Notes under the pieces: generated by a model
Database searches by the model: none
Seen by the model: only the letters and a program-made list of their open reading frames with translations
What the model was told of the DNA's origin: nothing
Assembly (NCBI RefSeq): GCF_001314225.1
Contig: NZ_CP012697.1
Location: 1,612,001-1,676,000 of the forward strand
DNA: 64,000 bases
From: Microbacterium sp. No. 7
GTDB lineage: Bacteria; Actinomycetota; Actinomycetes; Actinomycetales; Microbacteriaceae
Reading direction: 5' to 3'
Position numbers and translations under genes: made by a program
Part shown: piece by piece, positions 1 to 64,000 of the stretch
How positions within the stretch are numbered: the stretch's first letter is position 1
How the letters are laid out: each line of letters begins with the position of its first letter

Positions 1-271
1 CCGAGACGAGCGCGTTCAGCTGCCGCGCGCGCTGCACGGCGCGCCGACGGCTCACGGCGGCATCCTCGGCCATGACGAAGCCGATCGACAGCGTGCGGCC
101 GCGGCGCAGCGCGGCGGCGTTGCGGTTGGGGGTGTAGCCCAGCTCGGCGGCGATCGCCTTGATGCGGGCGCGCGTCTCGGGGCGCAGGCTGCCGCGGTCG
201 TTGAGCGCCTGGCTCGTCGCCGCGGTCGAGACCCCGGCGCGCTCGGCGACATCCCGCAGCGTGACGCTCAC
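1..271 (-). CDS. LacI-family transcriptional regulator, N-terminal part (runs off window)
   Basis: The first 90 residues are visible. They open with VTLRDVAERAGVSTAATSQA followed by LNDRG and an LGYTPN motif, the classical LacI helix-turn-helix and hinge, then the start of a periplasmic-binding-protein-like domain (TLSIGFVMAED). The GTG start is chosen because AGAGGAG lies 6 nt upstream and the HTH begins right after it. It lies 22 nt downstream of hemA on the same strand, so it may be co-transcribed, but LacI regulators normally control sugar genes and nothing here ties it to heme. The effector cannot be told because the ligand domain is outside the window. Confidence 0.9.
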   Translation of the reverse strand, partial: MSVTLRDVAERAGVSTAATSQALNDRGSLRPETRARIKAIAAELGYTPNRNAAALRRGRTLSIGFVMAEDAAVSRRRAVQRARQLNALVS

Positions 272-293
272 GGCCGCTCCTCTGCTCCCGCGG

Positions 294-1520
294 TCATGGC
301 GCCCCCGGGATCACGGTGCGCACGGCGTCGGCCCACTGCGTGCCCGCGCCCGTCGACGCGAGGCGATGCCCCTGTGCGATGAGGCGGTGCGTCAGCACGC
401 CGGAGAAGTGCCGCAGCGCCGCCTCGATCGCCTCGGCGCCCTCCTTGCCGCGCACGCGGGCGATCTCGGCCTCGAGCGCCTCGTCGACGAACGAGCGCAC
501 GGCGACGACCTGCGGGGCGACCTCGTGCACGCGCCGCGCGACGGCGTGGCGGTGCGCGGCGGACGCCACGATCTCGCGCGCCTCGTCGATGAGCGCGAAC
601 TCGTCCATCGGGGCGTGCACGCGGATCGTGTCGAGATCGAGCAGCTCGACGCCGGGCAGGGCGCCCACGCCGGGGTCGACGTTGCGGGGCATGCCGAGGT
701 CGATGACGATCTGCGGCGTCGCGTCGCCGCCGCGGGCCGCGGCGTGCACCGGGGCCGCCAGCACGACGTCCGTCGTGCACGTCACGATCACGTGCGCGCG
801 GGCGGCCTCGGCGGCGTACGCGTCCTCGGGCACCTCGACGAGCTGCTCGCGCTGCGCGAAGCTGCGACGGCCCGAGCGCGAGTGCACGCGCACGTCGGCG
901 GCGCCCACGGCGCGCAGGGCCGCGAGGGATGCCGCGGCGTAGCGGCCCGTGCCGACGAGCAGCACGCGGGCGGTCGACCAGTCGTCCACCCGCGACGACG
1001 CGAGCTCGACGGCGAGACGCACGAGCGAACGGCCCGACTCGCCGAGCCGCGTCGCGTTCTTCACGACGCGCGACGTCTCGGTCGCGCGCTGGAACAGGCG
1101 CTCGAGCGAGGGGCTGGTCAGTCCCTCGCTGCGGGCGTTGTCGAGCGCCCGCCGCACCTGGCCGGCGATCTCGTCCTCGCCGACGGCCACGGAGTCGAGG
1201 CCCGCGGACACCGCGAACAGGTGCCGTGCGACGCGATTGCCCTGCGCGAAGTCGACGCTCTCGCGCACCGTGCGGAACGGCAGGCCCGACAGGTCGGCGA
1301 TGCGCTCCATCGCGGCATCCATCGCGGGGATCGGCGAGGCGATGTCGTCGGCCAGGTCGAAGTAGGCCTCGAAGCGGTTGCACGTCGAGAGCACGACGGT
1401 GCCCTGCACGGCCTCGTGCGCGGTGCGCAGCGACGCGGCCGCGTCATCGCCGACGACGCTGAGCCGTTCCAGCGAGTCGAACGACGTCGCACGCTGATGA
1501 GCACTCAGGCAGACGAGCAC
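294..1520 (-). CDS. hemA: Glutamyl-tRNA reductase
   Basis: Reduces glutamyl-tRNA(Glu) to glutamate-1-semialdehyde with NADPH, the first committed step of tetrapyrrole synthesis in the cytoplasm. The 408-residue protein has the catalytic cysteine in LSTCNRFEAYF (Cys47), the conserved GEDEIAGQVRRAL segment (about residues 100-115), and an NADP-binding LLVGTGRYAAASLAAL stretch near 180. Length is normal for the family. The GTG start follows AGGAGG with a short 3-4 nt gap; no better start is seen. It is transcribed away from hemE and separated from it by 54 nt that hold overlapping divergent promoters. Its product feeds HemL at the far end of the divergent operon. Confidence 0.95.
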   Translation of the reverse strand: MLVCLSAHQRATSFDSLERLSVVGDDAAASLRTAHEAVQGTVVLSTCNRFEAYFDLADDIASPIPAMDAAMERIADLSGLPFRTVRESVDFAQGNRVARHLFAVSAGLDSVAVGEDEIAGQVRRALDNARSEGLTSPSLERLFQRATETSRVVKNATRLGESGRSLVRLAVELASSRVDDWSTARVLLVGTGRYAAASLAALRAVGAADVRVHSRSGRRSFAQREQLVEVPEDAYAAEAARAHVIVTCTTDVVLAAPVHAAARGGDATPQIVIDLGMPRNVDPGVGALPGVELLDLDTIRVHAPMDEFALIDEAREIVASAAHRHAVARRVHEVAPQVVAVRSFVDEALEAEIARVRGKEGAEAIEAALRHFSGVLTHRLIAQGHRLASTGAGTQWADAVRTVIPGAP

Positions 1521-1542
1521 GTGACCTCCTCGGTTCCCGGCT

Positions 1543-1550
1543 AGTATAAC
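1543..1550. promoter_or_regulatory. Overlapping divergent -10 elements for hemA and hemE
   Basis: The short A+T-rich stretch AGTATAAC stands out in the GC-rich gap between hemA and hemE. Read on the plus strand it gives TATAAC (1545-1550), about 25 nt before the hemE start; read on the minus strand it gives TATACT (1548-1543), about 23 nt before hemA. Both match a sigma-70-type -10. The two elements share four base pairs, so the divergent promoters probably compete. No clear -35 or operator was seen. Confidence 0.6.
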
Positions 1551-1574
1551 GATTAACTTCCCCGAGGAGAGTGC

Positions 1575-2690
1575 ATCATCCCCGCCTCCACACACCCCTT
1601 TCACGCGCACGGCACCGGCTCGTCGCGACTGGTCCGGGCACTGCGCGGCGATCGGCCCGAGGTCACCCCGGTCTGGTTCATGCGGCAGGCCGGCCGCTCG
1701 CTCCCCGAGTACCGCGCGCTCCGGCGGCGCGGCACGATGCTCGAGGCCTGCCTCGACCCGGCGATCGCGAGCGAGGTCACGCTGCAGCCCGTGCGCCGCC
1801 ACGGCGTCGACGCCGCGGTGTTCTTCAGCGACATCGTCGTGCCGCTGAAGCTGCTGGGGCTCGACGTGGAGATCGCGGCGGGACGGGGGCCCGTCTTCAC
1901 CGAGCCCGCGCGCACGGCCGCCGACATCGCGCGCGTCACCGCGATCGACCCCGCGCTCGTCGACGAACGCGGCGACGCGATCGTCGAGGCGGTGCGGCGC
2001 ACGGTGGCCATGCTCGCCGACGAGGGCGACCGTCGCGGCGAGGCCCTGCCGCTCATCGGCTTCGCCGGCGCGCCGTTCACCCTGGCCGCCTATCTCGTCG
2101 AGGGCGGGCCGTCGAAGGACCACCTCGCCGCCCGCCGCCTCATGCACGCCGACTCCGCGGCGTGGCACGACCTCGTGGCGTGGCTCGCGGAGGTCACCGG
2201 CCGCTTCCTCGCGCTGCAGGTGCGCGCGGGCGCGAGCGCCGGCCAGCTCTTCGACTCGTGGGCCGGGGCGCTCTCGCCCGCCGACTACCGCGCGCACGTG
2301 CTGCCGGCGTCGGCCGCGGCGCTCGAGCCCGTCCGTGCGCACGACGTGCCGCTCATCCACTTCGGCGTCGGCACGGGCGAGCTGCTCGCCGACATGGCAT
2401 CCCTCGACATCGACGCGATCGGCGTCGACTACCGGGTGCCCCTCGACGTCGCCCGTGCCCGCGTCGGCCGCGACCTCACCGTGCAGGGCAACCTCGACCC
2501 CGCGCTGCTGTTCGCCCCCGAGCCCGTGCGCACCGCCGCGGTCGAGCGCGTGCTGACGGAGGGCCTCGCCGCGCGCGCTCACGTGTTCAACCTCGGCCAC
2601 GGCGTGCCGATGGACGCCGACCCCGACGCCATCGGCGACGTCGTCCGCGCGGTGCACGCGTGGCGTGCGCCGGAACGGGCGCGACCGTGA
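1575..2690 (+). CDS. hemE: Uroporphyrinogen decarboxylase, apparently with an ATC start codon
   Basis: Decarboxylates the four acetate side chains of uroporphyrinogen III to give coproporphyrinogen III. Family hallmarks are the active-site block WFMRQAGRSLPEYR, FFSDIVVPL, GFAGAPFTLAAYLVEGG, and HFGVGTGELL followed by a C-terminal NLGHGV. The reading frame is open from 1557, but no ATG, GTG or TTG lies in frame before the ATG at 1680, which would remove 35 residues including the conserved LVRALRGDRPEVTPVWF start of the fold. A GAGGAG Shine-Dalgarno sits 5 nt before an ATC at 1575, giving IIPASTHPF... that resembles the usual N-terminus. ATC initiation (371 residues) is therefore favoured; a sequence error is the alternative. 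Overlaps hemY by GTGA. Confidence 0.9.
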   Translation: MIPASTHPFHAHGTGSSRLVRALRGDRPEVTPVWFMRQAGRSLPEYRALRRRGTMLEACLDPAIASEVTLQPVRRHGVDAAVFFSDIVVPLKLLGLDVEIAAGRGPVFTEPARTAADIARVTAIDPALVDERGDAIVEAVRRTVAMLADEGDRRGEALPLIGFAGAPFTLAAYLVEGGPSKDHLAARRLMHADSAAWHDLVAWLAEVTGRFLALQVRAGASAGQLFDSWAGALSPADYRAHVLPASAAALEPVRAHDVPLIHFGVGTGELLADMASLDIDAIGVDYRVPLDVARARVGRDLTVQGNLDPALLFAPEPVRTAAVERVLTEGLAARAHVFNLGHGVPMDADPDAIGDVVRAVHAWRAPERARP

Positions 2691-4096
2691 CGCACGATCT
2701 CGTGATCGTCGGCGGCGGCGTCGCCGGCCTGGTCGTCGCGTACGACGCGGCGCGCGCCGGACTGCGCGTGCGCCTGTACGAGGCCGACGACGACACCGGG
2801 GGCCTGCTGCGCCGCGGCGACCTCGACGGGATCGCCGTCGACCTGGGCGCCGAGTCGTTCGCGACGCGCACGAGCGGCGTCGCCGCGCTCGCCGCCGAGC
2901 TGGGGCTCCCGGTGATGCCGCCGCGCGCGGGGAGCGCCCGCCTGATCGTGCCAGGCGATGCCGGCGATGCGGGGCATGCCGCAGACGCGGCGGATCCTGG
3001 GGATGCCGGCGTTCCCGCCGTGCGCCGTGCGCCGCTGCCGCGCCGCACGGTCGTCGGCATCCCGGCCGATCCGCTCGCCGACGACGTCGTGCGCATCATC
3101 GGCGCGCAGGCCGCCCGCCGCGCCGCCGACGAGATCTCCGCGCCCGTGCCGGCGGTCGAGCCGTCGCTCGCCGCGCTCGTCGCCGAGCGCTGCGGACGGG
3201 GACTCGTCGAGCGCCTCGTCGACCCGCTGTGCCAGAGCGTCTACTCGCGCCCCGCCGACCGGGTGCGGCTCTCCCGGATCAACCCCGCGCTGTGGGCGGC
3301 GTTCGTCGAGACCGGGTCGCTGCGCGCCGCCGCGGCGCGCGTCGCGAGCGCGGCGCCCGCGGGCGCCGCCGTCGCCGGCGTCGTCGGCGGGATGTGGCGC
3401 CTGCCCGCGGCGCTGCGGGAGCGCGCCGTGCAGGACGGCGCCGACATCCGCACGGGCGTGCGCGTGCACGCCGTGGAGCCGGGTCCGGGCGGCGTCGAGG
3501 TGCGCGCCGCCGGCGCGGACGGGGACGAGACGGTGCGCGCGGAACGCGTCGTGATCGCGACGGGCCCCGCCGCCGCCCGCCGCCTGCTCGGCGGCGCCGT
3601 CCCCGACCCGCCGGGCGCCGACGCGCCCGGGCATGCCGTGCGGCTCGTCTCGGCCCTCGTGACGTCGTCGGCGCTCGACGGCTACCCCGTCGGCTCGGGC
3701 GCGATCGTCGCCGACGGGGTCGCGTCGGCCGCGAAGGCCCTCACGCACACCACCGCGAAGTGGCCCTGGGCCGACCTCGGCCCCGGACGCCATCTCGTGC
3801 GCCTCTCCGCGCGCGACGCCGCCGCGGCCGGCCTCGACACGCCCGCCGCGGTCGCGCGCGAGCTCACGCTGCTCACGGGCGTCCCGGTCGCGCCCGCCGA
3901 CATCGCGGCGATGCGCACCGTCACGTGGTCCGACGCCGTCGTCACCGACGCGCTGCCCGCCGCCACCGTCCTCACCGCCGCCCAGGGCGGCATCCACCTC
4001 GCCGGCGCCGTGGTCGCCGGCACGGGCCTGGCCTCGGTCGTCCCGCACGCCCGCGACCTGGCCCGACACCTCACCCTCGCAAGGAGCATCGCATGA
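2687..4096 (+). CDS. hemY: Protoporphyrinogen/coproporphyrinogen III oxidase, FAD-dependent
   Basis: FAD enzyme that oxidises coproporphyrinogen III to coproporphyrin III in the Gram-positive heme route (also called CgoX; often annotated hemG). The 469-residue product starts with a dinucleotide-binding motif IVGGGVAGLVVAYDAARAG and an E-rich second strand (YEADDDTGG), has LVDPLCQSVYS in the middle and ends with GIHLAGAVVAGTGLASVV, the C-terminal FAD-binding signature. The GTG start overlaps the hemE stop (GTGA), implying translational coupling. An Ala/Asp/Gly-rich stretch (about residues 90-107, GDAGDAGHAADAADPGDAG) interrupts the substrate domain and looks like a local repeat expansion; reading frame is kept. 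Confidence 0.93.
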   Translation: MTHDLVIVGGGVAGLVVAYDAARAGLRVRLYEADDDTGGLLRRGDLDGIAVDLGAESFATRTSGVAALAAELGLPVMPPRAGSARLIVPGDAGDAGHAADAADPGDAGVPAVRRAPLPRRTVVGIPADPLADDVVRIIGAQAARRAADEISAPVPAVEPSLAALVAERCGRGLVERLVDPLCQSVYSRPADRVRLSRINPALWAAFVETGSLRAAAARVASAAPAGAAVAGVVGGMWRLPAALRERAVQDGADIRTGVRVHAVEPGPGGVEVRAAGADGDETVRAERVVIATGPAAARRLLGGAVPDPPGADAPGHAVRLVSALVTSSALDGYPVGSGAIVADGVASAAKALTHTTAKWPWADLGPGRHLVRLSARDAAAAGLDTPAAVARELTLLTGVPVAPADIAAMRTVTWSDAVVTDALPAATVLTAAQGGIHLAGAVVAGTGLASVVPHARDLARHLTLARSIA

Positions 4097-4755
4097 CAGA
4101 CCAGCTCGGCTACGCCCTGTTCGCCGTTCTCGGCGGCCCCCGCCCCCGCGCCGGGGCCCCGGAGGGGCTTCCCGCGCTCGCCGCCGCGGTCGAGGCGCTG
4201 CCCGCCGCGGGCGTCACGCTGCGCGGCTTCTACGACGTCACGGGCATGCGCGCCGACGCCGACCTCATGATCTGGCTGCACGGCGAAGACCCCGCCGCGC
4301 TGCAGAAGGCGCTGCGCGAGCTGCGCCGCACCCCGGCGCTCGCCGGCTTCTCGTGCGTCTGGAGCGCCATGGGCGTGCACCGCGAGGCGGAGTTCAACAA
4401 GCGGCACGTGCCCGGCTACCTGCGCGGCGAGCACGCGCGGGGCTGGCTGTGCGTCTACCCGTTCGTGCGCAGCTACGAGTGGTACCTGCTGCCCGACGAG
4501 GAGCGCTCCGCCATGCTCGCCCAGCACGGCCGCAAGGGCGCCGCCTTCACCGACGTCGTCGCCAACACGATCTCGACGTTCGGCCTGAGCGACTACGAGT
4601 GGCTGCTGCCGCTGGAGAGCGACAACCTCACGAGCCTCGTCGACATGATGCGCGACCTGCGCGCGACCGACGCCCGCCGCCACGTGCGCGAGGAGGTCCC
4701 GTTCTACACGGGCCGTCGCGTCGAGCCCACCGAGCTCGCCGAGGTGCTGAGCTGA
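4093..4755 (+). CDS. hemQ: Coproheme decarboxylase
   Basis: Chlorite-dismutase-fold protein that converts coproheme to heme b with peroxide, the last step of the coproporphyrin-dependent pathway (also ChdC). The 220-residue protein has the actinobacterial signatures EAEFNKRHVPGYLRGE, VYPFVRSYEWYLL (carries the tyrosine proposed to form the catalytic radical in the family) and AQHGRKGAAFTDVVANT (carries the proximal heme histidine). The ATG overlaps the hemY stop (ATGA), and AAGGAG lies 6 nt upstream. Its presence between hemY and hemH shows that heme is made through coproheme, not protoporphyrin. Confidence 0.95.
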   Translation: MTDQLGYALFAVLGGPRPRAGAPEGLPALAAAVEALPAAGVTLRGFYDVTGMRADADLMIWLHGEDPAALQKALRELRRTPALAGFSCVWSAMGVHREAEFNKRHVPGYLRGEHARGWLCVYPFVRSYEWYLLPDEERSAMLAQHGRKGAAFTDVVANTISTFGLSDYEWLLPLESDNLTSLVDMMRDLRATDARRHVREEVPFYTGRRVEPTELAEVLS

Positions 4756-5990
4756 TGACCGCCCTGCACGACACCGGCGTCGCCGCGACCGGCGCGGCGC
4801 GCGCCAAAGTCCCGGCCGCCACCCGGCCCGCGCCGCTCGCCGAGGGCGCGCTCGTGCCCGCCGGCACCGCTGCGACGCGCGGGGGAGCGCCCTTCGCGAC
4901 GCAGCCCGTCGACTACGACGCCGTGCTGCTGCTCGGCTTCGGCGGACCCGAGGGCCAGGACGACGTCATCCCGTTCCTGCGCAACGTGACGGCCGGCCGC
5001 GGCATCCCCGACGAGCGCCTCGAGGAGGTCGCGCACCACTACCGCCACTTCGGCGGGGTGTCGCCCATCAACGACCACAACCGCGCGCTGCGCGCCGCCC
5101 TGCAGGCCGAGCTCGACGGCCGCGGCCACCGCCTGCCCGTGTACTGGGGCAACCGCAACTGGGCCCCGTACGTCGACGAGGCGCTGCAGCGGGCGTTCGA
5201 CGACGGACACCGCAGCATCCTCGCGATCGCCACGAGCGCCTACAGCTCCTACTCGTCGTGCCGCCAGTACCGCGAGGACCTCGCCGACGCGCTGGAGGCG
5301 ACGGGCCTGCCGCTGGAGATCGACAAGGTGCGCGAGTTCTTCGACCACCCCGGCTTCGTCACGCCGTTCGTCGACGGCCTGCGCGCGGGCATCGCGCAGC
5401 TCGCCGAGCGCGGGATCGACGTCGCCGACGCCGAGATCCTGTTCTCGACGCACTCGATCCCGAACGTGGATGCCGACCGGTCGGGCGCTCCGGAGGACGG
5501 CTTCGGGCCCGGCGGCGCCTACCTGGCGCAGCACCTGGCCGTGGCCGAGCAGATCATGGCGCAGCTGGGCGACCGGTGCCCGTGGCAGCTGGTGTTCCAG
5601 AGCCGCTCGGGCCCCGCGCACGTGCCGTGGCTGGAGCCCGACATCAACGACGCGATGCAGGACCTTCCGGCGCGCGGGCGGAAGGCCGTGCTCATCGTGC
5701 CGCTCGGCTTCGTGAGCGACCACATGGAGGTGATGTGGGACCTCGACACCGAGGCGCTGCAGACCGCCGCCGACCTCGGCCTCGCCGCCGTGCGCACCGC
5801 GACGCCCGGGCTGCACCCCGCCTTCGTCGCGGGCCTCGCCGACCTCGTCGAGGAGCGGCTGCAGGGCACGCCACCCGAGCGGCGCCCACACCTCACGGCC
5901 CTCGGCCCCGCCTACGACGTGTGCCGTCCCGGATGCTGCGAGAACACCCACCGCGGGTTCCGCCCGGCCCTCGCGGGGGTCATTCCGTGA
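4755..5990 (+). CDS. hemH: Coproporphyrin ferrochelatase, [2Fe-2S] type
   Basis: Inserts ferrous iron into coproporphyrin III (CpfC). The 411-residue protein carries LLLGFGGPEG at the start of the fold, HYRHFGGVSPINDHNRAL, the catalytic histidine in FSTHSIP (His233), and VPLGFVSDHMEVMWDLD. Near the C-terminus CRPGCC (Cys390, Cys394, Cys395) matches the cysteine cluster that binds [2Fe-2S] in actinobacterial ferrochelatases. An Ala/Pro-rich extension of about 50 residues precedes the fold; it is weakly conserved in such enzymes, so a later start is possible, but the ATG overlaps the hemQ stop (TGATG), which supports it. The hemC GTG overlaps its own stop. Confidence 0.93.
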   Translation: MTALHDTGVAATGAARAKVPAATRPAPLAEGALVPAGTAATRGGAPFATQPVDYDAVLLLGFGGPEGQDDVIPFLRNVTAGRGIPDERLEEVAHHYRHFGGVSPINDHNRALRAALQAELDGRGHRLPVYWGNRNWAPYVDEALQRAFDDGHRSILAIATSAYSSYSSCRQYREDLADALEATGLPLEIDKVREFFDHPGFVTPFVDGLRAGIAQLAERGIDVADAEILFSTHSIPNVDADRSGAPEDGFGPGGAYLAQHLAVAEQIMAQLGDRCPWQLVFQSRSGPAHVPWLEPDINDAMQDLPARGRKAVLIVPLGFVSDHMEVMWDLDTEALQTAADLGLAAVRTATPGLHPAFVAGLADLVEERLQGTPPERRPHLTALGPAYDVCRPGCCENTHRGFRPALAGVIP

Positions 5991-6907
5991 CGTTGCGCCT
6001 CGGAACCCGGGCGAGCCTGCTCGCCACGACCCAGTCGGGCCACGTCGCCGACGCGCTGCGGGCGGCGACCGGCCAGGACGTCGAGCTCGTGCCGATCACG
6101 ACCGACGGCGACGTGCTCACCGGTCCGCTCGCCCAGCTCGGCGGCACCGGCGTGTTCGTCGCCGCGCTGCGCGACGCCCTGCTGCGCGGCGAGTGCGACC
6201 TGGTCGTGCACTCCATGAAGGACCTGCCCACCGCGCCCGTGCCCGGCCTGCGCATCGGCGCCGTGCCCGCGCGGCAGAGCGCCCGCGACGTGCTGTGCGC
6301 CCGCGACGGGCTCTCGTTCGACGACCTGCCCCGGGGCGCCCGCGTCGGCACCGGCTCGCCGCGCCGTGTCGCGCAGCTGCGTGCCCGCCGTCCCGACCTG
6401 CGCGTCGACGGCATCCGCGGCAACGTCGACACGCGGCTGCGCAAGGTGACCGACGGCGAGTTCGACGCGATCGTGCTCGCCGAGGCGGGCCTCAACCGCA
6501 TCGAGCGCGCGGGCGTGATCACCGACCGCTTCCCCTGGCCGGCCTCGGCCGGCCAGGGGGCGCTCGCCGTCGAGATCCGTGACGACGACGCCGGCATGGC
6601 CGCCGCGGTCGCGGCCGTCGACGACGCCGATGCGCGCACGACCGCGCTGCTCGAGCGCGCCGTGCTGCACCGGCTCGAGGCCGGGTGCGCGGCGCCCGTC
6701 GGCATCGCCGCGCAGACCGACGCCGACGCGGTGCGGCTCGTCGCCGAGGTGTACGCGCTCGACGGCACGCGGTCGGTGCGCGCCGAGCGCGCGGTCTCGC
6801 GCGCGGACGCCGTCGAGGACGCCCCGGCGGTCGCGGAGCTTGTCGTCGCCGAGCTGCTCGCCGGCGGGGCGGCGGCGCTCGCCGACCTCGGCGGGAGCGC
6901 CCGGTGA
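5987..6907 (+). CDS. hemC: Hydroxymethylbilane synthase (porphobilinogen deaminase)
   Basis: Joins four porphobilinogens into the linear hydroxymethylbilane on a covalently bound dipyrromethane cofactor. The 306-residue protein starts LRLGTRASLLATTQSG, has VVHSMKDLPT and RVGTGSPRRVAQL in domains 1-2, RGNVDTRL, and the cofactor-binding cysteine in LEAGCAAPVG (Cys234) of domain 3. Length is typical. The GTG start overlaps the hemH stop (GTGA). Next gene hemD overlaps in the same way. Confidence 0.95.
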   Translation: MTLRLGTRASLLATTQSGHVADALRAATGQDVELVPITTDGDVLTGPLAQLGGTGVFVAALRDALLRGECDLVVHSMKDLPTAPVPGLRIGAVPARQSARDVLCARDGLSFDDLPRGARVGTGSPRRVAQLRARRPDLRVDGIRGNVDTRLRKVTDGEFDAIVLAEAGLNRIERAGVITDRFPWPASAGQGALAVEIRDDDAGMAAAVAAVDDADARTTALLERAVLHRLEAGCAAPVGIAAQTDADAVRLVAEVYALDGTRSVRAERAVSRADAVEDAPAVAELVVAELLAGGAAALADLGGSAR

Positions 6908-7677
6908 GCCTGCGCGGCCGGCGCGTGCTGATTCCGAGGCGGGGCGCGTGGGGCGAGCGGGTGCGCGCCGACGTCGACGGGCGCGGCGGCATCGGCGTCA
7001 TCGCCCCGCTCATCGCCTCGGCTCCGCCCCGCGACGAGGAGGCGCGCGATCGGGCGTTCGCGGCCCTCGCGGCGGGCGAGTACGAATGGCTGTTCGTGAC
7101 GAGCGCGGCCGCCGTCGAGCAGCTGGTGCGGCACGGCGTCCGCGTGCCCGCCACGACGAGCATCGCCGCCGTCGGCCGCGCGACGGCCCGCGCCGTGGCG
7201 GACGCCGGCTTCGAGGTCGCGTTCGTCCCCGACGGCCAGGCCTCGGCGGCGACCCTCGTGACGCAGTGGTGCGCCGCGCACACGCCCGGCGAGGCGGGGC
7301 GCTGCCTGATCGTGCGCTCCGACCTGGCGACCGCCTACGTGAGCGACGAGCTGGAGCTGCGCGGCTTCGACGTCGACGTGTGCATCGGCTACCGCACGGT
7401 GGGCGTCGACCTCGAGCCCGACGTGCTCGAGGACGTGCGCTCGGGGCGGATCGACGTCGTGCTCCTGACCTCGCTGAGCGTCGGCCGCGAGCTGCGACGA
7501 CAGGTCGGACCGCTGCCCGCGGGCACGTTCGTCGCGTCGATCGGCCCGGGCACGACGCGCGACGCGGAGGCGATCGGCTATACCGTGAGTCATACCGCGC
7601 ATGCGCAGTCGATCGATGCGCTCGTCGCCGAGCTCGATGCGCTCATGCCCGACGTCACCGCAGAGGAGAACCCGTGA
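6904..7677 (+). CDS. hemD: Uroporphyrinogen-III synthase
   Basis: Closes and isomerises hydroxymethylbilane into uroporphyrinogen III. HemD proteins diverge strongly; identification rests on size (257 residues), the two Rossmann-like halves, the pattern [14 protein letters not shown] near residue 62 and [15 protein letters not shown] with [16 protein letters not shown] in the second half, and above all its place between hemC and hemB. The GTG start overlaps the hemC stop. Confidence 0.88.
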
Positions 7678-8669
7678 CCGTCTTCCCCGACCGGCGGCTG
7701 CGCCGCACGCGCGCGACGCCCGCACTGCGGCGCCTCGTCGCGCAGACGCGACTGCATCCGGCGCAGCTCGTGCTGCCGGTGTTCGTCAAGGAGGGCATCG
7801 ACGCGCCGCAGCCGATCGCGAGCATGCCGGGCGTGTCCCAGCATCCGCTCGACGGGCTGGCGGCCGTCGTCGACGAGGCGGCACGTGCCGGCATCGGCGG
7901 CGTCATGCTGTTCGGCGTGCCCGCCGGGCGCGACGCGACCGGCACGGGCGCGGTCGACCCGGGCGGCATCCTGAACCGTGCGATCCGCGTGGCCGCGGAG
8001 GCGGCCGCGGGACGCCTCACGGTGCAGGCCGACCTGTGCCTCGACGAGTTCACCGACCACGGGCACTGCGGCGTGCTCGACGAACGCGGCGGCGTGGACA
8101 ACGACGCCACGCTGGAGATCTACGCACGCATGGCGGTCGCGCAGGCCGAGGCGGGCGCCGACGTGCTGGGGCTGTCCGGCATGATGGACGGCCAGGTCGC
8201 CGCGGTGCGGCAGGCGCTGGATGCCGCGGGGCACACCGGCGTCGTGATCCTCGCCTACGCGGCGAAGTACGCGTCGGCGTACTACGGGCCGTTCCGCGAC
8301 GCCGTCGAGTCGACGCTCACGGGCGATCGGCGCACGTACCAGCTCGACCCCGCCAACGCGCGCGAGGGCGTCGAGGAGGCGCTCGCCGACATCGACGAGG
8401 GCGCCGACGTCGTGATGGTCAAGCCGGCCGGACCCTACCTCGACGTGCTGGCGCGGGTCGCCGACGTGTCGTCGGTGCCAGTGTGGGCCTACCAGGTGTC
8501 GGGGGAGTACGCGCTCATCGAGAACGCCGCGGCCGCCGGGCTGGTCGACCGCGAGCGCGCCATCGGCGAGACGCTCGTCGGCATCCGCCGGGCGGGCGCC
8601 GAGACGATCCTGACGTACTGGGCGATCGAGGCCGCCGGCTGGCTGCGCGACGGAAGGGACCTGGCATGA
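7674..8669 (+). CDS. hemB: Delta-aminolevulinic acid dehydratase (porphobilinogen synthase)
   Basis: Condenses two 5-aminolevulinate molecules to porphobilinogen. The 331-residue protein has both Schiff-base region lysines, in [17 protein letters not shown] (Lys198) and [10 protein letters not shown] (Lys250). The metal loop reads [13 protein letters not shown]: Cys122, Asp124 and Cys132, that is two of the three cysteines of zinc enzymes with aspartate in the middle position, a mixed type seen in actinobacteria. The start GTG overlaps the hemD stop; GAGGAG lies 6 nt upstream. Confidence 0.95.
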
Positions 8670-9964
8670 ACGAGGAGCTGTTCGCCCGCGCGCAGGGCGT
8701 GATCCCGGGCGGCGTCGACTCGCCCGTGCGCGCCTACGGCTCGGTCGGCGGCACGCCGCGGTTCTTCGTCGAGGCGTCGGGCGCCTACGTGACGGATGCC
8801 GGCGGGCGCCGCTACGTCGACCTCGTCGCCGGATGGGGACCGGCGCTGCTCGGCCACGCGCATCCCGAGGTGATCGACGCCGTGGTCACGGCGGCGCGGC
8901 GGGGCCTGTCGTTCGGCGCCCCCAACCCGAGCGAGACGGAGCTGGCGGAGCTCATCCGCGAGCGCGCCCCGTTCGCCGAGCGCGTGCGGCTCGTCTCGAC
9001 GGGCACGGAGGCGACGATGACCGCGATCCGCCTCGCGCGCGGCGCGACGGGCCGCGACCTCGTGGTGAAGTTCGCCGGTCACTACCACGGCCACTCCGAC
9101 GGCCTGCTGGCCGAGGCCGGCTCGGGCGTCGCCACGCTCGCGCTGCCGGGCTCGGCGGGGGTGCCCGCGGCGATCGCCGCGCAGACGCTGGTGCTGCCCT
9201 ACAACGACCTGTCCGCGCTCGAGGAGGCCTTCGCGTCGCACCCCGGGCGCATCGCGGCCGTCATCACCGAGGCGGCCGCCGCGAACATGGGCGTCGTGCC
9301 GCCCGTCGCGGGCTTCACGGCGTCGCTCGCGGCGATGTGCCGTCGCGACGGCGCGCTGCTCATCAGCGACGAGGTGCTCACCGGCTTCCGGGCGGGGCCC
9401 AGCGGATACTGGGGCGTGCTGCGCGATGCCGGCGAGCGCACGCTGCCCGACCTCGTGACGTTCGGCAAGGTCGTGGGCGGCGGGATGCCGGTGGCCGCGG
9501 TGGGCGGGCGCGCCGACGTCATGGGCCTGCTGGCTCCGGCCGGTCCCGTGTACCAGGCGGGCACCCTGTCGGGCAATCCCGTGGCGGTCGCGGCGGGCCT
9601 GGCGACGCTGCGCCTGGCCGACACGGCCGTGTACGAGAGGCTGCGCGAGGCGTCGCGCGTGCTGGCGGACGCCGTGCACGCCGCGCTCAACGCGGCCGGG
9701 ATGCCGCACGTCGTGCAGCGCGCCGGCACGCTGTTCAGCGTGTTCTGGGGCGAGCGCGTCGCGCACGGCGTGGCCGACTACGCCGCGGCGACGCGGCAGG
9801 ACACCGCGGCATACGTCCGGTTCTTCCACGCGATGCTCGACGCGGGCGTGTCGCTGCCGCCGTCGGCGTTCGAGGCGTGGTTCGTCACCGCCGCGCACGA
9901 CAACGAGGCGCTCGCGCGCGTGATCGACGCGCTCCCCGCCGCCGCCCGCGCCGCCGCCGGATAA
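8666..9964 (+). CDS. hemL: Glutamate-1-semialdehyde 2,1-aminomutase
   Basis: PLP enzyme that turns the HemA product into 5-aminolevulinate, the substrate of HemB. The 432-residue protein starts with the family signature [18 protein letters not shown], has [28 protein letters not shown], and the PLP lysine in [11 protein letters not shown] (Lys268). ATG overlaps the hemB stop (ATGA). It is the last gene of the operon and is followed by tandem repeats and strong hairpins. Confidence 0.95.
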
Positions 9965-9978
9965 CCGGCCGCACCCGG

Positions 9979-10050
9979 CACAGGAGAAATCACCGGGACA
10001 GGTGCAATCACCGGCGCGGGACAGATCACCAGCGCAGGAGAAATCACCGG
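9979..10050. repeat. 18-bp tandem repeat, four copies
   Basis: Four consecutive 18-bp units start at 9979, 9997, 10015 and 10033. Consensus is roughly CRCAGGAGAAATCACCGG; the first and fourth copies differ only at two positions, the third is the most diverged. The block begins 14 nt after the hemL stop and its last copy forms the left arm of the hairpin described next. Confidence 0.85.
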
Positions 10051-10097
10051 GACAGGACGATGTGCCACGGATCGTCCTGCCCCGGTGATTTCTCCTG
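10035..10097. terminator. 27-bp hairpin between convergent hemL and membrane-protein gene
   Basis: Arms 10035-10061 and 10071-10097 are complementary over 27 bp with a single mismatch, with a 9-nt loop (GTGCCACGG). It lies between two converging genes and can fold in either transcript, so it probably ends both. There is no U-tract, as usual in such GC-rich genomes. The arm copies the 18-bp repeat unit in inverted orientation. Confidence 0.7.
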
Positions 10098-10121
10098 TAC
10101 CCGTGATGCGCATGGGCACTG

Positions 10122-10142
10122 ACCCCGCGGACACCGCGGGGT
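10122..10142. terminator. Short GC hairpin
   Basis: ACCCCGCGG (10122-10130) pairs perfectly with CCGCGGGGT (10134-10142) around a 3-nt loop ACA. It lies 39 nt beyond the stop of the minus-strand gene ending at 10182 and could be its terminator or add to the large hairpin beside it. Confidence 0.5.
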
Positions 10143-10181
10143 CAGGAGGCCTGCGGGTCAGGAAGCCAGGGGGCCAGGGCC

Positions 10182-11030
10182 TCAGGGGGTCTCGGCGGGG
10201 TCGGGCTCGTCGCCGGCCGGCTCGGTGTCGTCGGCCGGAGTGTCGTCGGCCGGGGCGTCGGACGGCTCGACGAACGTGAAGCCGCACTCGTTGGACTCCT
10301 GCTTGATGGTCTGCTGGGCCGGCATCCGCTTGCCCTCCGCGTAGGCCTGGGCGACCGTGCCGGTGCGGATCTCGTTGGCCTCCGACTCCAGGTTCACGTA
10401 GCGGGCCTCCTCGCACAGGTGGAACACCTTGCCGGCCGGGGTCCAGTACACCTGGTCCTGTCCCGTGATGGCGATGATCTGCTGCGTCTCGCTCGCGTAC
10501 TGCTCCTGCGACACCGGCGCCCAGTCGGCGCTCTGCCAGAACACGAGACCCGCGACGACCACGCCGATGACGCCCGCGACGGCCTTCTGCGTGCCGTTGA
10601 GGTTCTTGCTCAGCAGCACGACGATGATGAGCGGCAGGAACGCGATGACGGTGATGATCGCGCCCAGCTGGTTCTGCACGAAGAAGCGGAACCTGTCCTT
10701 CTCGGATGCCGGGTCGAGGCGGTTCGCCTTCTTCCACAGCCACGAGCCGCCCAGCGCGAGCGCGCCGATCACGACGAACGCGACGATCAGCCAGATCGTG
10801 TGCGCGGTCGTGAACGGCACCTGCCGCAGCAGCCAGAACAGGGCGAACAGCTCGGCGGCGATCGCGACCGCCCACAGGCCCGCCGCGATCCACCGGAAGG
10901 TGACGGCCTTCTTCTTCGCCTCGGGCGTCGGCGTCCACGCCGGCCCCTCCGATTCCGGCGCCTTCGCCGGTGCGGCGGTCGAGGCCTTCACGACCTTCTT
11001 CGATCGTGCGGTCTGGCTCTCCTCGGTCAT
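10182..11030 (-). CDS. Actinobacterial membrane protein of unknown function
   Basis: 282 residues. A charged Lys/Ala/Pro-rich N-terminus (about 45 residues, cytoplasmic by the positive-inside rule) is followed by four hydrophobic helices: about residues 47-69, 78-98, 122-142 and 147-165. A soluble tail of about 115 residues follows; it has two cysteines (HLCEEARYVNLESEANEI and ESNECGFTFVEP) and ends in an acidic Pro/Asp/Thr repeat (PADDTPADDTEPAGDE). The tail pattern with a tyrosine/tryptophan-rich VYWTPAGKVFHLC looks like an extracytoplasmic domain. I know of no assigned role. ATG preceded by GGGGAG. Confidence 0.8.
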   Translation of the reverse strand: MTEESQTARSKKVVKASTAAPAKAPESEGPAWTPTPEAKKKAVTFRWIAAGLWAVAIAAELFALFWLLRQVPFTTAHTIWLIVAFVVIGALALGGSWLWKKANRLDPASEKDRFRFFVQNQLGAIITVIAFLPLIIVVLLSKNLNGTQKAVAGVIGVVVAGLVFWQSADWAPVSQEQYASETQQIIAITGQDQVYWTPAGKVFHLCEEARYVNLESEANEIRTGTVAQAYAEGKRMPAQQTIKQESNECGFTFVEPSDAPADDTPADDTEPAGDEPDPAETP

Positions 11031-11180
11031 GCGACGCTCCCCTTCGTGTCAAGTACCGGTGCCGCGATCATCGTAGCGGTCGGGCGTGGCCGGGTCGGTG
11101 CTCGTCGCCTCCGCCGGGGGAAGCGCGCACGGCCGTCGTATTTCACGGCGCGGCCCGGTCGTTCGCGGCATCGCGCAGGG

Positions 11181-11186
11181 TAGCGT
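11181..11186 (+). promoter_or_regulatory. -10 element TAGCGT for the exported LGFP/SGNH gene
   Basis: TAGCGT ends 10 nt before the GTG at 11197, the spacing seen before other leaderless genes in this window. It rules out the GTG at 11188, which would lie upstream of any transcript start. Confidence 0.5.
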
Positions 11187-11196
11187 CGTGAGCACT

Positions 11197-12858
11197 GTGA
11201 AGCGACGGACCGGATCGATCGCGGCGGCACTCGTCTCCGCGCTCCTCGTCGTAGGCCTGCTGCCGGCCGGCGTGGACGCCGCGGCCGCGATCCCGGCGTC
11301 GGCTCCCGCGGTGCAGCGCGTCGCGCGCGCCGCGGCGCTGCCCCTGTCGAGCCCGATCGATCAGCTCTGGCTCCGCAACCAGCCGCAGTTCGGGGCGCCG
11401 CTGGCGCGGGGACTGTGCTTCGCGAACGGCGCGTGCGCGCGCCGGTTCCAGGACGGCGTGATCACCTGGGCCCCGGCCATCGGCGTTGGCATCGTGCCGG
11501 AGGGGGCCGTCCATCGGCAGTACGAGGCGATGGGCGGCGCGGGAGGCGTGCTCGGGCCCGCCGTCGACCGGCGCCTGCGAGAGCTCCCGGACGGCGGCGC
11601 ATGGCAGCGGTTCGCGGGCGGCGGCGTGTTCCAGCGGCCGGACGCGACCGAGGCGCACGCGGTGCTCGGCGACGTCTGGGCGGCATGGAGCCAGGCGGGC
11701 CGCGAGCACGGCGCGCTCGGCTACCCCCTCAAGAACGAGTACACGATCGCCGGCGGCACCGCCCAGGACTTCGAGCGGGGCAGGATCCTCTGGTCGCCGG
11801 CGACGGGAGCGCACGCCCTCGTCGGCGGGATGCTGTCGTCGTGGAGCGATCGCGGCGGCGAACGGTCGTGGCTGGGATTCCCCGTCGGCGAGGAGCACGA
11901 GGTGCCGGGAGGCGTCAGCCAGGTGTTCCAGGGCGGCGAGCTGTACTGGCATCTCGCGACGCAGCAGGTGGTCGGCGTCGCCGCCGGGGGGATCCGCGAC
12001 CGCTACCACGAGTACGCGGGCCAGTACGGCCCGCTGGGCCTCCCCACGGGCGAGAAGACCGCGTACGCGGACGGCTTCCTGCAGCGGTTCGAGGGCGGCG
12101 CGATCGTGTGGGGCCCCCGCACCGGCGCGGCGACGATCACCCACCGCGCCCTCGACGCGTGGCTGCAGGACCCGGCGGGGTACGGCTGGCCCACGCAGGA
12201 CTCCGTGGCCGACCCCGCGCGCGGGTCGATCGACACGTTCGAGAACCGCCAGGTCATCACCTTCGACGACCGCCTCTGGTCGGCCGAGCCCGTCGACGAG
12301 GGCACCGCGATCCTCATCTGCGACTCGCAGTGCCAGCTGGACAGCTGGGTCGAGCAGGGCGTGCGCGCGGCCGGATACCCGCACGTCGTCGAACGCGCCT
12401 TCGGGGGCGGCGGATACGGCGCGTCGTCCTCCGCGCTCGGATCGTCCGTGCCCCAGGCGCTGCGGACCGACGGCTTCCTCCTTCCGCAGGGCTCGCCCGG
12501 CCTCGTGGTCGTGACCCTCGGCGGCAACGACGCGAGCCAGGGGATCTCCGACGGCGTGATCGGCGACGAGGAGCGTGCGCTCGTCGAGATGCTCCGCGCG
12601 CGGTATCCCGACGCGGAGCTCGTCGTGAACGGCGTGATGAGCCGATCGAGCGCGGACCATCAGCGGCGCCGGGCCGTGGACGCCCTCGTCGTCCGCACCG
12701 CGCAGGAGCTGGGCGTGCACGCGATCTCCGTCGCGGGGTGGGCGTCGGCCCACGGCGCCGCCTATCTCGACGGCGTGCACCTGTCGCAGGCGGGACATGA
12801 CACGATCGGGGCCGCCTACGCCGAGGCGCTGAGGGCGGCGCTGGGAAATATAGGCTGA
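11197..12858 (+). CDS. Exported protein with LGFP repeats and a C-terminal SGNH hydrolase domain
   Basis: 553 residues. A signal peptide (KRR then a hydrophobic stretch ending near ADAAAAIPASA) is followed by about four to five LGFP repeats, for example GALGYPLKNEY, SWLGFPVGEEHEVPGG and GPLGLPTGEKTAYADG, each followed by QxF..G.IxW. LGFP repeats bind cell-wall material in actinobacteria. Residues from about 370 form an SGNH/GDSL hydrolase: ILICDSQCQLDSW (candidate nucleophile Ser), VVVTLGGNDAS, and DGVHLSQAGHDTIG with the Asp-His pair. The protein is probably a wall-bound esterase or deacylase; the substrate is unknown. The GTG start at 11197 was chosen from the -10 position; an earlier GTG at 11188 would add three residues. 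Confidence 0.82.
   Translation: MKRRTGSIAAALVSALLVVGLLPAGVDAAAAIPASAPAVQRVARAAALPLSSPIDQLWLRNQPQFGAPLARGLCFANGACARRFQDGVITWAPAIGVGIVPEGAVHRQYEAMGGAGGVLGPAVDRRLRELPDGGAWQRFAGGGVFQRPDATEAHAVLGDVWAAWSQAGREHGALGYPLKNEYTIAGGTAQDFERGRILWSPATGAHALVGGMLSSWSDRGGERSWLGFPVGEEHEVPGGVSQVFQGGELYWHLATQQVVGVAAGGIRDRYHEYAGQYGPLGLPTGEKTAYADGFLQRFEGGAIVWGPRTGAATITHRALDAWLQDPAGYGWPTQDSVADPARGSIDTFENRQVITFDDRLWSAEPVDEGTAILICDSQCQLDSWVEQGVRAAGYPHVVERAFGGGGYGASSSALGSSVPQALRTDGFLLPQGSPGLVVVTLGGNDASQGISDGVIGDEERALVEMLRARYPDAELVVNGVMSRSSADHQRRRAVDALVVRTAQELGVHAISVAGWASAHGAAYLDGVHLSQAGHDTIGAAYAEALRAALGNIG
12851..12856 (+). promoter_or_regulatory. -10 element TAGGCT, leaderless rsmA
   Basis: TAGGCT ends 7 nt before the rsmA ATG, with no Shine-Dalgarno between; it overlaps the final codons and stop of the upstream gene. 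Confidence 0.55.
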
Positions 12859-12863
12859 AGCCC

Positions 12864-13706
12864 ATGCCCGTGACCCTGCTCGGCGCCGCCGAGATCCGCG
12901 CGCTCGCCGCCGAGCTCGACGTGACGCCGACCAAGAGGCTCGGCCAGAACTTCGTCGTCGACGCCAACACGGTGCGCAAGATCGTGCACGTCGGCCGCGT
13001 CACGGCATCCGATCGCGTCGTCGAGGTCGGCCCGGGCCTCGGCTCGCTGACCCTCGCGATCCTCGAGACCGGCGCCGCCGTGACCGCGGTCGAGATCGAC
13101 CATCGGCTCGCGGCCCGGCTCGCGGCGACGGCCGAGGCGCACGGCGTGCCCGCCGGGGCGCTGACCGTCGTCGACGCCGACGCCCTCGGCGTCACGCGGC
13201 TCCCGGGCGACCCCAACGTGCTCGTCGCCAACCTTCCCTACAACGTGAGCGTCCCCGTGCTGCTGCACTTCATGCAGACCTTCCCCGGCCTCGAGCGCGG
13301 CGTCGTCATGGTGCAGGCCGAGGTGGGGGAGCGCCTCGCGGCGCCGCCCGGCTCCAAGGTCTACGGCGCGCCGAGCGTCAAGGCCGCGTGGTACGGCCCC
13401 TGGCGCCTCGCCGGCACCGTCTCGCGGCAGGTGTTCTGGCCCGTGCCCAACGTGGACAGCGTGCTCGTCGCCTTCGAGCGGGATGCCGAGCCGCGAGGCT
13501 CCGACGAGGAGCGGCGCCGCGTGTTCGAGATCGTGGACGCCGCGTTCCAGCAGCGCCGCAAGATGCTCCGCCAGGCGCTGTCGGGCGTGCTCGGCGGGTC
13601 GGCGGCATCCGCGTCGGCGATCCTCGAGCGGGCCGGCGTCGACCCCACCGCTCGTGGCGAGAACCTGTCGGTCGACGACTATCACCGCATCGCGCTCGCG
13701 CCCTGA
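12864..13706 (+). CDS. rsmA: 16S rRNA dimethyladenosine transferase
   Basis: Dimethylates the two adjacent adenosines in the 3'-terminal helix of 16S rRNA (KsgA). The 280-residue protein has KRLGQNFVVDANTVRKIV, the SAM-binding VVEVGPGLGSLTLAILETG, a VEID motif, the catalytic NLPYNVSVPVL (motif IV NLPY) and the C-terminal helical PVPNVDSVLVAF segment. Leaderless start inferred from TAGGCT. In related genomes ispE normally follows directly; here an aldo/keto reductase lies between. Confidence 0.95.
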   Translation: MPVTLLGAAEIRALAAELDVTPTKRLGQNFVVDANTVRKIVHVGRVTASDRVVEVGPGLGSLTLAILETGAAVTAVEIDHRLAARLAATAEAHGVPAGALTVVDADALGVTRLPGDPNVLVANLPYNVSVPVLLHFMQTFPGLERGVVMVQAEVGERLAAPPGSKVYGAPSVKAAWYGPWRLAGTVSRQVFWPVPNVDSVLVAFERDAEPRGSDEERRRVFEIVDAAFQQRRKMLRQALSGVLGGSAASASAILERAGVDPTARGENLSVDDYHRIALAP

Positions 13707-13720
13707 GGCCGCCGCCCGAC

Positions 13721-13726
13721 TAGCCT
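13721..13726 (+). promoter_or_regulatory. -10 element TAGCCT, leaderless aldo/keto reductase
   Basis: TAGCCT ends 6 nt before the ATG at 13733; no ribosome-binding site fits in the gap, so the transcript probably starts at or next to the start codon. Confidence 0.6.
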
Positions 13727-13732
13727 GAACGC

Positions 13733-14806
13733 ATGAGCCCCAACGAGCCGCGCTTTCCCCCCGCGCGCGGCGGAGACCTGCACCGCCCGTACACCGCCGC
13801 CGAAGACCGCTACACCGTCGCCGACTACCGCCAGGTGGGCACGAGCGGCCTGTACCTGCCGCCGATCTCGCTCGGCCTGTGGTGGAACTTCGGCGACAAC
13901 ATCCCGTTCGACGACCAGCGTGCGCTGCTGCGGCACGCGTTCGACCGGGGCATCACGCACTTCGACCTCGCCAACAACTACGGGCCGCCGTACGGCTCGG
14001 CCGAGACGAACTTCGGCCGCATGATGCGCGAGGACTTCGCCCCCTACCGCGACGAGCTCATCATCTCGTCGAAGGCCGGCTGGGACATGTGGCCCGGACC
14101 CTACGGCCAGCAGAGCGCGCGCAAGTACCTCCTCGCGAGCGCCGACCAGTCGCTGACGCGGATGGGCCTCGACTACGTCGACGTCTTCTACTCGCATCGC
14201 TTCGACGCCGTCACGCCGCTCGAGGAGACGGTCGGCGCGCTCGACACGCTCGTGCGGCAGGGCAAGGCGCTCTACGTCGGCATCTCGTCGTACAGCGCCG
14301 AGCGCACCGCCGAGGCCGCGGCGATCGCCCGCAGCCTGGGCACGCCGCTGGTGATCCACCAGCCCGCGTACTCGATCCTCAACCGCTGGATCGAGGACGG
14401 GCTCACAGGCGTGCTGGCGCAGGAGGGGATGGGGGCGATCGCCTTCACGCCGCTCGCGCAGGGACTGCTGACCTCGAAGTACCTTGGCGACGGCACGGCC
14501 GTGCGCGCGCAGCAGCGCGGCTCGCTGCGCGGCGACCGGCTGAGCGAGCACGGGCTCGCGACCCTCCGCGGTCTCGACGTGATCGCGCGCGAGCGCGGGC
14601 AGTCGCTCGCGCAGCTCGCGCTCCAGTGGGTGCTGCGCGAGCCGGTCGTGACGTCGGCGCTCATCGGCGCCTCCCGCCCGGAGCAGCTCGACGAGAACCT
14701 CGCGGCGCTCGACGGCCCCGCGTTCACGATCGAGGAGCTCGAGCGCATCGACGCCCTCTCCGACGGGCTCGACGTGGACCTCTGGGCCACGTCGGCTCAG
14801 GCATGA
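13733..14806 (+). CDS. Aldo/keto reductase, L-glyceraldehyde-3-phosphate reductase (YghZ) type
   Basis: 357-residue TIM-barrel NADPH oxidoreductase. The catalytic tetrad is visible: Asp in THFDLANNYG, Tyr in NNYGPPYGSAE, Lys in IISSKAGWDMWPGPYG and His in YSHRFD. The GWDMWPGPYG stretch and overall length match the YghZ/GpR and Kv-beta branch rather than short AKRs. The natural substrate is not known from sequence; YghZ detoxifies methylglyoxal and L-glyceraldehyde-3-phosphate. Its stop overlaps the ispE ATG, so the two are translationally coupled, which may link triose-phosphate detoxification to the isoprenoid step. Confidence 0.88.
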   Translation: MSPNEPRFPPARGGDLHRPYTAAEDRYTVADYRQVGTSGLYLPPISLGLWWNFGDNIPFDDQRALLRHAFDRGITHFDLANNYGPPYGSAETNFGRMMREDFAPYRDELIISSKAGWDMWPGPYGQQSARKYLLASADQSLTRMGLDYVDVFYSHRFDAVTPLEETVGALDTLVRQGKALYVGISSYSAERTAEAAAIARSLGTPLVIHQPAYSILNRWIEDGLTGVLAQEGMGAIAFTPLAQGLLTSKYLGDGTAVRAQQRGSLRGDRLSEHGLATLRGLDVIARERGQSLAQLALQWVLREPVVTSALIGASRPEQLDENLAALDGPAFTIEELERIDALSDGLDVDLWATSAQA

Positions 14807-15741
14807 GCCTCGCGCGCGCGTTCGCCGATCGCGTGCACGCACGCGCCCCGGGCAAGATCAACGTCTCGCTCGACGTGGGGCCGCGGAAGGACGACGGGTA
14901 CCACGACCTCGTCTCGGTCTTCCTGGCCGTCTCGCTGTACGAGGACGTCGTCGTGAGCCACTCCGACGGGTTCAGCGCACGCATCACGGGCGACATCGAC
15001 GTGGCCGGCGTGCCCGTCGACGAGACGAACCTCGCGGTGCGGGCCGCCCGGCTCGTGGTCGAGGAGGCCGGCTGGAACGGCGGGGTGCACCTCGACATCC
15101 ACAAGCGCGTCCCGGTCGCGGGCGGCATGGGCGGGGGGTCGGCGGATGCCGCGGCCGCCCTCGTCGCGGTCGACGACCTGCTGCACGCGGGTCTCGGCGC
15201 TCCGCGGCTGCACCGGCTGGCGGCGCGTCTGGGCGCCGACGTGCCCTTCGCGCTGCACGGCGGCGCCGCCGTGGGCGTGGGGCGCGGCGACGAGCTCACG
15301 CCGGCCCTCACGGGCGGCCGCTTCGACTGGGCCCTGGTCTCCCACCCCCAGGGACTGTCGACGCCGGCCGTGTATCGCGAGTTCGACCGCCTGCGCGAGG
15401 GCGACGATGCCGCCGCGTGCGGCTCGACGGCGGCGGGCGACACCGCCGTGCTGCAGGCGCTGCGCGCGGGCGACCCGCGCGCCCTGGCGGCCGCGGTGTT
15501 CAACGGCCTGCAGCCCGCGGCGCTCAGCCTGCGGCCCGATCTGGGCGCCGTGCTCGTGGACGGCGTGGAGCGCGGGGCCCTCGCGGGCATCGTCTCGGGA
15601 TCGGGGCCGACGCTCGCCTTCCTCGCCGGCGGCGAGAGCGACGCCCGGGCGCTCGCCGCGAGCCTGGTCACCGCGGGTCACGACGCGCGGCACGTGCACG
15701 GGCCGGTGCACGGCGCGCACATCGTCAGCCGCGCCGGATGA
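14803..15741 (+). CDS. ispE: 4-diphosphocytidyl-2-C-methyl-D-erythritol kinase
   Basis: GHMP kinase of the MEP isoprenoid pathway; phosphorylates the 2-hydroxyl of CDP-ME. The 312-residue protein begins VHARAPGKINVSLDVG, with KKDDGYHDL-type motif (PRKDDGYHDLVSVF), ATP loop PVAGGMGGGSADAAAALV, GADVPFALHGGAAVGVGRG and the C-terminal SGSGPTLAFL motif 3. ATG overlaps the upstream stop. A strong hairpin follows 20 nt after the stop. Confidence 0.95.
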   Translation: MSLARAFADRVHARAPGKINVSLDVGPRKDDGYHDLVSVFLAVSLYEDVVVSHSDGFSARITGDIDVAGVPVDETNLAVRAARLVVEEAGWNGGVHLDIHKRVPVAGGMGGGSADAAAALVAVDDLLHAGLGAPRLHRLAARLGADVPFALHGGAAVGVGRGDELTPALTGGRFDWALVSHPQGLSTPAVYREFDRLREGDDAAACGSTAAGDTAVLQALRAGDPRALAAAVFNGLQPAALSLRPDLGAVLVDGVERGALAGIVSGSGPTLAFLAGGESDARALAASLVTAGHDARHVHGPVHGAHIVSRAG

Positions 15742-15761
15742 CGATGTGACGCCCGTCTCCG

Positions 15762-15802
15762 GACGGTGGGGCACCCGGCCGTGGGCCGGATGCCCCACCG
15801 TC
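15762..15802. terminator. 19-bp bidirectional hairpin between ispE and NTF2-like gene
   Basis: Arms 15762-15780 and 15784-15802 are complementary over 19 bp with one mismatch and a GTG loop. It lies between converging genes and can serve both strands. Confidence 0.8.
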
Positions 15803-15822
15803 TCGGAACCGGGCGGTGCGGG

Positions 15823-16239
15823 TCAGAGGAAGAACGTCGCCGACTCGAAGAGGATCTCGTTGTCGCGCACGTGATAGGTCTCGGTGCCGTGGCGGCCGTC
15901 GCCGAGGTCGACGATGAGGTGGCCGTACTCGCCCTTCGTGATGAGCAGCCGCAGGGCGGGCGGCGTGCCGTCGCTCGAGGCCAGCGCCGCCTCGAAGCTG
16001 TCGATGTTGTCGCGCACCCAGTCGGCCACGCCCTGGCGGCCGATGACGAGTCCGTCGGCGAGGGTCGTGGACACGACGGTGTTCTCGGCGTAGTCGGCGG
16101 CGATGGTGTCGGGGTCGCGGGTGGTCATCGCCTGCATGTGGCGCTGCATGACCGCGAGCGTGGCGGCCGAGACCGGGTCGAGCTCGTCGGCGCTCATGTC
16201 GACGTCATCGGTGTTCACGGTGAGGTTGTCCGTGCTCAT
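15823..16239 (-). CDS. NTF2-like/SnoaL-type small protein
   Basis: 138 residues. After about 20 polar N-terminal residues it shows the NTF2/SnoaL fold pattern: a long helix (SAATLAVMQRHMQAMTTRD), DTIAADYAENTVVSTTL, GRQGVADWVRDNI and beta strands ending HVRDNEILFESATFF. Such proteins are ligand-binding proteins or small isomerases/hydrolases; nothing shows which. ATG preceded by AAAGGAG. The 190 nt between it and the divergent acetyltransferase are A+T-rich for this genome, suggesting promoters there. Confidence 0.75.
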   Translation of the reverse strand: MSTDNLTVNTDDVDMSADELDPVSAATLAVMQRHMQAMTTRDPDTIAADYAENTVVSTTLADGLVIGRQGVADWVRDNIDSFEAALASSDGTPPALRLLITKGEYGHLIVDLGDGRHGTETYHVRDNEILFESATFFL

Positions 16240-16417
16240 GTCATCTCCTTTGATGATCCTGCGGTTGGGGTCGCCCGCGGTCGCCGGTGGCGTCCGCCGT
16301 GGCGGGTCGTGGAACTCGACGATGAGTCCTGCATTCTATTGTTCACAGAACTGCAAACTTTTACCAGTCATTCGGGATTTGATTTTCCTGAGACCGCCCC
16401 ATGTCGGACACCCCGCG

Positions 16418-16423
16418 TAGCCT
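16418..16423 (+). promoter_or_regulatory. -10 element TAGCCT, leaderless Eis-like gene
   Basis: TAGCCT ends 8 nt before the ATG at 16432 in a region otherwise richer in A+T (16320-16390). Confidence 0.55.
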
Positions 16424-16431
16424 GGGACGCG

Positions 16432-17748
16432 ATGAACGATCTCGCCCGCTCCCACCACGACGCCCCTCTCGACGATCTCTCCCTCGCCGCCGTCGCCGGC
16501 CAGGGGCTCGCCCTGCGCCGGGTCGACGACGCCGACGCCGCGCAGGTCGCCGCCTGGCTCGACGCCGTGTCGCGCGGCTTCCTCGACGGCGAACGCAACG
16601 AGACCCAGCACCGGGCGTTCTTCGACCTCCTGGGCTACCGCCGCAAGCTCGGCGTGTACGACGAGGACGCGCCCCATCCCGAGACGCCGTCGGCCACGTT
16701 CGCATCGTGGGCCGCGGAGCTGACGGTGCCCGGCGGCACCGTCCCCACGTGCGCGATCACGTCGGTCACGGTCGCCCCCACGCATCGCCGCCGCGGCCTG
16801 CTCCGCAGCCTCATGACGGGCGAGCTGCGCACCGCGGCATCGCTGGGCCTGCCGGTCGCGACCCTGACCGTGAGCGAGTCGGGCATCTACGGCCGGTTCG
16901 GGTTCGGCCCGGCGGCGCACGCGACGTCGTGGACGATCGCGTCGCGTCGCGCGACGTGGACCGGCCCGATCGCCCCGGGGCGCGTCGACTTCGTGTCGCG
17001 GGAGCACGCGCGCACGCTCGTCGAGGCGCTGCACGAGCGCATCCGCCGCACGTCGCCCGGCGAGGTCGACATGCCGGGAGGGCACTGGGACCGCTTCCTG
17101 GGCACGCGGCCCGACGCGGAGAAGGCCGATCAGCGGCGCGTGCTGCAGTACCGCTCGCCCGCGGGAGAGGTCGACGGCCTCGTGCTCTACAGCGTCACCG
17201 AGAACGAGCACGACTACTCCGAGTCGACGCTCGACGTGGCCCTGCTGATGGCGGCGACCGACGAGGCGTACGCCGGCCTCTGGCGCTTCCTGCTCTCGAT
17301 GGACCTGATCGGCACGGTCCGGGCGGGCGAGCTGTCGACCGACGAGCCGCTGTGGTGGATGATCGCCGACCAGCGGGCCGCGAGGATCGCGGTGCGCGAC
17401 CACCACTACGTGCGCATCCTCGACGTGCCGGCGGCCCTGCGGGCGCGCCGCTTCGGGGCGCCCGGACTCGTCGCGCTCGAGGTCGCCGACGCCCTGGGGC
17501 TCGCCGAGGGACGCTGGCTGCTGCGCGCCGACGCCGACGGCACGGGCCACGTCACCGCCTGGGAGGGCGCCGCGCCCGCCGGTGCGATCACCGCCCGCCT
17601 GGGCGTCGCCGAGCTGTCGGCCGCCTACCTCGGCGGCGTGTCGCTCGCGACGCTCGCGCGCGCGGGTCGCGTCGAGACGACGGATGCCGACGCGCTCGCC
17701 CGCGTCTTCGGATGGTCGCGGGCGCCGCGGCTCAGCTACTGGTACTGA
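16432..17748 (+). CDS. Eis-like GNAT N-acetyltransferase
   Basis: 438-residue protein with the three-part layout of the Eis family: an N-terminal GNAT domain with acetyl-CoA loop SVTVAPTHRRRGLLRSLM (about residues 107-124), a central second GNAT-like domain, and a C-terminal SCP2/sterol-carrier-like domain. It ends in an aromatic residue (SYWY), in Eis the terminal carboxylate helps catalysis. Family members acetylate lysines or aminoglycosides; the substrate here cannot be told. Start ATG chosen for the leaderless promoter. The stop lies within a degenerate repeat. Confidence 0.85.
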   Translation: MNDLARSHHDAPLDDLSLAAVAGQGLALRRVDDADAAQVAAWLDAVSRGFLDGERNETQHRAFFDLLGYRRKLGVYDEDAPHPETPSATFASWAAELTVPGGTVPTCAITSVTVAPTHRRRGLLRSLMTGELRTAASLGLPVATLTVSESGIYGRFGFGPAAHATSWTIASRRATWTGPIAPGRVDFVSREHARTLVEALHERIRRTSPGEVDMPGGHWDRFLGTRPDAEKADQRRVLQYRSPAGEVDGLVLYSVTENEHDYSESTLDVALLMAATDEAYAGLWRFLLSMDLIGTVRAGELSTDEPLWWMIADQRAARIAVRDHHYVRILDVPAALRARRFGAPGLVALEVADALGLAEGRWLLRADADGTGHVTAWEGAAPAGAITARLGVAELSAAYLGGVSLATLARAGRVETTDADALARVFGWSRAPRLSYWY

Positions 17749-17799
17749 ACGGCGGGCGACTGGTGCCGAACGGCGGGTGCTGGTGCTGAGCGGCGCGCC
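17741..17799. repeat. Degenerate 20-21-bp tandem repeat overlapping a stop codon
   Basis: Three imperfect units start at 17741, 17762 and 17782 (GGTACTGAACGGCGGGCGAC, GGTGCCGAACGGCGGGTGCT, GGTGCTGAGCGGCGCGCC). The first unit contains the TGA of the acetyltransferase gene. Function unknown. Confidence 0.55.
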
Positions 17800-17862
17800 G
17801 AGGCGGAGCCGCGCCGGCCGGCGGTGAGCCGCGCGCGCCGCCCGGCTCTGCGCGAGCCCGGG

Positions 17863-17868
17863 TAGGGT
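17863..17868 (+). promoter_or_regulatory. -10 element TAGGGT for the thiamine operon
   Basis: TAGGGT lies 11 nt before the 5' arm of the riboswitch P1 helix, so transcription would begin just at the aptamer. Confidence 0.5.
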
Positions 17869-17879
17869 GAGAGACATAC

Positions 17880-17958
17880 CGTGACACGGGGTGCCCCGCG
17901 GGGCTGAGAACACACCCGTCGAACCTGATCTAGCTCGTACTAGCGAAGGGATGTCGCG
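17880..17958 (+). promoter_or_regulatory. TPP riboswitch (THI element)
   Basis: The conserved THI blocks are present in order: ACGGGGTGCC, GGGCTGAGAACACACCC, GAACCTGATC, then TAC with GCGAAGGGA. P1 can be drawn from CGTGACA (17880-17886) with TGTCGCG (17952-17958), seven pairs with one G-U. The aptamer's last block AAGGGA is itself the only Shine-Dalgarno for thiM and lies 8-9 nt before its ATG, with P1 closing between them. Thiamine pyrophosphate binding should therefore block ribosome loading directly; no separate terminator hairpin is seen. Confidence 0.95.
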
Positions 17959-17959
17959 C

Positions 17960-18769
17960 ATGACGCGCACGCCAGAAGACCTGCTCGAATTCACCTGTTC
18001 CGCGCTCGACCGGCTGCGCGAGAGCCAGCCGCTCGTGCAGTGCATCACCAACAGCGTCGTCGTGAACGTCACGGCCAACGCGCTCCTGGCCCTCGGCGCC
18101 TCGGCCGCCATGGTCGACATCCCCGAGGAGGCGGGCCCGTTCGCGCGCGTCGCCTCGGGGCTGCTCGTGAACCTCGGCACGCCCACGGCCGAGCAGCGCG
18201 AGGCCATGCGCGAGGCCGTCGTCGCCGCGAACGAGGCGGGCACGCCCTGGGTGCTCGATCCCGTCGCTGTGGGGGCGCTGCCCGTGCGCACGCCCCTCGG
18301 CCATGCGCTGCGCGACCTGCGGCCCGCCGTCATCCGCGGCAACGCGTCGGAGATCCTCGCCGTCGCGGGCACGGGCGCCGGCGGCCGCGGCGTCGACGCC
18401 ACCGACGACGTCGACAGCGCCGAGCCGGTCGCCCGAGAGCTGGCCGCGCGCACGGGCGGTGTCGTCGCCGTCTCGGGGCCCGTCGACCTCGTGACCGACG
18501 GGGAGCGCACGGTCCGCATCGCGAACGGCACGCGGCTGCTGACGCTCGTGACGGGCGGCGGCTGCGCGCTGGGCGCCGTCATCGCCGCGTTCGCGGGCCT
18601 CGACGACGACCGCTTCGCGACCACCGTCGCCGCGATCGCGGTCTACACGGTCGCCGCCGAGGTGGCCGGGGAGCGCTTCCCCGCCCCGGGCACGTTCGCA
18701 CCCGCGTTCCTCGACGCGCTCCACGCGCTCGACGCCGACACCCTGCGTGCACGGGCGGCGCTGTCATGA
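17960..18769 (+). CDS. thiM: Hydroxyethylthiazole kinase
   Basis: Phosphorylates 4-methyl-5-(2-hydroxyethyl)thiazole for thiamine salvage. The 269-residue ribokinase-like protein has [48 protein letters not shown] and the anion-hole loop [15 protein letters not shown], whose cysteine is typical of the family. The ATG at 17951 lies inside the riboswitch with no spacing to the Shine-Dalgarno, so the ATG at 17960 is used. The stop overlaps the thiE ATG. Confidence 0.93.
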
Positions 18770-19419
18770 CCGTCGACCTCTCGCTCTACCTGGTGACCGA
18801 CGCGGGGCTCGCCGATGCCGCCGGCCACGACCTCGCCGATCTCGTCGCGGCCGCCGCGTCGAACGGCGTCACGGCGGTGCAGATCAGGGAGAAGGACGCG
18901 CCGGCGCGCGTCTTCCTCGACACGGTGCTGCGCGTGGCCGCCGTGACGCCCCCGCACGTCTCGCTGCTCGTGAACGACCGCGTCGACGTCTTCCTCGCGG
19001 CGCGCGCCGCGGGCGCCCGTGTCGCGGGCGTGCACGTCGGGCAGTCGGACCTGCCGGTCGACGCGGTGCGCGCGCTGATCGGCGCCGATGCCGTGCTGGG
19101 CCTGAGCGCCGCGACCGAGGACCAGCTGCGCGGCGCGGCCGCCAGCCGCGCGCGGGTCGACTACGTCGGCGTCGGCGCCGTGCACGCCACGCCCACCAAG
19201 AAGGACGCGCCGCCCGCACTGGGCCATGACGGTTTCGCGCGGCTCGCGGCGGCCAGCATCCTGCCCGCCGTCGCGATCGGCGGGGTGAAGGCCGACGACG
19301 TTCCCGCCCTGCGCCGCGCGGGCGCCGCGGGCGCCGCCGTGGTGTCGGCGATCTGCGCGGCCGAGGATCCCGGCGTCGCCGCCCGCGCGCTGCGCGCCGC
19401 ATGGGAGGCCGCCGCATGA
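18766..19419 (+). CDS. thiE: Thiamine-phosphate synthase
   Basis: Couples HMP-pyrophosphate with thiazole phosphate to thiamine monophosphate. The 217-residue TIM barrel shows [46 protein letters not shown] and [15 protein letters not shown], all family signatures. ATG overlaps the thiM stop and the stop overlaps the thiD start, a coupled three-gene operon under the riboswitch. Confidence 0.94.
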
Positions 19420-20921
19420 CCGCGCGCCGCCCCGTTCCGCGGGTGCTGAGCATCGCGGGCACCGATCCGACCGGCGGCGCCGGCATCCACGCCGACCTGA
19501 AGAGCATCGCGGCGAGCGGCGGCTACGGCATGGCGGTCGTCACGGCGCTCGTCGCGCAGAACACGCGCGGGGTGCGCTCGGTGCACGTGCCGCCGGTGCC
19601 GTTCCTCGCCGAGCAGCTCCAGGCGGTCTCCGACGACGTCGAGATCGATGCCGTGAAGATCGGGATGCTCGGCACGACGGAGGTCATCGAGACGGTGCGG
19701 GCGTGGCTCGACCGCGTCGCGCCCCCGGTCGTCGTGCTCGATCCCGTCATGGTCGCCACGAGCGGCGACCGGCTGCTCGACGCCGACGCCGAGCAGGCGC
19801 TGCGCGATCTCGCCTCCCGGGTCCATCTCGTCACGCCGAACGTGCCGGAGCTGGCGATCCTCGCAGGCGAGCCCGTCGCGGCCGGCTGGGAGGATCTCGT
19901 CGCGCAGGCCGCGCGCGTCTCGGCGCGGCTGGGCGTGCGCGTGCTCGCGAAGGGCGGGCACCTGTCGGGCGCGTCGCTGCCCGACGCGCTCGTCGACGCG
20001 ACCGGCGAGGCCGTCCGGGTCGCCGAGTTCGCCGGGGTGCGCATCGAGACGACGAGCACGCACGGCACCGGATGCTCGCTCTCGTCGGCCGTCGCGACCC
20101 GCTACGCGGCCTCGGGCGACTGGCACGAGGCCGTCGCCGAGTCGAAGCGCTGGCTCGCCGAGAGCATCCGCCACGGTGCGGCGCTCGAGGTCGGCGCGGG
20201 GTACGGGCCGGTCAGCCATTTCGCCGGCCTGTGGGAGCGCGGCGGCACGGCGACGCGGCCGTCGCCCGAGGAGGTCGCGCGCGACTGGTGGGAGCACATC
20301 GACGGCATCCGCGCCGGCATCGACGAGCTGCCGTTCGTGCGCGGGCTCGGCGACGGCACGCTCGACCGGGCCGCGTTCACCTGGTATCTCGCGCAGGACG
20401 CGCTGTACCTGCGCGACTACTCGCGCGCCCTCGCGGAGGCGAGCAGGCTCGCCCCGACGGCCGAGGAGCAGGTCTTCTGGGCGACGGGCGCGCAGTCGGC
20501 GATCGCCGCCGAGCTGCAGCTGCACGAGAGCTGGGTCTCGGCCGCCGACATCGCGGAGACACGGCCCAGCGATGTCACGACCGCCTACCTCGACCACCTG
20601 CGCGCCGCGTCGTTCCGGGGTGGCTACCCCGAGCTGATCGCCGCGCTGCTGCCGTGCTACTGGCTCTACCAGGACATCGGCGAGCGCCTGCGCGCGCTGT
20701 CTCACGCGGACCATCCGTACGGGTCGTGGCTCGACACGTACGGCGACCCGGTCTTCGCCGCATCCACGCGTCGCGCGATCGACATCGTCACGCGCGCGGC
20801 CGCGGATGCCGACGAGCAGACGCGCCGCACCATGCGGGAGGCCTTCCGCCGGTCGGCCGCACACGAGCACGCGTTCTTCGCAGCCCCGCTCGCGGGCGGG
20901 GCGTCCCTCCCCGCTGGTTGA
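19416..20921 (+). CDS. thiD: Fused HMP/HMP-phosphate kinase - TenA thiaminase II
   Basis: 501 residues in two enzyme domains. Residues 1-270 are ThiD: VLSIAGTDPTGGAGIHADLKS, GYGMAVVTALVAQNTRGV, KIGMLGT, LDPVMVATSGDRLL and THGTGCSLSSAVATRYA, making HMP pyrophosphate. Residues about 285-490 are TenA-like: VRGLGDGTLDRAAFTWYLAQ, YLRDYSRALAEAS, LLPCYWLYQDIG (the TenA cysteine) and W..TYGDPVF, likely releasing HMP from thiamine breakdown products. ThiD-TenA fusions are known in actinobacteria. The ATG overlaps the thiE stop. The last four codons (SLPAG) and the stop lie within a repeat element, so the C-terminus seems to have been set by repeat insertion. Confidence 0.93.
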   Translation: MTARRPVPRVLSIAGTDPTGGAGIHADLKSIAASGGYGMAVVTALVAQNTRGVRSVHVPPVPFLAEQLQAVSDDVEIDAVKIGMLGTTEVIETVRAWLDRVAPPVVVLDPVMVATSGDRLLDADAEQALRDLASRVHLVTPNVPELAILAGEPVAAGWEDLVAQAARVSARLGVRVLAKGGHLSGASLPDALVDATGEAVRVAEFAGVRIETTSTHGTGCSLSSAVATRYAASGDWHEAVAESKRWLAESIRHGAALEVGAGYGPVSHFAGLWERGGTATRPSPEEVARDWWEHIDGIRAGIDELPFVRGLGDGTLDRAAFTWYLAQDALYLRDYSRALAEASRLAPTAEEQVFWATGAQSAIAAELQLHESWVSAADIAETRPSDVTTAYLDHLRAASFRGGYPELIAALLPCYWLYQDIGERLRALSHADHPYGSWLDTYGDPVFAASTRRAIDIVTRAAADADEQTRRTMREAFRRSAAHEHAFFAAPLAGGASLPAG

Positions 20922-21360
20922 GCAGCCCGCGCAGCGGTCCGTGGGAGGGATCTCGATACACTCGCGGCTCCGCCGCGAGCACTCGATCAGCGGGTGTGGG
21001 CGCCTGCCTCTGGGTGAGCACTCGATCAGCGGGTGGTGGCGGGGCCGCTGCCGCGGGGCCTCTCGTCCCCGCTGGTTGAGTAGCCCGCGGAGCGGGCGTA
21101 TCGAAACCCGTGTAGCGGCCCGTGGGAAGGATCTCGATACACTCGCGGCTCCGCCGCGAGCACTCGATCAGCGGGTGTGGGCGCCTGCCTCTGGGCGAGC
21201 ACTCGATCAGCGGGTGGTGGCGGGGCCGCCGCCGCGGGGCCTCTCGTCCCCGCTGGTTGAGTAGCCCGCGGAGCGGGCGTATCGAAACCCGTGTGACGGC
21301 CCGTGGGAAGGATCTCGATACGCTCGCGGCTCCGCCGTGAGCACTCGATCAGCGGGGTGG
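20909..21360. repeat. Three tandem copies of a composite interspersed repeat
   Basis: Copies start at 20909, 21067 and 21248 (CCCCGCTGGTTGAG...). Each has a forward element GGTTGAGTAGCCCGCGGAGC ending in GTATCGAAACCC and an inverted partner reading CTCGATACACTCGCGG...CACTCGATCAGCGGG, so the two halves can pair. The first copy lacks about 23 bp present in the second (158 versus 181 bp). The core resembles the GTTGAGTAG/TATCGAAAC repeats common between genes in Microbacteriaceae. Short open frames inside repeat one another and are not genes. Between 20922 and 21491 nothing else was found except the hairpin below. Confidence 0.85.
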
Positions 21361-21401
21361 TGGGGGAGCCCGCCCCGGTCGCGGGCACTCGGTCGGCGGG
21401 G

Positions 21402-21460
21402 TTGAACCGCGGCGATGTGCGGGTGCGTGTCGCCAGCACCCGCACATTGCCGCGGTTGAA
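21402..21460. terminator. 25-bp hairpin downstream of the reductase-methyltransferase gene
   Basis: Arms 21402-21426 and 21436-21460 pair over 25 bp with two mismatches, 9-nt loop. It lies 32 nt past the stop of the minus-strand gene ending at 21492 and could end that transcript or readthrough from the repeats. Confidence 0.65.
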
Positions 21461-21491
21461 GCGTGTTCTGGGTCGGTCCAGGCAGCCGCGG

Positions 21492-23078
21492 TCAGGCGAG
21501 GCGGCGCGCGAGCACGACGGTGTCGTCGAGCGCGGCGGTCTGGCCGTCGAGGCCGACCGCCTCGCGCGTGCGGGTCTCGGCGGTCACGATCCGCCAGTGC
21601 GCGGGGTCGAGGCCGAGCTGCGCGACCTCCTCTTCGGTGGTGGGGAACCGGTGCGCGTGCCCGTCCGCGTCGGCGTGCGCGGCCGCCGACCACGGCGGTG
21701 GCGCGGCGTGCGAGGTGATGAGCAGGTGGCCGCCGGGTGCGACGCGCGCGGCGGCGCGGCGCAGGATCTCCTCGCGCGGCAGCTCGACGGGCGAGTGCAG
21801 GAAGCTCGCGGTGACGAGGTCGTCCTCGCCCTCCGGCAGCGCCGCGAGGTCGACGGCCAGGAATCGTGCGCGATCGGCGACGCCCGCCGCCTCCGCGGCC
21901 GCGGTCGCGCGGCGCACCGCCGTCGGCGAGATGTCGATGCCCGTCGCCTGCCAGCCCTGCTGCGCGAGCCAGATCACGTCGGCGCCCTCCCCGCAGCCGA
22001 GGTCGAGGGCGCGTCCGGGCGTGAGGGACGAGGCGACGTCGGCGAGCACGCGGTTGACCCGGCCCGACCAGACGCGGTCCGAGCCCGCGTAGCGCTCCTC
22101 CCAGTAGTCGGCGGGGGCGACGCGGTGCCAGGTCGCGGCCTCGCGCGCCGCGGCGGTGTCCCAGGTCACGAGCGCGGCGTTGACCGCCGCCCCGGTCATC
22201 GACCCCGCGCCGATCGACAGCGGCACGTTCGCGCGCGGGTCGGCGACGTTGCCCACGGCCCACACGCGCTCGTCGCTGGTGCCTCCCATCTCGTCGACGG
22301 CGAGGAAGGCGCCGAACGGCGTCTCGGCGCGCCGCAGCGCCAGCGGGGCGAGGGCGTCGTCGAGGGGACGCGGCGCGCCCGCGGTGAAGATCGCGTCGAC
22401 GGCGACCTCGCGTCCGTCGGCGAGACGCACGAACGCGATGCCGGTGCCGTCGCCGACGATCTCGGCGACGGGCTCGGGCTCCAGCGCGATGCCGCGCGCC
22501 CGCAGGTCGTGCTCGCGGTCGTCGTCCAGCGGGCCGAGCCCGGCGGAGAACACCGTCACCCGGTCGCTCCACTGGCGCACGAGCTCGGCCTGGTGCAGGC
22601 CGAGCGGCGACGTGGTCAGCACGCCGAGGCGCCGGTCCCGCACCTCCCAGCCGTGGCAGTACGGGCAGTGCAGCACCGTCGTGCCCCAGCGCTCGGCGAG
22701 GCCGGGGACCTCGGGCAGCTCGTCGCGGAGTCCCGTGGCGACGACGACGGTGCGCGCCGTGAGCACGGCGCCGTCGTCGAGCACGACGCGCAGTCCGGGT
22801 GCCGCGTCCTCGACGCGCGTCACGGTGCCGTCGGCGAAGGCGACCCCGTAGGCGGCGGCCTCGTCGCGGCCGCGGGCGCGCAGCTCGTCGGGCGAGAGGC
22901 CCTCGAGCCCCAGCACGCCGTGCATGTGCGCCGCGAACCGGTTGCGCGGCCGGCCCGCGTCGACCACGAGCGTGCGGCGGCGCGCCCGTCCGAGCATGAG
23001 CGCCGCCGACAGGCCCGCGGGCCCGGCGCCGACGACGATGACATCCCAGGTCTGTTCGTGCGAGTCGTGTGCGTGCAT
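21492..23078 (-). CDS. Thioredoxin-reductase-like FAD oxidoreductase fused to a SAM methyltransferase
   Basis: 528 residues. Residues 8-310 are a TrxB-like flavoprotein: VIVVGAGPAGLSAALMLGRA (FAD), VVVATGLRDELPEVPG, the redox pair in HCPYCHGWE (Cys138, Cys141), an NADP domain (LGVLTTSP) and WAVGNVADPRANVPLSIGAG. Residues about 325-528 are a class I methyltransferase: YWEERYAGSDRVWSGRVN and the SAM motif ALDLGCGEGADVIWLAQQGW, VTGID-like TGIDISPTAV, closest in pattern to tellurite/thiopurine-type methyltransferases. This fusion is seen in actinobacteria but its substrate is not established; a role in reducing and methylating a chalcogen or thiol poison is inference. ATG chosen at 23078. Confidence 0.88.
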   Translation of the reverse strand: MHAHDSHEQTWDVIVVGAGPAGLSAALMLGRARRRTLVVDAGRPRNRFAAHMHGVLGLEGLSPDELRARGRDEAAAYGVAFADGTVTRVEDAAPGLRVVLDDGAVLTARTVVVATGLRDELPEVPGLAERWGTTVLHCPYCHGWEVRDRRLGVLTTSPLGLHQAELVRQWSDRVTVFSAGLGPLDDDREHDLRARGIALEPEPVAEIVGDGTGIAFVRLADGREVAVDAIFTAGAPRPLDDALAPLALRRAETPFGAFLAVDEMGGTSDERVWAVGNVADPRANVPLSIGAGSMTGAAVNAALVTWDTAAAREAATWHRVAPADYWEERYAGSDRVWSGRVNRVLADVASSLTPGRALDLGCGEGADVIWLAQQGWQATGIDISPTAVRRATAAAEAAGVADRARFLAVDLAALPEGEDDLVTASFLHSPVELPREEILRRAAARVAPGGHLLITSHAAPPPWSAAAHADADGHAHRFPTTEEEVAQLGLDPAHWRIVTAETRTREAVGLDGQTAALDDTVVLARRLA

Positions 23079-23110
23079 GCGCCCAGCCTGACCGGCATAC
23101 TGATGATGTT

Positions 23111-23124
23111 GCAAACGAGTTTGC
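23111..23124. promoter_or_regulatory. Palindromic operator candidate GCAAACGAGTTTGC
   Basis: A perfect 6-bp inverted repeat with a 2-bp centre sits in the 67-bp gap between the divergent reductase-methyltransferase and XRE-cupin genes, 21 nt before the regulator's ATG. It is A+T-rich against its surroundings. The adjacent XRE protein is the obvious candidate to bind it. Confidence 0.6.
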
Positions 23125-23145
23125 GGAATTGGCAAGGAGACGCGG

Positions 23146-23727
23146 ATGCCGGAAGAACGCGCCCCGCAAGACCGGGTGCAGGACGAGCTCGGGCAGATCG
23201 GTCCCCGGCTGCGCACGGCCCGGCGCGCCCGGGGCCTCACGCTCGACGAGCTGGCGTCGAGCGCGGGGATGTCGGCGAGCACGCTCTCCCGGCTGGAGTC
23301 GGGCAAGCGGCAGGCGAGCCTGGAGCTGCTCCTGCCGCTGACCCGCCGGCTCGGCATCCGCCTCGACGACCTGCTGCCGCCGGCGCCCGAGGACCCGCGG
23401 GTGCGCCGGCCCGTGATCCGCCGTGAGGGCATGGTCATCGCGCCGCTCGCCCCCGAGGGGTCGCCGGTGGAGACCTACAAGATCACCTACCTGCCGATGG
23501 CCGACCCGCCCGCGCCGCGCGTGCACGACGGGTACGAGTGGCTGTACGTGCTGGCGGGCCGGCTGCGCCTGCGGCTGGGGGAGCAGGACCTCGTGCTGAC
23601 CCGCGGAGAGGCGGCCGAGTTCGACACGCGCACGCCGCACGCCATGTCGGCCGCCGGCGGGCGGCCCGCGCAGGTCCTCAGCATCTTCAACGGGTCGGGC
23701 GCGCGCATGCACACGCACACGGGCTGA
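23146..23727 (+). CDS. XRE-family regulator with C-terminal cupin domain
   Basis: 193 residues. Residues 15-70 form an XRE helix-turn-helix (LGQIGPRLRTARRARGLTLD, ELASSAGMSASTLSRLESGK), residues about 105-185 a cupin (YEWLYVLAGRLRLRLGEQDLVL, GEAAEFDTRTPHAMSA). This HTH-cupin form usually senses a small molecule and represses a neighbouring redox or amine gene. It is divergent from the FAD-methyltransferase fusion with a palindrome between them. AAGGAG lies 7 nt before the ATG. Confidence 0.88.
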   Translation: MPEERAPQDRVQDELGQIGPRLRTARRARGLTLDELASSAGMSASTLSRLESGKRQASLELLLPLTRRLGIRLDDLLPPAPEDPRVRRPVIRREGMVIAPLAPEGSPVETYKITYLPMADPPAPRVHDGYEWLYVLAGRLRLRLGEQDLVLTRGEAAEFDTRTPHAMSAAGGRPAQVLSIFNGSGARMHTHTG

Positions 23728-23766
23728 GCCCGTGGCGCCCGCCGCCCGTTGCGTGCGCCGCGGGCG

Positions 23767-23772
23767 TAGCAT
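23767..23772 (+). promoter_or_regulatory. -10 element TAGCAT, leaderless small gene
   Basis: TAGCAT ends 6 nt before the ATG at 23779, matching the leaderless pattern. Confidence 0.55.
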
Positions 23773-23778
23773 GAGCAC

Positions 23779-23970
23779 ATGGCGAGCACCCCGGCGACAC
23801 CGCTGCCGTGGACCGATCCGCGCGACGAGATCTCGTTCAGCGTGCTGATGGCGAACGGCCGGCTCGCGCCGCGCGCGTTCGCGGACCGCGCGGAGGCCGA
23901 GGCGTGGGCGCGCCCCGAGGAGGGCGATCAGGTCGTCTCGTTCAACCGCATCTGCGAGTGCGACTCCTGA
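23779..23970 (+). CDS. Small conserved-looking protein of unknown function
   Basis: 63 residues, hydrophilic, no signal or membrane segment. It contains ISFSVLMANGRLAPRAFADR, a helical AEAEAWARPEEGDQVVSF stretch and a C-terminal NRICECDS with two cysteines. The separate leaderless promoter and typical codon use support it as real. I do not recognise the family. It lies tail to tail with the siderophore ATPase gene. Confidence 0.6.
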   Translation: MASTPATPLPWTDPRDEISFSVLMANGRLAPRAFADRAEAEAWARPEEGDQVVSFNRICECDS

Positions 23971-23988
23971 GAGCGGCTCGCGTCGTCC

Positions 23989-24765
23989 TCACGCGCGCCC
24001 CGGCAGCACGACCGGCACGCCCGTGTCGGGATCGGCGATGACGCGCGCCCGCAGGCCGAACAGCTCGAGCAGGAGCGCCGCGTCGACGACGTCGGAGGGA
24101 GATCCCTCCGCGACGATCCCGCCGTCCTTCATCGCGATGAGGTGCGACGCGTAGCGCGCCGCCTGGTTGATGTCGTGCAGCACCGCGACGATCGTGCGCC
24201 CCTCCGCGCGCAGGCGCGAGACGAGCTCGAGCACCTCGATCTGATGCCCGATGTCGAGGAACGTCGTCGGCTCGTCGAGCAGGAGGATCGGCGTCTCCTG
24301 CGCGAGCGCCATCGCGATCCACACGCGCTGCCGCTGTCCGCCGGAGAGCTCGTCGACGTGCCGGTCCGCGAGCTCCGACACGCCCGTCGCGGCCATCGCC
24401 GCGGTCACGGCGCGCTCGTCGTCGGCCGACCAGCTCGACAGCACGCTCTGGTGCGGATAGCGGCCCCGGCCCACGAGGTCGGCGACCGAGATCCCGTCGG
24501 GGGCGAGCGGGCTCTGCGGCAGCAGGCCCATCCGCCGGGCGACCTCCTTCGTCGACAGGCGCCGGATGTCGCCGCCGTCGAGCAGCACGCGTCCGGCCGT
24601 CGCCGGCAGCAGGCGCGACAGGGCGCGCAGCAGCGTCGACTTGCCGCACGCGTTGGGCCCGACGATCACCGTGAGGCCGCCGTCGGGGATCCGCACGTCG
24701 AGATGCTCGAGGACGCCGCGCGTGCCGTAGCCGGCGCGGAGCCCCTCGGTCGCGAGCCGTGTCAT
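23989..24765 (-). CDS. FecE-like iron-siderophore ABC transporter ATPase
   Basis: 258-residue ATPase for siderophore import. Walker A is GPNACGKSTLLRAL, with cysteine in place of the common glycine; the signature is ELSGGQRQRVWIAMALAQ and Walker B LLLDEPTTFLDIGHQIEVLE, the last typical of FecE/FhuC. The final segment (LRARVIADPDTGVPVVLPG) is also typical of this class. The ATG overlaps the stop of the preceding permease, so it is the third gene of a coupled three-gene operon. Confidence 0.93.
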   Translation of the reverse strand: MTRLATEGLRAGYGTRGVLEHLDVRIPDGGLTVIVGPNACGKSTLLRALSRLLPATAGRVLLDGGDIRRLSTKEVARRMGLLPQSPLAPDGISVADLVGRGRYPHQSVLSSWSADDERAVTAAMAATGVSELADRHVDELSGGQRQRVWIAMALAQETPILLLDEPTTFLDIGHQIEVLELVSRLRAEGRTIVAVLHDINQAARYASHLIAMKDGGIVAEGSPSDVVDAALLLELFGLRARVIADPDTGVPVVLPGRA

Positions 24766-25811
24766 CCTCGTCCTCCTCGGGTGTGGCGCCGGCTCTCCCT
24801 GATGAGCAGCGCCAGCAGATAGACGCCGCCGATGCAGATCGTGACGGCACCGGTCGGCAGGGTCACGCCGGCGAACGCGTGCTGGGCGATCACGTCGGCG
24901 CCGAGCAGCAGCACCGACCCGGTCAGCGCCGCGCCGGCGAGGTCGCTCGAGGCGCCGCGTCCCGTGAGCCGCTGCGCGACCTGCGGGGCCGCGAGCGCGA
25001 CGAAGGCGATCGGCCCCGCCGCGGCGGTGACCGCCGCCGTCGCGGCGACGCCGAGCACCATGAGGGCGGCCCGCGTGCGCTCCAGCGGGATGCCGAGCAT
25101 CGCCGCGGCGTCGTCGCCGAGCTCCAGGCGGCGCATCCGCCGCTGCGCGGCCGGCGCGCACAGCAGCACCGCGAGGATCGCGAGCGCCGCGACCCCGAGC
25201 GTCCCCCAGTCCACCGCGGCGAGCGAGCCCGCGCCCCAGACGGCCGCGCGCAGTGCCAGGTCGACGTCGGCGCGCGTGCTGAACCAGGTGTTGAGCGAGC
25301 CGAGCAGGGCGCCCGTCGCGATGCCCACGATGATGAGCCGGAACCCCTGCACGCCCCGGCGGTAGGCGAGCAGGTAGACCGTGAGCGCCGTGAGGATGCC
25401 GCCGATGAGCGCGCCGGTCGTGTATCCGAGGTAGCTCGTCGCGCCGAGGAGCATCGCGACGACGACCCCCGTGTACGAGCCGGTGCTGAAGCCGATGACA
25501 TCGGGGCTGCCCAGCGGGTTCCGCGTGAGCGACTGGAAGACGCCTCCCGAGATGCCCAGCGCGGCGCCGAACAGCAGCGCGGCGGCCACGCGCGGCGCGC
25601 GCCACTCGACGACGACCTTGCGCACAGGCCCCTCGGCCCGCCCGAGCAGCGCCGCTACGACGTCGTCGCCGCCGACGTCGTAGCTGCCGAGCGTCATCGA
25701 CCACACCGCGAGCACGAGCGCGACCACGAGCAGGGCCGCCCACACGAGCAGCGAGCGGGCGGTCGTGCGCACCGACAGGCCGCCGGCGCGCAGGACGATC
25801 GCGGCGCTCAC
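24762..25811 (-). CDS. FecCD-family siderophore permease
   Basis: 349-residue inner-membrane permease with about nine to ten hydrophobic helices. Family motifs: LRWPR-like VEWRAPRVAAALLFGAALGI, GVFQSLTRNPLGSPDVIGFS, a cytoplasmic LGDDAAAMLGIPLERTR loop (the ATPase-coupling helix) and AGPIAFVALAAPQVAQRLTG. GTG start overlaps the upstream permease stop (GTGA). It pairs with the next gene as the heterodimeric channel. Confidence 0.93.
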   Translation of the reverse strand: MSAAIVLRAGGLSVRTTARSLLVWAALLVVALVLAVWSMTLGSYDVGGDDVVAALLGRAEGPVRKVVVEWRAPRVAAALLFGAALGISGGVFQSLTRNPLGSPDVIGFSTGSYTGVVVAMLLGATSYLGYTTGALIGGILTALTVYLLAYRRGVQGFRLIIVGIATGALLGSLNTWFSTRADVDLALRAAVWGAGSLAAVDWGTLGVAALAILAVLLCAPAAQRRMRRLELGDDAAAMLGIPLERTRAALMVLGVAATAAVTAAAGPIAFVALAAPQVAQRLTGRGASSDLAGAALTGSVLLLGADVIAQHAFAGVTLPTGAVTICIGGVYLLALLIRESRRHTRGGRG

Positions 25812-26854
25812 AGCGCCCGCGCCCGTCGGCCGCGCACGAGGGCGATGAGCACCGGCGCCCCGAGCAGCGGCAGGACCACGCCGACCTGCAGCTCGGCGGG
25901 GAAGACGACGAGCCGCGCGAGGATGTCGGACGCCAGCACGAGCACGGGGGCGAGCACGGCGGAGTACGCGGTGACCCACACCCAGTCGGGACCGGTGATC
26001 CAGCGCACGGCGTGCGGCACGACGAGCCCCACGAACAGCAGCGGGCCGGCCGCGGCGGTCGCGGCCCCGCACAGGAGCGTGACGGCGACCACGACGCCCG
26101 CGCGCGCGAGGCCCACCCGCAGCCCGACGGCACGGGCGGCGTCGTCGCCGAGCGCGATCGCGTTGAGCGGACGCACGCAGAACGCGGCCACGACCGCGCC
26201 CAGCACGATCGCCGGCAGGATCGCCTCGATCGTGCCGGCGGGACGGTCGGTGATCGTGCCCGCGCCCCAGAACCGCATGCGGTTGAAGGTGTCGACGTCG
26301 ATCAGCGCGAGCGTGTGCGAGAACCCCGTGAGCACGGCGGCGAAGGCGACGCCGACGAGGGTGAGGCGCACGGGGGAGCCCGATCCGCGACCCGTGCCGG
26401 CGGCGAGGTAGACGATCGCGGAGGCCGCGATCGCCCCGGCGAACGCGAACGGCAGGTACTCGTGGATGCTCGTGACGCCCAGGAACGCGACCGCCAGCGC
26501 GATCGCGAATCCCGCGCCGGCGTTGACGCCGAGGATGCCGGGGTCGGCGAGGGGATTGCGGGTGAGCGCCTGGATGAGGGCGCCCGAGACGCCGAGCGCG
26601 ACGCCCACGAGCACGCCCAGCACGGTGCGCCCGAGCCGCGCCTCGGTGACCGTGACCTGCGTCGCGGAGCCGTCGGGATCGGCGAAGGCGCGCCAGACGA
26701 CGTCGAGCGGCAGCATCGCCGAGCCGATCGCGATGCTCAGCAGCACGAGCGCGGCGAGCAGTGCCGCCGACAGCAGGATGCCGATCCAGCGGCGTCGCGA
26801 GCGATGCCGCCGCGGCGGCGCGGCGACGGTCGCGGGGATCGTCTGTGCGGTCAT
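25808..26854 (-). CDS. FecCD-family siderophore permease
   Basis: 348 residues; a basic N-terminal stretch (RRHRSRRRW) then multiple membrane helices. Motifs: VTVTEARLGRTVLGVLVGVA, GALIQALTRNPLADPGILG, coupling loop LGDDAARAVGLRVGLAR and AGPLLFVGLVVPHAVRWITG. ATG preceded by GAGGAG. It is the first gene of the permease-permease-ATPase operon; no iron box was seen in the 69 nt between it and the AraC gene, so it may be read through from the AraC promoter, where the DtxR-type box lies. Confidence 0.93.
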   Translation of the reverse strand: MTAQTIPATVAAPPRRHRSRRRWIGILLSAALLAALVLLSIAIGSAMLPLDVVWRAFADPDGSATQVTVTEARLGRTVLGVLVGVALGVSGALIQALTRNPLADPGILGVNAGAGFAIALAVAFLGVTSIHEYLPFAFAGAIAASAIVYLAAGTGRGSGSPVRLTLVGVAFAAVLTGFSHTLALIDVDTFNRMRFWGAGTITDRPAGTIEAILPAIVLGAVVAAFCVRPLNAIALGDDAARAVGLRVGLARAGVVVAVTLLCGAATAAAGPLLFVGLVVPHAVRWITGPDWVWVTAYSAVLAPVLVLASDILARLVVFPAELQVGVVLPLLGAPVLIALVRGRRARAL

Positions 26855-26923
26855 GTGCGCTCCTCTGAACGCCGACACGCTAACAGCAGTCGCGGGCCGC
26901 GACCGCTGCATCCGGCCTCGCGC

Positions 26924-27667
26924 TCATCCCCGTGCGAGCGCCGTTCGCGCGTCGCGGCTGAGCGCGTCGGCGGGCAGGCCGGTCTCGCGGCTGAGCGCCT
27001 TGAGCAGTCCCGTGCGCGTCGTGAAGCCCGACATCCGGGCGGCCGTCGACAGCTCCCCGCCGCCGAGGATGTGCGCGACCGCCGCGTTCAGACGGGCGCG
27101 CACGCGCCAGCGCGAGAACGGCAGCTCCGTCTCGGCGAGGAAGATGCGCTGCACCTGCCGCGTGCTCATCCGGTGACGGGCGGCGAGCTCGTCGAGCGGG
27201 AGCGGCAGACGCACGGCATCCCTCGCCAGCCGGCGCGCCGCCGGGTGCTCGGGGAAGACGACCGAGAAGTACGGGCGCGACACGCTCCGCAGCACCTCGC
27301 CCAGCGCACGGCGGAAGGGGACGACCTGCGCCGCGGTCTCTGGGGCGGCGACGAGCGCCGTCGTCATGACGTCGACGAGGGCCGGCACGACGCCCAGCGC
27401 CCGCACGGGCGACGGGGGCGTGACATGGTCCTCGAGCATGGGGCCCAGCACCATGCCGCCGTCGCGGATGCGCACGGCGTGCGGCACGTGCGGCTGCAGC
27501 CAGGCGGCCTCGTGGGCGCGCAGGGGGATGTCGATGCCGTCAACGGTGAGGATCGCCACGCCCGTGACGACGTAGACGAGATGCGGCACGTCGTGCTCGT
27601 GGGTGTCGTGGCCGAGGAAGCGGATCGAGTTCGCGGGAACGGTGCTTCCGAGTGCCGTGGCGCGCAC
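26924..27667 (-). CDS. AraC-family regulator beside siderophore uptake genes
   Basis: 247 residues. The N-terminal half is a cupin-like sensor (HDTHEHDVPHLVYVVTGVAI, AAWLQPHVPHAVRI); the C-terminal half holds two HTH motifs (LPLDELAARHRMSTRQVQRI and STAARMSGFTTRTGLLKALS). The GTG start follows GGAGGGA. It is divergent from the binding-protein gene and directly upstream of the permease operon on the same strand, the layout of ferric-siderophore-sensing AraC regulators. The ligand is inferred, not shown. Confidence 0.87.
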   Translation of the reverse strand: MRATALGSTVPANSIRFLGHDTHEHDVPHLVYVVTGVAILTVDGIDIPLRAHEAAWLQPHVPHAVRIRDGGMVLGPMLEDHVTPPSPVRALGVVPALVDVMTTALVAAPETAAQVVPFRRALGEVLRSVSRPYFSVVFPEHPAARRLARDAVRLPLPLDELAARHRMSTRQVQRIFLAETELPFSRWRVRARLNAAVAHILGGGELSTAARMSGFTTRTGLLKALSRETGLPADALSRDARTALARG

Positions 27668-27737
27668 GTTGTCTCCCTCCGAGGCATGTCGCGTCTGTCG
27701 CCGTCGATGTCGCCTCCGTGGCGATCCGGCGGTGTGG

Positions 27738-27756
27738 TGAGAATAGCCTCACCTTA
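27738..27756. promoter_or_regulatory. DtxR/IdeR-type iron box
   Basis: TGAGAATAGCCTCACCTTA, read on the minus strand TAAGGTGAGGCTATTCTCA, matches the DtxR consensus TWAGGTWAGSCTWACCTWA at about 14 of 19 positions. It lies between the divergent araC-type gene and the siderophore-binding-protein gene and can control both under iron sufficiency. Confidence 0.75.
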
Positions 27757-27840
27757 CCCCCCTTTGCGCGGCGGTCGCCCTGCTCCGTCCGTCGCGCTCG
27801 GGGGCGCCCGATCCGCAGCACTCCGATCAACGAGGTCCTC

Positions 27841-28854
27841 ATGTCCAGATTCACCCGCGCCCTCGCGGTCCTTCCGCTCGCCGCCGTCCTCGCGCTGGCG
27901 TCGTGCGCCGGCGAGACGACGCCGCGCACCGACGCGCCCGCCGCGTCGTCGTCGGAGAGCGCCGCCGCCGAGGCCACGACGCGCGTCGTCACGACCGACC
28001 AGGGCGAGGTCACGATCCCCGCGGACCCGCAGCGCGTCGTGCTGCTGAACTTCGCGCTCGCCGGCTACCTCTTCGACCTCGACGTGCCGGTCGTCGGCCT
28101 CACGCAGGAGGACTTCGACTACGAGGCGTCGTTCTCCGACTTCTGGGCCGACGACGCCGAGGCGCAGGGCACCGAGTTCATCTCGTGGAGCGGCGACGGC
28201 TTCGACCTCGAGGCGATCCTCGCGCTCGAGCCCGATCTCATCGTCGGGGGCGGGGTCGGCTTCCCGCTCATGCTCGCGACGCAGGCGTACGACGACCTGG
28301 GCGACATCGCGCCCACGGTCATCGTCAGCGGCACCAAGGCCACGTGGCAGGAGCAGTTCTCGTTCCTCGCGGGCGACGTCTTCGGCAAGGGCGAGGTCTA
28401 CGACGAGGCGCTCGCCGCCTACGAGAAGCGCGTCGACGAGGTCGCCGCGGCGATCACGCCGCCGCCCGCGCCGTCGGCGTTCCTGTCGATCCTGCCCGAC
28501 GGCCGCGTCTTCGTCGCCCGCGAGGACATGGGCCTGCCGGTCGTCTTCGCCTCGGTCGGGATCGAGGCCGCACCCCTGTGGGCGACGGGCGACTACGAGC
28601 CGTACACCCCCGGCGGGGACTCGTTCGAGCTGTCCACGGAGCAGGTCGGCCAGGTCGTCACGCAGCCGTCGGTGTTCATCACCGGCTTCAACACCGACAT
28701 CGGCGACATCGACGCGCTCTCGCAGAACCCCGTGCTCGCCGCGCTGCCGTCGTTCCAGAGCGGCGACGCCCACGTGCTGCCCTACTGGGTGGCCCGCGGC
28801 GACTACGACGAGGCGCTCGCGCTGCTCGACATCATCGAGGAGCTGTTCGGCTGA
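27841..28854 (+). CDS. Siderophore-binding lipoprotein (ABC transporter)
   Basis: 337 residues. Type II signal peptide with lipobox LALASC (Cys22), then a Ser/Ala/Thr-rich linker and a class III binding-protein fold of the FepB/FhuD kind: VTTDQGEVTIPADPQRVVLL, ALEPDLIVGGG, the long connecting helix, and DIIEELFG at the end. It is divergent from AraC, shares the DtxR-type box, and is followed 1 nt later by the siderophore-interacting protein gene. It would deliver the ferri-siderophore to the two FecCD permeases. Confidence 0.92.
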   Translation: MSRFTRALAVLPLAAVLALASCAGETTPRTDAPAASSSESAAAEATTRVVTTDQGEVTIPADPQRVVLLNFALAGYLFDLDVPVVGLTQEDFDYEASFSDFWADDAEAQGTEFISWSGDGFDLEAILALEPDLIVGGGVGFPLMLATQAYDDLGDIAPTVIVSGTKATWQEQFSFLAGDVFGKGEVYDEALAAYEKRVDEVAAAITPPPAPSAFLSILPDGRVFVAREDMGLPVVFASVGIEAAPLWATGDYEPYTPGGDSFELSTEQVGQVVTQPSVFITGFNTDIGDIDALSQNPVLAALPSFQSGDAHVLPYWVARGDYDEALALLDIIEELFG

Positions 28855-28855
28855 C

Positions 28856-30634
28856 ATGGCACCGCGCGCATTCACCTCGCATCCGCTGGTCGTGCGCCGC
28901 GTCACGGTGCGCCGCATCGAGGAGGTCACTCCCCGCATGCGGCGCATCGTCGTGGGCGGCGAGGCGCTGGGCGACACGGTCGTCGACGGCCATCCGCACC
29001 GCGCGTTCGCCGCGCCGGGCTTCGACGACCACGTGAAGCTCGTCTTCGCGAACGACGGCGACCTGGAGGCGGCGCTGCCGCTGCAGCTTCCGCACGGCAT
29101 CGAGTGGACCTCGACCGACAACCGCGTCACGCGCGACTACACCCCCCGCTGGATCGATGCGGACGCCGGCGAGATCGCACTCGACTTCGTGCTGCACGGC
29201 GACGGCCCCGCGGCATCCTGGGCGCAGGCCGCCGCGGTCGGCGACGCGCTCGCGTTCGTGGGCCCGAAGTCGTCGGTGCGTCTGCCGGGCGACATCGACT
29301 GGATCGTGCTCATCGCCGACGAGACGGGCCTGCCCGCGGTCGGCCGCTTCCTCGACGAGCGCCCCGTCGACGCGCCCGCGCACGTCGTGCTGCTCGTCGA
29401 GGACGAGAGCGGGGCGCAGCAGCTGACGCTGCGCGACGGCGACACGGTCGCGTGGCACGTCGCCGCCGCGGGCGACGCGGCGGCGGTCGAGGCCGCCGTG
29501 CGCGCACTGCCGCTGCCGGAGGAGGGGAGCGGCTACGTCTGGGCGGCCGCCGAGAGCCGTGCCCTCCTTCCGGTGCGCCGCTACCTGCAGCGCGAGCGCG
29601 GACTCGCCAAGGACCGGCTCAACATCACGGGCTACTGGCACGTCGACGTCACGCAGGAGGGCGAGGCCGTCGTCGCCGACGACGCGCCGCCGCCCCTGCA
29701 GCCGCCGGCGTCTCCCGTGCCGTGGCTCGTGACCCGCGCCGCCGTGCAGCTCGGCATGATCGACGCTCTCGCCGACGGCGCGGTCGCGCGGGACGCGCTC
29801 GCGGCGCGGCTCGGCGTCGGCGAGGGCGCCCTGGCCGCGCTGCTGCCGGTGCTCGTCTCGTCGGAGATCGTCGCGGTCGACGGCGACGATCTCCGGCTCG
29901 GCAGGATGGGCGACGAGCTGCTCGACGAGCACCACCGCGAGGAGTTCGACGGGCTCGAGGCCGACGCCGTGCTCGCCCTCGCCGAGCTGGCGCCCGCGGC
30001 CCGCGCCGGCGTGTCGCCGTGGCGGAGCGCGCACGGGGAGACCCTCGCCGAGCAGGCGCGCGCCCGCGGCGCGCACGTCGACGAGCTCGTCGAGAACGCG
30101 GGCCGCCTCGCCTACCTGCTCGACGGGCTCGCGGCGCACGAGATGTGGGAACGGGTCTCGAGCGTGCTCGTCGCGGGCCCGGGAGCGCCCGCGGTCGTCG
30201 GCGCGCTGGAGGACGCCGGCCGCTCCGGCATCGCGATCGCCGTGCACGAGCACGGGCGCGTGAGGGAGGCGCTGCGCGACGAGGTCGAGCGGCCCGGCGG
30301 CCTGTCGTGGGGAGCCGCGCCCGCCGACGTCGCCGTGCTCGCCCTCGCCCTCGCGCACCGCACCGACGCCGAGGCCGTGGCGCTGCTCGGCGAGGTCGCC
30401 GCGTGCACGCGCCGGGCCCTCGTGATCGAGTCGAGCAGGCCCGACGCGCTGAGCGCCGACGCCGACGCGCACGGTGCGGTCGTCTACGCGATGACCGGCG
30501 CGCCGTTCCGCACGAGCGATGCGCTCGCGGCGCTCGCGGCGGATGCCGGATGGCGGCGCGAGCAGTCGATCCCGCTCGGATGGGGCGTCGAGGTCACGGT
30601 GCTGGTGAGAGACACGGTGCTGGTGAGCGACTGA
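28856..30634 (+). CDS. Siderophore-interacting flavin reductase fused to a methyltransferase-like domain
   Basis: 592 residues. Residues 1-275 are a ViuB/SIP-type ferric-siderophore reductase: RRVTVRRIEEVTPRMRRIVV, the FAD motif RDYTPRWIDADAGEIALDFV with LHGDGPAASWA, and YVWAAAESRALLPVRRYL then ITGYW. A Pro-rich linker leads to residues about 295-592 that look like an O-methyltransferase: a winged-helix dimerisation half (AAVQLGMIDALADGAVARDA, ARLGVGEGALAALLPVLVSS) and a Rossmann-like half. The expected SAM loop DxGxGxG reads VLVAGPGAPAVVGALEDAG and lacks the usual acidic residues, so this half may be inactive or bind something else. Iron release from imported siderophore is the expected role. 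Confidence 0.85.
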   Translation: MAPRAFTSHPLVVRRVTVRRIEEVTPRMRRIVVGGEALGDTVVDGHPHRAFAAPGFDDHVKLVFANDGDLEAALPLQLPHGIEWTSTDNRVTRDYTPRWIDADAGEIALDFVLHGDGPAASWAQAAAVGDALAFVGPKSSVRLPGDIDWIVLIADETGLPAVGRFLDERPVDAPAHVVLLVEDESGAQQLTLRDGDTVAWHVAAAGDAAAVEAAVRALPLPEEGSGYVWAAAESRALLPVRRYLQRERGLAKDRLNITGYWHVDVTQEGEAVVADDAPPPLQPPASPVPWLVTRAAVQLGMIDALADGAVARDALAARLGVGEGALAALLPVLVSSEIVAVDGDDLRLGRMGDELLDEHHREEFDGLEADAVLALAELAPAARAGVSPWRSAHGETLAEQARARGAHVDELVENAGRLAYLLDGLAAHEMWERVSSVLVAGPGAPAVVGALEDAGRSGIAIAVHEHGRVREALRDEVERPGGLSWGAAPADVAVLALALAHRTDAEAVALLGEVAACTRRALVIESSRPDALSADADAHGAVVYAMTGAPFRTSDALAALAADAGWRREQSIPLGWGVEVTVLVRDTVLVSD

Positions 30635-30654
30635 GCCCGCGCGGGAGAGATCCC

Positions 30655-30677
30655 GGGCCGCGCGGGCCGCGCGGCCC
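30655..30677. terminator. Perfect GC palindrome between converging genes
   Basis: Two 11-bp arms (GGGCCGCGCGG and its complement) around a single central base. It lies 20 nt after the siderophore reductase stop and touches the stop codon of the opposing YdeI-like gene, so it can terminate both. Confidence 0.7.
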
Positions 30678-31246
30678 TACGGCGCCTCGCCGCGCTGCAG
30701 CGCCGCGACGAGACGCGCGATGCGCGCCGCGCGGGTCTTGTCGGTCGCGGCGGTGACGACGCGGTGCAGCACGGCGTAGCGGCCCTGCGCGTTGAGGCCG
30801 GCGAACACCTCGGCGGCGGGCGGATGCGCGTCGAGCGCCGCGCGCAGGTCGGCCGGCGTCTCGATCGTCGCGGAGCCCGCGTAGGCGCGGTCCCACCGCC
30901 CGTCGCCGCGGGCGCGCTCGACCTCGGCGAGCCCGCGCGGCCGCAGCCGGCCCTCCTCGGCGAGGCGGGCGATGTGCCCGACGTTGCGCGCCGACCACAT
31001 GCTGCGGGCGCGCCGCGGCGTGAACCGCTGGCGGTAGGTCCGCTCGTCGATGCTCTTGCTCTGGCCGTCGATCCAGCCGCTGCACAGCGCCTCGTCGAGG
31101 GCCTGCGCGTACGAGAGCGAGGTCGGCTCCGTGACGCCCTTCTTCGCGAGCAGCAGCCACACGCCGTCGGGCTCGTGCTCGTGCTCGTCGAGCCATGCGC
31201 GCCACGCGGCGGCATCCGCTACGACGAGGATCTCCGGTTCGGTCAC
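30677..31246 (-). CDS. YdeI/OmpD-associated-family protein
   Basis: 189 residues. Signature segments of the YdeI family are visible: DGVWLLLAKKG, LSYAQALDEALCSGWIDGQS, RQRFTPRRARSMWSARNVGH and a C-terminal FAGLNAQGRYAVLHRVVTA. Family members are cytoplasmic and linked to stress or antimicrobial-peptide tolerance in other bacteria; the biochemical activity is not known to me. GTG at 31246 is taken as start; a GTG at 31264 would add six residues. Confidence 0.8.
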   Translation of the reverse strand: MTEPEILVVADAAAWRAWLDEHEHEPDGVWLLLAKKGVTEPTSLSYAQALDEALCSGWIDGQSKSIDERTYRQRFTPRRARSMWSARNVGHIARLAEEGRLRPRGLAEVERARGDGRWDRAYAGSATIETPADLRAALDAHPPAAEVFAGLNAQGRYAVLHRVVTAATDKTRAARIARLVAALQRGEAP

Positions 31247-31308
31247 GATCCGATCCTGCCGCACGCCCCCGACATCCGCGAGGGAGAGGCTGGCGCCCGC
31301 GCGACGGC

Positions 31309-31314
31309 TACCCT
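31309..31314 (+). promoter_or_regulatory. -10 element TACCCT for the ABC-F gene
   Basis: TACCCT ends 9 nt before the ATG. A GGGAGG also lies in the gap, so either a leaderless start or a very short leader is possible. Confidence 0.45.
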
Positions 31315-31323
31315 GGGAGGGAC

Positions 31324-33117
31324 ATGGCGCATCTTCTCGGGGCCGAAGCCCTGCACCTCGAATTCCCCACCAAGGTCGTCTTCGACGGCGTCTCGCTCGG
31401 CGTCGACGAGGGCGATCGCATCGGCATCGTCGGCCGCAACGGCGACGGCAAGTCGAGCCTGCTCTCGATGCTCGCGGGGCGGCAGGAGCCCGACGCGGGC
31501 CGCGTGACTGTGCGCGGCGGCGTGCGCGTCGGCATGCTCGACCAGGCCGACGTGCTCGCCGACGACGACACCGTCGGGCACGCCGTCGTCGGCGACCGCC
31601 CGGAGCACGAGTGGGCGGGGGATGCCGGGGTGCGCGACGTGCTCGCCGGTCTCGTGGCCGACCTCGACTGGGATGCCGCGATCGGCTCGCTCTCGGGCGG
31701 TCAGCGTCGCCGCGTCGCGCTCGCGCGCCTGCTCGCGGGCGACTGGGACGTGCTCGCCCTCGACGAGCCGACGAACCACCTCGACGTCGAGGCGATCTCG
31801 TGGCTCGCGCAGCATCTGAAGCGCCGCTGGCCCGCGAACGCGGGGGCGCTGCTCGTCGTGACGCACGACCGTTGGTTCCTCGACGAGGTGTGCACGCGCA
31901 CGTGGGAGGTGCACGACCGCATCGTCGAGCCGTTCGAGGGCGGCTACGCCGCCTACATCCTGCAGCGCGTCGAGCGCGACCGGCAGGCCGCCGCGATCGA
32001 GGCGCGGCGGCAGAACCTCGCGCGCAAGGAGCTCGCCTGGCTGCGCCGCGGGGCGCCCGCGCGCACGTCGAAGCCGCGCTTCCGCATCGACGCGGCGAAC
32101 GCGCTCATCGCCGACGTGCCCGAGATCCGCAACGCGACCGAGCTGCGGTCGCTCGCCGTCGCCCGCCTCGGCAAGGACGTCGTCGACCTCGTGGACGCCG
32201 GCGTCTCCTACGGCGACCGCGAGGTGCTGCGCGGCGTCGAGTGGCGCATCGCGCCGGGGGAGCGCACCGGCATCCTCGGCGTCAACGGCGCCGGCAAGTC
32301 GACGCTGCTGGGGCTCGTGGCGGGCACCGTCGAGCCCACCGCCGGACGCGTCAAGCGCGGCAAGACGGTCAAGGTCGCGACGCTCACGCAGCGGATGGAC
32401 GAGCTCACGCCGCACCTCGACGACCCCGTGCGGGTCGTGATCTCACGGCTGCGCACGACCTACACGTTCGGGAGCGGGTCGAAGGCGCAGGAGCTGACGC
32501 CCGGTCAGCTGCTGGAGCGCATGGGCTTCTCGTCGGCGCAGCTGTCGACGCCCGTCAAGGACCTCTCGGGCGGGCAGAAGCGGCGCCTGCAGCTGCTGCT
32601 CATCCTGCTCGACCAGCCCAACGTGCTCATCCTCGACGAGCCGACGAACGACCTCGACACCGACATGCTGGCGGCGATCGAGGATCTGCTGGACTCGTGG
32701 GCGGGGACGCTGCTGGTGGTCTCGCACGACCGGTATTTCATGGAGCGGGTGACCGATCAGCAGTACGCGGTGCTGGACGGGCGGCTGCGGCACCTGCCGG
32801 GCGGGGTGGACGAGTACCTGAGGCTGCGGGCGGCGTCGGGTGCTGCGCCGTCGTCATCGGTGAAGGCTGCTGATCAGAAGCCGTCTTCCACGCTTTCCGG
32901 CGCCGAGCAGCGTGCTGCGGAGAAGGAGCTCGCCTCCCTGGAGCGCCGCATCGAGAAGCTGCAGCAGCAGGCAGCGGATGCCCGCGCGAGGCTCGCCGAT
33001 CTGGACCAGTCCGACTACGAGCTGCTCGGCGCGGAGATGGCGAAGATCACGGCGCTGGAGGACGAGGCGGCCGGTCTCGAAGAGCGGTGGCTGGAGCTGT
33101 CCGAGCTCGTGGAGTAG
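31324..33117 (+). CDS. ABC-F family ATPase
   Basis: 597-residue soluble protein with two ABC domains and no membrane helices. Domain 1: GRNGDGKSSLLSML, SLSGGQRRRVALARLL, ALDEPTNHLDVEAI. A charged linker (about residues 210-270) follows. Domain 2: GVNGAGKSTLLGL, DLSGGQKRRLQLLLILL, LILDEPTNDLDTDML. The C-terminus is a coiled coil (ELASLERRIEKLQQQAADAR). The pattern matches Uup/EttA-type ribosome-associated ATPases rather than transporters. Its last 71 nt overlap the convergent HxlR gene. Confidence 0.9.
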   Translation: MAHLLGAEALHLEFPTKVVFDGVSLGVDEGDRIGIVGRNGDGKSSLLSMLAGRQEPDAGRVTVRGGVRVGMLDQADVLADDDTVGHAVVGDRPEHEWAGDAGVRDVLAGLVADLDWDAAIGSLSGGQRRRVALARLLAGDWDVLALDEPTNHLDVEAISWLAQHLKRRWPANAGALLVVTHDRWFLDEVCTRTWEVHDRIVEPFEGGYAAYILQRVERDRQAAAIEARRQNLARKELAWLRRGAPARTSKPRFRIDAANALIADVPEIRNATELRSLAVARLGKDVVDLVDAGVSYGDREVLRGVEWRIAPGERTGILGVNGAGKSTLLGLVAGTVEPTAGRVKRGKTVKVATLTQRMDELTPHLDDPVRVVISRLRTTYTFGSGSKAQELTPGQLLERMGFSSAQLSTPVKDLSGGQKRRLQLLLILLDQPNVLILDEPTNDLDTDMLAAIEDLLDSWAGTLLVVSHDRYFMERVTDQQYAVLDGRLRHLPGGVDEYLRLRAASGAAPSSSVKAADQKPSSTLSGAEQRAAEKELASLERRIEKLQQQAADARARLADLDQSDYELLGAEMAKITALEDEAAGLEERWLELSELVE

Positions 33118-33580
33118 CCCGGGGAACGCGCACGAACCGCACGTCCTCGGGCGCGACCGCGCGCCCGTCCGCGTCGACGAGCTCGGCGTGCACGCGCACC
33201 TGGCGGTCGGCGGTGACGGGAACCACGCGCAGCTCGGGGTCTTGCGGAACGTGGGCGTGCCCCCACTGCTGCATCGCCACCAGCACCGTCTTGAGCTCTT
33301 CCCCCGCGGGGGTGAGCTCGTACGCGTCGCGGGTGCGCTGACCCGGCTCCCGGTAGGGGGTCTTCGCCATCACGCCGTGCGCGACGAGCGACGCCAGCCG
33401 CGCGGACAGGACGTCGGAGGCGATGCCGAGCGCATCGCGGAACTGCGCGAACGTCCGCGCTCCCAGCAGGGCCTCGCGCACCAGCAGAAAACTCCACGTG
33501 TCGGTCAGGACGCCGAGGCTGCGGACGATCGCGCACGGGTTCTCGAGCGCCTGGGCGAGGGTCGGCGACGGGCGAGGCAT
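33047..33580 (-). CDS. HxlR-family transcriptional regulator
   Basis: 177 residues. The N-terminal winged helix is clear: NPCAIVRSLGVLTDTWSFLL, TFAQFRDALGIASDVLSARL, LVAHGVMAKTPYREPGQR and YELTPAGEELKTVLVAMQQW. The C-terminal 60 residues resemble the extension found in some actinobacterial members. It starts 1 nt after the old-yellow-enzyme stop, so it is the second gene of that operon and probably controls it. Its 3' end overlaps the ABC-F gene on the other strand. Confidence 0.85.
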   Translation of the reverse strand: MPRPSPTLAQALENPCAIVRSLGVLTDTWSFLLVREALLGARTFAQFRDALGIASDVLSARLASLVAHGVMAKTPYREPGQRTRDAYELTPAGEELKTVLVAMQQWGHAHVPQDPELRVVPVTADRQVRVHAELVDADGRAVAPEDVRFVRVPRATPRARTAPATALRDRPPRPPAP

Positions 33581-33581
33581 C

Positions 33582-34721
33582 TCAGACCAGCTCGGCCTCG
33601 TGGGCCTTGTCGTAGAGGCGGATCTCGTCGAGCCGGCCGTCAGCGAGCTTGCGGGTCCATTCGGCATCCGAGAGCACCGCCCGTCCGAGGCCGACGAGGT
33701 CGAACTCTCCCCGCTCGAACAGCTCGAGCAGGCGCGCCAGGCTCAGCGACGGAGTCACGGCGTCGTCCTCGCGGAACGGCGACGCGACGCCGATCGAGCC
33801 CAGGGCGATGGTCGGAAGGCCGGTGAGGGCCTTGGTCCAACCGGCCAGCGTACGCTCGTCGCCGTCGAAGGCGGGGAGCCAGTAGCGGCGGGTGGAGACG
33901 TGGAAGCCGCTGACCCCCGCGTCGGCGAGCGGCGCGAGGATCGTGTCCAGCTCGTGCGGCGTGCTCGCGATGCGGGCGTCGAAGTCGGATCCCTTCCACT
34001 GCGAGTAGCGGAACACCACGGGAAAGCCCGGGCCGACGACGTCTCGCACCGCCGTGACCACCTCCGTGCTCAGGCGGGCGCGGGATGCCGGCGTGCCGCC
34101 GTACGGATCGGTGCGCCGGTTGGTGCGCGACCACAGGAACGCGTCCAGCAGGTATCCGTGCGCCCCGTGCAGCTCGACGCCGTCGAACCCGATCTCCTTC
34201 GCGGTCGCCGCGGCCCGGGCGAACGAGGCGATGACCGCGTCGATGTCGGCGACGGACGCGGCGATCCCGCGGGGTGCGCCGTCGAAGCCGACGCCGGAGG
34301 GACCGAGCACCGGTGCGTCGGGTCGGGGGCCCGTGCCCTCGCGGCGTGCGAGGCCCACGTGCCACAGCTGGGGGAGGATCCGACCGCCCTCGTCGTGCAC
34401 GGCGTCCACGACGGCCTTCCAGCCGGCCGCGGCATCCTCGCCGTAGAACCGCGGCACCCGGTCGCTGCTCCCCGCGGAGGGATGGTCGACGTAGGTCCCC
34501 TCGGTCACGATCAGGCCCAGGTGAGCGGCCCGGCGACGATAGTAGTCGGCCACGTCCGCGCCCGGGACGCCGCCGGGGGAGAAGGCGCGCGTCATCGGCG
34601 CCATCACGAACCTGTTCGACAGCTCCACGCCCGACAGCGTGAACGGAGTGAACAGGGGCGCCGGATCGGCGCCGTCGAGCAGGGTCCGCGCGGGCGCGGG
34701 CTGGTTCGTCGTCTGCGTCAT
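33582..34721 (-). CDS. Old yellow enzyme family NADH:flavin oxidoreductase
   Basis: 379-residue FMN TIM barrel. Motifs: ELSNRFVMAPMTRAFSPGG, GLIVTEGTYVDHPSAG, GGRILPQLWHVGLA, FDGVELHGAHGYLLDAFLW with SRTNRRTDPYGG (the family signature), and VGLGRAVLSDAEW near the end. Such enzymes reduce activated C=C bonds of electrophiles. The ATG at 34721 follows GGAGGA; an upstream in-frame start would add 39 unconserved residues. Co-transcribed with the HxlR regulator, a common electrophile-sensing pair. Confidence 0.9.
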   Translation of the reverse strand: MTQTTNQPAPARTLLDGADPAPLFTPFTLSGVELSNRFVMAPMTRAFSPGGVPGADVADYYRRRAAHLGLIVTEGTYVDHPSAGSSDRVPRFYGEDAAAGWKAVVDAVHDEGGRILPQLWHVGLARREGTGPRPDAPVLGPSGVGFDGAPRGIAASVADIDAVIASFARAAATAKEIGFDGVELHGAHGYLLDAFLWSRTNRRTDPYGGTPASRARLSTEVVTAVRDVVGPGFPVVFRYSQWKGSDFDARIASTPHELDTILAPLADAGVSGFHVSTRRYWLPAFDGDERTLAGWTKALTGLPTIALGSIGVASPFREDDAVTPSLSLARLLELFERGEFDLVGLGRAVLSDAEWTRKLADGRLDEIRLYDKAHEAELV

Positions 34722-34824
34722 GTCTTCCTCCAACCGCGGCGGGGCGCCGATCGTTCCCCTCCGGCGCCCGCCAGTGCCTCTGTGACGCCCGATGACGTCG
34801 ACCCGCGGACGTGCGTCCATCTGG

Positions 34825-34839
34825 GTTGCTAAAACCAAC
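34825..34839. promoter_or_regulatory. Imperfect palindrome GTTGCTAAAACCAAC, operator candidate
   Basis: The 15-bp site is palindromic except for the position-5 pair, and is A+T-rich. It lies 104 nt upstream of the old-yellow-enzyme start and 71 nt upstream of the divergent thioesterase gene. The HxlR protein encoded in the operon is the likely ligand (inference). A TAGGCT (34851-34856) beside it could be the thioesterase -10. Confidence 0.4.
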
Positions 34840-34909
34840 TTAGCCCCGATAGGCTCGGCGGAGCCACCAGCTGGGCGACGCCGCCCACGACAGACGGGGA
34901 GGACGCGGC

Positions 34910-35437
34910 ATGCGTGACACCACGTTCGAACGCGACGCCGGAGAGCGATCGCGCACCATCCGCTACCAGGTCCCCGGCACGGACAAGCGGGCGCTGTTCG
35001 CCCGATCCGGCATCGAGCAGCTGCGTGCGCTCGCCGCGGGAGACGCGCCGCCGCCGCCGATCAGCAGCCACATCGGCCTCGAGATCGTCGCCGTGGACGA
35101 CGGCGACGTCGTGATGACGGCGGTGCCCGACGAGTCGCACTACAACCCGATCGGGTCGGTGCACGGCGGGTTCTTCGCGACGGTCCTCGACTCGGCGTGC
35201 GGGTGCGCCGTGCACACGACCCTGCCCGCCGGCGTCGGCTACACGAGCCTGGAGATCAAGGTCTCCTTCCTGCGCCCGATCACCGCCGACACCGGTCGCG
35301 TCACCGCGCACGGATGGGTCACCCGCCGCGGGCGGGGCGTCGCGTTCGCCGACGCCGACATCCGCGACGAGGAGGGCCGCGTCCTCGCGACCGCGTCGAG
35401 CACCTGCCTCATCGTCGATCCGCGCCCGGCCGTGTGA
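34910..35437 (+). CDS. PaaI-type hotdog thioesterase
   Basis: 175 residues. The hotdog core shows SHYNPIGSVHGGFFATVLDS with the GxxHGG motif, CAVHTTLPAGVGYTSLEIKV and FLRPITADTGRVTAHG, as in PaaI/YbdB acyl-CoA thioesterases. The first 45 residues are an extra polar region. The last 29 nt overlap the end of the opposing TetR gene. Substrate unknown. Confidence 0.87.
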   Translation: MRDTTFERDAGERSRTIRYQVPGTDKRALFARSGIEQLRALAAGDAPPPPISSHIGLEIVAVDDGDVVMTAVPDESHYNPIGSVHGGFFATVLDSACGCAVHTTLPAGVGYTSLEIKVSFLRPITADTGRVTAHGWVTRRGRGVAFADADIRDEEGRVLATASSTCLIVDPRPAV

Positions 35438-36131
35438 CGGCTCCGGACGCCGAGAGGGTGGCGTCGAGTCCGGCGATGGTGGTGTCGACCACGAAGCGGT
35501 AGTACTCCCAGCGCATGCGCGCGGCGGCCTGCCCGCCCTGGGCGAAGCGACCGATGAACTCCTGGCCCATCGCCCGCACGTGATCGGATGCGGTCGCCAT
35601 CTGGCGGAACTCGGCCATCATCGTCGCGTGGTCGCGCGGCCCGTCCTCCTCGTGCTGGAGCCGGTCGTCGCCCATCGAGACGCTGAGCATCGCGTTGTTG
35701 AGCAGCGCCGCGTACGCGAACGCCGCGCGCTCGCCGAAGCCCGCATCGCCGAGCCTGGACATGCCGGCCTCGAGCACGGGCAGCACCGCGGGCAGCGTGG
35801 GCCCGTGCATCAGCATCCATTTCGCCGTGCCGGGATACTCGGAGGCCGTCGGTCCCGCGGAGTACAGCAGGACGCGGAACCACTCCTGCCACGGCAGCCG
35901 CGGATCGGGCAGCGCGATCCGTTCGAGCATCCGCTCGACCACCGCGCGGCACAGCAGGTCCTTGCCGCCGACGTGGTGGTAGATCCCCGACGCCGCGATC
36001 CCGAGCCGGGCGGCCAGATCGCGGATCGACCAGCTCATCAGATGCGTCTCGCGGGTCAGCTCCACCGCCGCGTCGACGACGCGCTCGGGGGTGAGCCCCA
36101 CATGGAACGGGGCGGGATCCGTCGCGGCCAC
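35409..36131 (-). CDS. TetR-family regulator
   Basis: 240 residues. N-terminal HTH: TPERVVDAAVELTRETHLMS, IRDLAARLGIAASGIYHHVG, GKDLLCRAVVERML; the rest is a helical ligand domain with a C-terminal segment like TetR_C. It is divergent from the metal-transport operon, with 149 nt holding a DtxR-type box and a Fur-type box between. It may be under the same metal control or may regulate a neighbour. Confidence 0.85.
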   Translation of the reverse strand: MAATDPAPFHVGLTPERVVDAAVELTRETHLMSWSIRDLAARLGIAASGIYHHVGGKDLLCRAVVERMLERIALPDPRLPWQEWFRVLLYSAGPTASEYPGTAKWMLMHGPTLPAVLPVLEAGMSRLGDAGFGERAAFAYAALLNNAMLSVSMGDDRLQHEEDGPRDHATMMAEFRQMATASDHVRAMGQEFIGRFAQGGQAAARMRWEYYRFVVDTTIAGLDATLSASGAVTRPGADRR

Positions 36132-36179
36132 GGTGGCTCCTCCGGCCCGGCTCGCGGGCGCTGAATGTACGGGAGAGTT

Positions 36180-36198
36180 TGAGGCAAGGCTTGCCTTA
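36180..36198. promoter_or_regulatory. DtxR/IdeR-type iron box
   Basis: TGAGGCAAGGCTTGCCTTA; the inner AGGCAAGGCTTGCCT is an almost perfect palindrome and the core is the same as in the box at 53757. It lies 82 nt before the first ABC gene and 48 nt before the divergent TetR gene. Confidence 0.75.
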
Positions 36199-36237
36199 CC
36201 TATATGCTCTCGGGTGCGATTAGAACACTGTTCATCC

Positions 36238-36259
36238 TAGTGTGTGATAATCGTTCTCA
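36238..36259 (+). promoter_or_regulatory. Promoter with Fur-family-type box over the start site
   Basis: A -10 TAGTGT (36238-36243) is followed after 1 nt by TGATAATCGTTCTCA (36245-36259), a 7-1-7-type palindrome like Fur/Zur operators. The reverse complement of the box at 48444 differs at a single base. A bound repressor would cover the transcription start. Fur and Zur cannot be told apart by sequence alone. Confidence 0.7.
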
Positions 36260-36280
36260 ATTACGAGGTGAGGAGCGCCG

Positions 36281-38068
36281 ATGGAGCACGGACGAGGCGA
36301 GACGCCGCAGACGCCGGCGGCGGAGGAGTCGTTCTTCGCCCCGGTGCGGGGCAGTCTCGCGGGGATCATCGCGCTGGCCGTCCTCGGCGCCGCGAGCAGC
36401 GTGATCCCGTTCATCGCGATCGTCGAGCTCGCGCGCACGCTGCTGCCGACCCTCGACGGCGCGCCCGTCGACGCCGGACGGGTCTGGACGATCGTGATCG
36501 TCGCGGTCGTGGCGCTGGTCGTGAGCTTCGGCTCGGCGTTCCTCTCCGGCATGGTCAGCCACTTCGCCGACGGCGAGCTGCAGCGGTCTCTGCGGCAGCG
36601 GATCATCCGGCACCTGCAGCGGCTGCCGCTCGGCTGGTTCGACCGGCGCAGCTCGGGGTCGGTGCGCAAGCTCGTCGAGAACGACGTCGTCGCGCTGCAC
36701 CAGCTGGTCGCGCACTCGATCCAGGACGTCCTCACCGCGATCACCGTGCCGGTGATCAGCCTGGTCTACCTGTTCGTCGTGGAGTGGCGGATGGCGCTCG
36801 CCACCCTCCTGCCGCTCGTTCTCGTGATGCTCGTCTACCCGCTGATGATGCGGGGCGCGGGGGAGAAGTACCAGCAGTACGACGCGGCGACGCAGGCGCT
36901 GTCCGGCGCCACCGTCGAGTTCGTGCAGGGCATCGCGGTGGTCAAGCGATTCGGGCAGGTGGGGCGCAGCCACCGCCGCTATCGCGATGCGACCGGCGAG
37001 TACGTGCGCTTCGTCGGCGAGTGGACGCGCGAGACCGCCGTCGTGTTCACCATCGTCGAGCTGATCGCCTCGCCGATCGTCGTGCTGGCCTGGCTGCTGA
37101 CCGCCGCCGTCTGGCTCGTCGCGAACGGCGGCGCCGCGCCGGTCGACGTGCTCCCCGGCCTGCTCCTCGGGCTCGGGCTCACCGCGCCGCTCATGAAGCT
37201 CGGGGCGTCGGGCCAGTTCCTGCGCAATGCGATGAAGGCGCAGCAGTCCCTGACCGCGTTCTTCGCCCTGCCGCCGGTGACCCGGCCCGACGTGCCGCAG
37301 ACGCCGGAGGGCCGCGACGTCCGCTTCGACGACGTGGCGTTCAGCTACGACGGCGAGCACCGCGTGCTCCACGAGATCGCCGCCGCGTGCGCCCCGGGAA
37401 CCGTGACGGCCCTGGTCGGAGCCTCCGGCTCGGGCAAGTCGACGCTCGCGAAGCTCGTTCCCCGGTTCTACGACGCGGATGCGGGCACGGTCGGGATCGG
37501 CGGCGCCGACGTGCGCCGGGTCGCGTCCGGCGAGCTCTACCGGCAGGTCGGCTTCGTGTTCCAGGACGTGCAGCTGCTGCGCGCGAGCCTGCGCGACAAC
37601 ATCCGGCTCACCCGCCCGGCCGCCTCCGACGCCGAGGTCGAGGCCGCCGCCCGCGCGGCGCAGATCCACGAGCGCATCCTGCGCTTCGCGCGCGGCTACG
37701 ACGCCGTCGTCGGCGAGGACGCGAACCTCTCCGGCGGCGAGGCCCAGCGCGTCACGATCGCCCGGGCGCTGCTCGCCGATGCGCTGATCCTCGTGCTCGA
37801 CGAGGCGACGGCGTTCGCCGACCCCGACTCCGAGGCGGCCATCCAGCAGGCCCTCAGCACGCTCGCGGCCGACCGCACCGTGCTCGTCATCGCGCACCGC
37901 CTGCACACCGTCGTCGGCGCCGACCAGATCCTGGTCCTCGACGGCGGCCGCATCGTCGAACGCGGCACGCACGCCGAGCTCGTCGCCGGCGGCGGGAGGT
38001 TCGCCACGATGTGGGCCGACTACCAGGCCAACCATGCCCGCACTCTCCCGGAAGGAGCCGGCGCATGA
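36281..38068 (+). CDS. IrtA/YbtP-like ABC protein (first half-transporter)
   Basis: 595 residues with an N-terminal membrane domain of about six helices (residues 20-310) and a C-terminal ATPase: Walker A GASGSGKSTLAKLV, signature NLSGGEAQRVTIARALL, Walker B LILVLDEATAFADPDSE, H-loop VIAHRL. The fold is of the type IV exporter class, but IrtAB and YbtPQ proteins of this class import siderophores. GGTGAGGAG lies before the ATG. It starts a six-gene operon with a metal-box promoter and overlaps the partner half by ATGA. Confidence 0.9.
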   Translation: MEHGRGETPQTPAAEESFFAPVRGSLAGIIALAVLGAASSVIPFIAIVELARTLLPTLDGAPVDAGRVWTIVIVAVVALVVSFGSAFLSGMVSHFADGELQRSLRQRIIRHLQRLPLGWFDRRSSGSVRKLVENDVVALHQLVAHSIQDVLTAITVPVISLVYLFVVEWRMALATLLPLVLVMLVYPLMMRGAGEKYQQYDAATQALSGATVEFVQGIAVVKRFGQVGRSHRRYRDATGEYVRFVGEWTRETAVVFTIVELIASPIVVLAWLLTAAVWLVANGGAAPVDVLPGLLLGLGLTAPLMKLGASGQFLRNAMKAQQSLTAFFALPPVTRPDVPQTPEGRDVRFDDVAFSYDGEHRVLHEIAAACAPGTVTALVGASGSGKSTLAKLVPRFYDADAGTVGIGGADVRRVASGELYRQVGFVFQDVQLLRASLRDNIRLTRPAASDAEVEAAARAAQIHERILRFARGYDAVVGEDANLSGGEAQRVTIARALLADALILVLDEATAFADPDSEAAIQQALSTLAADRTVLVIAHRLHTVVGADQILVLDGGRIVERGTHAELVAGGGRFATMWADYQANHARTLPEGAGA

Positions 38069-39798
38069 TCCGTCGACTGCTGCACTACTGCTCGCCCCAG
38101 GCCCGGCGCCTCGTGATCGCCGAGCTGGGCTTCGTCGTGGTCGCCGCGTTGCTCCAGGGCATCGCGTTCCTCCTGCTCGTCCCGCTGCTGCGCGCCCTGT
38201 TCGTCGGCGACCTGGATGCCGTGTGGGGCTGGCTGCTCGTCGTCACCGCGGCCGCTCTCGGCTACGTCGTCGCGTCCTGGTTCGCGAGCCAGATCGGGAT
38301 GGAGGCCGCGACCGCGGTGCTCGACTCGCTGCTCGAGCGCCTGGGCGACTCCGTGGTGTCGCTGCCCGTGTCGTGGTACTCGACGGACAGGACCGGTCTC
38401 ATCACCGGCGTGGCGACGCAGGGCGCGATGTTCGTCTCGACGATGCCCTACGCGATACTGCGGCAGATCCTCGCCGGATTCGTCGCACCCGCGACCGTGC
38501 TCGTGGGAATGTACTTCTTCGACTGGCGGCTGGCGCTCGCCATGACGGCGATGGTGCCGATCATCGCGATCGGCTACCGCTGGCTGAGCCGGGGGATCGG
38601 GCGCGGCGACCGGGCGCACTCCCTGGCCGTCGCGGAGGCCTCGAACCGCGTCGTGGAGTTCGCCCGCGCCCAGCCGGCGCTGCGCACCGCCGGCGAGGGC
38701 TCGATCGCCGACCGCCTCGTGGACCAGGCGCTGGAGAACCAGCACCGGGAGTACCGGGGCCTGCTGATCACCGGCGGCGCCGCGATCGCCCTCTTCGCGG
38801 GCATCGTGCAGCTCTCGATCACCGTGCTCCTGGTCGTCGGCGCCGTCCTCGTCATCGGCGGGACGGTCGACATCGCGACGCTGCTCGCGCTGCTGGTGCT
38901 CGGCGTGCGCTTCAACGAGCCGATCGTCGCGGCGGGCGACCTCGGCGGCGGCATCGCCGTCGCGCGCACGACCATCGACCGCCTCGACGAGTTCGCCGCG
39001 GTCGCGCGTCTCTCCGAGCCGGCGCAGCCCGCCGAGCCCGCGGACTGGGGCGTCGAGTTCCGGGACGTCACCTTCGGCTACGGCGGCGACCCGGTGCTCC
39101 GGGATCTGTCGTTCACGGCGCCCGCCGGCGGCATGACCGCGATCGTCGGCCCCTCGGGATCGGGCAAGACGACGATCACCAAGCTCGTCGCGCGCTTCTA
39201 CGACCCCGAGGGCGGCACGGTGCTGATCGGCGGCGTGCCGCTGCCCGACCTCGGCACGAACGCGGTCGAGGCCGCGGTCGCCCCCGTGTTCCAGGACGTC
39301 TACCTCTTCGACGACACGATCCTGAACAACGTCTGGATCGGGAACCCCGACCTCGGCCGGGACGAGGTGATCGCCGCCGCCACGCGAGCCCGCGTCGACG
39401 AGATCGTCGAGCGACTGCCGGGAGGATGGGACGCCCGGGTCGGCGAGGGCGGGTCGAACCTGTCCGGCGGCGAGCGTCAGCGCGTCTCCATCGCCCGCGC
39501 CCTGCTGAAGGACGCTCCCGTCGTGCTGCTGGACGAGGCCACCTCGGCGCTCGACATCGGCAACGAGATCGCGATCGGCGAGGCGATCGACTCGATCCGC
39601 CCCGGCCGCACCCTCATCGTCGTCGCCCACCGACTGCAGACGATCATGACGGCCGATCGCATCATCATGCTCGACGGCGAGGGCGGCATCCGCGAGTCCG
39701 GCAGCCACGCCGAGCTGCTCGCCCAGGGCGGTGCCTACGCCCGCTACTGGCACGAGCGCGTCGAGGCCGCCGGCTGGCAGCTCACCCACCGCGACTGA
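38065..39798 (+). CDS. IrtB/YbtQ-like ABC protein (second half-transporter)
   Basis: 577 residues, same architecture: six membrane helices (about residues 10-300), then Walker A GPSGSGKTTITKLV, signature NLSGGERQRVSIARALL, Walker B VVLLDEATSALDIGNE. The ATG overlaps the stop of the first half-transporter, so the two probably form a heterodimer. SIP domains that such importers sometimes carry are absent here; a separate SIP protein is encoded at 28856. Confidence 0.9.
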   Translation: MIRRLLHYCSPQARRLVIAELGFVVVAALLQGIAFLLLVPLLRALFVGDLDAVWGWLLVVTAAALGYVVASWFASQIGMEAATAVLDSLLERLGDSVVSLPVSWYSTDRTGLITGVATQGAMFVSTMPYAILRQILAGFVAPATVLVGMYFFDWRLALAMTAMVPIIAIGYRWLSRGIGRGDRAHSLAVAEASNRVVEFARAQPALRTAGEGSIADRLVDQALENQHREYRGLLITGGAAIALFAGIVQLSITVLLVVGAVLVIGGTVDIATLLALLVLGVRFNEPIVAAGDLGGGIAVARTTIDRLDEFAAVARLSEPAQPAEPADWGVEFRDVTFGYGGDPVLRDLSFTAPAGGMTAIVGPSGSGKTTITKLVARFYDPEGGTVLIGGVPLPDLGTNAVEAAVAPVFQDVYLFDDTILNNVWIGNPDLGRDEVIAAATRARVDEIVERLPGGWDARVGEGGSNLSGGERQRVSIARALLKDAPVVLLDEATSALDIGNEIAIGEAIDSIRPGRTLIVVAHRLQTIMTADRIIMLDGEGGIRESGSHAELLAQGGAYARYWHERVEAAGWQLTHRD

Positions 39799-39828
39799 AC
39801 CCGACCGAACCCTCCGAAAGGACCCGAC

Positions 39829-40482
39829 ATGACCGACGAGACCGTGTCCGTCGCCGCGCCCGCATCCGGTGCGCCCGCCGCGGAGCGCCCCCGCTTCTCG
39901 CTGACGTTCCGCGCCCGCGACTTCCTGACCGTCGCGATCTTCGCGGTGATCTACATCGTGGTGATCTTCGCCGTCTCGATGCTCGGCATCATCAGCCCGC
40001 TCGTGATGGTGCTGACCCTGCCCCTCGCGCCGCTGGTCGCCGGCATCCCCTACATGCTGTTCCTCAGCCGCGTGCGCCACGGCGGCATGGTCACGCTGTT
40101 CGGGATCGTGTTCGGGCTCGCGTCGATGGGCTGGGGACACCCGTGGCAGAGCGCCCTGGTCATCGTCGCGGTCTCGCTCGTCGCCGAGGTCGTGCTGTTC
40201 GCCGGCCGGTACCGCTCGACGTGGGCGGCGATCTGGGCCTACACGATCTTCTCCGCGTGGATGATCGGCCCGTGGATCCCGTTCTTCCTCGATCCCGAGG
40301 CCTACCTCGCGGGCCAGGCCACGCAGTCGATGGGCAGCGACTACGTCGAGCAGATGGATGCCGTCCTGGCCGCGCCCGTCGTCCTCGGCGTCTGGGCGGC
40401 CGGCATCGTCTTCGGCTTCCTCGGCGGCCTGCTCGGCGCCGCGGTGCTGCGCAAGCACTTCACGCGCGCCGGCCTTGCCTGA
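39829..40482 (+). CDS. ECF transporter S component, Trep_Strep/MptD-like
   Basis: 217 residues with a polar 28-residue N-terminus and five to six membrane helices (FLTVAIFAVIYIVVIFAVSM; LTLPLAPLVAGIPYMLFLSR; FGIVFGLASMGWG and others). The start RFSLTFRARDFLTVAIFAVI and SRVRHGGMVTLFGIVFG fit the Trep_Strep (PF09605) group of putative S components. The substrate is not established. A GAAAGGAC Shine-Dalgarno precedes the ATG. The next two genes supply the T and A components. Confidence 0.8.
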   Translation: MTDETVSVAAPASGAPAAERPRFSLTFRARDFLTVAIFAVIYIVVIFAVSMLGIISPLVMVLTLPLAPLVAGIPYMLFLSRVRHGGMVTLFGIVFGLASMGWGHPWQSALVIVAVSLVAEVVLFAGRYRSTWAAIWAYTIFSAWMIGPWIPFFLDPEAYLAGQATQSMGSDYVEQMDAVLAAPVVLGVWAAGIVFGFLGGLLGAAVLRKHFTRAGLA

Positions 40483-41230
40483 GCCGACGGCTCAGGTCGC
40501 GGCCCCCGCCGGCGTCGCCGCGCGGCGGGGGCTCGACCCGCGCAGCAAGATCCTGCTCGTGCTGCTCGTCAGCCTCGCCGTGATGAGCCCGGGCGGGCTG
40601 GTGTTCGTGCCGGCGGGCGTGCTGCTGGCGACGGGGCTCGCCGTGTCGGAGCGCGCCTGGTCGCGGGTCGTGGCCATCCCGCTCGCCGCGATCGCGATGT
40701 ACCTGCTCGGCTGGGTGCTTCCGCTCGTCTGGGCGAACCCGGTGGTCACGGTCGTCGCGATCGGCTGCGGCTACCTCATCCGCTTCGTGGCCGCGTTCGG
40801 CGTCGGCGCCCACCTCGTCGCGACGACGTCGCCGACGCAGCTCAGCGCCGCGCTCCGGGCCTGGCGCCTCCCGCGGGCCGTCTCGGTGACCCTCGCCGTG
40901 ATGCTCCGGTTCTTCCCGGTGGTCGCGGCCGAGTCCTCGGCCGTGCTGGATGCCATGCGGCTCCGCGGGCTCGCCGGGGCGACGGGCCTGGCGCGGCATC
41001 CGATCCTCAGCATGGAGCGGTTCACCGTGCCGATGATCGCCGCGAGCCTGCGCGCCAGCGAGGACCTGTCGGCCTCGGCGATCCTGCGGGGGCTCGGCTC
41101 GCGTCACGTTCCCGTGTCCCTCGACCCGCCCCGCTTCGGCGGGCGCGACCTGGCGCTGGTGCTCGCCCTGGCGGGTCTCGCGGCGGCCGGCGTGCTGCTG
41201 CCGAACCCTCTGACGCTGGTGATCGCATGA
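40475..41230 (+). CDS. ECF transporter T component (EcfT)
   Basis: 251 residues with about five membrane helices and the EcfT signature arginine motifs: RLPRAVSVTLAVMLRFFPVV around residue 130 and ASEDLSASAILRGLGSRH, the coupling helices that hold the ATPases. A TTG at 40475, overlapping the S gene stop, gives LPEPTAQ as the N-terminus; the ATG at 40358 lies deep inside the S gene and would add an unlikely 39 residues. The ATPase gene ATG overlaps the stop. Confidence 0.85.
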   Translation: MPEPTAQVAAPAGVAARRGLDPRSKILLVLLVSLAVMSPGGLVFVPAGVLLATGLAVSERAWSRVVAIPLAAIAMYLLGWVLPLVWANPVVTVVAIGCGYLIRFVAAFGVGAHLVATTSPTQLSAALRAWRLPRAVSVTLAVMLRFFPVVAAESSAVLDAMRLRGLAGATGLARHPILSMERFTVPMIAASLRASEDLSASAILRGLGSRHVPVSLDPPRFGGRDLALVLALAGLAAAGVLLPNPLTLVIA

Positions 41231-42714
41231 TCGAGATCTCGAGCGTCACCTGGACCTACCCGCACGCCGGCGCCCCGGCGCTGCGCGATCTCGACCTGCG
41301 GATCGAGCCCGGCCAGTTCGTCGTCCTGTGCGGTGCCTCCGGGTCGGGCAAGTCCACCGCGTTGCGGCTGATGAACGGGCTCGTGCCGCACTTCCACGAC
41401 GACGGGGTGCTCGCCGGCTCCGTCACGGTCGACGGCATCGTCACGGCGGACGTCGAGCTCGACGCCCTCGGCCTGGTGAGCGGCACGGTGCTCCAGCATC
41501 CGCGACGGCAGTTCTTCACCGACTCCGCGCGCGAGGAGACGGCGTTCGCGATGGAGAACTTCGGGTTCCCGCGCGAGGAGATCCGCGCGCGCGTCGAGGA
41601 CAGGGTCGCCGAGCTCGCCCGCTGGGTGCCGGTGGGCCAGCGCCTGCAGCACCTGTCCGGCGGACAGCAGCAGCAGGTCGCGATCGCCGCCGCGACCGCG
41701 CACGATCCGCGCATCCTGCTGCTGGACGAGCCGAGCTCGAACCTGTCCGCCGACGCCGTGCACCGGCTGACCGCCGCCCTCGCAGAGCTCAAGGCGGCGG
41801 GCATGACGATCGTCGTCGCCGAGCACCGGCTCCGCTACCTGCAGGACCTGATCGACCGGGTCGTGGTCATGCGGGACGGGGCCATCGACATCGAGTGGAG
41901 CGCGGCGCGGTTCCGCGCCATCCCCGACGAACTGCTCGCCGAGGAGGGCCTTCGCGGCGAGATCCGCTCGCCCGAGGTGCCGGTCCTCGCCGCCACGGGA
42001 GGGAGCGTCGCCCATCCGCACCGGGTCGGGGACGTCCCCGCCGGGGCGCTGCAGCTGGAGGGCGTCCGCTGCCGGCTCGGCGGGCGCACGGTGCTCGACC
42101 TCGAGCGCGTGGTGTTCGCCGCGGGCGAGGTGACCGCGATCCGGGGCGTCAACGGGGCGGGCAAGTCCACTCTCGCCCGCGTCGTCACCGGCCTGCAGCG
42201 CGCGACGGGCACGGTGCGGCTGGACGGGAGGGTCCTCGGCCGCAAGGCGCGGCAGCGGGCCAGCGCCATCGTGATGCAGGACGTCCAGCGCCAGCTGTTC
42301 ACGGAGAGCGTCGAGGCCGAGATCGAGCTCGCCGGCTCCGGTGCCGTCGCGCTCCCCGACACGGCCGCGGTCCTCGATGCGCTGGACCTGGCGCCGCTGG
42401 CCGAGCGGCACCCGCTGTCGCTGTCCGGAGGGCAGCAGCAGCGGCTCGTCGTCGCGGCCGTGCGCGTCGCCGGCCGGCGCATCGTCGTGTTCGACGAGCC
42501 CAGCTCCGGCGTCGACCGCCGGCACCTGGGGTCGATCTCCGACCAGATCCGCCGGGTCGCCGCCGACGGCGCCGTCGTGCTGCTGATCAGCCACGACGAC
42601 GACCTGCTCGCCCTCGCCGCCGACCGGCAGCTCACGCTGACCGCGGTCGCCGCGCACTCCGCGGAACAGGCCGGCGTGCTCGTCCCGGACCGATCGTCGA
42701 AGGAGCCCCGATGA
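41227..42714 (+). CDS. ECF transporter A component with two fused ATPase domains
   Basis: 495 residues holding both ATPases in one chain. Domain 1: GASGSGKSTALRLMNG, HLSGGQQQQVAIAAATA, LLLDEPSSNLSADAV. Domain 2 (from about residue 280): GVNGAGKSTLARVVTG, SLSGGQQQRLVVAAVRV, VVFDEPSSGVDRRHL. Q-loops are present (LQHPRRQFFTDSAREE; MQDVQRQLFTESVEAE). Duplicated EcfA/CbiO proteins like this normally work with one T and one S component, exactly the neighbours here. Confidence 0.9.
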   Translation: MIEISSVTWTYPHAGAPALRDLDLRIEPGQFVVLCGASGSGKSTALRLMNGLVPHFHDDGVLAGSVTVDGIVTADVELDALGLVSGTVLQHPRRQFFTDSAREETAFAMENFGFPREEIRARVEDRVAELARWVPVGQRLQHLSGGQQQQVAIAAATAHDPRILLLDEPSSNLSADAVHRLTAALAELKAAGMTIVVAEHRLRYLQDLIDRVVVMRDGAIDIEWSAARFRAIPDELLAEEGLRGEIRSPEVPVLAATGGSVAHPHRVGDVPAGALQLEGVRCRLGGRTVLDLERVVFAAGEVTAIRGVNGAGKSTLARVVTGLQRATGTVRLDGRVLGRKARQRASAIVMQDVQRQLFTESVEAEIELAGSGAVALPDTAAVLDALDLAPLAERHPLSLSGGQQQRLVVAAVRVAGRRIVVFDEPSSGVDRRHLGSISDQIRRVAADGAVVLLISHDDDLLALAADRQLTLTAVAAHSAEQAGVLVPDRSSKEPR

Positions 42715-43964
42715 CCGGGCCGACACACGGAACGGCGCCCGGGGCGCCGTCGTCCCCGCCGCAGATCGCCCTGCTGCTCGGCGCGGTGTTCCTCGTCTAC
42801 CTGGGGCAGATGACGCTGAACCCGATCATCGCGCCGCTGTCGCGCGAGGTGGGGCTGGCCGAGTGGCAGATCGGCGTGACCATCAGCACCGCAGCGGTCG
42901 TGCTCGTGCTCACGAGCCAGTTCTGGGGCCGCCGCTCCCAGTCCTGGGGCCGCAAGCCCGTGCTCGTCGCCGCCTTCACCCTCGCCGCGATCACGATGGC
43001 GCTGTTCGCGCTCGTCTCCCACCTCGGCATGATCGGGCTCCTCACCGGAACCGGGCTGTTCGCGCTGTTCGTGCTGCTGCGCGGCGTCGGCTTCGGCTCC
43101 GCGATCGCGGCCGTCCCTCCCACCGCGCAGGCCTACATCGCGGATGTCACCGACGACGAGGCCACCCGGGTCAAGGGCATGGCGGGCATCGGCGCCGTCT
43201 CCGGCATCGCCATGATCGCCGGCGCCGTCGTCGGCGGCGTGCTCGCCGTCGGCGGCCTCATCGTGCCGCTCATCGCCGTTCCCATGCTCCTGTTCGCCGG
43301 GCTCGTGCTGATCGCGGTCCGGCTGCGCCGCGAGCCCCGGCACGAGCTCATCGAGCGGCCGGCCCGGGTGAGCCCGTTCGACGCGCGGGTGTGGCCGTTC
43401 CTGCTCGCCGGGTTCGGCATGTTCACCGCGCTGGGCTTCATCCAGGTCATCACCGGCTTCATCGTCCAGGACCGCCTGGGGCTCGACGCGCGCATGACCG
43501 GCGTCCTCACCGGCGCCGCCCTGTTCGCGGCCGGCGTCGGACTCGTGGTCGCGCAGGCCGTCATCGTGCCGCGCAGCGGCTGGTCGGCCCCGACCCTGCT
43601 CAAGGTCGGGGCGCCGATCGCCGTCGCCGGCTTCGCCGTCTACGCCGTCGACGGCGGGCCCGTGCTGCTGTTCGCGGCGCTCGTGGTCATGGGGCTGGGC
43701 CTGGGGATCGCGATGCCCGGCTACACCGCCGGCCCCACGCTCCTGGTGCGCCGCGAGGAACAGGGCGGGCTGGCGGGGCTCACGACCGCGACCACCGGCC
43801 TGACGTTCGTCGTCGCCCCGACCCTCAGCACCGCGCTGTACGGCGTGTGGGCGCCGCTGCCGATCATCATCGGCGGCGTCATCATGGCGATCGTCGCGGT
43901 GTTCGTGCTGGCCCATCCGCGATTCCGGCGCCCGCCCGCGCCTCCCGCCGACGCCGGAGCCTAG
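42711..43964 (+). CDS. MFS transporter
   Basis: 417 residues, about twelve membrane helices, with the MFS loop 2-3 motif GRRSQSWGRKPVLVAAF and RGVGFGSAIAAVPPTAQAYI. It most resembles drug:H+ antiporters of 12 helices. The ATG overlaps the ECF ATPase stop, so it belongs to the metal-box operon; export of a siderophore or of the imported ligand is a reasonable guess. It ends 10 nt from the convergent TetR gene. Confidence 0.87.
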   Translation: MTGPTHGTAPGAPSSPPQIALLLGAVFLVYLGQMTLNPIIAPLSREVGLAEWQIGVTISTAAVVLVLTSQFWGRRSQSWGRKPVLVAAFTLAAITMALFALVSHLGMIGLLTGTGLFALFVLLRGVGFGSAIAAVPPTAQAYIADVTDDEATRVKGMAGIGAVSGIAMIAGAVVGGVLAVGGLIVPLIAVPMLLFAGLVLIAVRLRREPRHELIERPARVSPFDARVWPFLLAGFGMFTALGFIQVITGFIVQDRLGLDARMTGVLTGAALFAAGVGLVVAQAVIVPRSGWSAPTLLKVGAPIAVAGFAVYAVDGGPVLLFAALVVMGLGLGIAMPGYTAGPTLLVRREEQGGLAGLTTATTGLTFVVAPTLSTALYGVWAPLPIIIGGVIMAIVAVFVLAHPRFRRPPAPPADAGA

Positions 43965-43974
43965 CGTCGTCTGC

Positions 43975-44709
43975 TCAGCCCTGCCGCGCGCGGCGCGCGG
44001 CCAGGGCGTCGAGGCTGAGCACGGCGCGATCGACCAGGCGCTCGAAGAGCTCGTCGCTGGTGCTGTCGGGCAGGTCGGCCGCCGCCCGCGAGCGGGGGGC
44101 GTCGATCTCGGGGTGCGCGTCCAGCCATCCCCGGGGCACCGGGTCCTGCATCGAGCGGCGCTCTCTCGCATCGGCGCGGTCGTAGCGGTGGTCGATCATG
44201 AGGGCGAAGCCGAAGACGTCGCCGAGGAACTGCGCGCGCCATGCCAGCGCGTCGGGCAGGCTCAGGCCGACGTCGGTGAGGAACGCGAGCAGCCGCTCCG
44301 GCAGGAGGACGCGCTCCGGCGGCACCTCGACGGGAGTGACGGTCTCGTCGAGCGAGAACAGCAGCGCCCGGCCCATCCTGCGGTAGGCCTCGCGCGTGTC
44401 GTGATAGAGCGCCCGCACGCTCGTCTCCCGGTCGGCGGCGTCGAGACGGCGCTGCGGGTGCAGCTCCATGATGCGCGCCGCGACGAGATCGACGACGTCC
44501 TGCCGGTCCGCGACGTGGTTGTAGAGGGCGCGCACGGTGACGCCGAGCCGCTCGGCAAGGCTGCGCATGGTGAGCGCGGGGAACCCGCGATCGGCGGCGA
44601 GGCCCAGGGCGGCCTCCGCGATGGACGCGCGGGTGACCGGCGGCACAGGGCCGTCGAGCCTCGGGCGGCCGGGGCGCCGGGGGCGGTCGCTGTTCTCGTT
44701 CTCGTCCAC
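43975..44709 (-). CDS. TetR-family regulator
   Basis: 244 residues. HTH: ASIAEAALGLAADRGFPALT, MRSLAERLGVTVRALYNHVA with DRQDVVDLV. The C-terminal domain is TetR_C-like. The GTG start is 6 nt from a TAGCGT -10 on the same strand, so it is leaderless. It is divergent from the giant fused exporter gene and probably controls it. The N-terminus is rich in Arg/Pro/Asp, which may add DNA contacts. Confidence 0.86.
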   Translation of the reverse strand: MDENENSDRPRRPGRPRLDGPVPPVTRASIAEAALGLAADRGFPALTMRSLAERLGVTVRALYNHVADRQDVVDLVAARIMELHPQRRLDAADRETSVRALYHDTREAYRRMGRALLFSLDETVTPVEVPPERVLLPERLLAFLTDVGLSLPDALAWRAQFLGDVFGFALMIDHRYDRADARERRSMQDPVPRGWLDAHPEIDAPRSRAAADLPDSTSDELFERLVDRAVLSLDALAARRARQG

Positions 44710-44715
44710 GGCTCC

Positions 44716-44779
44716 ACGCTATCGTTCCCTGGCGTTTATTACATGCTCTGTTGATTTATTGGACCGGCGTCCCTATCGT
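44716..44779. promoter_or_regulatory. Divergent leaderless promoters of TetR and fused exporter
   Basis: On the minus strand TAGCGT (44721-44716) ends 6 nt before the TetR GTG; on the plus strand TATCGT (44774-44779) ends 7 nt before the exporter GTG. Between them lies A+T-rich sequence with two TTTATT direct repeats (44735-44740 and 44755-44760), a candidate TetR site. Confidence 0.5.
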
Positions 44780-44786
44780 GATTTAG

Positions 44787-47700
44787 GTGACCCTTACTCC
44801 TCTCGACGAGAAGACCTCTCCGCTCGGCGACGCCCCGGCGGGCGAGCGTCTCACGGTCGGCGCCGTCGTCTCCCGCCATCGGCGCGGCCTGATCCTGTCG
44901 GCCGTGTTCGCGATCGTGGCGGGCGTGTGCTCGCTGGCGCCCTACGTCGCTGTCTACGCGGTGACGGTCGCACTGTTCGACCCCGACGGCGGGGGAGCGG
45001 ACGCGATCGGATGGATCGCCGGGGCGACCGCGGCGGCGATCGTGGTGCGGGCCGTGGCCTCGGGCCTGTCGACGCACGCCGGACACGTCGCCGCGTACCG
45101 TGTGCTCGCCGATCTGCGACGGGCGATCGCCCGCACCCTGCAGCGGCTGCCGCTCGGCCGCGTGCAGGCGCGCTCGGCGGGGGAGATGAAGAAGCTGCTG
45201 CACGACGACGTGGAGCAGCTGGAGGAGGCGCTCGCGCACGGCGTGCCCGACATGGCGGCGGCCGCGGCGGTGCCCGTGGCGACGACGGCGCTGCTGTTCG
45301 CGGTGGACTGGCGCCTCGCGCTGGTCGCCCTGGGATCGCTCGCGCTGCTGGTGCTGGTGTCGGCGGTGGGCGTGAGAGCGGCGATGCCGGGCAACAGGCT
45401 GCTCGCCGCGCACACGAGCGTGCTCAACCGGGCGGTACTCGGCTACCTGCAGGGGATCAAGGTGATCCGCGGCTTCCTGCGGCCCGACTCCGGCTACGAC
45501 CAGGCCCGGGACGCCATCGTCGCCTCCGGGGAGCTGAGCGCCCGCGTCACCGCCGGACCGCTGCGGTGGCTGGTCGCCACGATGTCGGCCGCGACCGGGC
45601 TCGCGGTCGCCCTGCTGATCCCCGTGGCCGGCGTGTGGTTCGCCGACGGCGCGATCGGGCTGCCGACCCTCGCGCTGTTCCTGCTCGTCGGGCTGGCCTA
45701 CCTGTCTCCCGTCATCGGGCTGGTGGGGACGATCGCGACGATCATGGCGCGCATCCAGTTCTCGGCCGGCTCGATCCGCGAGATCCTCGCCGAGCCGGTG
45801 CTGCCCGAGCCGGTGCGCCCGCGGGAGCCCGAGCGGTTCGACGTCGCCTTCGACCGGGTCTCCTTCGCCTACGGAGAGGATGCCGGCCCCGTGCTGTCCG
45901 ACCTGACCCTGCGCATCCCCGAGGGCGCGCGGTTCGCGCTGGTCGGCCCGACCGGTGCCGGGAAGTCCACGGTCGCCCGGCTGGTCGCCCGGTTCTGGGA
46001 CGTCGCCGCGGGCGCGGTCTCGATCGGCGGCGTCGACGTGCGCGACATCCCCCAGGCGGCGCTGGCCCGGCTGGTCGCGTTCGTCCAGCAGGACGAGTAC
46101 CTCTTCGCCGCGAGCCTGCGGGAGAACATCCGCATCGCCCGCCCGGGGGCGACCGACGCCGAGGTCGAGGCCGCCGGTCGCGCCGCCCAGCTGGACGAGC
46201 TGGCGGCCGATCTCCCGCACGGCTGGGACACCGAGCTCCCGGGCGGGGGCGGGACGCTGTCCGGCGGGCAGCGTCAGCGCGTCTCCATCGCCCGCGCCCT
46301 GCTCAAGGACGCTCCGGTGATCGTGCTGGACGAGGCCACGGCATCGCTCGACGCCGAGACCGAGCGGGCGACGCTCGCCGCGATCGCCGAGCTGACCGCC
46401 GGCCGCACGGTCATCGCCATCGCCCATCGGCTGGCGACGATCCGGAGCGCCGAGCGGATCGCCTTCCTCGAGCGCGGCGTGCTCGAGGCCGAGGGCACGC
46501 ACGACGAGCTCCTCGCCGCGAGCGACGGCTACGCCCGGCTCTGGGCGGCCTACACCAGCGCGACCGGCTGGCATCTGGATCGCGACGCGGGCGCGCCCCT
46601 CGTCCCGATCCCGGGACCCGCACCGCACCCCGCCGCCGTCGACGAACGCGACGCCGCGGCGCGGGCGATCGTCACGCCCGGCCTCGGTGCGCTCGGCTTC
46701 GGCCGGCAGTGGATCAGGCTCCTCGGCCGCGGCCGGCCCGCCCTGCTGCGCCGCGGACTGCCCAGGCTGCTGCTGGAGGGACTCGTGCGCGGGATCCCGC
46801 TCGTGGCGGTGTTCCTGATCCTGAACGCCGCGATCGCCTTCGTCTCGGGCGGCGCGGCCCTCGAGGCGCGCCTCGTCTGGATCGTCACCGGCATCCTCGT
46901 CGCGGGGCTCGTGCTGCGGCTGCTGGTCGCGCAGTGGGCCAACCGCACGGTGTGGTCCATCGCGGCGGCGTCCAAGACCGACCTGCAGCTGTCCGTCGTC
47001 GAGCGGCTGCGCCGCGTGCCCCTCGGCTTCTTCTCCCGCATCGACAACGGGCGCGTCACGACCCTCATCGGCAACGACATCGTCATGATCGACTTCCAGA
47101 ACGTGCCGCAGCAGATCGCGGGCGCCCTCGTCCAGCCGATCTACGTCACGATCGCCCTGCTCGTGATCGACGCGCGCCTGGCCCTCGCCGCCCTCATCGG
47201 GCTGCCGGTCTTCTGGGCGATCACAGCACTGAGCGACCGCGTCTACCACCGCGTGTTCACCGACGTGCACGCCGCCCGCCGCGAGGCGACCACGATCCTC
47301 CTCGAGCAGGCGAGGGGAGCGGCGGTGCTGCGCGGCAACCCCGCATCCTTCATCGCGAGCCGCTTCGAGCACGCGGTCGCCCGGCTCGAACGGGCGAGCG
47401 TCGACATGTCCGTGCGGGCGACCCCCGCGATCGGGCTCGGCGCGATCGCCATCGAGTCCGGCCTCGTCGCCCTCATCGTCGCCGGCGGCGCCCTGTACGC
47501 CGGTGGCGCGGTGCCCGCCACGACGCTGCTGCTGTTCCTCCTGCTGTCCCTCACGCTCTACCAGCCCATCCAGGAGCTCGGCGTGCTCGCCGGCTACCGT
47601 CACAACCAGGAGCAGATCGCGCAGAAGATCGCCGAGGTCTGGGACGCGCCCGTCCTGCCCGAGCCCGCCCGCCCCGCGACGCCCGCGGACGCCTCGGTCG

Positions 47701-48374
47701 AGTTCTGCGACGTGACCTTCGGCTACGACGACGCGGATGACGCCGACGGCCGCGGCCCGGTGCTCCGCGGCGTCTCGTTCCGCGTCGAGCCCGGCGCGAT
47801 CGCCGCCCTCGTCGGCCCCTCGGGATCGGGCAAGTCCACGATCGCGAACCTCGCCGCCAGACTGTGGGACCCCGACGCCGGCTCGGTCCGCATCGGCGGC
47901 CGAGATCTGCGCGATCTCGGCACCGACACGGTCATGCGCATGGTCACGACCGTGTACCAGGACGTCTACCTCTTCCACGACACGATCCGCTTCAACGTCG
48001 CCATCGGGCGCCCGGGCGCGACCGACGACGAGGTCTGGGGCGCCCTCGCCGCGGCGCAGATCGACGACGAGGTGCGCGTTCTGCCGAACGGGCTCGACAC
48101 CGTCGTCGACGACGGCGGCACGAACCTCTCCGGCGGGCAGCGCCAGCGGATCTCCATCGCCCGCGCCCTCCTGAAGGACGCGCCCATCGTGATCCTCGAC
48201 GAGGCCGTCGCCAGCGTCGACCCCGACACCGAGGCGCGCATCCAGGACGCCATCGGCCGGCTCGCCGCGGGCCGCACCGTGCTCGTCGTCGCCCATCGGC
48301 TCGACACCGTCCGCGACGTCGACCAGATCCTCACCGTGGCGGGCGGGACCGTCGCCGGTGCGGTCCCGCGGTGA
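44787..48374 (+). CDS. Two ABC exporter half-transporters fused into one 1195-residue protein
   Basis: Residues 1-590 form one complete membrane-plus-ATPase unit (Walker A GPTGAGKSTVARLV, signature TLSGGQRQRVSIARALL, Walker B VIVLDEATASLDAETE). A Pro/Ala linker (about 600-620) leads to a second unit (Walker A GPSGSGKSTIANLA, signature NLSGGQRQRISIARALL, Walker B IVILDEAVASVDPDTE, Asp-Glu intact). The halves resemble the IrtA- and IrtB-like proteins upstream respectively. The second Walker B has Val after DEA where Thr is usual. Both nucleotide sites look functional. The frame is open without stops, so this is a real fusion. GTG start, leaderless. Confidence 0.9.
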   Translation: MTLTPLDEKTSPLGDAPAGERLTVGAVVSRHRRGLILSAVFAIVAGVCSLAPYVAVYAVTVALFDPDGGGADAIGWIAGATAAAIVVRAVASGLSTHAGHVAAYRVLADLRRAIARTLQRLPLGRVQARSAGEMKKLLHDDVEQLEEALAHGVPDMAAAAAVPVATTALLFAVDWRLALVALGSLALLVLVSAVGVRAAMPGNRLLAAHTSVLNRAVLGYLQGIKVIRGFLRPDSGYDQARDAIVASGELSARVTAGPLRWLVATMSAATGLAVALLIPVAGVWFADGAIGLPTLALFLLVGLAYLSPVIGLVGTIATIMARIQFSAGSIREILAEPVLPEPVRPREPERFDVAFDRVSFAYGEDAGPVLSDLTLRIPEGARFALVGPTGAGKSTVARLVARFWDVAAGAVSIGGVDVRDIPQAALARLVAFVQQDEYLFAASLRENIRIARPGATDAEVEAAGRAAQLDELAADLPHGWDTELPGGGGTLSGGQRQRVSIARALLKDAPVIVLDEATASLDAETERATLAAIAELTAGRTVIAIAHRLATIRSAERIAFLERGVLEAEGTHDELLAASDGYARLWAAYTSATGWHLDRDAGAPLVPIPGPAPHPAAVDERDAAARAIVTPGLGALGFGRQWIRLLGRGRPALLRRGLPRLLLEGLVRGIPLVAVFLILNAAIAFVSGGAALEARLVWIVTGILVAGLVLRLLVAQWANRTVWSIAAASKTDLQLSVVERLRRVPLGFFSRIDNGRVTTLIGNDIVMIDFQNVPQQIAGALVQPIYVTIALLVIDARLALAALIGLPVFWAITALSDRVYHRVFTDVHAARREATTILLEQARGAAVLRGNPASFIASRFEHAVARLERASVDMSVRATPAIGLGAIAIESGLVALIVAGGALYAGGAVPATTLLLFLLLSLTLYQPIQELGVLAGYRHNQEQIAQKIAEVWDAPVLPEPARPATPADASVEFCDVTFGYDDADDADGRGPVLRGVSFRVEPGAIAALVGPSGSGKSTIANLAARLWDPDAGSVRIGGRDLRDLGTDTVMRMVTTVYQDVYLFHDTIRFNVAIGRPGATDDEVWGALAAAQIDDEVRVLPNGLDTVVDDGGTNLSGGQRQRISIARALLKDAPIVILDEAVASVDPDTEARIQDAIGRLAAGRTVLVVAHRLDTVRDVDQILTVAGGTVAGAVPR

Positions 48375-48435
48375 GGCGCGACGCTCCTCGTGCACCCGGC
48401 TGCGGGATCGGTCCCGGTGCGCGGTGCTGTGCTTG

Positions 48436-48458
48436 TAGTCTATTGAGAACGATTCTCA
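48436..48458 (+). promoter_or_regulatory. Promoter with Fur-family-type box over the start site
   Basis: A -10 TAGTCT (48436-48441) is followed after 2 nt by TGAGAACGATTCTCA (48444-48458), flanked by TT and ATAA. Its reverse complement TGAGAATCGTTCTCA matches the box at 36245 at 14 of 15 positions, with the same spacing to the -10. It controls the FAD oxidoreductase gene and the carrier behind it. Confidence 0.75.
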
Positions 48459-48479
48459 ATAATTGGAGATTGCGAGCCC

Positions 48480-49598
48480 ATGCCGACCCAACCCCAGATC
48501 CTCGACGCCCTCGTCATCGGTGCCGGCCCCGCCGGCATCGGCACCGCCCTCGCCCTCGCCGCCGTGGAGGACCTGACCTTCGGCGTGCTCGAACGCGGGC
48601 GGATCGGGCAGACGTTCCTGGACTGGCCCGCGCAGCAGACGTTCCTCACGCCGTCGTTCACCGGCAACGGCTTCGGCGCGACCGATCTGAACGCGGTGCA
48701 CCCGAAGACCTCTCCGGCGTTCAGCCTCGGCGTCGACTATCCGACCGGGCCGCAGTATGCGAGGTACCTGCGCGGCGTCGCGACGCACTTCCGCGTTCCG
48801 GTGCTCGACGGCACCGAGGTCACCGCGGTGGTGCGGCGCGACGACGTCTTCGCGCTCGAGTCCAGCAGGGGACCGGTGCTCGCGCGGTCGCTCGTCTGGG
48901 CCGGCGGGGAGTTCCACGAGCCTCTGGCGCCGCGCATCTCCGGCAGCGGCCTCTCCGACCTCGCCGGTGCGCCCGCGGCGTGGGAGCCGCGCGAGGGCCG
49001 CGTGCTCGTGATCGGGGGCTACGAGTCGGGCGTCGACATCGCCTGCCATCACGTCGAGCACGGCGCGCACGTCACGGTCGTCGACGGCTCGACCCCGTGG
49101 CACGCCGGCGCCGGATCCGACCCGTCGTTCCAGCTGGCGCCGCGCTCGAGGGTCCGGCTGAGGGCCGCGGAGGCCACCGGACGGCTGACCCTCCTCGGCG
49201 CGCGCGCCGGCGCCGTCAAGCGTGACGGCGCCGAGTGGAGCGTGCGTCTCGACGACGGCATCCGCGTCATCGCCGACTCGCGTCCGATCGCCGCCACCGG
49301 CTACGGACCCGGCCTCGGTCCGGTCGATCGGCTGTTCGCGCGCCGCGCCGACGGCTGGCCCGAGCTCGACGACGACGATCAGTCGACGATCGCGCCGGGC
49401 CTGTTCCTGTCGGGCCCGGCGATCCGCCACGGCGGCCTGAAGTTCTGCTTCGTCTACAAGTTCCGGCAGCGCTTCGCGCACATCGCGCGCGTCATCGGCG
49501 AGCGCGCGGGCAAGGACGTCAGCGCCCTGGAGGCGTGGCGCGCCGCGGGCATGCTCACCGACGACCTCTCCTGCTGCGGCGTGGAGTGCGCATGCTGA
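48480..49598 (+). CDS. FAD/NAD(P) oxidoreductase with a cysteine-rich tail
   Basis: 372 residues. FAD motif ALVIGAGPAGIGTALALA, a YpdA/ArsO-like GQTFLDWPAQQTFLTPSF, second dinucleotide fold VLVIGGYESGVDIACHHVEH, and GLFLSGPAIRHGGLKFCFVY near the end. The tail DDLSCCGVECAC carries four cysteines (365, 366, 370, 372), a pattern suited to metal or metalloid binding. Overall it is nearest to flavin monooxygenase-like proteins found beside arsenic or metal carriers. It overlaps the carrier gene by 7 nt. The Fur-type box upstream points to control by iron or zinc. Confidence 0.8.
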   Translation: MPTQPQILDALVIGAGPAGIGTALALAAVEDLTFGVLERGRIGQTFLDWPAQQTFLTPSFTGNGFGATDLNAVHPKTSPAFSLGVDYPTGPQYARYLRGVATHFRVPVLDGTEVTAVVRRDDVFALESSRGPVLARSLVWAGGEFHEPLAPRISGSGLSDLAGAPAAWEPREGRVLVIGGYESGVDIACHHVEHGAHVTVVDGSTPWHAGAGSDPSFQLAPRSRVRLRAAEATGRLTLLGARAGAVKRDGAEWSVRLDDGIRVIADSRPIAATGYGPGLGPVDRLFARRADGWPELDDDDQSTIAPGLFLSGPAIRHGGLKFCFVYKFRQRFAHIARVIGERAGKDVSALEAWRAAGMLTDDLSCCGVECAC

Positions 49599-50584
49599 CG
49601 GCCGCGCCGCGCGGCGGGCTCACGACCGTGCTGTTCCTCGCCGCGATCGCGGTCGGGAGCCTGCTCGGCTCCCTCGCGCCGACCGCGGCCGAGGGGGTCG
49701 CGGGTCTCACGGATCCGCTGATCCTGCTGCTGGTCGGACTGCTCTTCCTCACGCTGCGGCTCGACGGCCTCTCCGCGCTGCGCCGCGCGCCGCGCACGGT
49801 GCTGCTCGCGATCGGGATGAACTTCCTCGTGGTGCCGCTGGTCGCCCTCGCGCTCACGGCGCTGCTGCCGGACCAGGCGCTGCGCCTGGGCGTGCTCGTC
49901 TACTGCCTCGCGCCGTGCACGGACTGGTTCCTCGGCTTCACACGCCTGGCCGGCGGCGACACGATGGCCGGAGCCGCGCTCATCCCCGTGCAGCTGACGC
50001 TGCAGCTGCTGCTGTATCCGGTGTGGCTGGCGCTCTTCGCGGGCGCGCACGCCGACGGGGTCCTCGCCGCGGCGGGACCGACGCTGCTGGCCTGGTTCGT
50101 CCTCCCCGCCGCCGCCGGTCTCGGGCTGCGGCTGGCGCTGCGCGCCGTGCTGTCCGGGGCGCAGCGCAGCACGGTCGTCGCGGCCGCGGATCGTGCCGTG
50201 CCGGCCGTCATCGGGGCGGTGATCGCGACGATCTTCGCGGGCAACGTCGGCACGATCCTCGCGGACCCGACCGCGTTCGCCCGCGTGCTGGTCGTCGTGT
50301 TCCTGTTCTTCGCCGTCACGTACGGGCTCGGCGAGGGCGTCTCCCGGATGCTCCGGCTCCGGCATGCGGAGCACGCCGCGCTCACGATGGCCGTGTCGGC
50401 CCGCAACGCGCCGCTGATGCTCGCGCTCACGACGATCGCCCTCCCCGATCAGCCGATGGTGCACGCGGCGATCATCCTGGGCATGCTCATCGAGTTCCCC
50501 CATCTGACCGTCGTCACCCAGCTGCTGCGCCGGCAGCGGCGGCCGGCCGGTGCCTCCGCCGCCGAGCCGACGGTGCCGGCGTAG
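49592..50584 (+). CDS. ACR3/bile-acid:sodium symporter-type carrier
   Basis: 330 residues with about ten membrane helices. The motif LVYCLAPCTDWFLGFTRLAG contains the APC cysteine that ACR3 arsenite carriers use, and MAVSARNAPLMLALTTIALP resembles the second conserved ACR3/BASS region. ACR3 proteins export arsenite, BASS proteins import organic anions; which applies here is open. Its ATG lies inside the oxidoreductase gene's last codons, so the two are one transcript. GTG/ATG choice: the ATG at 49592 begins MLTAAPRGGL right before helix 1. Confidence 0.78.
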   Translation: MLTAAPRGGLTTVLFLAAIAVGSLLGSLAPTAAEGVAGLTDPLILLLVGLLFLTLRLDGLSALRRAPRTVLLAIGMNFLVVPLVALALTALLPDQALRLGVLVYCLAPCTDWFLGFTRLAGGDTMAGAALIPVQLTLQLLLYPVWLALFAGAHADGVLAAAGPTLLAWFVLPAAAGLGLRLALRAVLSGAQRSTVVAAADRAVPAVIGAVIATIFAGNVGTILADPTAFARVLVVVFLFFAVTYGLGEGVSRMLRLRHAEHAALTMAVSARNAPLMLALTTIALPDQPMVHAAIILGMLIEFPHLTVVTQLLRRQRRPAGASAAEPTVPA

Positions 50585-50609
50585 CCGGCGCGGGCCGGCG
50601 CCGCCGCGC

Positions 50610-51395
50610 TCAGTAGTGCTGCCCGTGCCGGTAGTCCCACGTCGGGAACTGTGCGGCGAGGTTGGCGACGATGCGATCCTGAGCGAGCCCGCCGCGGATC
50701 ACCGTCGGGGCGGGGGAGACGCCGCGGGCACCGCGCTGCTCGGGCACGAGCTCGCCGTCGCCGTCCACGAAGGAGACCATGACGCCCTGCTCGTACCGGC
50801 TGCCCGTGTCGGGCTGGACCGAGCGCACGTAGTCGTCGGCCTCGATGACGAGATCGACGCCTCGGGCGATGCGCTCGCCGATGCCGTCGACGCGGCCGCG
50901 ATTGCCCTGTCCCGATGGGTTCGCCGAGCTCGCGAAGAGGACGGTGTGATCGCGGTCCCACAGTGCGCGTGCGATCCGTTCGCCGGGCTCGCCGAAGCGC
51001 ACGACGAAGCAGCTCGTCGCGCGGTCGTCCATGACGAGCTCCTCGGCCCCCGGCGGGATGTGGGCGCGACCGTGCCGCGTCCACGGCAGGATGCAGCCGA
51101 GCAGCACGTCCTGCCGCCAGTGCGTGCGGTAGAAGCCCTCGACCTCGTCGCTGAGCTCGGCGAGCGTGACGAGCTGGTCGAGCGAGCCGCAGAGGACGAC
51201 GCCCGGCTTTCGACGCGGGCGGCGTTTGACCTCGAACTTGCGCTCGAGGCCGGCGGCGTCGACGGCGACGATGACGTAGCCGACCTTCGTGGGGCTGACG
51301 ACGAGCCCGCCTCCGGATCGGAGCAGCTCGACGGCCTCGTGCTGCAGGCCGCCGTTCCAGCGGACGGTCGGGGCGGATGCGGTCGTGTTCGGCAT
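50610..51395 (-). CDS. Sua5/YciO/YrdC-type protein
   Basis: 261 residues. The YrdC fold is shown by GGGLVVSPTKVGYVIVAVD, the basic nucleotide-binding block KFEVKRRPRRKPGVVL, HIPPGAEELVMD and FASSANPSGQGNRGRVDGI. TsaC proteins of this fold make threonylcarbamoyl-AMP, but this protein is longer (about 60 extra C-terminal residues ending FPTWDYRHGQHY) and sits third in an iron-box operon, so it is probably a paralogue with another substrate. Gap to the upstream gene is 72 nt with GAGGAA before the ATG. Confidence 0.78.
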   Translation of the reverse strand: MPNTTASAPTVRWNGGLQHEAVELLRSGGGLVVSPTKVGYVIVAVDAAGLERKFEVKRRPRRKPGVVLCGSLDQLVTLAELSDEVEGFYRTHWRQDVLLGCILPWTRHGRAHIPPGAEELVMDDRATSCFVVRFGEPGERIARALWDRDHTVLFASSANPSGQGNRGRVDGIGERIARGVDLVIEADDYVRSVQPDTGSRYEQGVMVSFVDGDGELVPEQRGARGVSPAPTVIRGGLAQDRIVANLAAQFPTWDYRHGQHY

Positions 51396-51467
51396 GAGGT
51401 TCCTCCGGGTCTGTGCGGCGGATCCCGCGGGACGCCGCGGATGGCGGCCTCCCGCGGGATCTCGCGT

Positions 51468-52301
51468 TCAGGCAGGGTTGATGACCCGGCCCCAGGTGGA
51501 CTTGTTCCCCCAGATGTTCTGCCGCAGTCCCTCGAGCTGGAGGATCTGCGAGTGGTCGACGAAGAGGTTGACCTCGTTGCCGTAGTTCTTGACGTACCAC
51601 TCGAACACGGGACCGTCTGCGGCCTCGAACATGACGTTCTCGAGACCGACCCCGTTGATGATGGCCGCCGCCGCACCCGTGTTCCACTCGGTGACGTTCT
51701 CGGTGATGCCCTCCGACTCGATCATGATGATGTCGGCACCGGCCTCCAGCGCCTGCTGCGCCCGGTCGACGAGGTCGCCGACGTCCTTCTTCGTCTCGGC
51801 CGCCAGCTCGGCCTCGCCGGAGTCGCCGCCGGAGCCGATCTGGATGCCCAGCTCCGGCTTGGCCTTGAGGCCCGCCTTGACGACCTTGTCGACGAGCCGC
51901 AGCAGGCCCGACGTGGGGAGCATGATGAACCCGGTCGAGATCTCGATGACGTCGAAGCCGACCTCCTTCGCCTCCTTCAGGTACTGGTCGACGGCATCCG
52001 GGCCGTAGCGCAGCACCGTCTCGATCCAGCCGCCCGACGACACGTACGCGCCGTTCTCGTGCGCGATGTCGCTGAAGGCCCGCACCTGCTCGGGCGGGAC
52101 GAGCGAGAACGACCCGCCCGCCCATTTGATGCCGTCGACCCAGTTGCCGGCGACATCGAAGACGTCCTGCAGGTGGCGCGTGCCGAACGTGGCGTAGTAG
52201 GGCGCGCGGATCTCGGTGATCCCGAACCGGCGCGGCTTCTCCGGCCGATGGGCGCGGGGGACGAAGTTGAACGCGGTGTCGAAGGGGATGGCGTTGCTCA
52301 T
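51468..52301 (-). CDS. Phosphosulfolactate-synthase (ComA)-like protein
   Basis: 277 residues. TIM-barrel motifs of the ComA family are clear: GITEIRAPYYATFGTRHLQD, DGIKWAGGSFSLVPPEQVRA, YVSSGGWIETVLRYGPDAVD, VIEISTGFIMLPTSG and ADIIMIESEGITENV. ComA adds sulfite to phosphoenolpyruvate in coenzyme M synthesis; no other coenzyme M or sulfolactate gene is visible here, so the natural reaction may differ. AAAAGGAG precedes the ATG. It lies second in the operon between a PrpD-type and a YrdC-type protein. Confidence 0.82.
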   Translation of the reverse strand: MSNAIPFDTAFNFVPRAHRPEKPRRFGITEIRAPYYATFGTRHLQDVFDVAGNWVDGIKWAGGSFSLVPPEQVRAFSDIAHENGAYVSSGGWIETVLRYGPDAVDQYLKEAKEVGFDVIEISTGFIMLPTSGLLRLVDKVVKAGLKAKPELGIQIGSGGDSGEAELAAETKKDVGDLVDRAQQALEAGADIIMIESEGITENVTEWNTGAAAAIINGVGLENVMFEAADGPVFEWYVKNYGNEVNLFVDHSQILQLEGLRQNIWGNKSTWGRVINPA

Positions 52302-52345
52302 GGTGTTTCTCCTTTTCCTCTGGGTCTCGTGCGCGTGCCGGTGTG

Positions 52346-53722
52346 TCACGCGCGTGTGCGGCTGACGCGGGCGAGAGCGCTCGTGAGCTCGGCGACCGTG
52401 CGATTCTCGAGATCCGCGACGATCGCGGCGATCTCATTGCGCAGCTCGGGCGTCGTGAACGGCGTTGCGAGCGCGTCGAACTTGCGCCGGGCGCCGTCCC
52501 AGCCGAGCGGGTCGTCGTGGAATCCTTCGTAGGAGCTCTGCACCGAGCGCAGCACGGTGCCGTCCTCGAGCACGACCTCGAGCTCGGCGGGCATCTCGTC
52601 GGGGAAGCGCGCGGAGAAGCCGTCGTCGGGCGTGATCTCGACCTTCGCCATCAGCGCCTGCACGTCGTCGGCGACGATGCGCGCGGGCGCGTACTGGGCG
52701 GGGGTGAGCTCGCCGTCCAGCAGGACGACGGCCAGCATCCAGGGCAGCGAGTGGTCGGCCTCCTCCTTCGTGCGCACCGTGCGCTTGTCCCCCTCCTCGC
52801 CGCCGCCGATGATCGAGAAGGCGACGTCGAAGGTGCGCAGCCGCACGCTCGCGATCGAGGAGGCGGCGAAGCCCGTCTGGGAGCGGACGTGCTGCGCGGC
52901 GTCCAACGCCGACTGCGAGTGGATCTCGGCGTTGTGCTTCTTGACGATCGAGCGCCGCACCCGTTCGAGGTCCTCCGTCTGCCAGTCGATCTCGAAGGGA
53001 CCCGCGATCGCGTCCTTGAAGCCCTTGTTGCCCTCGAAGACCTCCTCGGGCCCGGTGATGCCCCGTGCCGCGAGGAGCGCCGCGAAGGTGCCCTCCTTCG
53101 AGACCTGCGGGTAGGCGAGGCCCTTCCAGTGCGACAGGTTGCCGGTGCGTGTCACGCGCAGGGCGTTGTTGGCCGTGCCCGAGATCGAGATCGCGTTCGC
53201 AATCTGCGTCGCGGGCAGCCGCAGCGCCTTGGCCGCCGCGGCGGCGGCCGCATAGGCGCCCTGCGTCGTGTGGTCGAAGCCGCGGGCGCGGACCGGTGCC
53301 ACGTCGGACAGGCGCGCGTGCACCTGATAGGCGACGGCGAACGCCGTCAGCAGCTCGCGCCCGTCGGCGTTCACGGACTCCGCGGCGGCCAGCACCGCCC
53401 CGAAGTTGTCGGAGGGGTGGTTGGTCTCGCCCTTGGCGAGGTAGGAGTCCATGAAGTCGAGGTAGCGGCTCAGGGCGCTGTTGTAGAAGGCGGCGCGGTC
53501 GGGCGCGGTCTTGCCGCCGCCGATCAGCGTGGCCGCCGGCGCGCCCCCGAGATCGTCGATCAGCTCTCTGATGGCGACGACGGGTTCGGCGTCGAGGGCG
53601 CCGATCGCGACCCCGATCGTGTCGAGGACGCGGATCTTCAGCTGTTCGAGCGCCGTGGCGCTGAGATCCTCGAAGGCGGCGGCCGCGACGAAGGCGGCCA
53701 GACGAGAGACTTCCGTGCTCAT
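52346..53722 (-). CDS. MmgE/PrpD-family dehydratase
   Basis: 458 residues. Family motifs: RVLDTIGVAIGAL, AAFYNSALSRYLDFMDSYLA, GETNHPSDNFGAVLAAAESV, HTTQGAYAAAAAAAKALRLP and IHSQSALDAAQH. PrpD-type proteins are iron-sulfur-free 2-methylcitrate dehydratases, and relatives act on citrate or cis-aconitate. No prpB or prpC is present, so a propionate pathway is not supported. First gene of the operon; GGAAAGGAC before the ATG; a near-perfect DtxR box lies 35 nt upstream. Confidence 0.87.
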   Translation of the reverse strand: MSTEVSRLAAFVAAAAFEDLSATALEQLKIRVLDTIGVAIGALDAEPVVAIRELIDDLGGAPAATLIGGGKTAPDRAAFYNSALSRYLDFMDSYLAKGETNHPSDNFGAVLAAAESVNADGRELLTAFAVAYQVHARLSDVAPVRARGFDHTTQGAYAAAAAAAKALRLPATQIANAISISGTANNALRVTRTGNLSHWKGLAYPQVSKEGTFAALLAARGITGPEEVFEGNKGFKDAIAGPFEIDWQTEDLERVRRSIVKKHNAEIHSQSALDAAQHVRSQTGFAASSIASVRLRTFDVAFSIIGGGEEGDKRTVRTKEEADHSLPWMLAVVLLDGELTPAQYAPARIVADDVQALMAKVEITPDDGFSARFPDEMPAELEVVLEDGTVLRSVQSSYEGFHDDPLGWDGARRKFDALATPFTTPELRNEIAAIVADLENRTVAELTSALARVSRTRA

Positions 53723-53756
53723 GAGAGCGTCCTTTCCAGAGAGAGAACGCGATCGC

Positions 53757-53775
53757 TTAGGTAAGGCTTGCCTAA
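53757..53775. promoter_or_regulatory. DtxR/IdeR-type iron box, near-consensus
   Basis: TTAGGTAAGGCTTGCCTAA matches TWAGGTWAGSCTWACCTWA at 18 of 19 positions, the best box in the window. It lies 35 nt before the PrpD-type gene on the minus strand and 53 nt past the end of the flavoprotein gene, so it should control the PrpD-ComA-YrdC operon. Confidence 0.88.
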
Positions 53776-53792
53776 CTACAAGTAGACCTCAG

Positions 53793-53816
53793 ATTTATCT
53801 CGATGTCAAGATAAAT
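53793..53816. other. A+T-rich hairpin after the flavoprotein gene
   Basis: ATTTATC (53793-53799) pairs with GATAAAT (53810-53816) around a 10-nt loop. It lies 12 nt past the flavoprotein stop; it may be a weak terminator or part of the upstream region of the PrpD operon. Confidence 0.35.
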
Positions 53817-53827
53817 TTCTCGATCCG

Positions 53828-55597
53828 TCACTCGGCAAGCTTGCCGACGGGGGAGTCGTCGATCTGCGTTCGCGCGAGCTCGCGGAACGAGTCGGGCGCC
53901 TCGCCGACCGGCTCGAAGACGACGCCGGCGGCGGGCGACCACACCATGCTTCCGCGCAGCTCGTCGCGCTGCTCGGGGTGGTCGGAGCGGTTGTGGCATC
54001 CGCGGGTCTCACGTCGTTCCCGCGCGCATTCGAGCGTCGCGCGCGCCGCGAGCAGTGACCCGTAGAGGTCGAAGGCGTGCGCGAGGTCGTCGAAGCCCGC
54101 GATGTCGGGATGTGCCGTGAGGTTCGCGACGCGGCTCTCCAGCTCGTCGAGCTTCGCCAGCCCCTCGCTGAGCCCCTGCTCGCTGCGCACGACGCCCGCG
54201 TGCTCGGTCATGAGGTCGCGCAGGCTGCGCTGGAGCAGGCGCGGGCTCTCCTCGCCGCCGCCGGTGAGCAGACCCTGCATCTCGGCCCGCGCCTCCGCGA
54301 CCGCCGCGGGGTCGCGTCGCAGCCCCGTGAGGCCCCGCACGTACTCGGCGGCGTCGCCGCCCGTGAGCCTGCCGTACACGAGCAGCTCGATGAGCGAGTT
54401 GCCGCCGAGCCGGTTCGCGCCGTGCAGGCCGCTCGCGGCCTCGCCGATCGCGTAGAGCCCGTCGACGCCCGTGCCGTGCGTCTCGGGACTCACCCAGACC
54501 CCGCCCATCGAGTAGTGCGCGGTGGGCGCGACCTCGATCGGCTGCTTCGTGATGTCGAGCATCTGCAGGTCGATGAGCGTGCGGTAGACGCGCGGCAGCT
54601 TGGCGAGGATCTGCTCGCGCGGGAGGTGCGAGACGTCGAGATAGACGCCGCCCTTCTCGGTGCCCCGGCCCTCTGCGATCTCGGTGTAGTTGGCGAGGGC
54701 GACGCGGTCGCGCGTCGACAGCTCCCGGCGCTCGGGGTCGTAGCGCTCCATGAAGCGCTCGCCGAGCGCGTTGCGCAGCACGCCGCCCTCGCCCCGCGCC
54801 GCCTCGGACACCAGCGTGCCCGCGGCGTCGGAGGGCTCGAGCAGGCCGGAGGGGTGGAACTGCACCAGCTCGGCGTCGCGGATCCGCGCTCCCGCGAGCG
54901 CCGCGAGCCGGAACGAGTCGCCGGTGTTCTCGTCGCGGCGCGACGATGTGTGCCGCCAGATGCGGTTGTGGCCGCCCGCGGCGAGGATCACCGCGTCGGC
55001 GTGGATGACCACGGGCGTGCCGTCGACGATGTCGAAGCCGTACGCGCCGAAGATGCGCCCGTCGCTGACCAGCAGGCGCGTGACGTAGACCGTGTCGACG
55101 ATCGGCACCTGCAGCTCCTGCGCCCGCCGCAGCAGCGTGCGCTGGATCTCCAGCCCCGTGTAGTCGCCCGCGTAGCACGTGCGCCGGTAGAGGTGCGCGC
55201 CGAAGAAGCGCTGGCTGAGGCGTCCGTCGGCCTCCCGGGCGAAGGGCATGCCCCAGCGCTCGAGGTCCTCGATGCCCTGCGCCGCGTTCTTCGCGACGAT
55301 CTCGACGATGCGCGGGTCGGCCAGGAAGTACGACTCGCGCAGCGTGTCGGCGGCGTGCTGCTGCCAGCTGTCCTCGGGGTCCATGGTGCCGAGGGCCGCG
55401 TTGATCCCGCCCGCGGCGAGCGAGGTGTGCGCGTCGTGCTTGCGCCGCTTTCCGACCGCGAGCACCTGCACCCCGCGCTCGGCGAGCTCGATGGAGGCGC
55501 GGAGCCCCGCGCCTCCCGTGCCGACGACGAGGACGGACGTGGAGATCAGGCGTTCGTGCGTGGTGCTGTGGGGCGCGGTGCTGTGGGGTGCGTTCAT
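53828..55597 (-). CDS. FrdA/SdhA/L-aspartate-oxidase-type flavoprotein, unpaired
   Basis: 589 residues. FAD motif SVLVVGTGGAGLRASIELAE, SLAAGGINAALGTMDPEDSW (histidine-flavin region replaced by T/S-LAAGG), VILAAGGHNRIWRHTSS, AELVQFHPSG, GEGGVLRNALGERFM, TAHYSMGGVWV and GLHGANRLGGNSLIELLVYG, with active-site Arg in GCHNRSDHPEQRDE. It is a complete dicarboxylate-oxidoreductase flavoprotein, but no iron-sulfur or membrane subunit gene is nearby. The N-terminus repeats APHST. ATG is 7 nt from a TACCGT -10 (leaderless) and divergent from LysR. Confidence 0.87.
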   Translation of the reverse strand: MNAPHSTAPHSTTHERLISTSVLVVGTGGAGLRASIELAERGVQVLAVGKRRKHDAHTSLAAGGINAALGTMDPEDSWQQHAADTLRESYFLADPRIVEIVAKNAAQGIEDLERWGMPFAREADGRLSQRFFGAHLYRRTCYAGDYTGLEIQRTLLRRAQELQVPIVDTVYVTRLLVSDGRIFGAYGFDIVDGTPVVIHADAVILAAGGHNRIWRHTSSRRDENTGDSFRLAALAGARIRDAELVQFHPSGLLEPSDAAGTLVSEAARGEGGVLRNALGERFMERYDPERRELSTRDRVALANYTEIAEGRGTEKGGVYLDVSHLPREQILAKLPRVYRTLIDLQMLDITKQPIEVAPTAHYSMGGVWVSPETHGTGVDGLYAIGEAASGLHGANRLGGNSLIELLVYGRLTGGDAAEYVRGLTGLRRDPAAVAEARAEMQGLLTGGGEESPRLLQRSLRDLMTEHAGVVRSEQGLSEGLAKLDELESRVANLTAHPDIAGFDDLAHAFDLYGSLLAARATLECARERRETRGCHNRSDHPEQRDELRGSMVWSPAAGVVFEPVGEAPDSFRELARTQIDDSPVGKLAE

Positions 55598-55604
55598 GCG
55601 CACA

Positions 55605-55668
55605 ACGGTAGGTACGCCTCGATGATTACTCCAATGAATAGTGTCGATCAAGACGATACGTCTACGCT
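55605..55668. promoter_or_regulatory. Divergent leaderless promoters of flavoprotein and LysR genes
   Basis: Minus strand: TACCGT (55610-55605) ends 7 nt before the flavoprotein ATG. Plus strand: TACGCT (55663-55668) ends 6 nt before the LysR ATG. The A+T-rich stretch between (ATGATTACTCCAATGAATAG) holds candidate LysR sites. Confidence 0.55.
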
Positions 55669-55674
55669 ATCGAC

Positions 55675-56622
55675 ATGAACCTCGAACAGCTGCGAGGGTT
55701 CGTCGAGGTCGCGCAGACGAGCCACTTCACCCGCGCCGCCGAGCGGCTGCACGTCGCCCAGCCGACGCTCAGCAGACAGGTCGCGACGCTCGAGTCCGAG
55801 CTCGGCGTCGACCTCTTCCACCGCACGCGCGGCAACGTCGCCCTCACGGCGGCGGGGGAGCGCCTGCTGCCGCTCGCGCGCCGCATGCTCACGGATGCCG
55901 AGACGGCGCGCAGCGAGATGGCGGAGCTCGCCGGCCTGCAGCGCGGCCGCGTGCGACTGGGAGCGACCCCCACCCTGTGCACGAGCCTGGTCGCCGAGGT
56001 GCTCGCCGAGTTCCACGAGCGGCATCCCGGCATCCACATCGAGATCCTCGAGCGCGGCTCGCGCAGCCTCATCGAGGCGCTCGTCGACGGCGCCCTCGAC
56101 CTCGCGCTCATCGTGACGAGCGTGTCGTCGGGCGCCGCCCGTGCCGTGCTCGAGCGCGAGCCGGTGCTGAGCGAACGCCTCGTCGTGGTCTCGTCGGCGG
56201 CGCAGCCCGACCCGTTCGCCGGCCAGGACGCCGTCACCCTGCGCCGGCTCGCCGCGACCCCGCAGATCGTCTTTCCGGAGAACTACGATCTGCGGGTCGC
56301 CGTCGACGCCGCCCTCGCGCGTGCGGAGCTGACGCCCGCGATCGCCGTCGAGGGGGCGGAGATGGATGCCGCGCTGCGCTTCGCCGAGCGCGGCCTCGGC
56401 GTCGCGGTCGTGCCGGCGATGGTCGCCGTCGACCGCCCCGCCCTGCGCGTCGCGCCCCTGGCCGACCCCTCGCTCGCCCGCACGGTCAGCGTCGCGCGCC
56501 GCACCGACATGGCCCCGACCCACGCGGGTGCGGCGCTGCGCGCCCTCATCCGCGAGGTCGCCGACCGCCTCGCCGTGCCCGGCACCGAGACCTCGCGCCT
56601 CGTGAGCCGCGTCGCGGGCTGA
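55675..56622 (+). CDS. LysR-family regulator
   Basis: 315 residues. N-terminal HTH is canonical: MNLEQLRGFVEVAQTSHFTR, AAERLHVAQPTLSRQVATLE, LGVDLFHRTRGNVALTAAGE. The C-terminal substrate domain has RVRLGATPTLCTSLVAEVLA. Divergent orientation strongly suggests control of the neighbouring flavoprotein gene; the inducer is unknown, a dicarboxylate or aspartate-like molecule is plausible. Confidence 0.92.
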   Translation: MNLEQLRGFVEVAQTSHFTRAAERLHVAQPTLSRQVATLESELGVDLFHRTRGNVALTAAGERLLPLARRMLTDAETARSEMAELAGLQRGRVRLGATPTLCTSLVAEVLAEFHERHPGIHIEILERGSRSLIEALVDGALDLALIVTSVSSGAARAVLEREPVLSERLVVVSSAAQPDPFAGQDAVTLRRLAATPQIVFPENYDLRVAVDAALARAELTPAIAVEGAEMDAALRFAERGLGVAVVPAMVAVDRPALRVAPLADPSLARTVSVARRTDMAPTHAGAALRALIREVADRLAVPGTETSRLVSRVAG

Positions 56623-56636
56623 CGCCTCCCACCCCT

Positions 56637-56785
56637 CCCCGCGAGGGTGCTGGTTGTCCCCGCGAGGGTGCTGGTTGTTTTCGCGAGGGTGTTGGTTGTA
56701 CCCGCGAGGGTGCCAGTCATGTTCCCGCGGGAGCACCCTCGCGAACGCAAGTGGCACCCTCGCGGGAACATGTGGCACCCTCGCG
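56637..56785. repeat. 21-bp tandem repeat with inverted second half
   Basis: Four forward 21-bp units (starts 56637, 56658, 56679, 56700; the first two identical, CCCCGCGAGGGTGCTGGTTG plus T) are followed by three inverted units with the same 21-bp period (GCACCCTCGCG at 56733, 56754, 56775). The shared core is CGCGAGGGTG. The whole block can fold on itself between converging genes, so it may act as a terminator. There are no unique spacers. Confidence 0.88.
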
Positions 56786-56807
56786 AGCGGTGTCGGGCGG
56801 CGGGGTG

Positions 56808-57602
56808 CTAGCGCCGTCCCGCGCGGCGGCGGAACAGCCAGGCGCCCCACGCGACCGCGACGACGAGCACGGCGGTGCACCACAGCAGCGCCCACCACGG
56901 GTTCGTGCCGAGCGGCGCGCCGAGGAGCAGCCCGCGGATGGTCTCGACGATCGGCGTGATCGGCTGGTGCTGCGCGACCGGCTGCAGCCACGCGGGCATC
57001 GTCGACACGGGGACGAAGGCGCTCGACAGATAGGGCAGGAACAGCAGGATGAAGCCGTATCCGTTCGCGGCCTCGGGGCCGCCTGCGGCCAGGCCGATCG
57101 CGGCGAACAGATAGGTGATCGCGAGGATGTACAGCGCGATGAGCGCGATCGCGCCGAGCCCTTCCGCGGGCGACGCCGTCGGCCGGAAGCCGAGGGCGAA
57201 CGCGACGCCGATGACGACGCCGGTCGCGAGCAGGTTGCGCAGCAGGCTCGCCACGACGTGGCCCGTGAGCACGGCGCCGGCGCGCAGCGGCATCGTCCGG
57301 AAGCGGTCGATGATGCCCGTCTTCATGTCGTTCGCGACGTAGACGGCCGTCGACGACGCCCCGAAGCCGGCGCACAGCAGGACGATGCCCGGCACGATGT
57401 AGTCGACGTAGCCGCCCGCCGGGTCGAGCGCACCGCCGAACACGAACGTGAACAGCAGCATGAGCATGACCGGCAGCGTGATGGCCATGAGCAGCGACTC
57501 GCCGTCGCGCAGCGAGTGCCGCAGGCTTCGCGTCACGAAGACGCGCTCGGCGACGAGGCCGCCGACGCGGGGACGGAGCGCGGGGACGGGCATCGCGGTC
57601 AT
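56808..57602 (-). CDS. ABC-2 type permease (DrrB-like)
   Basis: 264 residues, six membrane helices. N-terminal LVAERVFVTRSLRHSLRDGE, then ITLPVMLMLLFTFVFGGALD, YVDYIVPGIVLLCAGFG, and a central FRTMPLRAGAVLTGHVVAS, all typical of DrrB/ABC-2 exporters. ATG overlaps the stop of the ATPase gene; a later ATG (57593) is also possible. With the ATPase it forms an exporter of hydrophobic compounds or drugs. Confidence 0.9.
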   Translation of the reverse strand: MTAMPVPALRPRVGGLVAERVFVTRSLRHSLRDGESLLMAITLPVMLMLLFTFVFGGALDPAGGYVDYIVPGIVLLCAGFGASSTAVYVANDMKTGIIDRFRTMPLRAGAVLTGHVVASLLRNLLATGVVIGVAFALGFRPTASPAEGLGAIALIALYILAITYLFAAIGLAAGGPEAANGYGFILLFLPYLSSAFVPVSTMPAWLQPVAQHQPITPIVETIRGLLLGAPLGTNPWWALLWCTAVLVVAVAWGAWLFRRRAGRR

Positions 57603-58483
57603 GCCGCCACCTCCTCGGCCGGCGCAGCGGTCAGGGCGAGGAAGACGTCGTCGAGCGTGGGCCGGCGCACCGACACGACGCCCTCCACGGCGCCGAGCGC
57701 GTCGAGCGCCCGGCGCACGCCCGCGACGGTGCTGTCGGTGGGCACCTCGCGCAGCAGCTCGCCGTGCGCGTCGCGCAGCTCGACGACGTCGGAGCCCGTG
57801 GCCGCCTTCAGCTCGTCGGGCGTGCCGAGCGCGACGATGCGGCCGTCGTGCAGCACGGCGATGCGGTCGGCGAGCTGGTCGGCCTCCTCCAGGTACTGCG
57901 TCGTGAGGAAGACGGTGACGCCCGCGTCGGCGAGGGAGCGGATGACGCTCCACAGCTCGCGACGGCTGCGGGTGTCGAGGCCCGTCGTCGGCTCGTCGAG
58001 GAAGAGCACCTCGGGGGTCACGACGAAGCTCAGGGCGAGGTCGAGGCGCCGGCGCATGCCGCCGGAGTAGGTCGCGACGCGGCGCGATGCGGCGTCTGCG
58101 AGGTCGAACCTGTCGAGCAGCTCGGCGGCGCGCGCCCGGGCCGCGCGCGACGAGAGCCCCGAGAGGCGGCCGAGCATCACGACGTTCTCGATGCCCGTGA
58201 GCGCGTCGTCGACGGCGGCCGACTGGCCCGTGAGGCTGATGCGCCGCCGGGCGGTCGCCGGGTCGCGCACGACGTCGGTGCCGAGGATGCGGACGGTGCC
58301 CTCGTCGGGCGCGACGAGGGTCGTGAGCACGCCGATGGTGGTGGTCTTGCCCGCGCCGTTGGGCCCGAGGAGCGCGAGGATCTCGCCGCGCGCGACGTCG
58401 AGATCGAGCCCGTCGAGCACCACGTGGCGCCCGAACGCCTTGCGCAGTCCCCGCACGACGACGGCGGAACGGTCGTCAGTCAT
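57599..58483 (-). CDS. DrrA-like ABC exporter ATPase
   Basis: 294 residues. Walker A GPNGAGKTTTIGVL, TGQSAAVDDALTGIENVVML Q-loop region, signature YSGGMRRRLDLALSFV, Walker B VLFLDEPTTGLDTRSR, and the DrrA-type C-terminal domain with VRRPTLDDVFLALT. First gene of the exporter pair; transcribed away from the TetR gene, from which it is separated by a short A+T-rich operator region. Confidence 0.93.
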   Translation of the reverse strand: MTDDRSAVVVRGLRKAFGRHVVLDGLDLDVARGEILALLGPNGAGKTTTIGVLTTLVAPDEGTVRILGTDVVRDPATARRRISLTGQSAAVDDALTGIENVVMLGRLSGLSSRAARARAAELLDRFDLADAASRRVATYSGGMRRRLDLALSFVVTPEVLFLDEPTTGLDTRSRRELWSVIRSLADAGVTVFLTTQYLEEADQLADRIAVLHDGRIVALGTPDELKAATGSDVVELRDAHGELLREVPTDSTVAGVRRALDALGAVEGVVSVRRPTLDDVFLALTAAPAEEVAA

Positions 58484-58510
58484 GAGATCGCCTTTCTGTG
58501 TATGCCTGAA

Positions 58511-58559
58511 ACTGTTTATGACGGTAACACACTGTTTACGTAATACACAGTCCTAGACT
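58511..58559. promoter_or_regulatory. Operator region of TetR/DrrAB divergent promoters
   Basis: Two direct copies of ACTGTTTAYG start at 58511 and 58531, each followed by GTAAnACAC; the second contains the palindrome TTACGTAA (58536-58543). TAGACT (58554-58559) ends 6 nt before the TetR ATG and is its -10, giving a leaderless gene. The TetR protein is expected to bind the repeats. Confidence 0.6.
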
Positions 58560-58565
58560 GTGGGG

Positions 58566-59495
58566 ATGGACGACGCCGCAGATCTCGACCTGCCGCGCGG
58601 CATCGCGCTCGCGTGGGGCATCGCCGCCGATCCGCAGCGCGGGCCCAAGCGCGAGATGAGCGTCGAGCGGATCGTCGAGGCGGCGGTCGAGCTCGCCGAC
58701 GCCGACGGGCTGTCCGCCGTGTCGATGGCCGCCGTGGCCGCGAAGCTCGGCTACACGCCGATGTCGCTGTACCGCTACGTCAGCGCGAAGGACGACCTGA
58801 TCCTGCTGATGCTGGAGGAGGCGACGGGGCTGCCGCCCGAGGCGGCGCGCGAGGGTGCCTGGCGCGCGCAGCTGCGGGCGCTGTACGACGCGCAGCTGCA
58901 GGCCTATCTGCGGCATCCGTGGGCCCTCGACATCCCGATCAGCGGCTCACCGACCACGCCGAGCACCTCGGCGTGGATGGATGCGGGTCTGGGCGCGCTC
59001 GCCGACACGCCGCTGACGCACGACGAGCGGATGTCGGTCCTGCTCCTCGTGACCGGACAGGCGCGGTGGGCGGGCATGATCATGGCCGGGTACGCGCGCA
59101 TGGTGCGCGAGCGGCAGGTGGACGACGGCGACATCGCGCAGCAGGAGGACGCGCTCTACCGCCTGCTCATCACCGCCGACGCGTACCCGCATCTGCGCGC
59201 CGCGATCGACGCCGGGGTCTTCCTCGACGAGAGCGATCCCTTCGCGTTCGGGCTCGAGCGCAGCCTCGACGGGGTCGCGGCGTACATCGACGCCGTCTCC
59301 GCCGCGGGCGCTCGCGCGCAGCCGTCGACGTGGCCGGGGACCGACGATGGCGACATCGCGGACGACAAGCGCTTCCGCGAGGCGCGCAAGGCCGTGCGCG
59401 AGGCGGAGAAGGCGCTCCGTGAGGCGCGCAGGCGCGAGCGTCAGGAGGCCCGCGAGGCGCGCGAGCGCCTGGAGCGCCGCCGCCGCGACGGGTGA
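58566..59495 (+). CDS. TetR-family regulator with a charged C-terminal tail
   Basis: 309 residues. The HTH is VERIVEAAVELADADGLSAV, SMAAVAAKLGYTPMSLYRYV, SAKDDLILLML; the ligand domain is TetR_C-like (residues 80-245). The last 45 residues are almost only Arg, Glu, Ala and Lys (REARKAVREAEKALREARRR and on), a predicted single charged helix or coiled coil uncommon in TetR proteins. It is divergent from the DrrAB-like genes, which it probably represses. Confidence 0.88.
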   Translation: MDDAADLDLPRGIALAWGIAADPQRGPKREMSVERIVEAAVELADADGLSAVSMAAVAAKLGYTPMSLYRYVSAKDDLILLMLEEATGLPPEAAREGAWRAQLRALYDAQLQAYLRHPWALDIPISGSPTTPSTSAWMDAGLGALADTPLTHDERMSVLLLVTGQARWAGMIMAGYARMVRERQVDDGDIAQQEDALYRLLITADAYPHLRAAIDAGVFLDESDPFAFGLERSLDGVAAYIDAVSAAGARAQPSTWPGTDDGDIADDKRFREARKAVREAEKALREARRRERQEAREARERLERRRRDG

Positions 59496-59503
59496 GGGAT
59501 GTC

Positions 59504-59558
59504 CCCGGCGGCGAGCCCGTGCCCTGGAGCCCCCGGTGGTGAGCCCGCGCCCTAGAAG
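59504..59558. repeat. 28-bp direct repeat, two copies, covering a stop codon
   Basis: Units at 59504 and 59532 (CCCGGCGGCGAGCCCGTGCC and CCCGGTGGTGAGCCCGCGCC with matching tails). The second covers the TAG stop of the DUF222/HNH gene on the minus strand. Confidence 0.6.
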
Positions 59559-60982
59559 GGCGCCGGGTCGCAGGGGATGGCGTTGCCGGTCGGGCTCGTC
59601 CAGGTGATCTCCCCGGTGCGCGGGTCCCGGCGCATCCTCCACGCGGTCTCCTCTTTGAGGACGTGGTGCGATCGGCAGACCGGTGCCGTGTTCTCGGCGG
59701 ACGTCGTCCCGCCGTCGGCCCAGCGCGTGCGGTGGTCGATGTCGCAGCGGTCTGCGGGCGTGCGGCATCCGGGGAAGACGCACGTGGGGTGGTGGACGCG
59801 GAGCCAGCGTCTCAGGTCGGCGGGGACGCGGTAGGCGGTGCGGTCGATGTCGACCACCGTTCCCGTGACGGGGTGCGTGAGCACCCGGACGAGGCTCGTG
59901 GCCGTCGCGGCGAGGTCGCGGGCGGTGTCGATGTCGATGGGACCGTAGCCGTCCAGGGTGGCGGGCTCGTCGGAGCGGCCGAGCAGGCTGAGGGCGGGGA
60001 TCGTGAGGTGCACGGTCGCGGCGGGTGCCGGTGCGGCCGGCCGGTCGGCGCTGCTCGCGTCGACGGGCGGCACGAGCGTCGTGAGCAGGTCGCAGAACGC
60101 GTCGGCGCGGAGCTGGGCGCTCGTCCGGTGCTCGTCGGGTCGTGCCGCGAGGTGGCGGGCGTGGCGTTCGAGGAGGTTGTCGATCGCGTGCGCGCCGGTG
60201 GCGGGCAGGAGCGCCGTGAGCGTGGCCATGCCGTCGAGCTCGGGCGCGATCCACACGGCGCGGTCGCCCATCGCGCGGGCGTGGCGCTCGCCGAGCGACG
60301 TCGGGTGCACGCGTTCGCGAACGGCTCGCGCACGGGTGCGGAACCTCCCCGGCGTGAGCGCGGCCGCGGCGTCGGCGAGGGTCTCGTCGAACCGCTGCCA
60401 TGCGTGGGGCATGCGATCGGGGAGCGAATCGGCGAGGGTCGCGACCGTGGCGGCGTTCTGCTCGCAGATGTCGCCGCCGAGATATCGTGACCACAGCACG
60501 GGGCAGCGCCGGGAGAGCACCCGTGCGCGATGGCCGCGGGAGCGGACGGCGTTCTCCGACAGACGCAGGCGCGTCGCGAGGTCGGCGGCCGCGGCGCGGA
60601 CGGCGAGCTGCACGCGGTGGCGACGCACGGTGCGGACGTCGCGGTCGCGGGGATCGACCCAGGCGGGGTCGAGAGCGGGGTCGGGGCCGAGCCAGGGCAC
60701 CGTGTCGGTCTCCGCCCGGGTGAGGACGGCGTCGATCACGCGATCCTGCTCTGCGACCAGGGCTCGCTGCCGCCGCGCGATCCGCTCGATGTCGAACAGT
60801 CCCTCGAACGCCTCCTGCGCCTCGTCGGGCGTCGCGTCGACCGGGCACAGCAGGTCTGCCTCGTCGATCAGCCGTGCCCGGTCGACGTGGTCGCGGCAGA
60901 GCGCGTCGAAGTGCGCGTCACGGAACGCGCGATCGGCGAACAGGTCGCCGATCGGATCGACGGATATCGTTGAAAGATCCAT
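59552..60982 (-). CDS. DUF222 / HNH endonuclease-domain protein (13E12-type)
   Basis: 476 residues. The N-terminal and middle parts are the helical DUF222 region (RLRLSENAVRSRGHRARVLS, SLGERHARAMGDRAVWIAPE); the C-terminus is an HNH nuclease fold with zinc-type cysteines: HPTCVFPGCRTPADRCDIDH, RTRWADGGTTSAENTAPVCR then SHH. Such 13E12-repeat proteins occur in many copies in actinobacterial genomes; activity and role are unknown. A TAGGCT -10 lies 6 nt upstream of the ATG. Confidence 0.88.
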   Translation of the reverse strand: MDLSTISVDPIGDLFADRAFRDAHFDALCRDHVDRARLIDEADLLCPVDATPDEAQEAFEGLFDIERIARRQRALVAEQDRVIDAVLTRAETDTVPWLGPDPALDPAWVDPRDRDVRTVRRHRVQLAVRAAAADLATRLRLSENAVRSRGHRARVLSRRCPVLWSRYLGGDICEQNAATVATLADSLPDRMPHAWQRFDETLADAAAALTPGRFRTRARAVRERVHPTSLGERHARAMGDRAVWIAPELDGMATLTALLPATGAHAIDNLLERHARHLAARPDEHRTSAQLRADAFCDLLTTLVPPVDASSADRPAAPAPAATVHLTIPALSLLGRSDEPATLDGYGPIDIDTARDLAATATSLVRVLTHPVTGTVVDIDRTAYRVPADLRRWLRVHHPTCVFPGCRTPADRCDIDHRTRWADGGTTSAENTAPVCRSHHVLKEETAWRMRRDPRTGEITWTSPTGNAIPCDPAPF

Positions 60983-60988
60983 ATCTCA

Positions 60989-60994
60989 AGCCTA
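60989..60994 (-). promoter_or_regulatory. -10 element TAGGCT, leaderless DUF222/HNH gene
   Basis: On the minus strand TAGGCT ends 6 nt before the ATG at 60982; the 70 nt upstream are A+T-rich. Confidence 0.55.
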
Positions 60995-61074
60995 CTATGT
61001 CGCTCGATAGATAGAAGATAACTACGAAGAAGATTCTCAGGGACACGACCCGGGGATCTGACAGGCGGCCCGGG

Positions 61075-61080
61075 TACTCT
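61075..61080 (+). promoter_or_regulatory. -10 element TACTCT before the transglycosylase gene
   Basis: TACTCT ends 11 nt before the ATG; no Shine-Dalgarno is seen, so a leaderless or near-leaderless transcript is likely. Confidence 0.4.
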
Positions 61081-61091
61081 GGGTCGCGATC

Positions 61092-61895
61092 ATGTCCGAC
61101 CCTCCGCGCATCCGGCCGCCACGGCTCCGCTGGATGCTGCCCGCGCTCGTCGTCGCGATGATGCTGGGCGGCGGTGCGCTGCTCGCCGCCGCGGCCGTGA
61201 CCTCGATCGGCGGCCTCGACCGGGCCGGCGATCCCGAGGAGCCGCGCGTGGCCACGGCGCCGACCGAGACGGCCGCCCCCGCACCGACGCGTACGCCGGC
61301 GTCGGCCTCCGCCCCGGTCTCCGGCATCCCGATCGCCGAGCTCGCCGACCCGGCCTGGACGCAGCGGATCGCCGCGGCGGGCGACATCCCCGAGCGCGCG
61401 ATGGCGGCCTACGCGGGCGCCGCCCTCGCGGTCGCCGGGACGCACCCCGCGTGCGGCCTCGGCTGGAACACGCTCGCCGCGATCGGGCTCGTCGAGACGC
61501 TGCACGGCAGCATGCACGGCGCGACGCTGCACGCCGACGGCACCGTGCTGCCGGCGATCGTCGGCATCGCCCTCGACGGCGACGGCACGATCCCCGTCCC
61601 CGACACCGACGGCGGCGCGATCGACGGCGACGCGGTCTGGGACCGCGCCGTCGGGCCCATGCAGTTCATCCCGTCCACGTGGGCGCTCGCGGCGCAGGAC
61701 GGCGACCGCGACGGCGTGACCGACATCAACCAGATCGACGACGCCGTCCTGGCCGCCGCCGTGCACCTGTGCGAGGTCGGCGGCGACCTCACGCAGCCCG
61801 AGAACTGGATCGCGGCCGTGAGCGCCTACAACCCCTCGCTCGACTACAACCACCGGGTCGCCGCCGCGGCGAACTCCTACGCGACGCTGGAGTGA
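61092..61895 (+). CDS. Lytic murein transglycosylase, membrane-anchored
   Basis: 267 residues. One N-terminal membrane helix (residues 14-38), a Pro/Ala/Thr-rich linker, then an SLT-type lysozyme fold: GLGWNTLAAIGLVETLHGSM with the catalytic glutamate in VETLHG, VGPMQFIPSTWALAAQDGDR and DINQIDDAVLAAAVHLC, and ISAYN-like AVSAYNPSLDYNHRV. It would cut peptidoglycan glycan strands outside the cell. The protease gene starts 4 nt after its stop, so they are co-transcribed. Confidence 0.9.
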   Translation: MSDPPRIRPPRLRWMLPALVVAMMLGGGALLAAAAVTSIGGLDRAGDPEEPRVATAPTETAAPAPTRTPASASAPVSGIPIAELADPAWTQRIAAAGDIPERAMAAYAGAALAVAGTHPACGLGWNTLAAIGLVETLHGSMHGATLHADGTVLPAIVGIALDGDGTIPVPDTDGGAIDGDAVWDRAVGPMQFIPSTWALAAQDGDRDGVTDINQIDDAVLAAAVHLCEVGGDLTQPENWIAAVSAYNPSLDYNHRVAAAANSYATLE

Positions 61896-61899
61896 CGCC

Positions 61900-63078
61900 G
61901 TGTTCGACATCCTTCTCGTGATCCTGCTGGTCGTCGCCCTCGTCGCGGGCCTGCGCGCGGGGTTCTTCTCGGCGATCGGCACCGTGTGCGGTCTCATCGC
62001 GGCGGGCCTCGTCGCCCCGTGGGTGCTGCCCTTCGTCGCGGGCCTCGTGACCGATCGTGCGTGGCACGGCATCACCGTCGTCGGCAGCGCGATCGTGCTG
62101 CTCGCGCTCGGCGCGGCGATCGGCGGCGCGATCGGCCGCGTCATCCGCAGCGGCGCCGACAAGCTGCGGCTGAAAGGCATCGAGCGCCTGCTCGGCGGCG
62201 TCGTCTCGCTCGTCGCGGCGACCCTCGTGCTCTCGCTCACGGCCGCGGGCATCGCGTCGGCCGGCATCCCCGTGCTCTCCGCGGCCGCGGCGTCGTCGAC
62301 GGTGCTGCGCACGATCGACCGCATCACGCCGGCGCCGCTCGCCGAGGCGATGGCGCGGCTGCACTCCGCGGTCCTCGGCGACACGGTGCTGCCCACGATC
62401 GACGGCCTGCTCGACGACGGCGAGCTCGCCCCCGCGCCCGACCTCGGATCGATCGACACCGACGATCCCGCCCTCGCGGCGGCGGCCGGCTCGGTCGCGC
62501 GCGTCTCCGGCATCGCGCACCAGTGCGGCACGATCGCGAGCGGAACCGGCTTCGTCATCGCCGAGGACCGCATCGTCACGAACGCGCACGTCGTCGCCGG
62601 GGTCGACACGCCCCTCGTCGAGCTGCCGGGCGAGCCGGCGCGCGACGGCCGCGTGATCTACTTCGACCCGGTCGACGACCTGGCCGTCATCGCCGCCGAC
62701 GTCGACGCCGCGCCGCTGCCCCTCGCCGATGCGCTCGTGCCGGGGGATGCCGCGGTCGTGCAGGGGTACCCGTACGGCGGGCCGTTCCAGACGGTTCCCG
62801 CGGGGGTGATCTGGAGCGGCTCGGCGCCGATCGGCGACATCTACGGGTCGGCCACCGCCGACCGCGCGATCTACAGCCTGCAGGCCGAGGTGCACCCCGG
62901 CAACTCCGGGGGCCCCGTGCTGACGGCGTCGGGCGCCGTCGCGGGCGTCGTGTTCGCCCGCGACGAGGTGCGCGCCGACGTCGGCTACGCGATGACGAAC
63001 GACGAGCTGCGTCCCGTGCTCGACGCGCTCGACGGCAGCGACGACGCCGTGGCCACGGGCGTCTGCCTCGCGGCGTAG
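61900..63078 (+). CDS. MarP-like membrane serine protease
   Basis: 392 residues. Four N-terminal membrane helices form a CvpA/colicin-V-production-like domain (residues 1-125); a chymotrypsin-like protease domain follows. The triad is present: His in IVTNAHVVAGVD, Asp in VDDLAVIAADV and Ser in HPGNSGGPVLTASG (about residues 228, 264, 336). Two cysteines near the domain start (HQCGTI) and end (TGVCLAA) could form a disulfide, as in mycobacterial MarP, which guards against acid stress through cell-wall hydrolases. Being next to a transglycosylase fits such a link. GTG start. Confidence 0.9.
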   Translation: MFDILLVILLVVALVAGLRAGFFSAIGTVCGLIAAGLVAPWVLPFVAGLVTDRAWHGITVVGSAIVLLALGAAIGGAIGRVIRSGADKLRLKGIERLLGGVVSLVAATLVLSLTAAGIASAGIPVLSAAAASSTVLRTIDRITPAPLAEAMARLHSAVLGDTVLPTIDGLLDDGELAPAPDLGSIDTDDPALAAAAGSVARVSGIAHQCGTIASGTGFVIAEDRIVTNAHVVAGVDTPLVELPGEPARDGRVIYFDPVDDLAVIAADVDAAPLPLADALVPGDAAVVQGYPYGGPFQTVPAGVIWSGSAPIGDIYGSATADRAIYSLQAEVHPGNSGGPVLTASGAVAGVVFARDEVRADVGYAMTNDELRPVLDALDGSDDAVATGVCLAA

Positions 63079-63100
63079 CTCCGCGCCGCGTCGGGGCCGG

Positions 63101-64000
63101 CTACTCCGCCGGGCGCGTCGCCGGGACCCACGTGGGGAACGGGTCGGCGAAGCCCGCCCACGCGGCCGGGCCGGCCGCGAGCTCCTCGTCGGTGAGCGCC
63201 GTCGCGTCGAGGGCCGCGGCGAGGGCGTCGCGATCGAGGTCGATGCCGATGAACGCGAGGTCCTGCCCCACGGCGAGCAGCTCGTCGTCGTCGGCGACCA
63301 GGTCGTCGCCGCCGAGCGGCTCGAACGAGATCATCGACCCGACGTGCTCCCAGCGGCCGACGAGGTGCGGGCGCGTCGCGAACCGGCAGAACCCCGCCGA
63401 GCGGATCACGGTGCCGAGCTCGCCCGGCTCGATGCGGTCGTCGAGCAGGCGCTCCAGCCGGCCGGGATGCAGCGGGCGCACGTTCTCGTAGCGCATCGCG
63501 CGCACGCGCGGATCGGTCATGTGCGGATCGAAGTCGTCGCTCAGGATGCCGAGCCAGCCCGCGCGCGTCTGCGCGGGCGTGTACGGAGGGCCGGCGGGCC
63601 ACTGGCCCGCGCCGTCGCGCTGCAGCCGCAGGCGCGCGTGCGGCGCGAGATGGCTGATGAGCGACATCACCGTGGAGAGCGTCGCGGTGGGCAGGGGCTC
63701 CCAGTTCACGAGGACGATGACCGACGCGTACTCGAGCTGCGTCACCGTGAGCATGGCGTGCGCGACGTACTGCGGGGGAGAGGGATGCCACCACGGCGGG
63801 GCGAGGCGTCGCGCGTACGTCTCGCGGCGCAGGTCGTCGAGCAGGTGCGAGGCGTCGGCGACGCACACGACGTCGAGCAGCCGGGTCGTGGCGTCCGGCG
63901 CCGCGAGCGCGCCGATCACCTCGGTCGTCAGCGTCTCGTGCGGGAACTCGAGCACGGCGCCGGCGGGTGTGTCGGCCCACGAGGCGAGGGCCGCGGCCTC
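63101..64000 (-). CDS. CobW-family (G3E) metallochaperone, C-terminal part (runs off window)
   Basis: About 300 residues visible, missing the N-terminus. The end of the GTPase half shows LLDVVCVADASHLLDDL and YASVIVLVNWEPL; the C-terminal CobW_C domain has MRYENVRPLHPGRLERLLDD and GTVIRSAGFCRFATRP then EHVGSMISFEPLGG. The GTP-binding P-loop and the CxCC metal motif would lie beyond 64000. COG0523 proteins deliver zinc or another metal and are often under Zur. The promoter is outside the window. Confidence 0.87.
   Translation of the reverse strand, partial: EAAALASWADTPAGAVLEFPHETLTTEVIGALAAPDATTRLLDVVCVADASHLLDDLRRETYARRLAPPWWHPSPPQYVAHAMLTVTQLEYASVIVLVNWEPLPTATLSTVMSLISHLAPHARLRLQRDGAGQWPAGPPYTPAQTRAGWLGILSDDFDPHMTDPRVRAMRYENVRPLHPGRLERLLDDRIEPGELGTVIRSAGFCRFATRPHLVGRWEHVGSMISFEPLGGDDLVADDDELLAVGQDLAFIGIDLDRDALAAALDATALTDEELAAGPAAWAGFADPFPTWVPATRPAE

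Follow-up and report, generated by a model that had tools for sequence, protein, structure and literature searches.

A PrpD- and ComA-type gene pair behind a predicted iron box and an aconitase operator: a candidate iron-sparing aconitase module in Microbacterium sp. No. 7

The 64,000-nucleotide stretch of DNA that we analysed (the window) contains three ORFs on the minus strand, separated by short gaps, that code for PrpD-like, ComA-like and YrdC-like proteins (Table 1). Pfam searches identified the N and C domains of MmgE_PrpD in the first protein (244.8 and 145.8 bits), ComA in the second (245.7 bits) and Sua5_yciO_yrdC in the third (44.8 bits). The ORFs, these matches and the iron box described below bear out the three-gene, minus-strand operon behind a DtxR box proposed in a first-pass annotation. 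A sigma-70 scan gave no promoter at the scan threshold, and no Rfam match was found. FrdA-type flavoproteins similar to that of the neighbouring gene have matches in 17 of 39 genomes (E ≤ 1e-150). As they are linked to the PrpD/ComA pair only in the window and in 2 of the 80 loci that we compared, we rejected the flavoprotein as a part of the system.

Table 1. Genes and predicted regulatory sites of the PrpD/ComA locus (positions in the window)
Feature	Position	Strand	Description
YrdC-like accessory gene	50610..51395	-	261 aa; Pfam Sua5_yciO_yrdC
ComA-like gene (TIM-barrel protein)	51468..52301	-	277 aa, ATG start; Pfam ComA, NCBIfam, residues, structure model
PrpD-like gene (MmgE/PrpD family)	52346..53722	-	458 aa; Pfam MmgE_PrpD N and C domains, active-site residues, predicted fold
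DtxR/IdeR-type iron box	53757..53775	.	TTAGGTAAGGCTTGCCTAA on the plus strand
Second operator (palindrome)	53797..53812	-	ATCTTGACATCGAGAT; 16 bp, contains TTGACA; just upstream of the DtxR box
FrdA/NadB-type flavoprotein gene	53828..55651	-	Neighbour, outside the core
LysR gene	55675..56622		Divergent from the FrdA/NadB-type flavoprotein gene

The PrpD-like protein can be assigned to the MmgE/PrpD superfamily by its two Pfam domains and its predicted active site, as its D92, H102, H151 and K200 do not vary among 17 homologues and line up with the D, H, H and K of E. coli PrpD. It also matches the kinds of the first four (D, H, H, K) of the seven bsIRG1 residues D91, H102, H151, K200, K266, C271 and Y146 (PMC7347537). 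Its predicted fold is nearest to those of cis-aconitate decarboxylase (CAD)/IRG1 and PrpD/MmgE; fold searches confirmed the families without separating dehydratases from decarboxylases. Despite the common superfamily and active-site residues, the protein differs from 2-methylcitrate dehydratase PrpD/MmgE in that it falls far under the curated PrpD equivalog cut-offs (134.8 vs 950, 119.7 vs 575 and 100 vs 458 bits), is paired with a ComA-like protein, and has no prpB, prpC or acnD gene beside it among the ORFs scanned. E. coli PrpD is described as promiscuous, with activity on citrate and cis-aconitate (PMC9468356). We propose that the PrpD-like protein is an iron-free citrate (aconitate-forming) dehydratase.

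The ComA-like protein shares its family and fold with the phosphosulfolactate synthases of Methanocaldococcus jannaschii (MjComA; PDB 1qwg, the best match of its structure model, TM 0.75) and Xanthobacter (XcbB1). Nevertheless, it scores 70.2 bits against NCBIfam arch_ComA, for a cut-off of 280. The Lys pair of the EVGKK motif and the Arg of EGRESG have a catalytic role in ComA. These residues (K136, K137 and the EGRESG Arg of MjComA) are kept in XcbB1 but replaced in 23/23 core ComA-like sequences; here they correspond to I153/Q154 and E197, and the pocket has gained acidic residues (E197) and lost basic ones. A set of 39 genomes carrying a ComA-like gene, made up of the source genome and the genomes of 38 of the 80 loci (some with a ComA-like gene but no PrpD), gave no ComB-family match in 27. 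The other 12 include the source genome (32.6 bits, family cut-off 26.4). The PrpD partner is a further difference from the known synthases. The missed cut-off and the substitutions indicate that the protein is probably not a canonical phosphosulfolactate synthase. The YrdC-like protein falls into a separate subfamily together with S. mutans SMU.1377c (PDB 3l7v), its nearest solved relative, and lies under the TIGR00057 cut-off of threonylcarbamoyl-AMP synthase (TsaC/Sua5; 51.9 vs 123.2 bits). YrdC proteins are makers of adenylates.

The iron box, whose end is about 35 bp from the PrpD ATG, has no mismatch to TTAGGNNAGNCTNNCCTAA, and the window contains 3 sites with at most three mismatches where 0.07 were expected. 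The match at 18 of 19 positions reported earlier holds against the degenerate consensus TWAGGTWAGSCTWACCTWA. Upstream of PrpD, a DtxR-type box is present in 22 of 48 actinobacterial loci at ≥12/14 positions and in 27 at ≥11/14, but in none of 17 non-actinobacterial loci. Only 0.04% of shuffled sequences score ≥12; the background gene set kept the divergent neighbours that share the PrpD intergenic region, and these make up 8 of its 9 matches at ≥12/14. This conserved promoter box predicts that the operon is a member of the DtxR/IdeR regulon and supports the iron control suggested in the first-pass annotation.

The second putative operator lies outside the range which that annotation described. 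Allowing one mismatch, the palindrome occurs at three places in the 4.83-Mb genome, before the PrpD operon, acnA and icd (the icd copy has one mismatch), and a reversed control pattern has no site in the whole genome. The acnA and PrpD-operon copies have 25 bp in common, ATTTATCTTGACATCGAGATAAATC. Thus, the operon appears to share an operator with the aconitase gene of the same genome. At ≥13 of its 14 specified positions, the palindrome precedes PrpD in 27/48 actinobacterial loci, 0/17 non-actinobacterial loci and 0/765 background genes (best 11), the last set excluding divergent genes that share their intergenic region with PrpD. Among the palindrome sites examined, 12 of 30 actinobacterial genomes, the source genome included, have one at most 600 bp upstream of the AcnA match, a count drawn from 61 site rows after second-strand duplicates and most non-actinobacterial rows were dropped. 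None of 25 site rows from non-actinobacterial genomes is near a PF00330 match. Genomes of the same genus sampled without the module carry the palindrome upstream of acnA in 5 of 5 cases.

A different motif was found in Corynebacterium. Four of eight loci have the AcnR-type motif CAGNACNNNCGTACTG at 12/12 positions upstream of PrpD, for a background maximum of 10 in 98 genes. The motif precedes acn in the four corynebacterial genomes that were read (12, 12, 11 and 11 of 12 positions); its presence before both acn and PrpD was seen in one genome only, L033, and L019, L037 and L083 have it before acn and not before PrpD. The four PrpD loci with the motif are close relatives in the tree, which was built without nine ComA fragments or near-duplicates (L048, L051, L053, L065, L066 and L079 to L082), and the motif was probably gained there in one event.

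Co-occurrence of the genes beyond the source genome was established for PrpD and ComA and in part only for YrdC. Using a strict rule, the PrpD-like and ComA-like pair was identified in 62 of the 80 loci, which range over actinobacteria, alphaproteobacteria, Salinibacter and haloarchaea. YrdC lies within 10 kb in 6/80 loci. Of 48 genomes with a ComA-like gene (the source genome and those of 47 of the 80 loci, some without PrpD), 13 have a YrdC-like gene, the source genome among them. When 396 Actinomycetota genomes were sampled and the best six first-look candidates of each were scored, the source genome was the single one with such a gene. On plasmids, no common partner was found in the YrdC contexts. 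The three-gene unit described earlier is therefore better seen as a two-gene PrpD/ComA core with an optional YrdC gene, which is a recurring accessory of the module. Clustering the ORFs of the 80 loci detected no constant biosynthetic or transport partner.

Other neighbours give clues to function. The TcuA tricarballylate dehydrogenase is encoded in a row with ComA-like proteins in L076 to L078 (519, 549 and 546 bits, cut-off 369), and a distant ComA-like protein (25%) is found beside PrpD, PrpF and a tricarboxylate-binding protein. TcuA and the PrpD and PrpF proteins next to these distant ComA-like proteins are aconitate enzymes. Mevalonate-pathway genes directly follow ComA in L022, L026 and L030, whose genomes also have IspH. 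We counted all these observations in favour of the aconitase function proposed below.

Few steps of central metabolism are as sensitive to iron and oxidants as aconitase, and we know of no described aconitase that lacks a [4Fe-4S] cluster. With moderate confidence, we consider that the operon provides the TCA cycle with an iron-sparing branch, an Fe-S-free route from citrate to isocitrate under iron starvation. Slightly better than even, in our judgement, are the chances of the broader proposal that PrpD and a ComA-type 'aconitate hydratase' form a widespread two-protein aconitase without an Fe-S cluster, which would belong to both the iron and the acn/icd regulons and replace a core TCA-cycle enzyme by non-orthologous proteins. 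Both proposals build on sequence data, namely the conservation of the module, the iron boxes, the operators shared with acnA and icd, the loss of phosphosulfolactate synthase residues and the retention of the PrpD active site. From these we infer the identity of the regulators, the substrates, the hydration step and its product. The first-pass annotation had mentioned in passing that PrpD might take over from an iron-dependent aconitase, and this remark is supported.

In the proposed mechanism, a drop in ferrous iron would release DtxR/IdeR from the iron box. Independently of that regulator, failure of the Fe-S aconitase would let citrate or aconitate climb, and the second operator would be freed by the protein that controls the aconitase operator, which would be MarR-like in most lineages and AcnR in some corynebacteria. 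Without need of an Fe-S cluster, PrpD would dehydrate citrate to cis-aconitate, and the ComA-like protein, a putative iron-free aconitate hydratase, would add water onto the activated double bond of aconitate to yield isocitrate for isocitrate dehydrogenase. The hydration would be Michael-type chemistry by analogy with ComA, which adds sulfite to PEP. Together, the two proteins would stand in for the [4Fe-4S] aconitase AcnA, with the same net reaction and, in the source genome and several relatives, the same promoter operator. They would differ from AcnA in being two proteins of unrelated fold that are expected to lack an Fe-S cluster, and in having an iron-starvation box. This would resemble known iron-sparing swaps, such as fumarase C for A or flavodoxin for ferredoxin, in which a cluster-free enzyme is induced at iron shortage. 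If correct, the proposal would explain how iron-starved bacteria continue to make 2-oxoglutarate and glutamate, and provide a function for a family labelled 'phosphosulfolactate synthase' in databases. Literature searches returned no Fe-S-free aconitase, in one case judged by title among 20 of 71 matches listed, and no PrpD-ComA pair. In line with the proposal, the RipA-regulated aconitase of C. glutamicum is reported to be slightly repressed at pH 6 with the iron-starvation response on, and citrate to accumulate (PMC2807442). A related known system is the TamR regulon of Streptomyces coelicolor, in which a MarR protein is described as the repressor of aconitase and further TCA genes, with citrate and trans-aconitate as its signals (review PMC5487221).

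Several observations count against the aconitase function. Neither operator was detected at the thresholds used in 12/48 actinobacterial and 17/17 non-actinobacterial loci. The acidic ComA-like pocket does not obviously suit a tricarboxylate, and in Brevibacterium the PrpD gene has a divergent neighbour for a TsuA-like thiosulfate transporter, which would suit a sulfur-related function. At E ≤ 1e-40, PrpD of the module's clade was not found in 10 of 11 genomes that have a ComA-like gene without an adjacent PrpD; the ComA-like enzyme is therefore able to work in its absence. A gene of the PF00330 aconitase family, which LeuC also matches, is retained in each of the 39 genomes searched; thus, the module was seen as the sole route in no genome, and we rejected it as a sole aconitase.

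The regulatory evidence would be identical if PrpD and the ComA-like protein drained the citrate or aconitate built up on aconitase failure, for instance to itaconate and a hydrate, or removed trans-aconitate, without making isocitrate. Such an overflow sink or repair system would be consistent with a PrpD model equally close to cis-aconitate decarboxylase/IRG1 and PrpD/MmgE, with ComA-like genes found without the module's PrpD, and with the TcuA and PrpF neighbours, which act on aconitates. Nevertheless, the pair has no constant exporter or downstream degradation gene around it, and the palindrome before icd in the source genome fits isocitrate supply; we regard this alternative as unlikely. 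Far less probable, in our view, is that the operators are shared by descent or chance and that the operon is unrelated to citrate. Operator sharing is indirect evidence, and the loci devoid of both motifs would be in line with this idea. However, two unrelated motifs, each found before acn in its own lineage, both precede the PrpD module, which argues against it, and the gene neighbours independently name aconitate enzymes.

The first-pass annotation had favoured a sulfonated metabolite or a metallophore, for which the iron box proved the sole positive support. The ComA residues are missing, the cut-off is missed and the 80 loci showed no constant partner. The Pfam family, the closeness to the 1qwg fold, the Brevibacterium TsuA-like gene and the ComB matches would agree with a genuine, sulfite-consuming phosphosulfolactate synthase whose product is the PrpD substrate. 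We nevertheless rejected this as the leading explanation on the residues, the NCBIfam cut-off and the ComB distribution, and deem it highly improbable. We also attach little credence to a metallophore, or a secreted chelator of acidic nature, built from citrate or aconitate, or from sulfite and aconitate, to which the DtxR-type box, the adenylate chemistry generally known for YrdC proteins and the iron-transport genes elsewhere in the window might point. The operators shared with acnA and icd indicate central metabolism instead, and no constant synthetase, exporter or receptor gene is found near the pair among the clustered ORFs and the loci inspected, nor in the annotated regions read on Methylosinus, Salinibacter and haloarchaeal plasmids. 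In the absence of a constant synthetase or transporter partner in the 80 loci, we rejected a metallophore cluster. The window transport genes have no relatives in these loci (E ≤ 1e-20 over half the length). The earlier mention of two metallophore-type transport systems within 17 kb was loosely right: an ECF-type transporter is encoded 8 kb from the operon, an ABC exporter with a weak iron box (36180) 12 kb away, and, at about 20 kb, a siderophore-interacting protein together with a binding protein.

The three genes of the operon follow one another with short gaps, and Pfam bears out the PrpD, ComA and YrdC family assignments of the first-pass annotation. Because none of the three proteins reached the NCBIfam curated cut-off of a named enzyme, they are, by sequence, to be regarded as family members and not as recognised equivalogs.

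Features of the operon and its surroundings (window positions)
Feature	Position	Strand	Basis or remark
Siderophore-interacting protein; C-terminal extension weakly matches O-methyltransferase dimerisation domain	28856-30634		
ABC exporter with weak DtxR box, ECF transporter (Trep_Strep, CbiQ, ABC), double ABC protein	36180-48374		Possibly a separate iron or metallophore transport region
YrdC-like protein, 261 aa	50610-51395, last gene of operon	minus	Pfam
ComA-like protein, 277 aa	middle gene of operon 53722 to 50610	minus	Pfam
PrpD-like protein, 458 aa	first gene of operon 53722 to 50610	minus	Pfam
DtxR-type box, perfect	53757-53775		
Palindrome, 16 bp	53797-53812		
FrdA/NadB-type flavoprotein and divergent LysR gene	53828-56622		
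Tandem 21-bp repeats of CGCGAGGGTGCTGGTTGT type, then opposite-orientation copies	56640-56790		Between LysR gene and next gene

Upstream of PrpD, a DtxR-type box matches at least 12 of 14 positions in 22 of the 48 actinobacterial PrpD loci and at least 11 in 27. A score of 12 is reached by 0.04% of shuffles and by 9 of 787 other genes. One of the nine is ferritin-like, and the other eight are divergent neighbours whose intergenic region is that of PrpD. None of the 17 non-actinobacterial PrpD loci has a box matching at least 11 positions.

A second operator, ATTTATCTTGACATCGAGATAAAT, stands upstream of the DtxR-type box at the PrpD promoter. Searching the whole genome with the pattern ATCTTGACNTCNAGAT, with at most one mismatch, returned three places, namely the operon and positions 2377829 and 979281 of contig C1, and the reversed pattern used as a control returned none. 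The palindrome at 2377829 precedes acnA, its end lying 113 bp from the start of the gene, and the fetched N-terminal part of that gene product matches NCBIfam AcnA. That at 979281, with one mismatch, precedes a gene for a monomeric NADP-isocitrate dehydrogenase (1184 bits vs a cut-off of 950) and is common to a divergent acetyltransferase-like gene; NADP-isocitrate dehydrogenase is also preceded by the palindrome in Glaciibacter and Leucobacter weissii. Over 44 genomes, the search gave 122 strand-wise matches vs 12 with the reversed control. In 12 of 30 actinobacterial genomes, Microbacterium sp. No. 7 included, the palindrome lies at most 600 bp upstream of an AcnA match; of its 25 sites in non-actinobacterial genomes, none is near an aconitase-family match. 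All five same-genus genomes checked that are devoid of the PrpD-ComA module carry the palindrome upstream of acnA, and three of them have one further site each. Ten further acn upstream stretches outside Corynebacterium yielded five two-mismatch sites, one one-mismatch site and four scores no better than 11/14. At PrpD itself, 13 or 14 of the 14 positions are matched in 27 of the 48 actinobacterial loci, the best score among 765 background genes being 11.

In Corynebacterium, CAGAACGCTCGTACTG or CAGGACGCTCGTACTG is found upstream of PrpD in four of eight loci (L033, L035, L036 and L047; L-numbers denote the loci compared here), which are close relatives and in which the palindrome is missing. 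These motifs match at 12 of 12 positions the operator of AcnR, which represses aconitase in C. glutamicum. Motifs of this type also occur upstream of acn in all four Corynebacterium genomes read (L033, L019, L037 and L083, with 12, 12, 11 and 11 matches, respectively). Of the four loci with the motif at PrpD, the acn reading covered L033, where both promoters carry it; in L019, L037 and L083 it is absent from the PrpD promoter, so that one genome was seen with the motif at both. As judged from promoter sequences, the module is predicted to be under the operator that the host group uses for aconitase in two lineages, which is the strongest argument here despite the single Corynebacterium genome with both promoters.

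In C. glutamicum at pH 6, with the iron-starvation response on, citrate accumulated and the RipA-regulated aconitase was slightly repressed (PMC2807442). In Streptomyces, aconitase is under repression by TamR, a MarR protein that lets go in response to citrate and trans-aconitate (PMC5487221). Joined with the two operators, these observations lead to an iron-sparing model, in which the PrpD-like protein would dehydrate citrate to aconitate and the ComA-like enzyme would rehydrate the latter to isocitrate, without Fe-S. That the module belongs to the citrate-isocitrate regulon is highly probable; from this membership we infer, with moderate confidence, that it would make isocitrate without iron. 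Searches of the open-access PMC subset, in one case among 20 of 71 listed titles, found no description of a PrpD-ComA pair or of an iron-independent aconitase.

In the PrpD-like protein, Asp92, His102, His151 and Lys200 are kept in 17 of 17 homologues, and in the alignment E. coli PrpD has D, H, H and K at these positions. For bsIRG1, PMC7347537 names residues of the same kinds, together with Y146, K266 and C271; our comparison covered the D/H/H/K kinds. Citrate and cis-aconitate are substrates acted on by E. coli PrpD (PMC9468356). The model of the PrpD-like protein (pLDDT 83) resembles CAD/IRG1 as closely as it does PrpD/MmgE, and that of the ComA-like protein (pLDDT 77) gave a TM of 0.75 against 1qwg. 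In ComA, the two Lys of EVGKK and the EGRESG Arg have a catalytic role. In 23 of 23 sequences from the ComA-like clade, they are replaced by Ile/Val plus Gln and by Glu, respectively, whereas XcbB1 retains both. For 27 of 39 genomes with the ComA-like gene, the search turned up no ComB.

The most distant well-aligned ComA-like proteins (L076, L077 and L078, 51-54% identity) are encoded in a row with TcuA, an FAD tricarballylate dehydrogenase, above the cut-off in all three. The product of Salmonella TcuA is cis-aconitate. These clusters look catabolic, and L077 adds an RraA-like aldolase, a hydroxy-oxovalerate aldolase, an acetaldehyde dehydrogenase and an aminoethylphosphonate-type ABC transporter. 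In Bradyrhizobium guangxiense, a 25% identical ComA-like gene forms one row with the genes for PrpD and for PrpF, a member of the methylaconitate isomerase family; a tricarboxylate-transporter binding protein adjoins them. Mevalonate-pathway genes directly follow ComA in L022, L026 and L030 (Leucobacter, Microbacterium marinilacus) and in L009, with family assignment run for L026 and similarity used for the others. Since neither of the Fe-S enzymes IspG and IspH is needed in the mevalonate pathway, these genes would fit an iron-sparing island. IspH is present in the genomes of L022, L026 and L030; the L009 genome, a metagenome bin, yielded no IspH.

A single genome-contig scan with the ComA-like protein as query listed 80 of 81 ComA-like loci. 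Under a strict rule, PrpD is directly upstream in 62 of these 80; 17 fail the rule, three of which (L006, L048 and L082) still have a PrpD match adjoining ComA, and one is too short for it. The search of relatives covered 97 other genomes, 58 of them from the same genus; it gave two weak matches (27-28% identity) and no close ComA-like gene, which makes horizontal acquisition of the operon probable. The ComA-like profile hits 23 of 396 sampled Actinomycetota genomes at E <= 1e-3 and nine, Microbacterium sp. No. 7 included, at E < 1e-100. Plasmid-borne pairs occur in Methylosinus, Methylocystis, Salinibacter and haloarchaea; annotated PrpD lies upstream within ~5 kb in nine of ten plasmid regions read, and the tenth has a partial PrpD match. 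Where the ComA-like gene is unpaired, 10 of 11 genomes are devoid of this PrpD clade. Among the 39 genomes checked for aconitase-family genes, none was found with the module as sole aconitase.

YrdC of the operon's subfamily was detected in one of the 396 sampled Actinomycetota genomes, Microbacterium sp. No. 7 itself (best six candidates per genome scored), and in 13 of 48 genomes having the ComA-like gene, again including this one. YrdC lies within 10 kb in 7 of 72 rows of the ComA tree; seven changes are needed on the tree, which means repeated gain or loss of the linkage. Gulosibacter chungangensis, whose PrpD frame looks shortened, and Rothia halotolerans have the gene order of the window. 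Together with PDB 3l7v, the operon's YrdC belongs to a distinct conserved subfamily of ~260 aa with 898 database relatives, for which no assigned function was found; the 120 relatives listed include Streptococcus, enterobacteria and rhizobia.

Seven Brevibacterium loci (L011, L013, L015, L016, L025, L034 and L048) have, at ~7.2-8.4 kb, a gene divergent from PrpD for a thiosulfate transporter of YeeE/TsuA-like type, so assigned by NCBIfam on L011 alone; the intergenic region common to both genes holds iron box and palindrome. A Brachybacterium ferritin-like gene (L028:15216-15737), 4.4 kb from ComA, has a 12/14 DtxR-type box. On a Caballeronia plasmid (L093, 5941-8587), a PrpD relative (41%) lies beside a phosphatidylserine-decarboxylase-family gene, with ferritin-like, hemerythrin and manganese catalase genes in the surroundings. 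Several genomes with the module encode an FrdA/NadB-type flavoprotein ~80% identical to that of the window, and in L005 and L028 its gene is also near PrpD-ComA.
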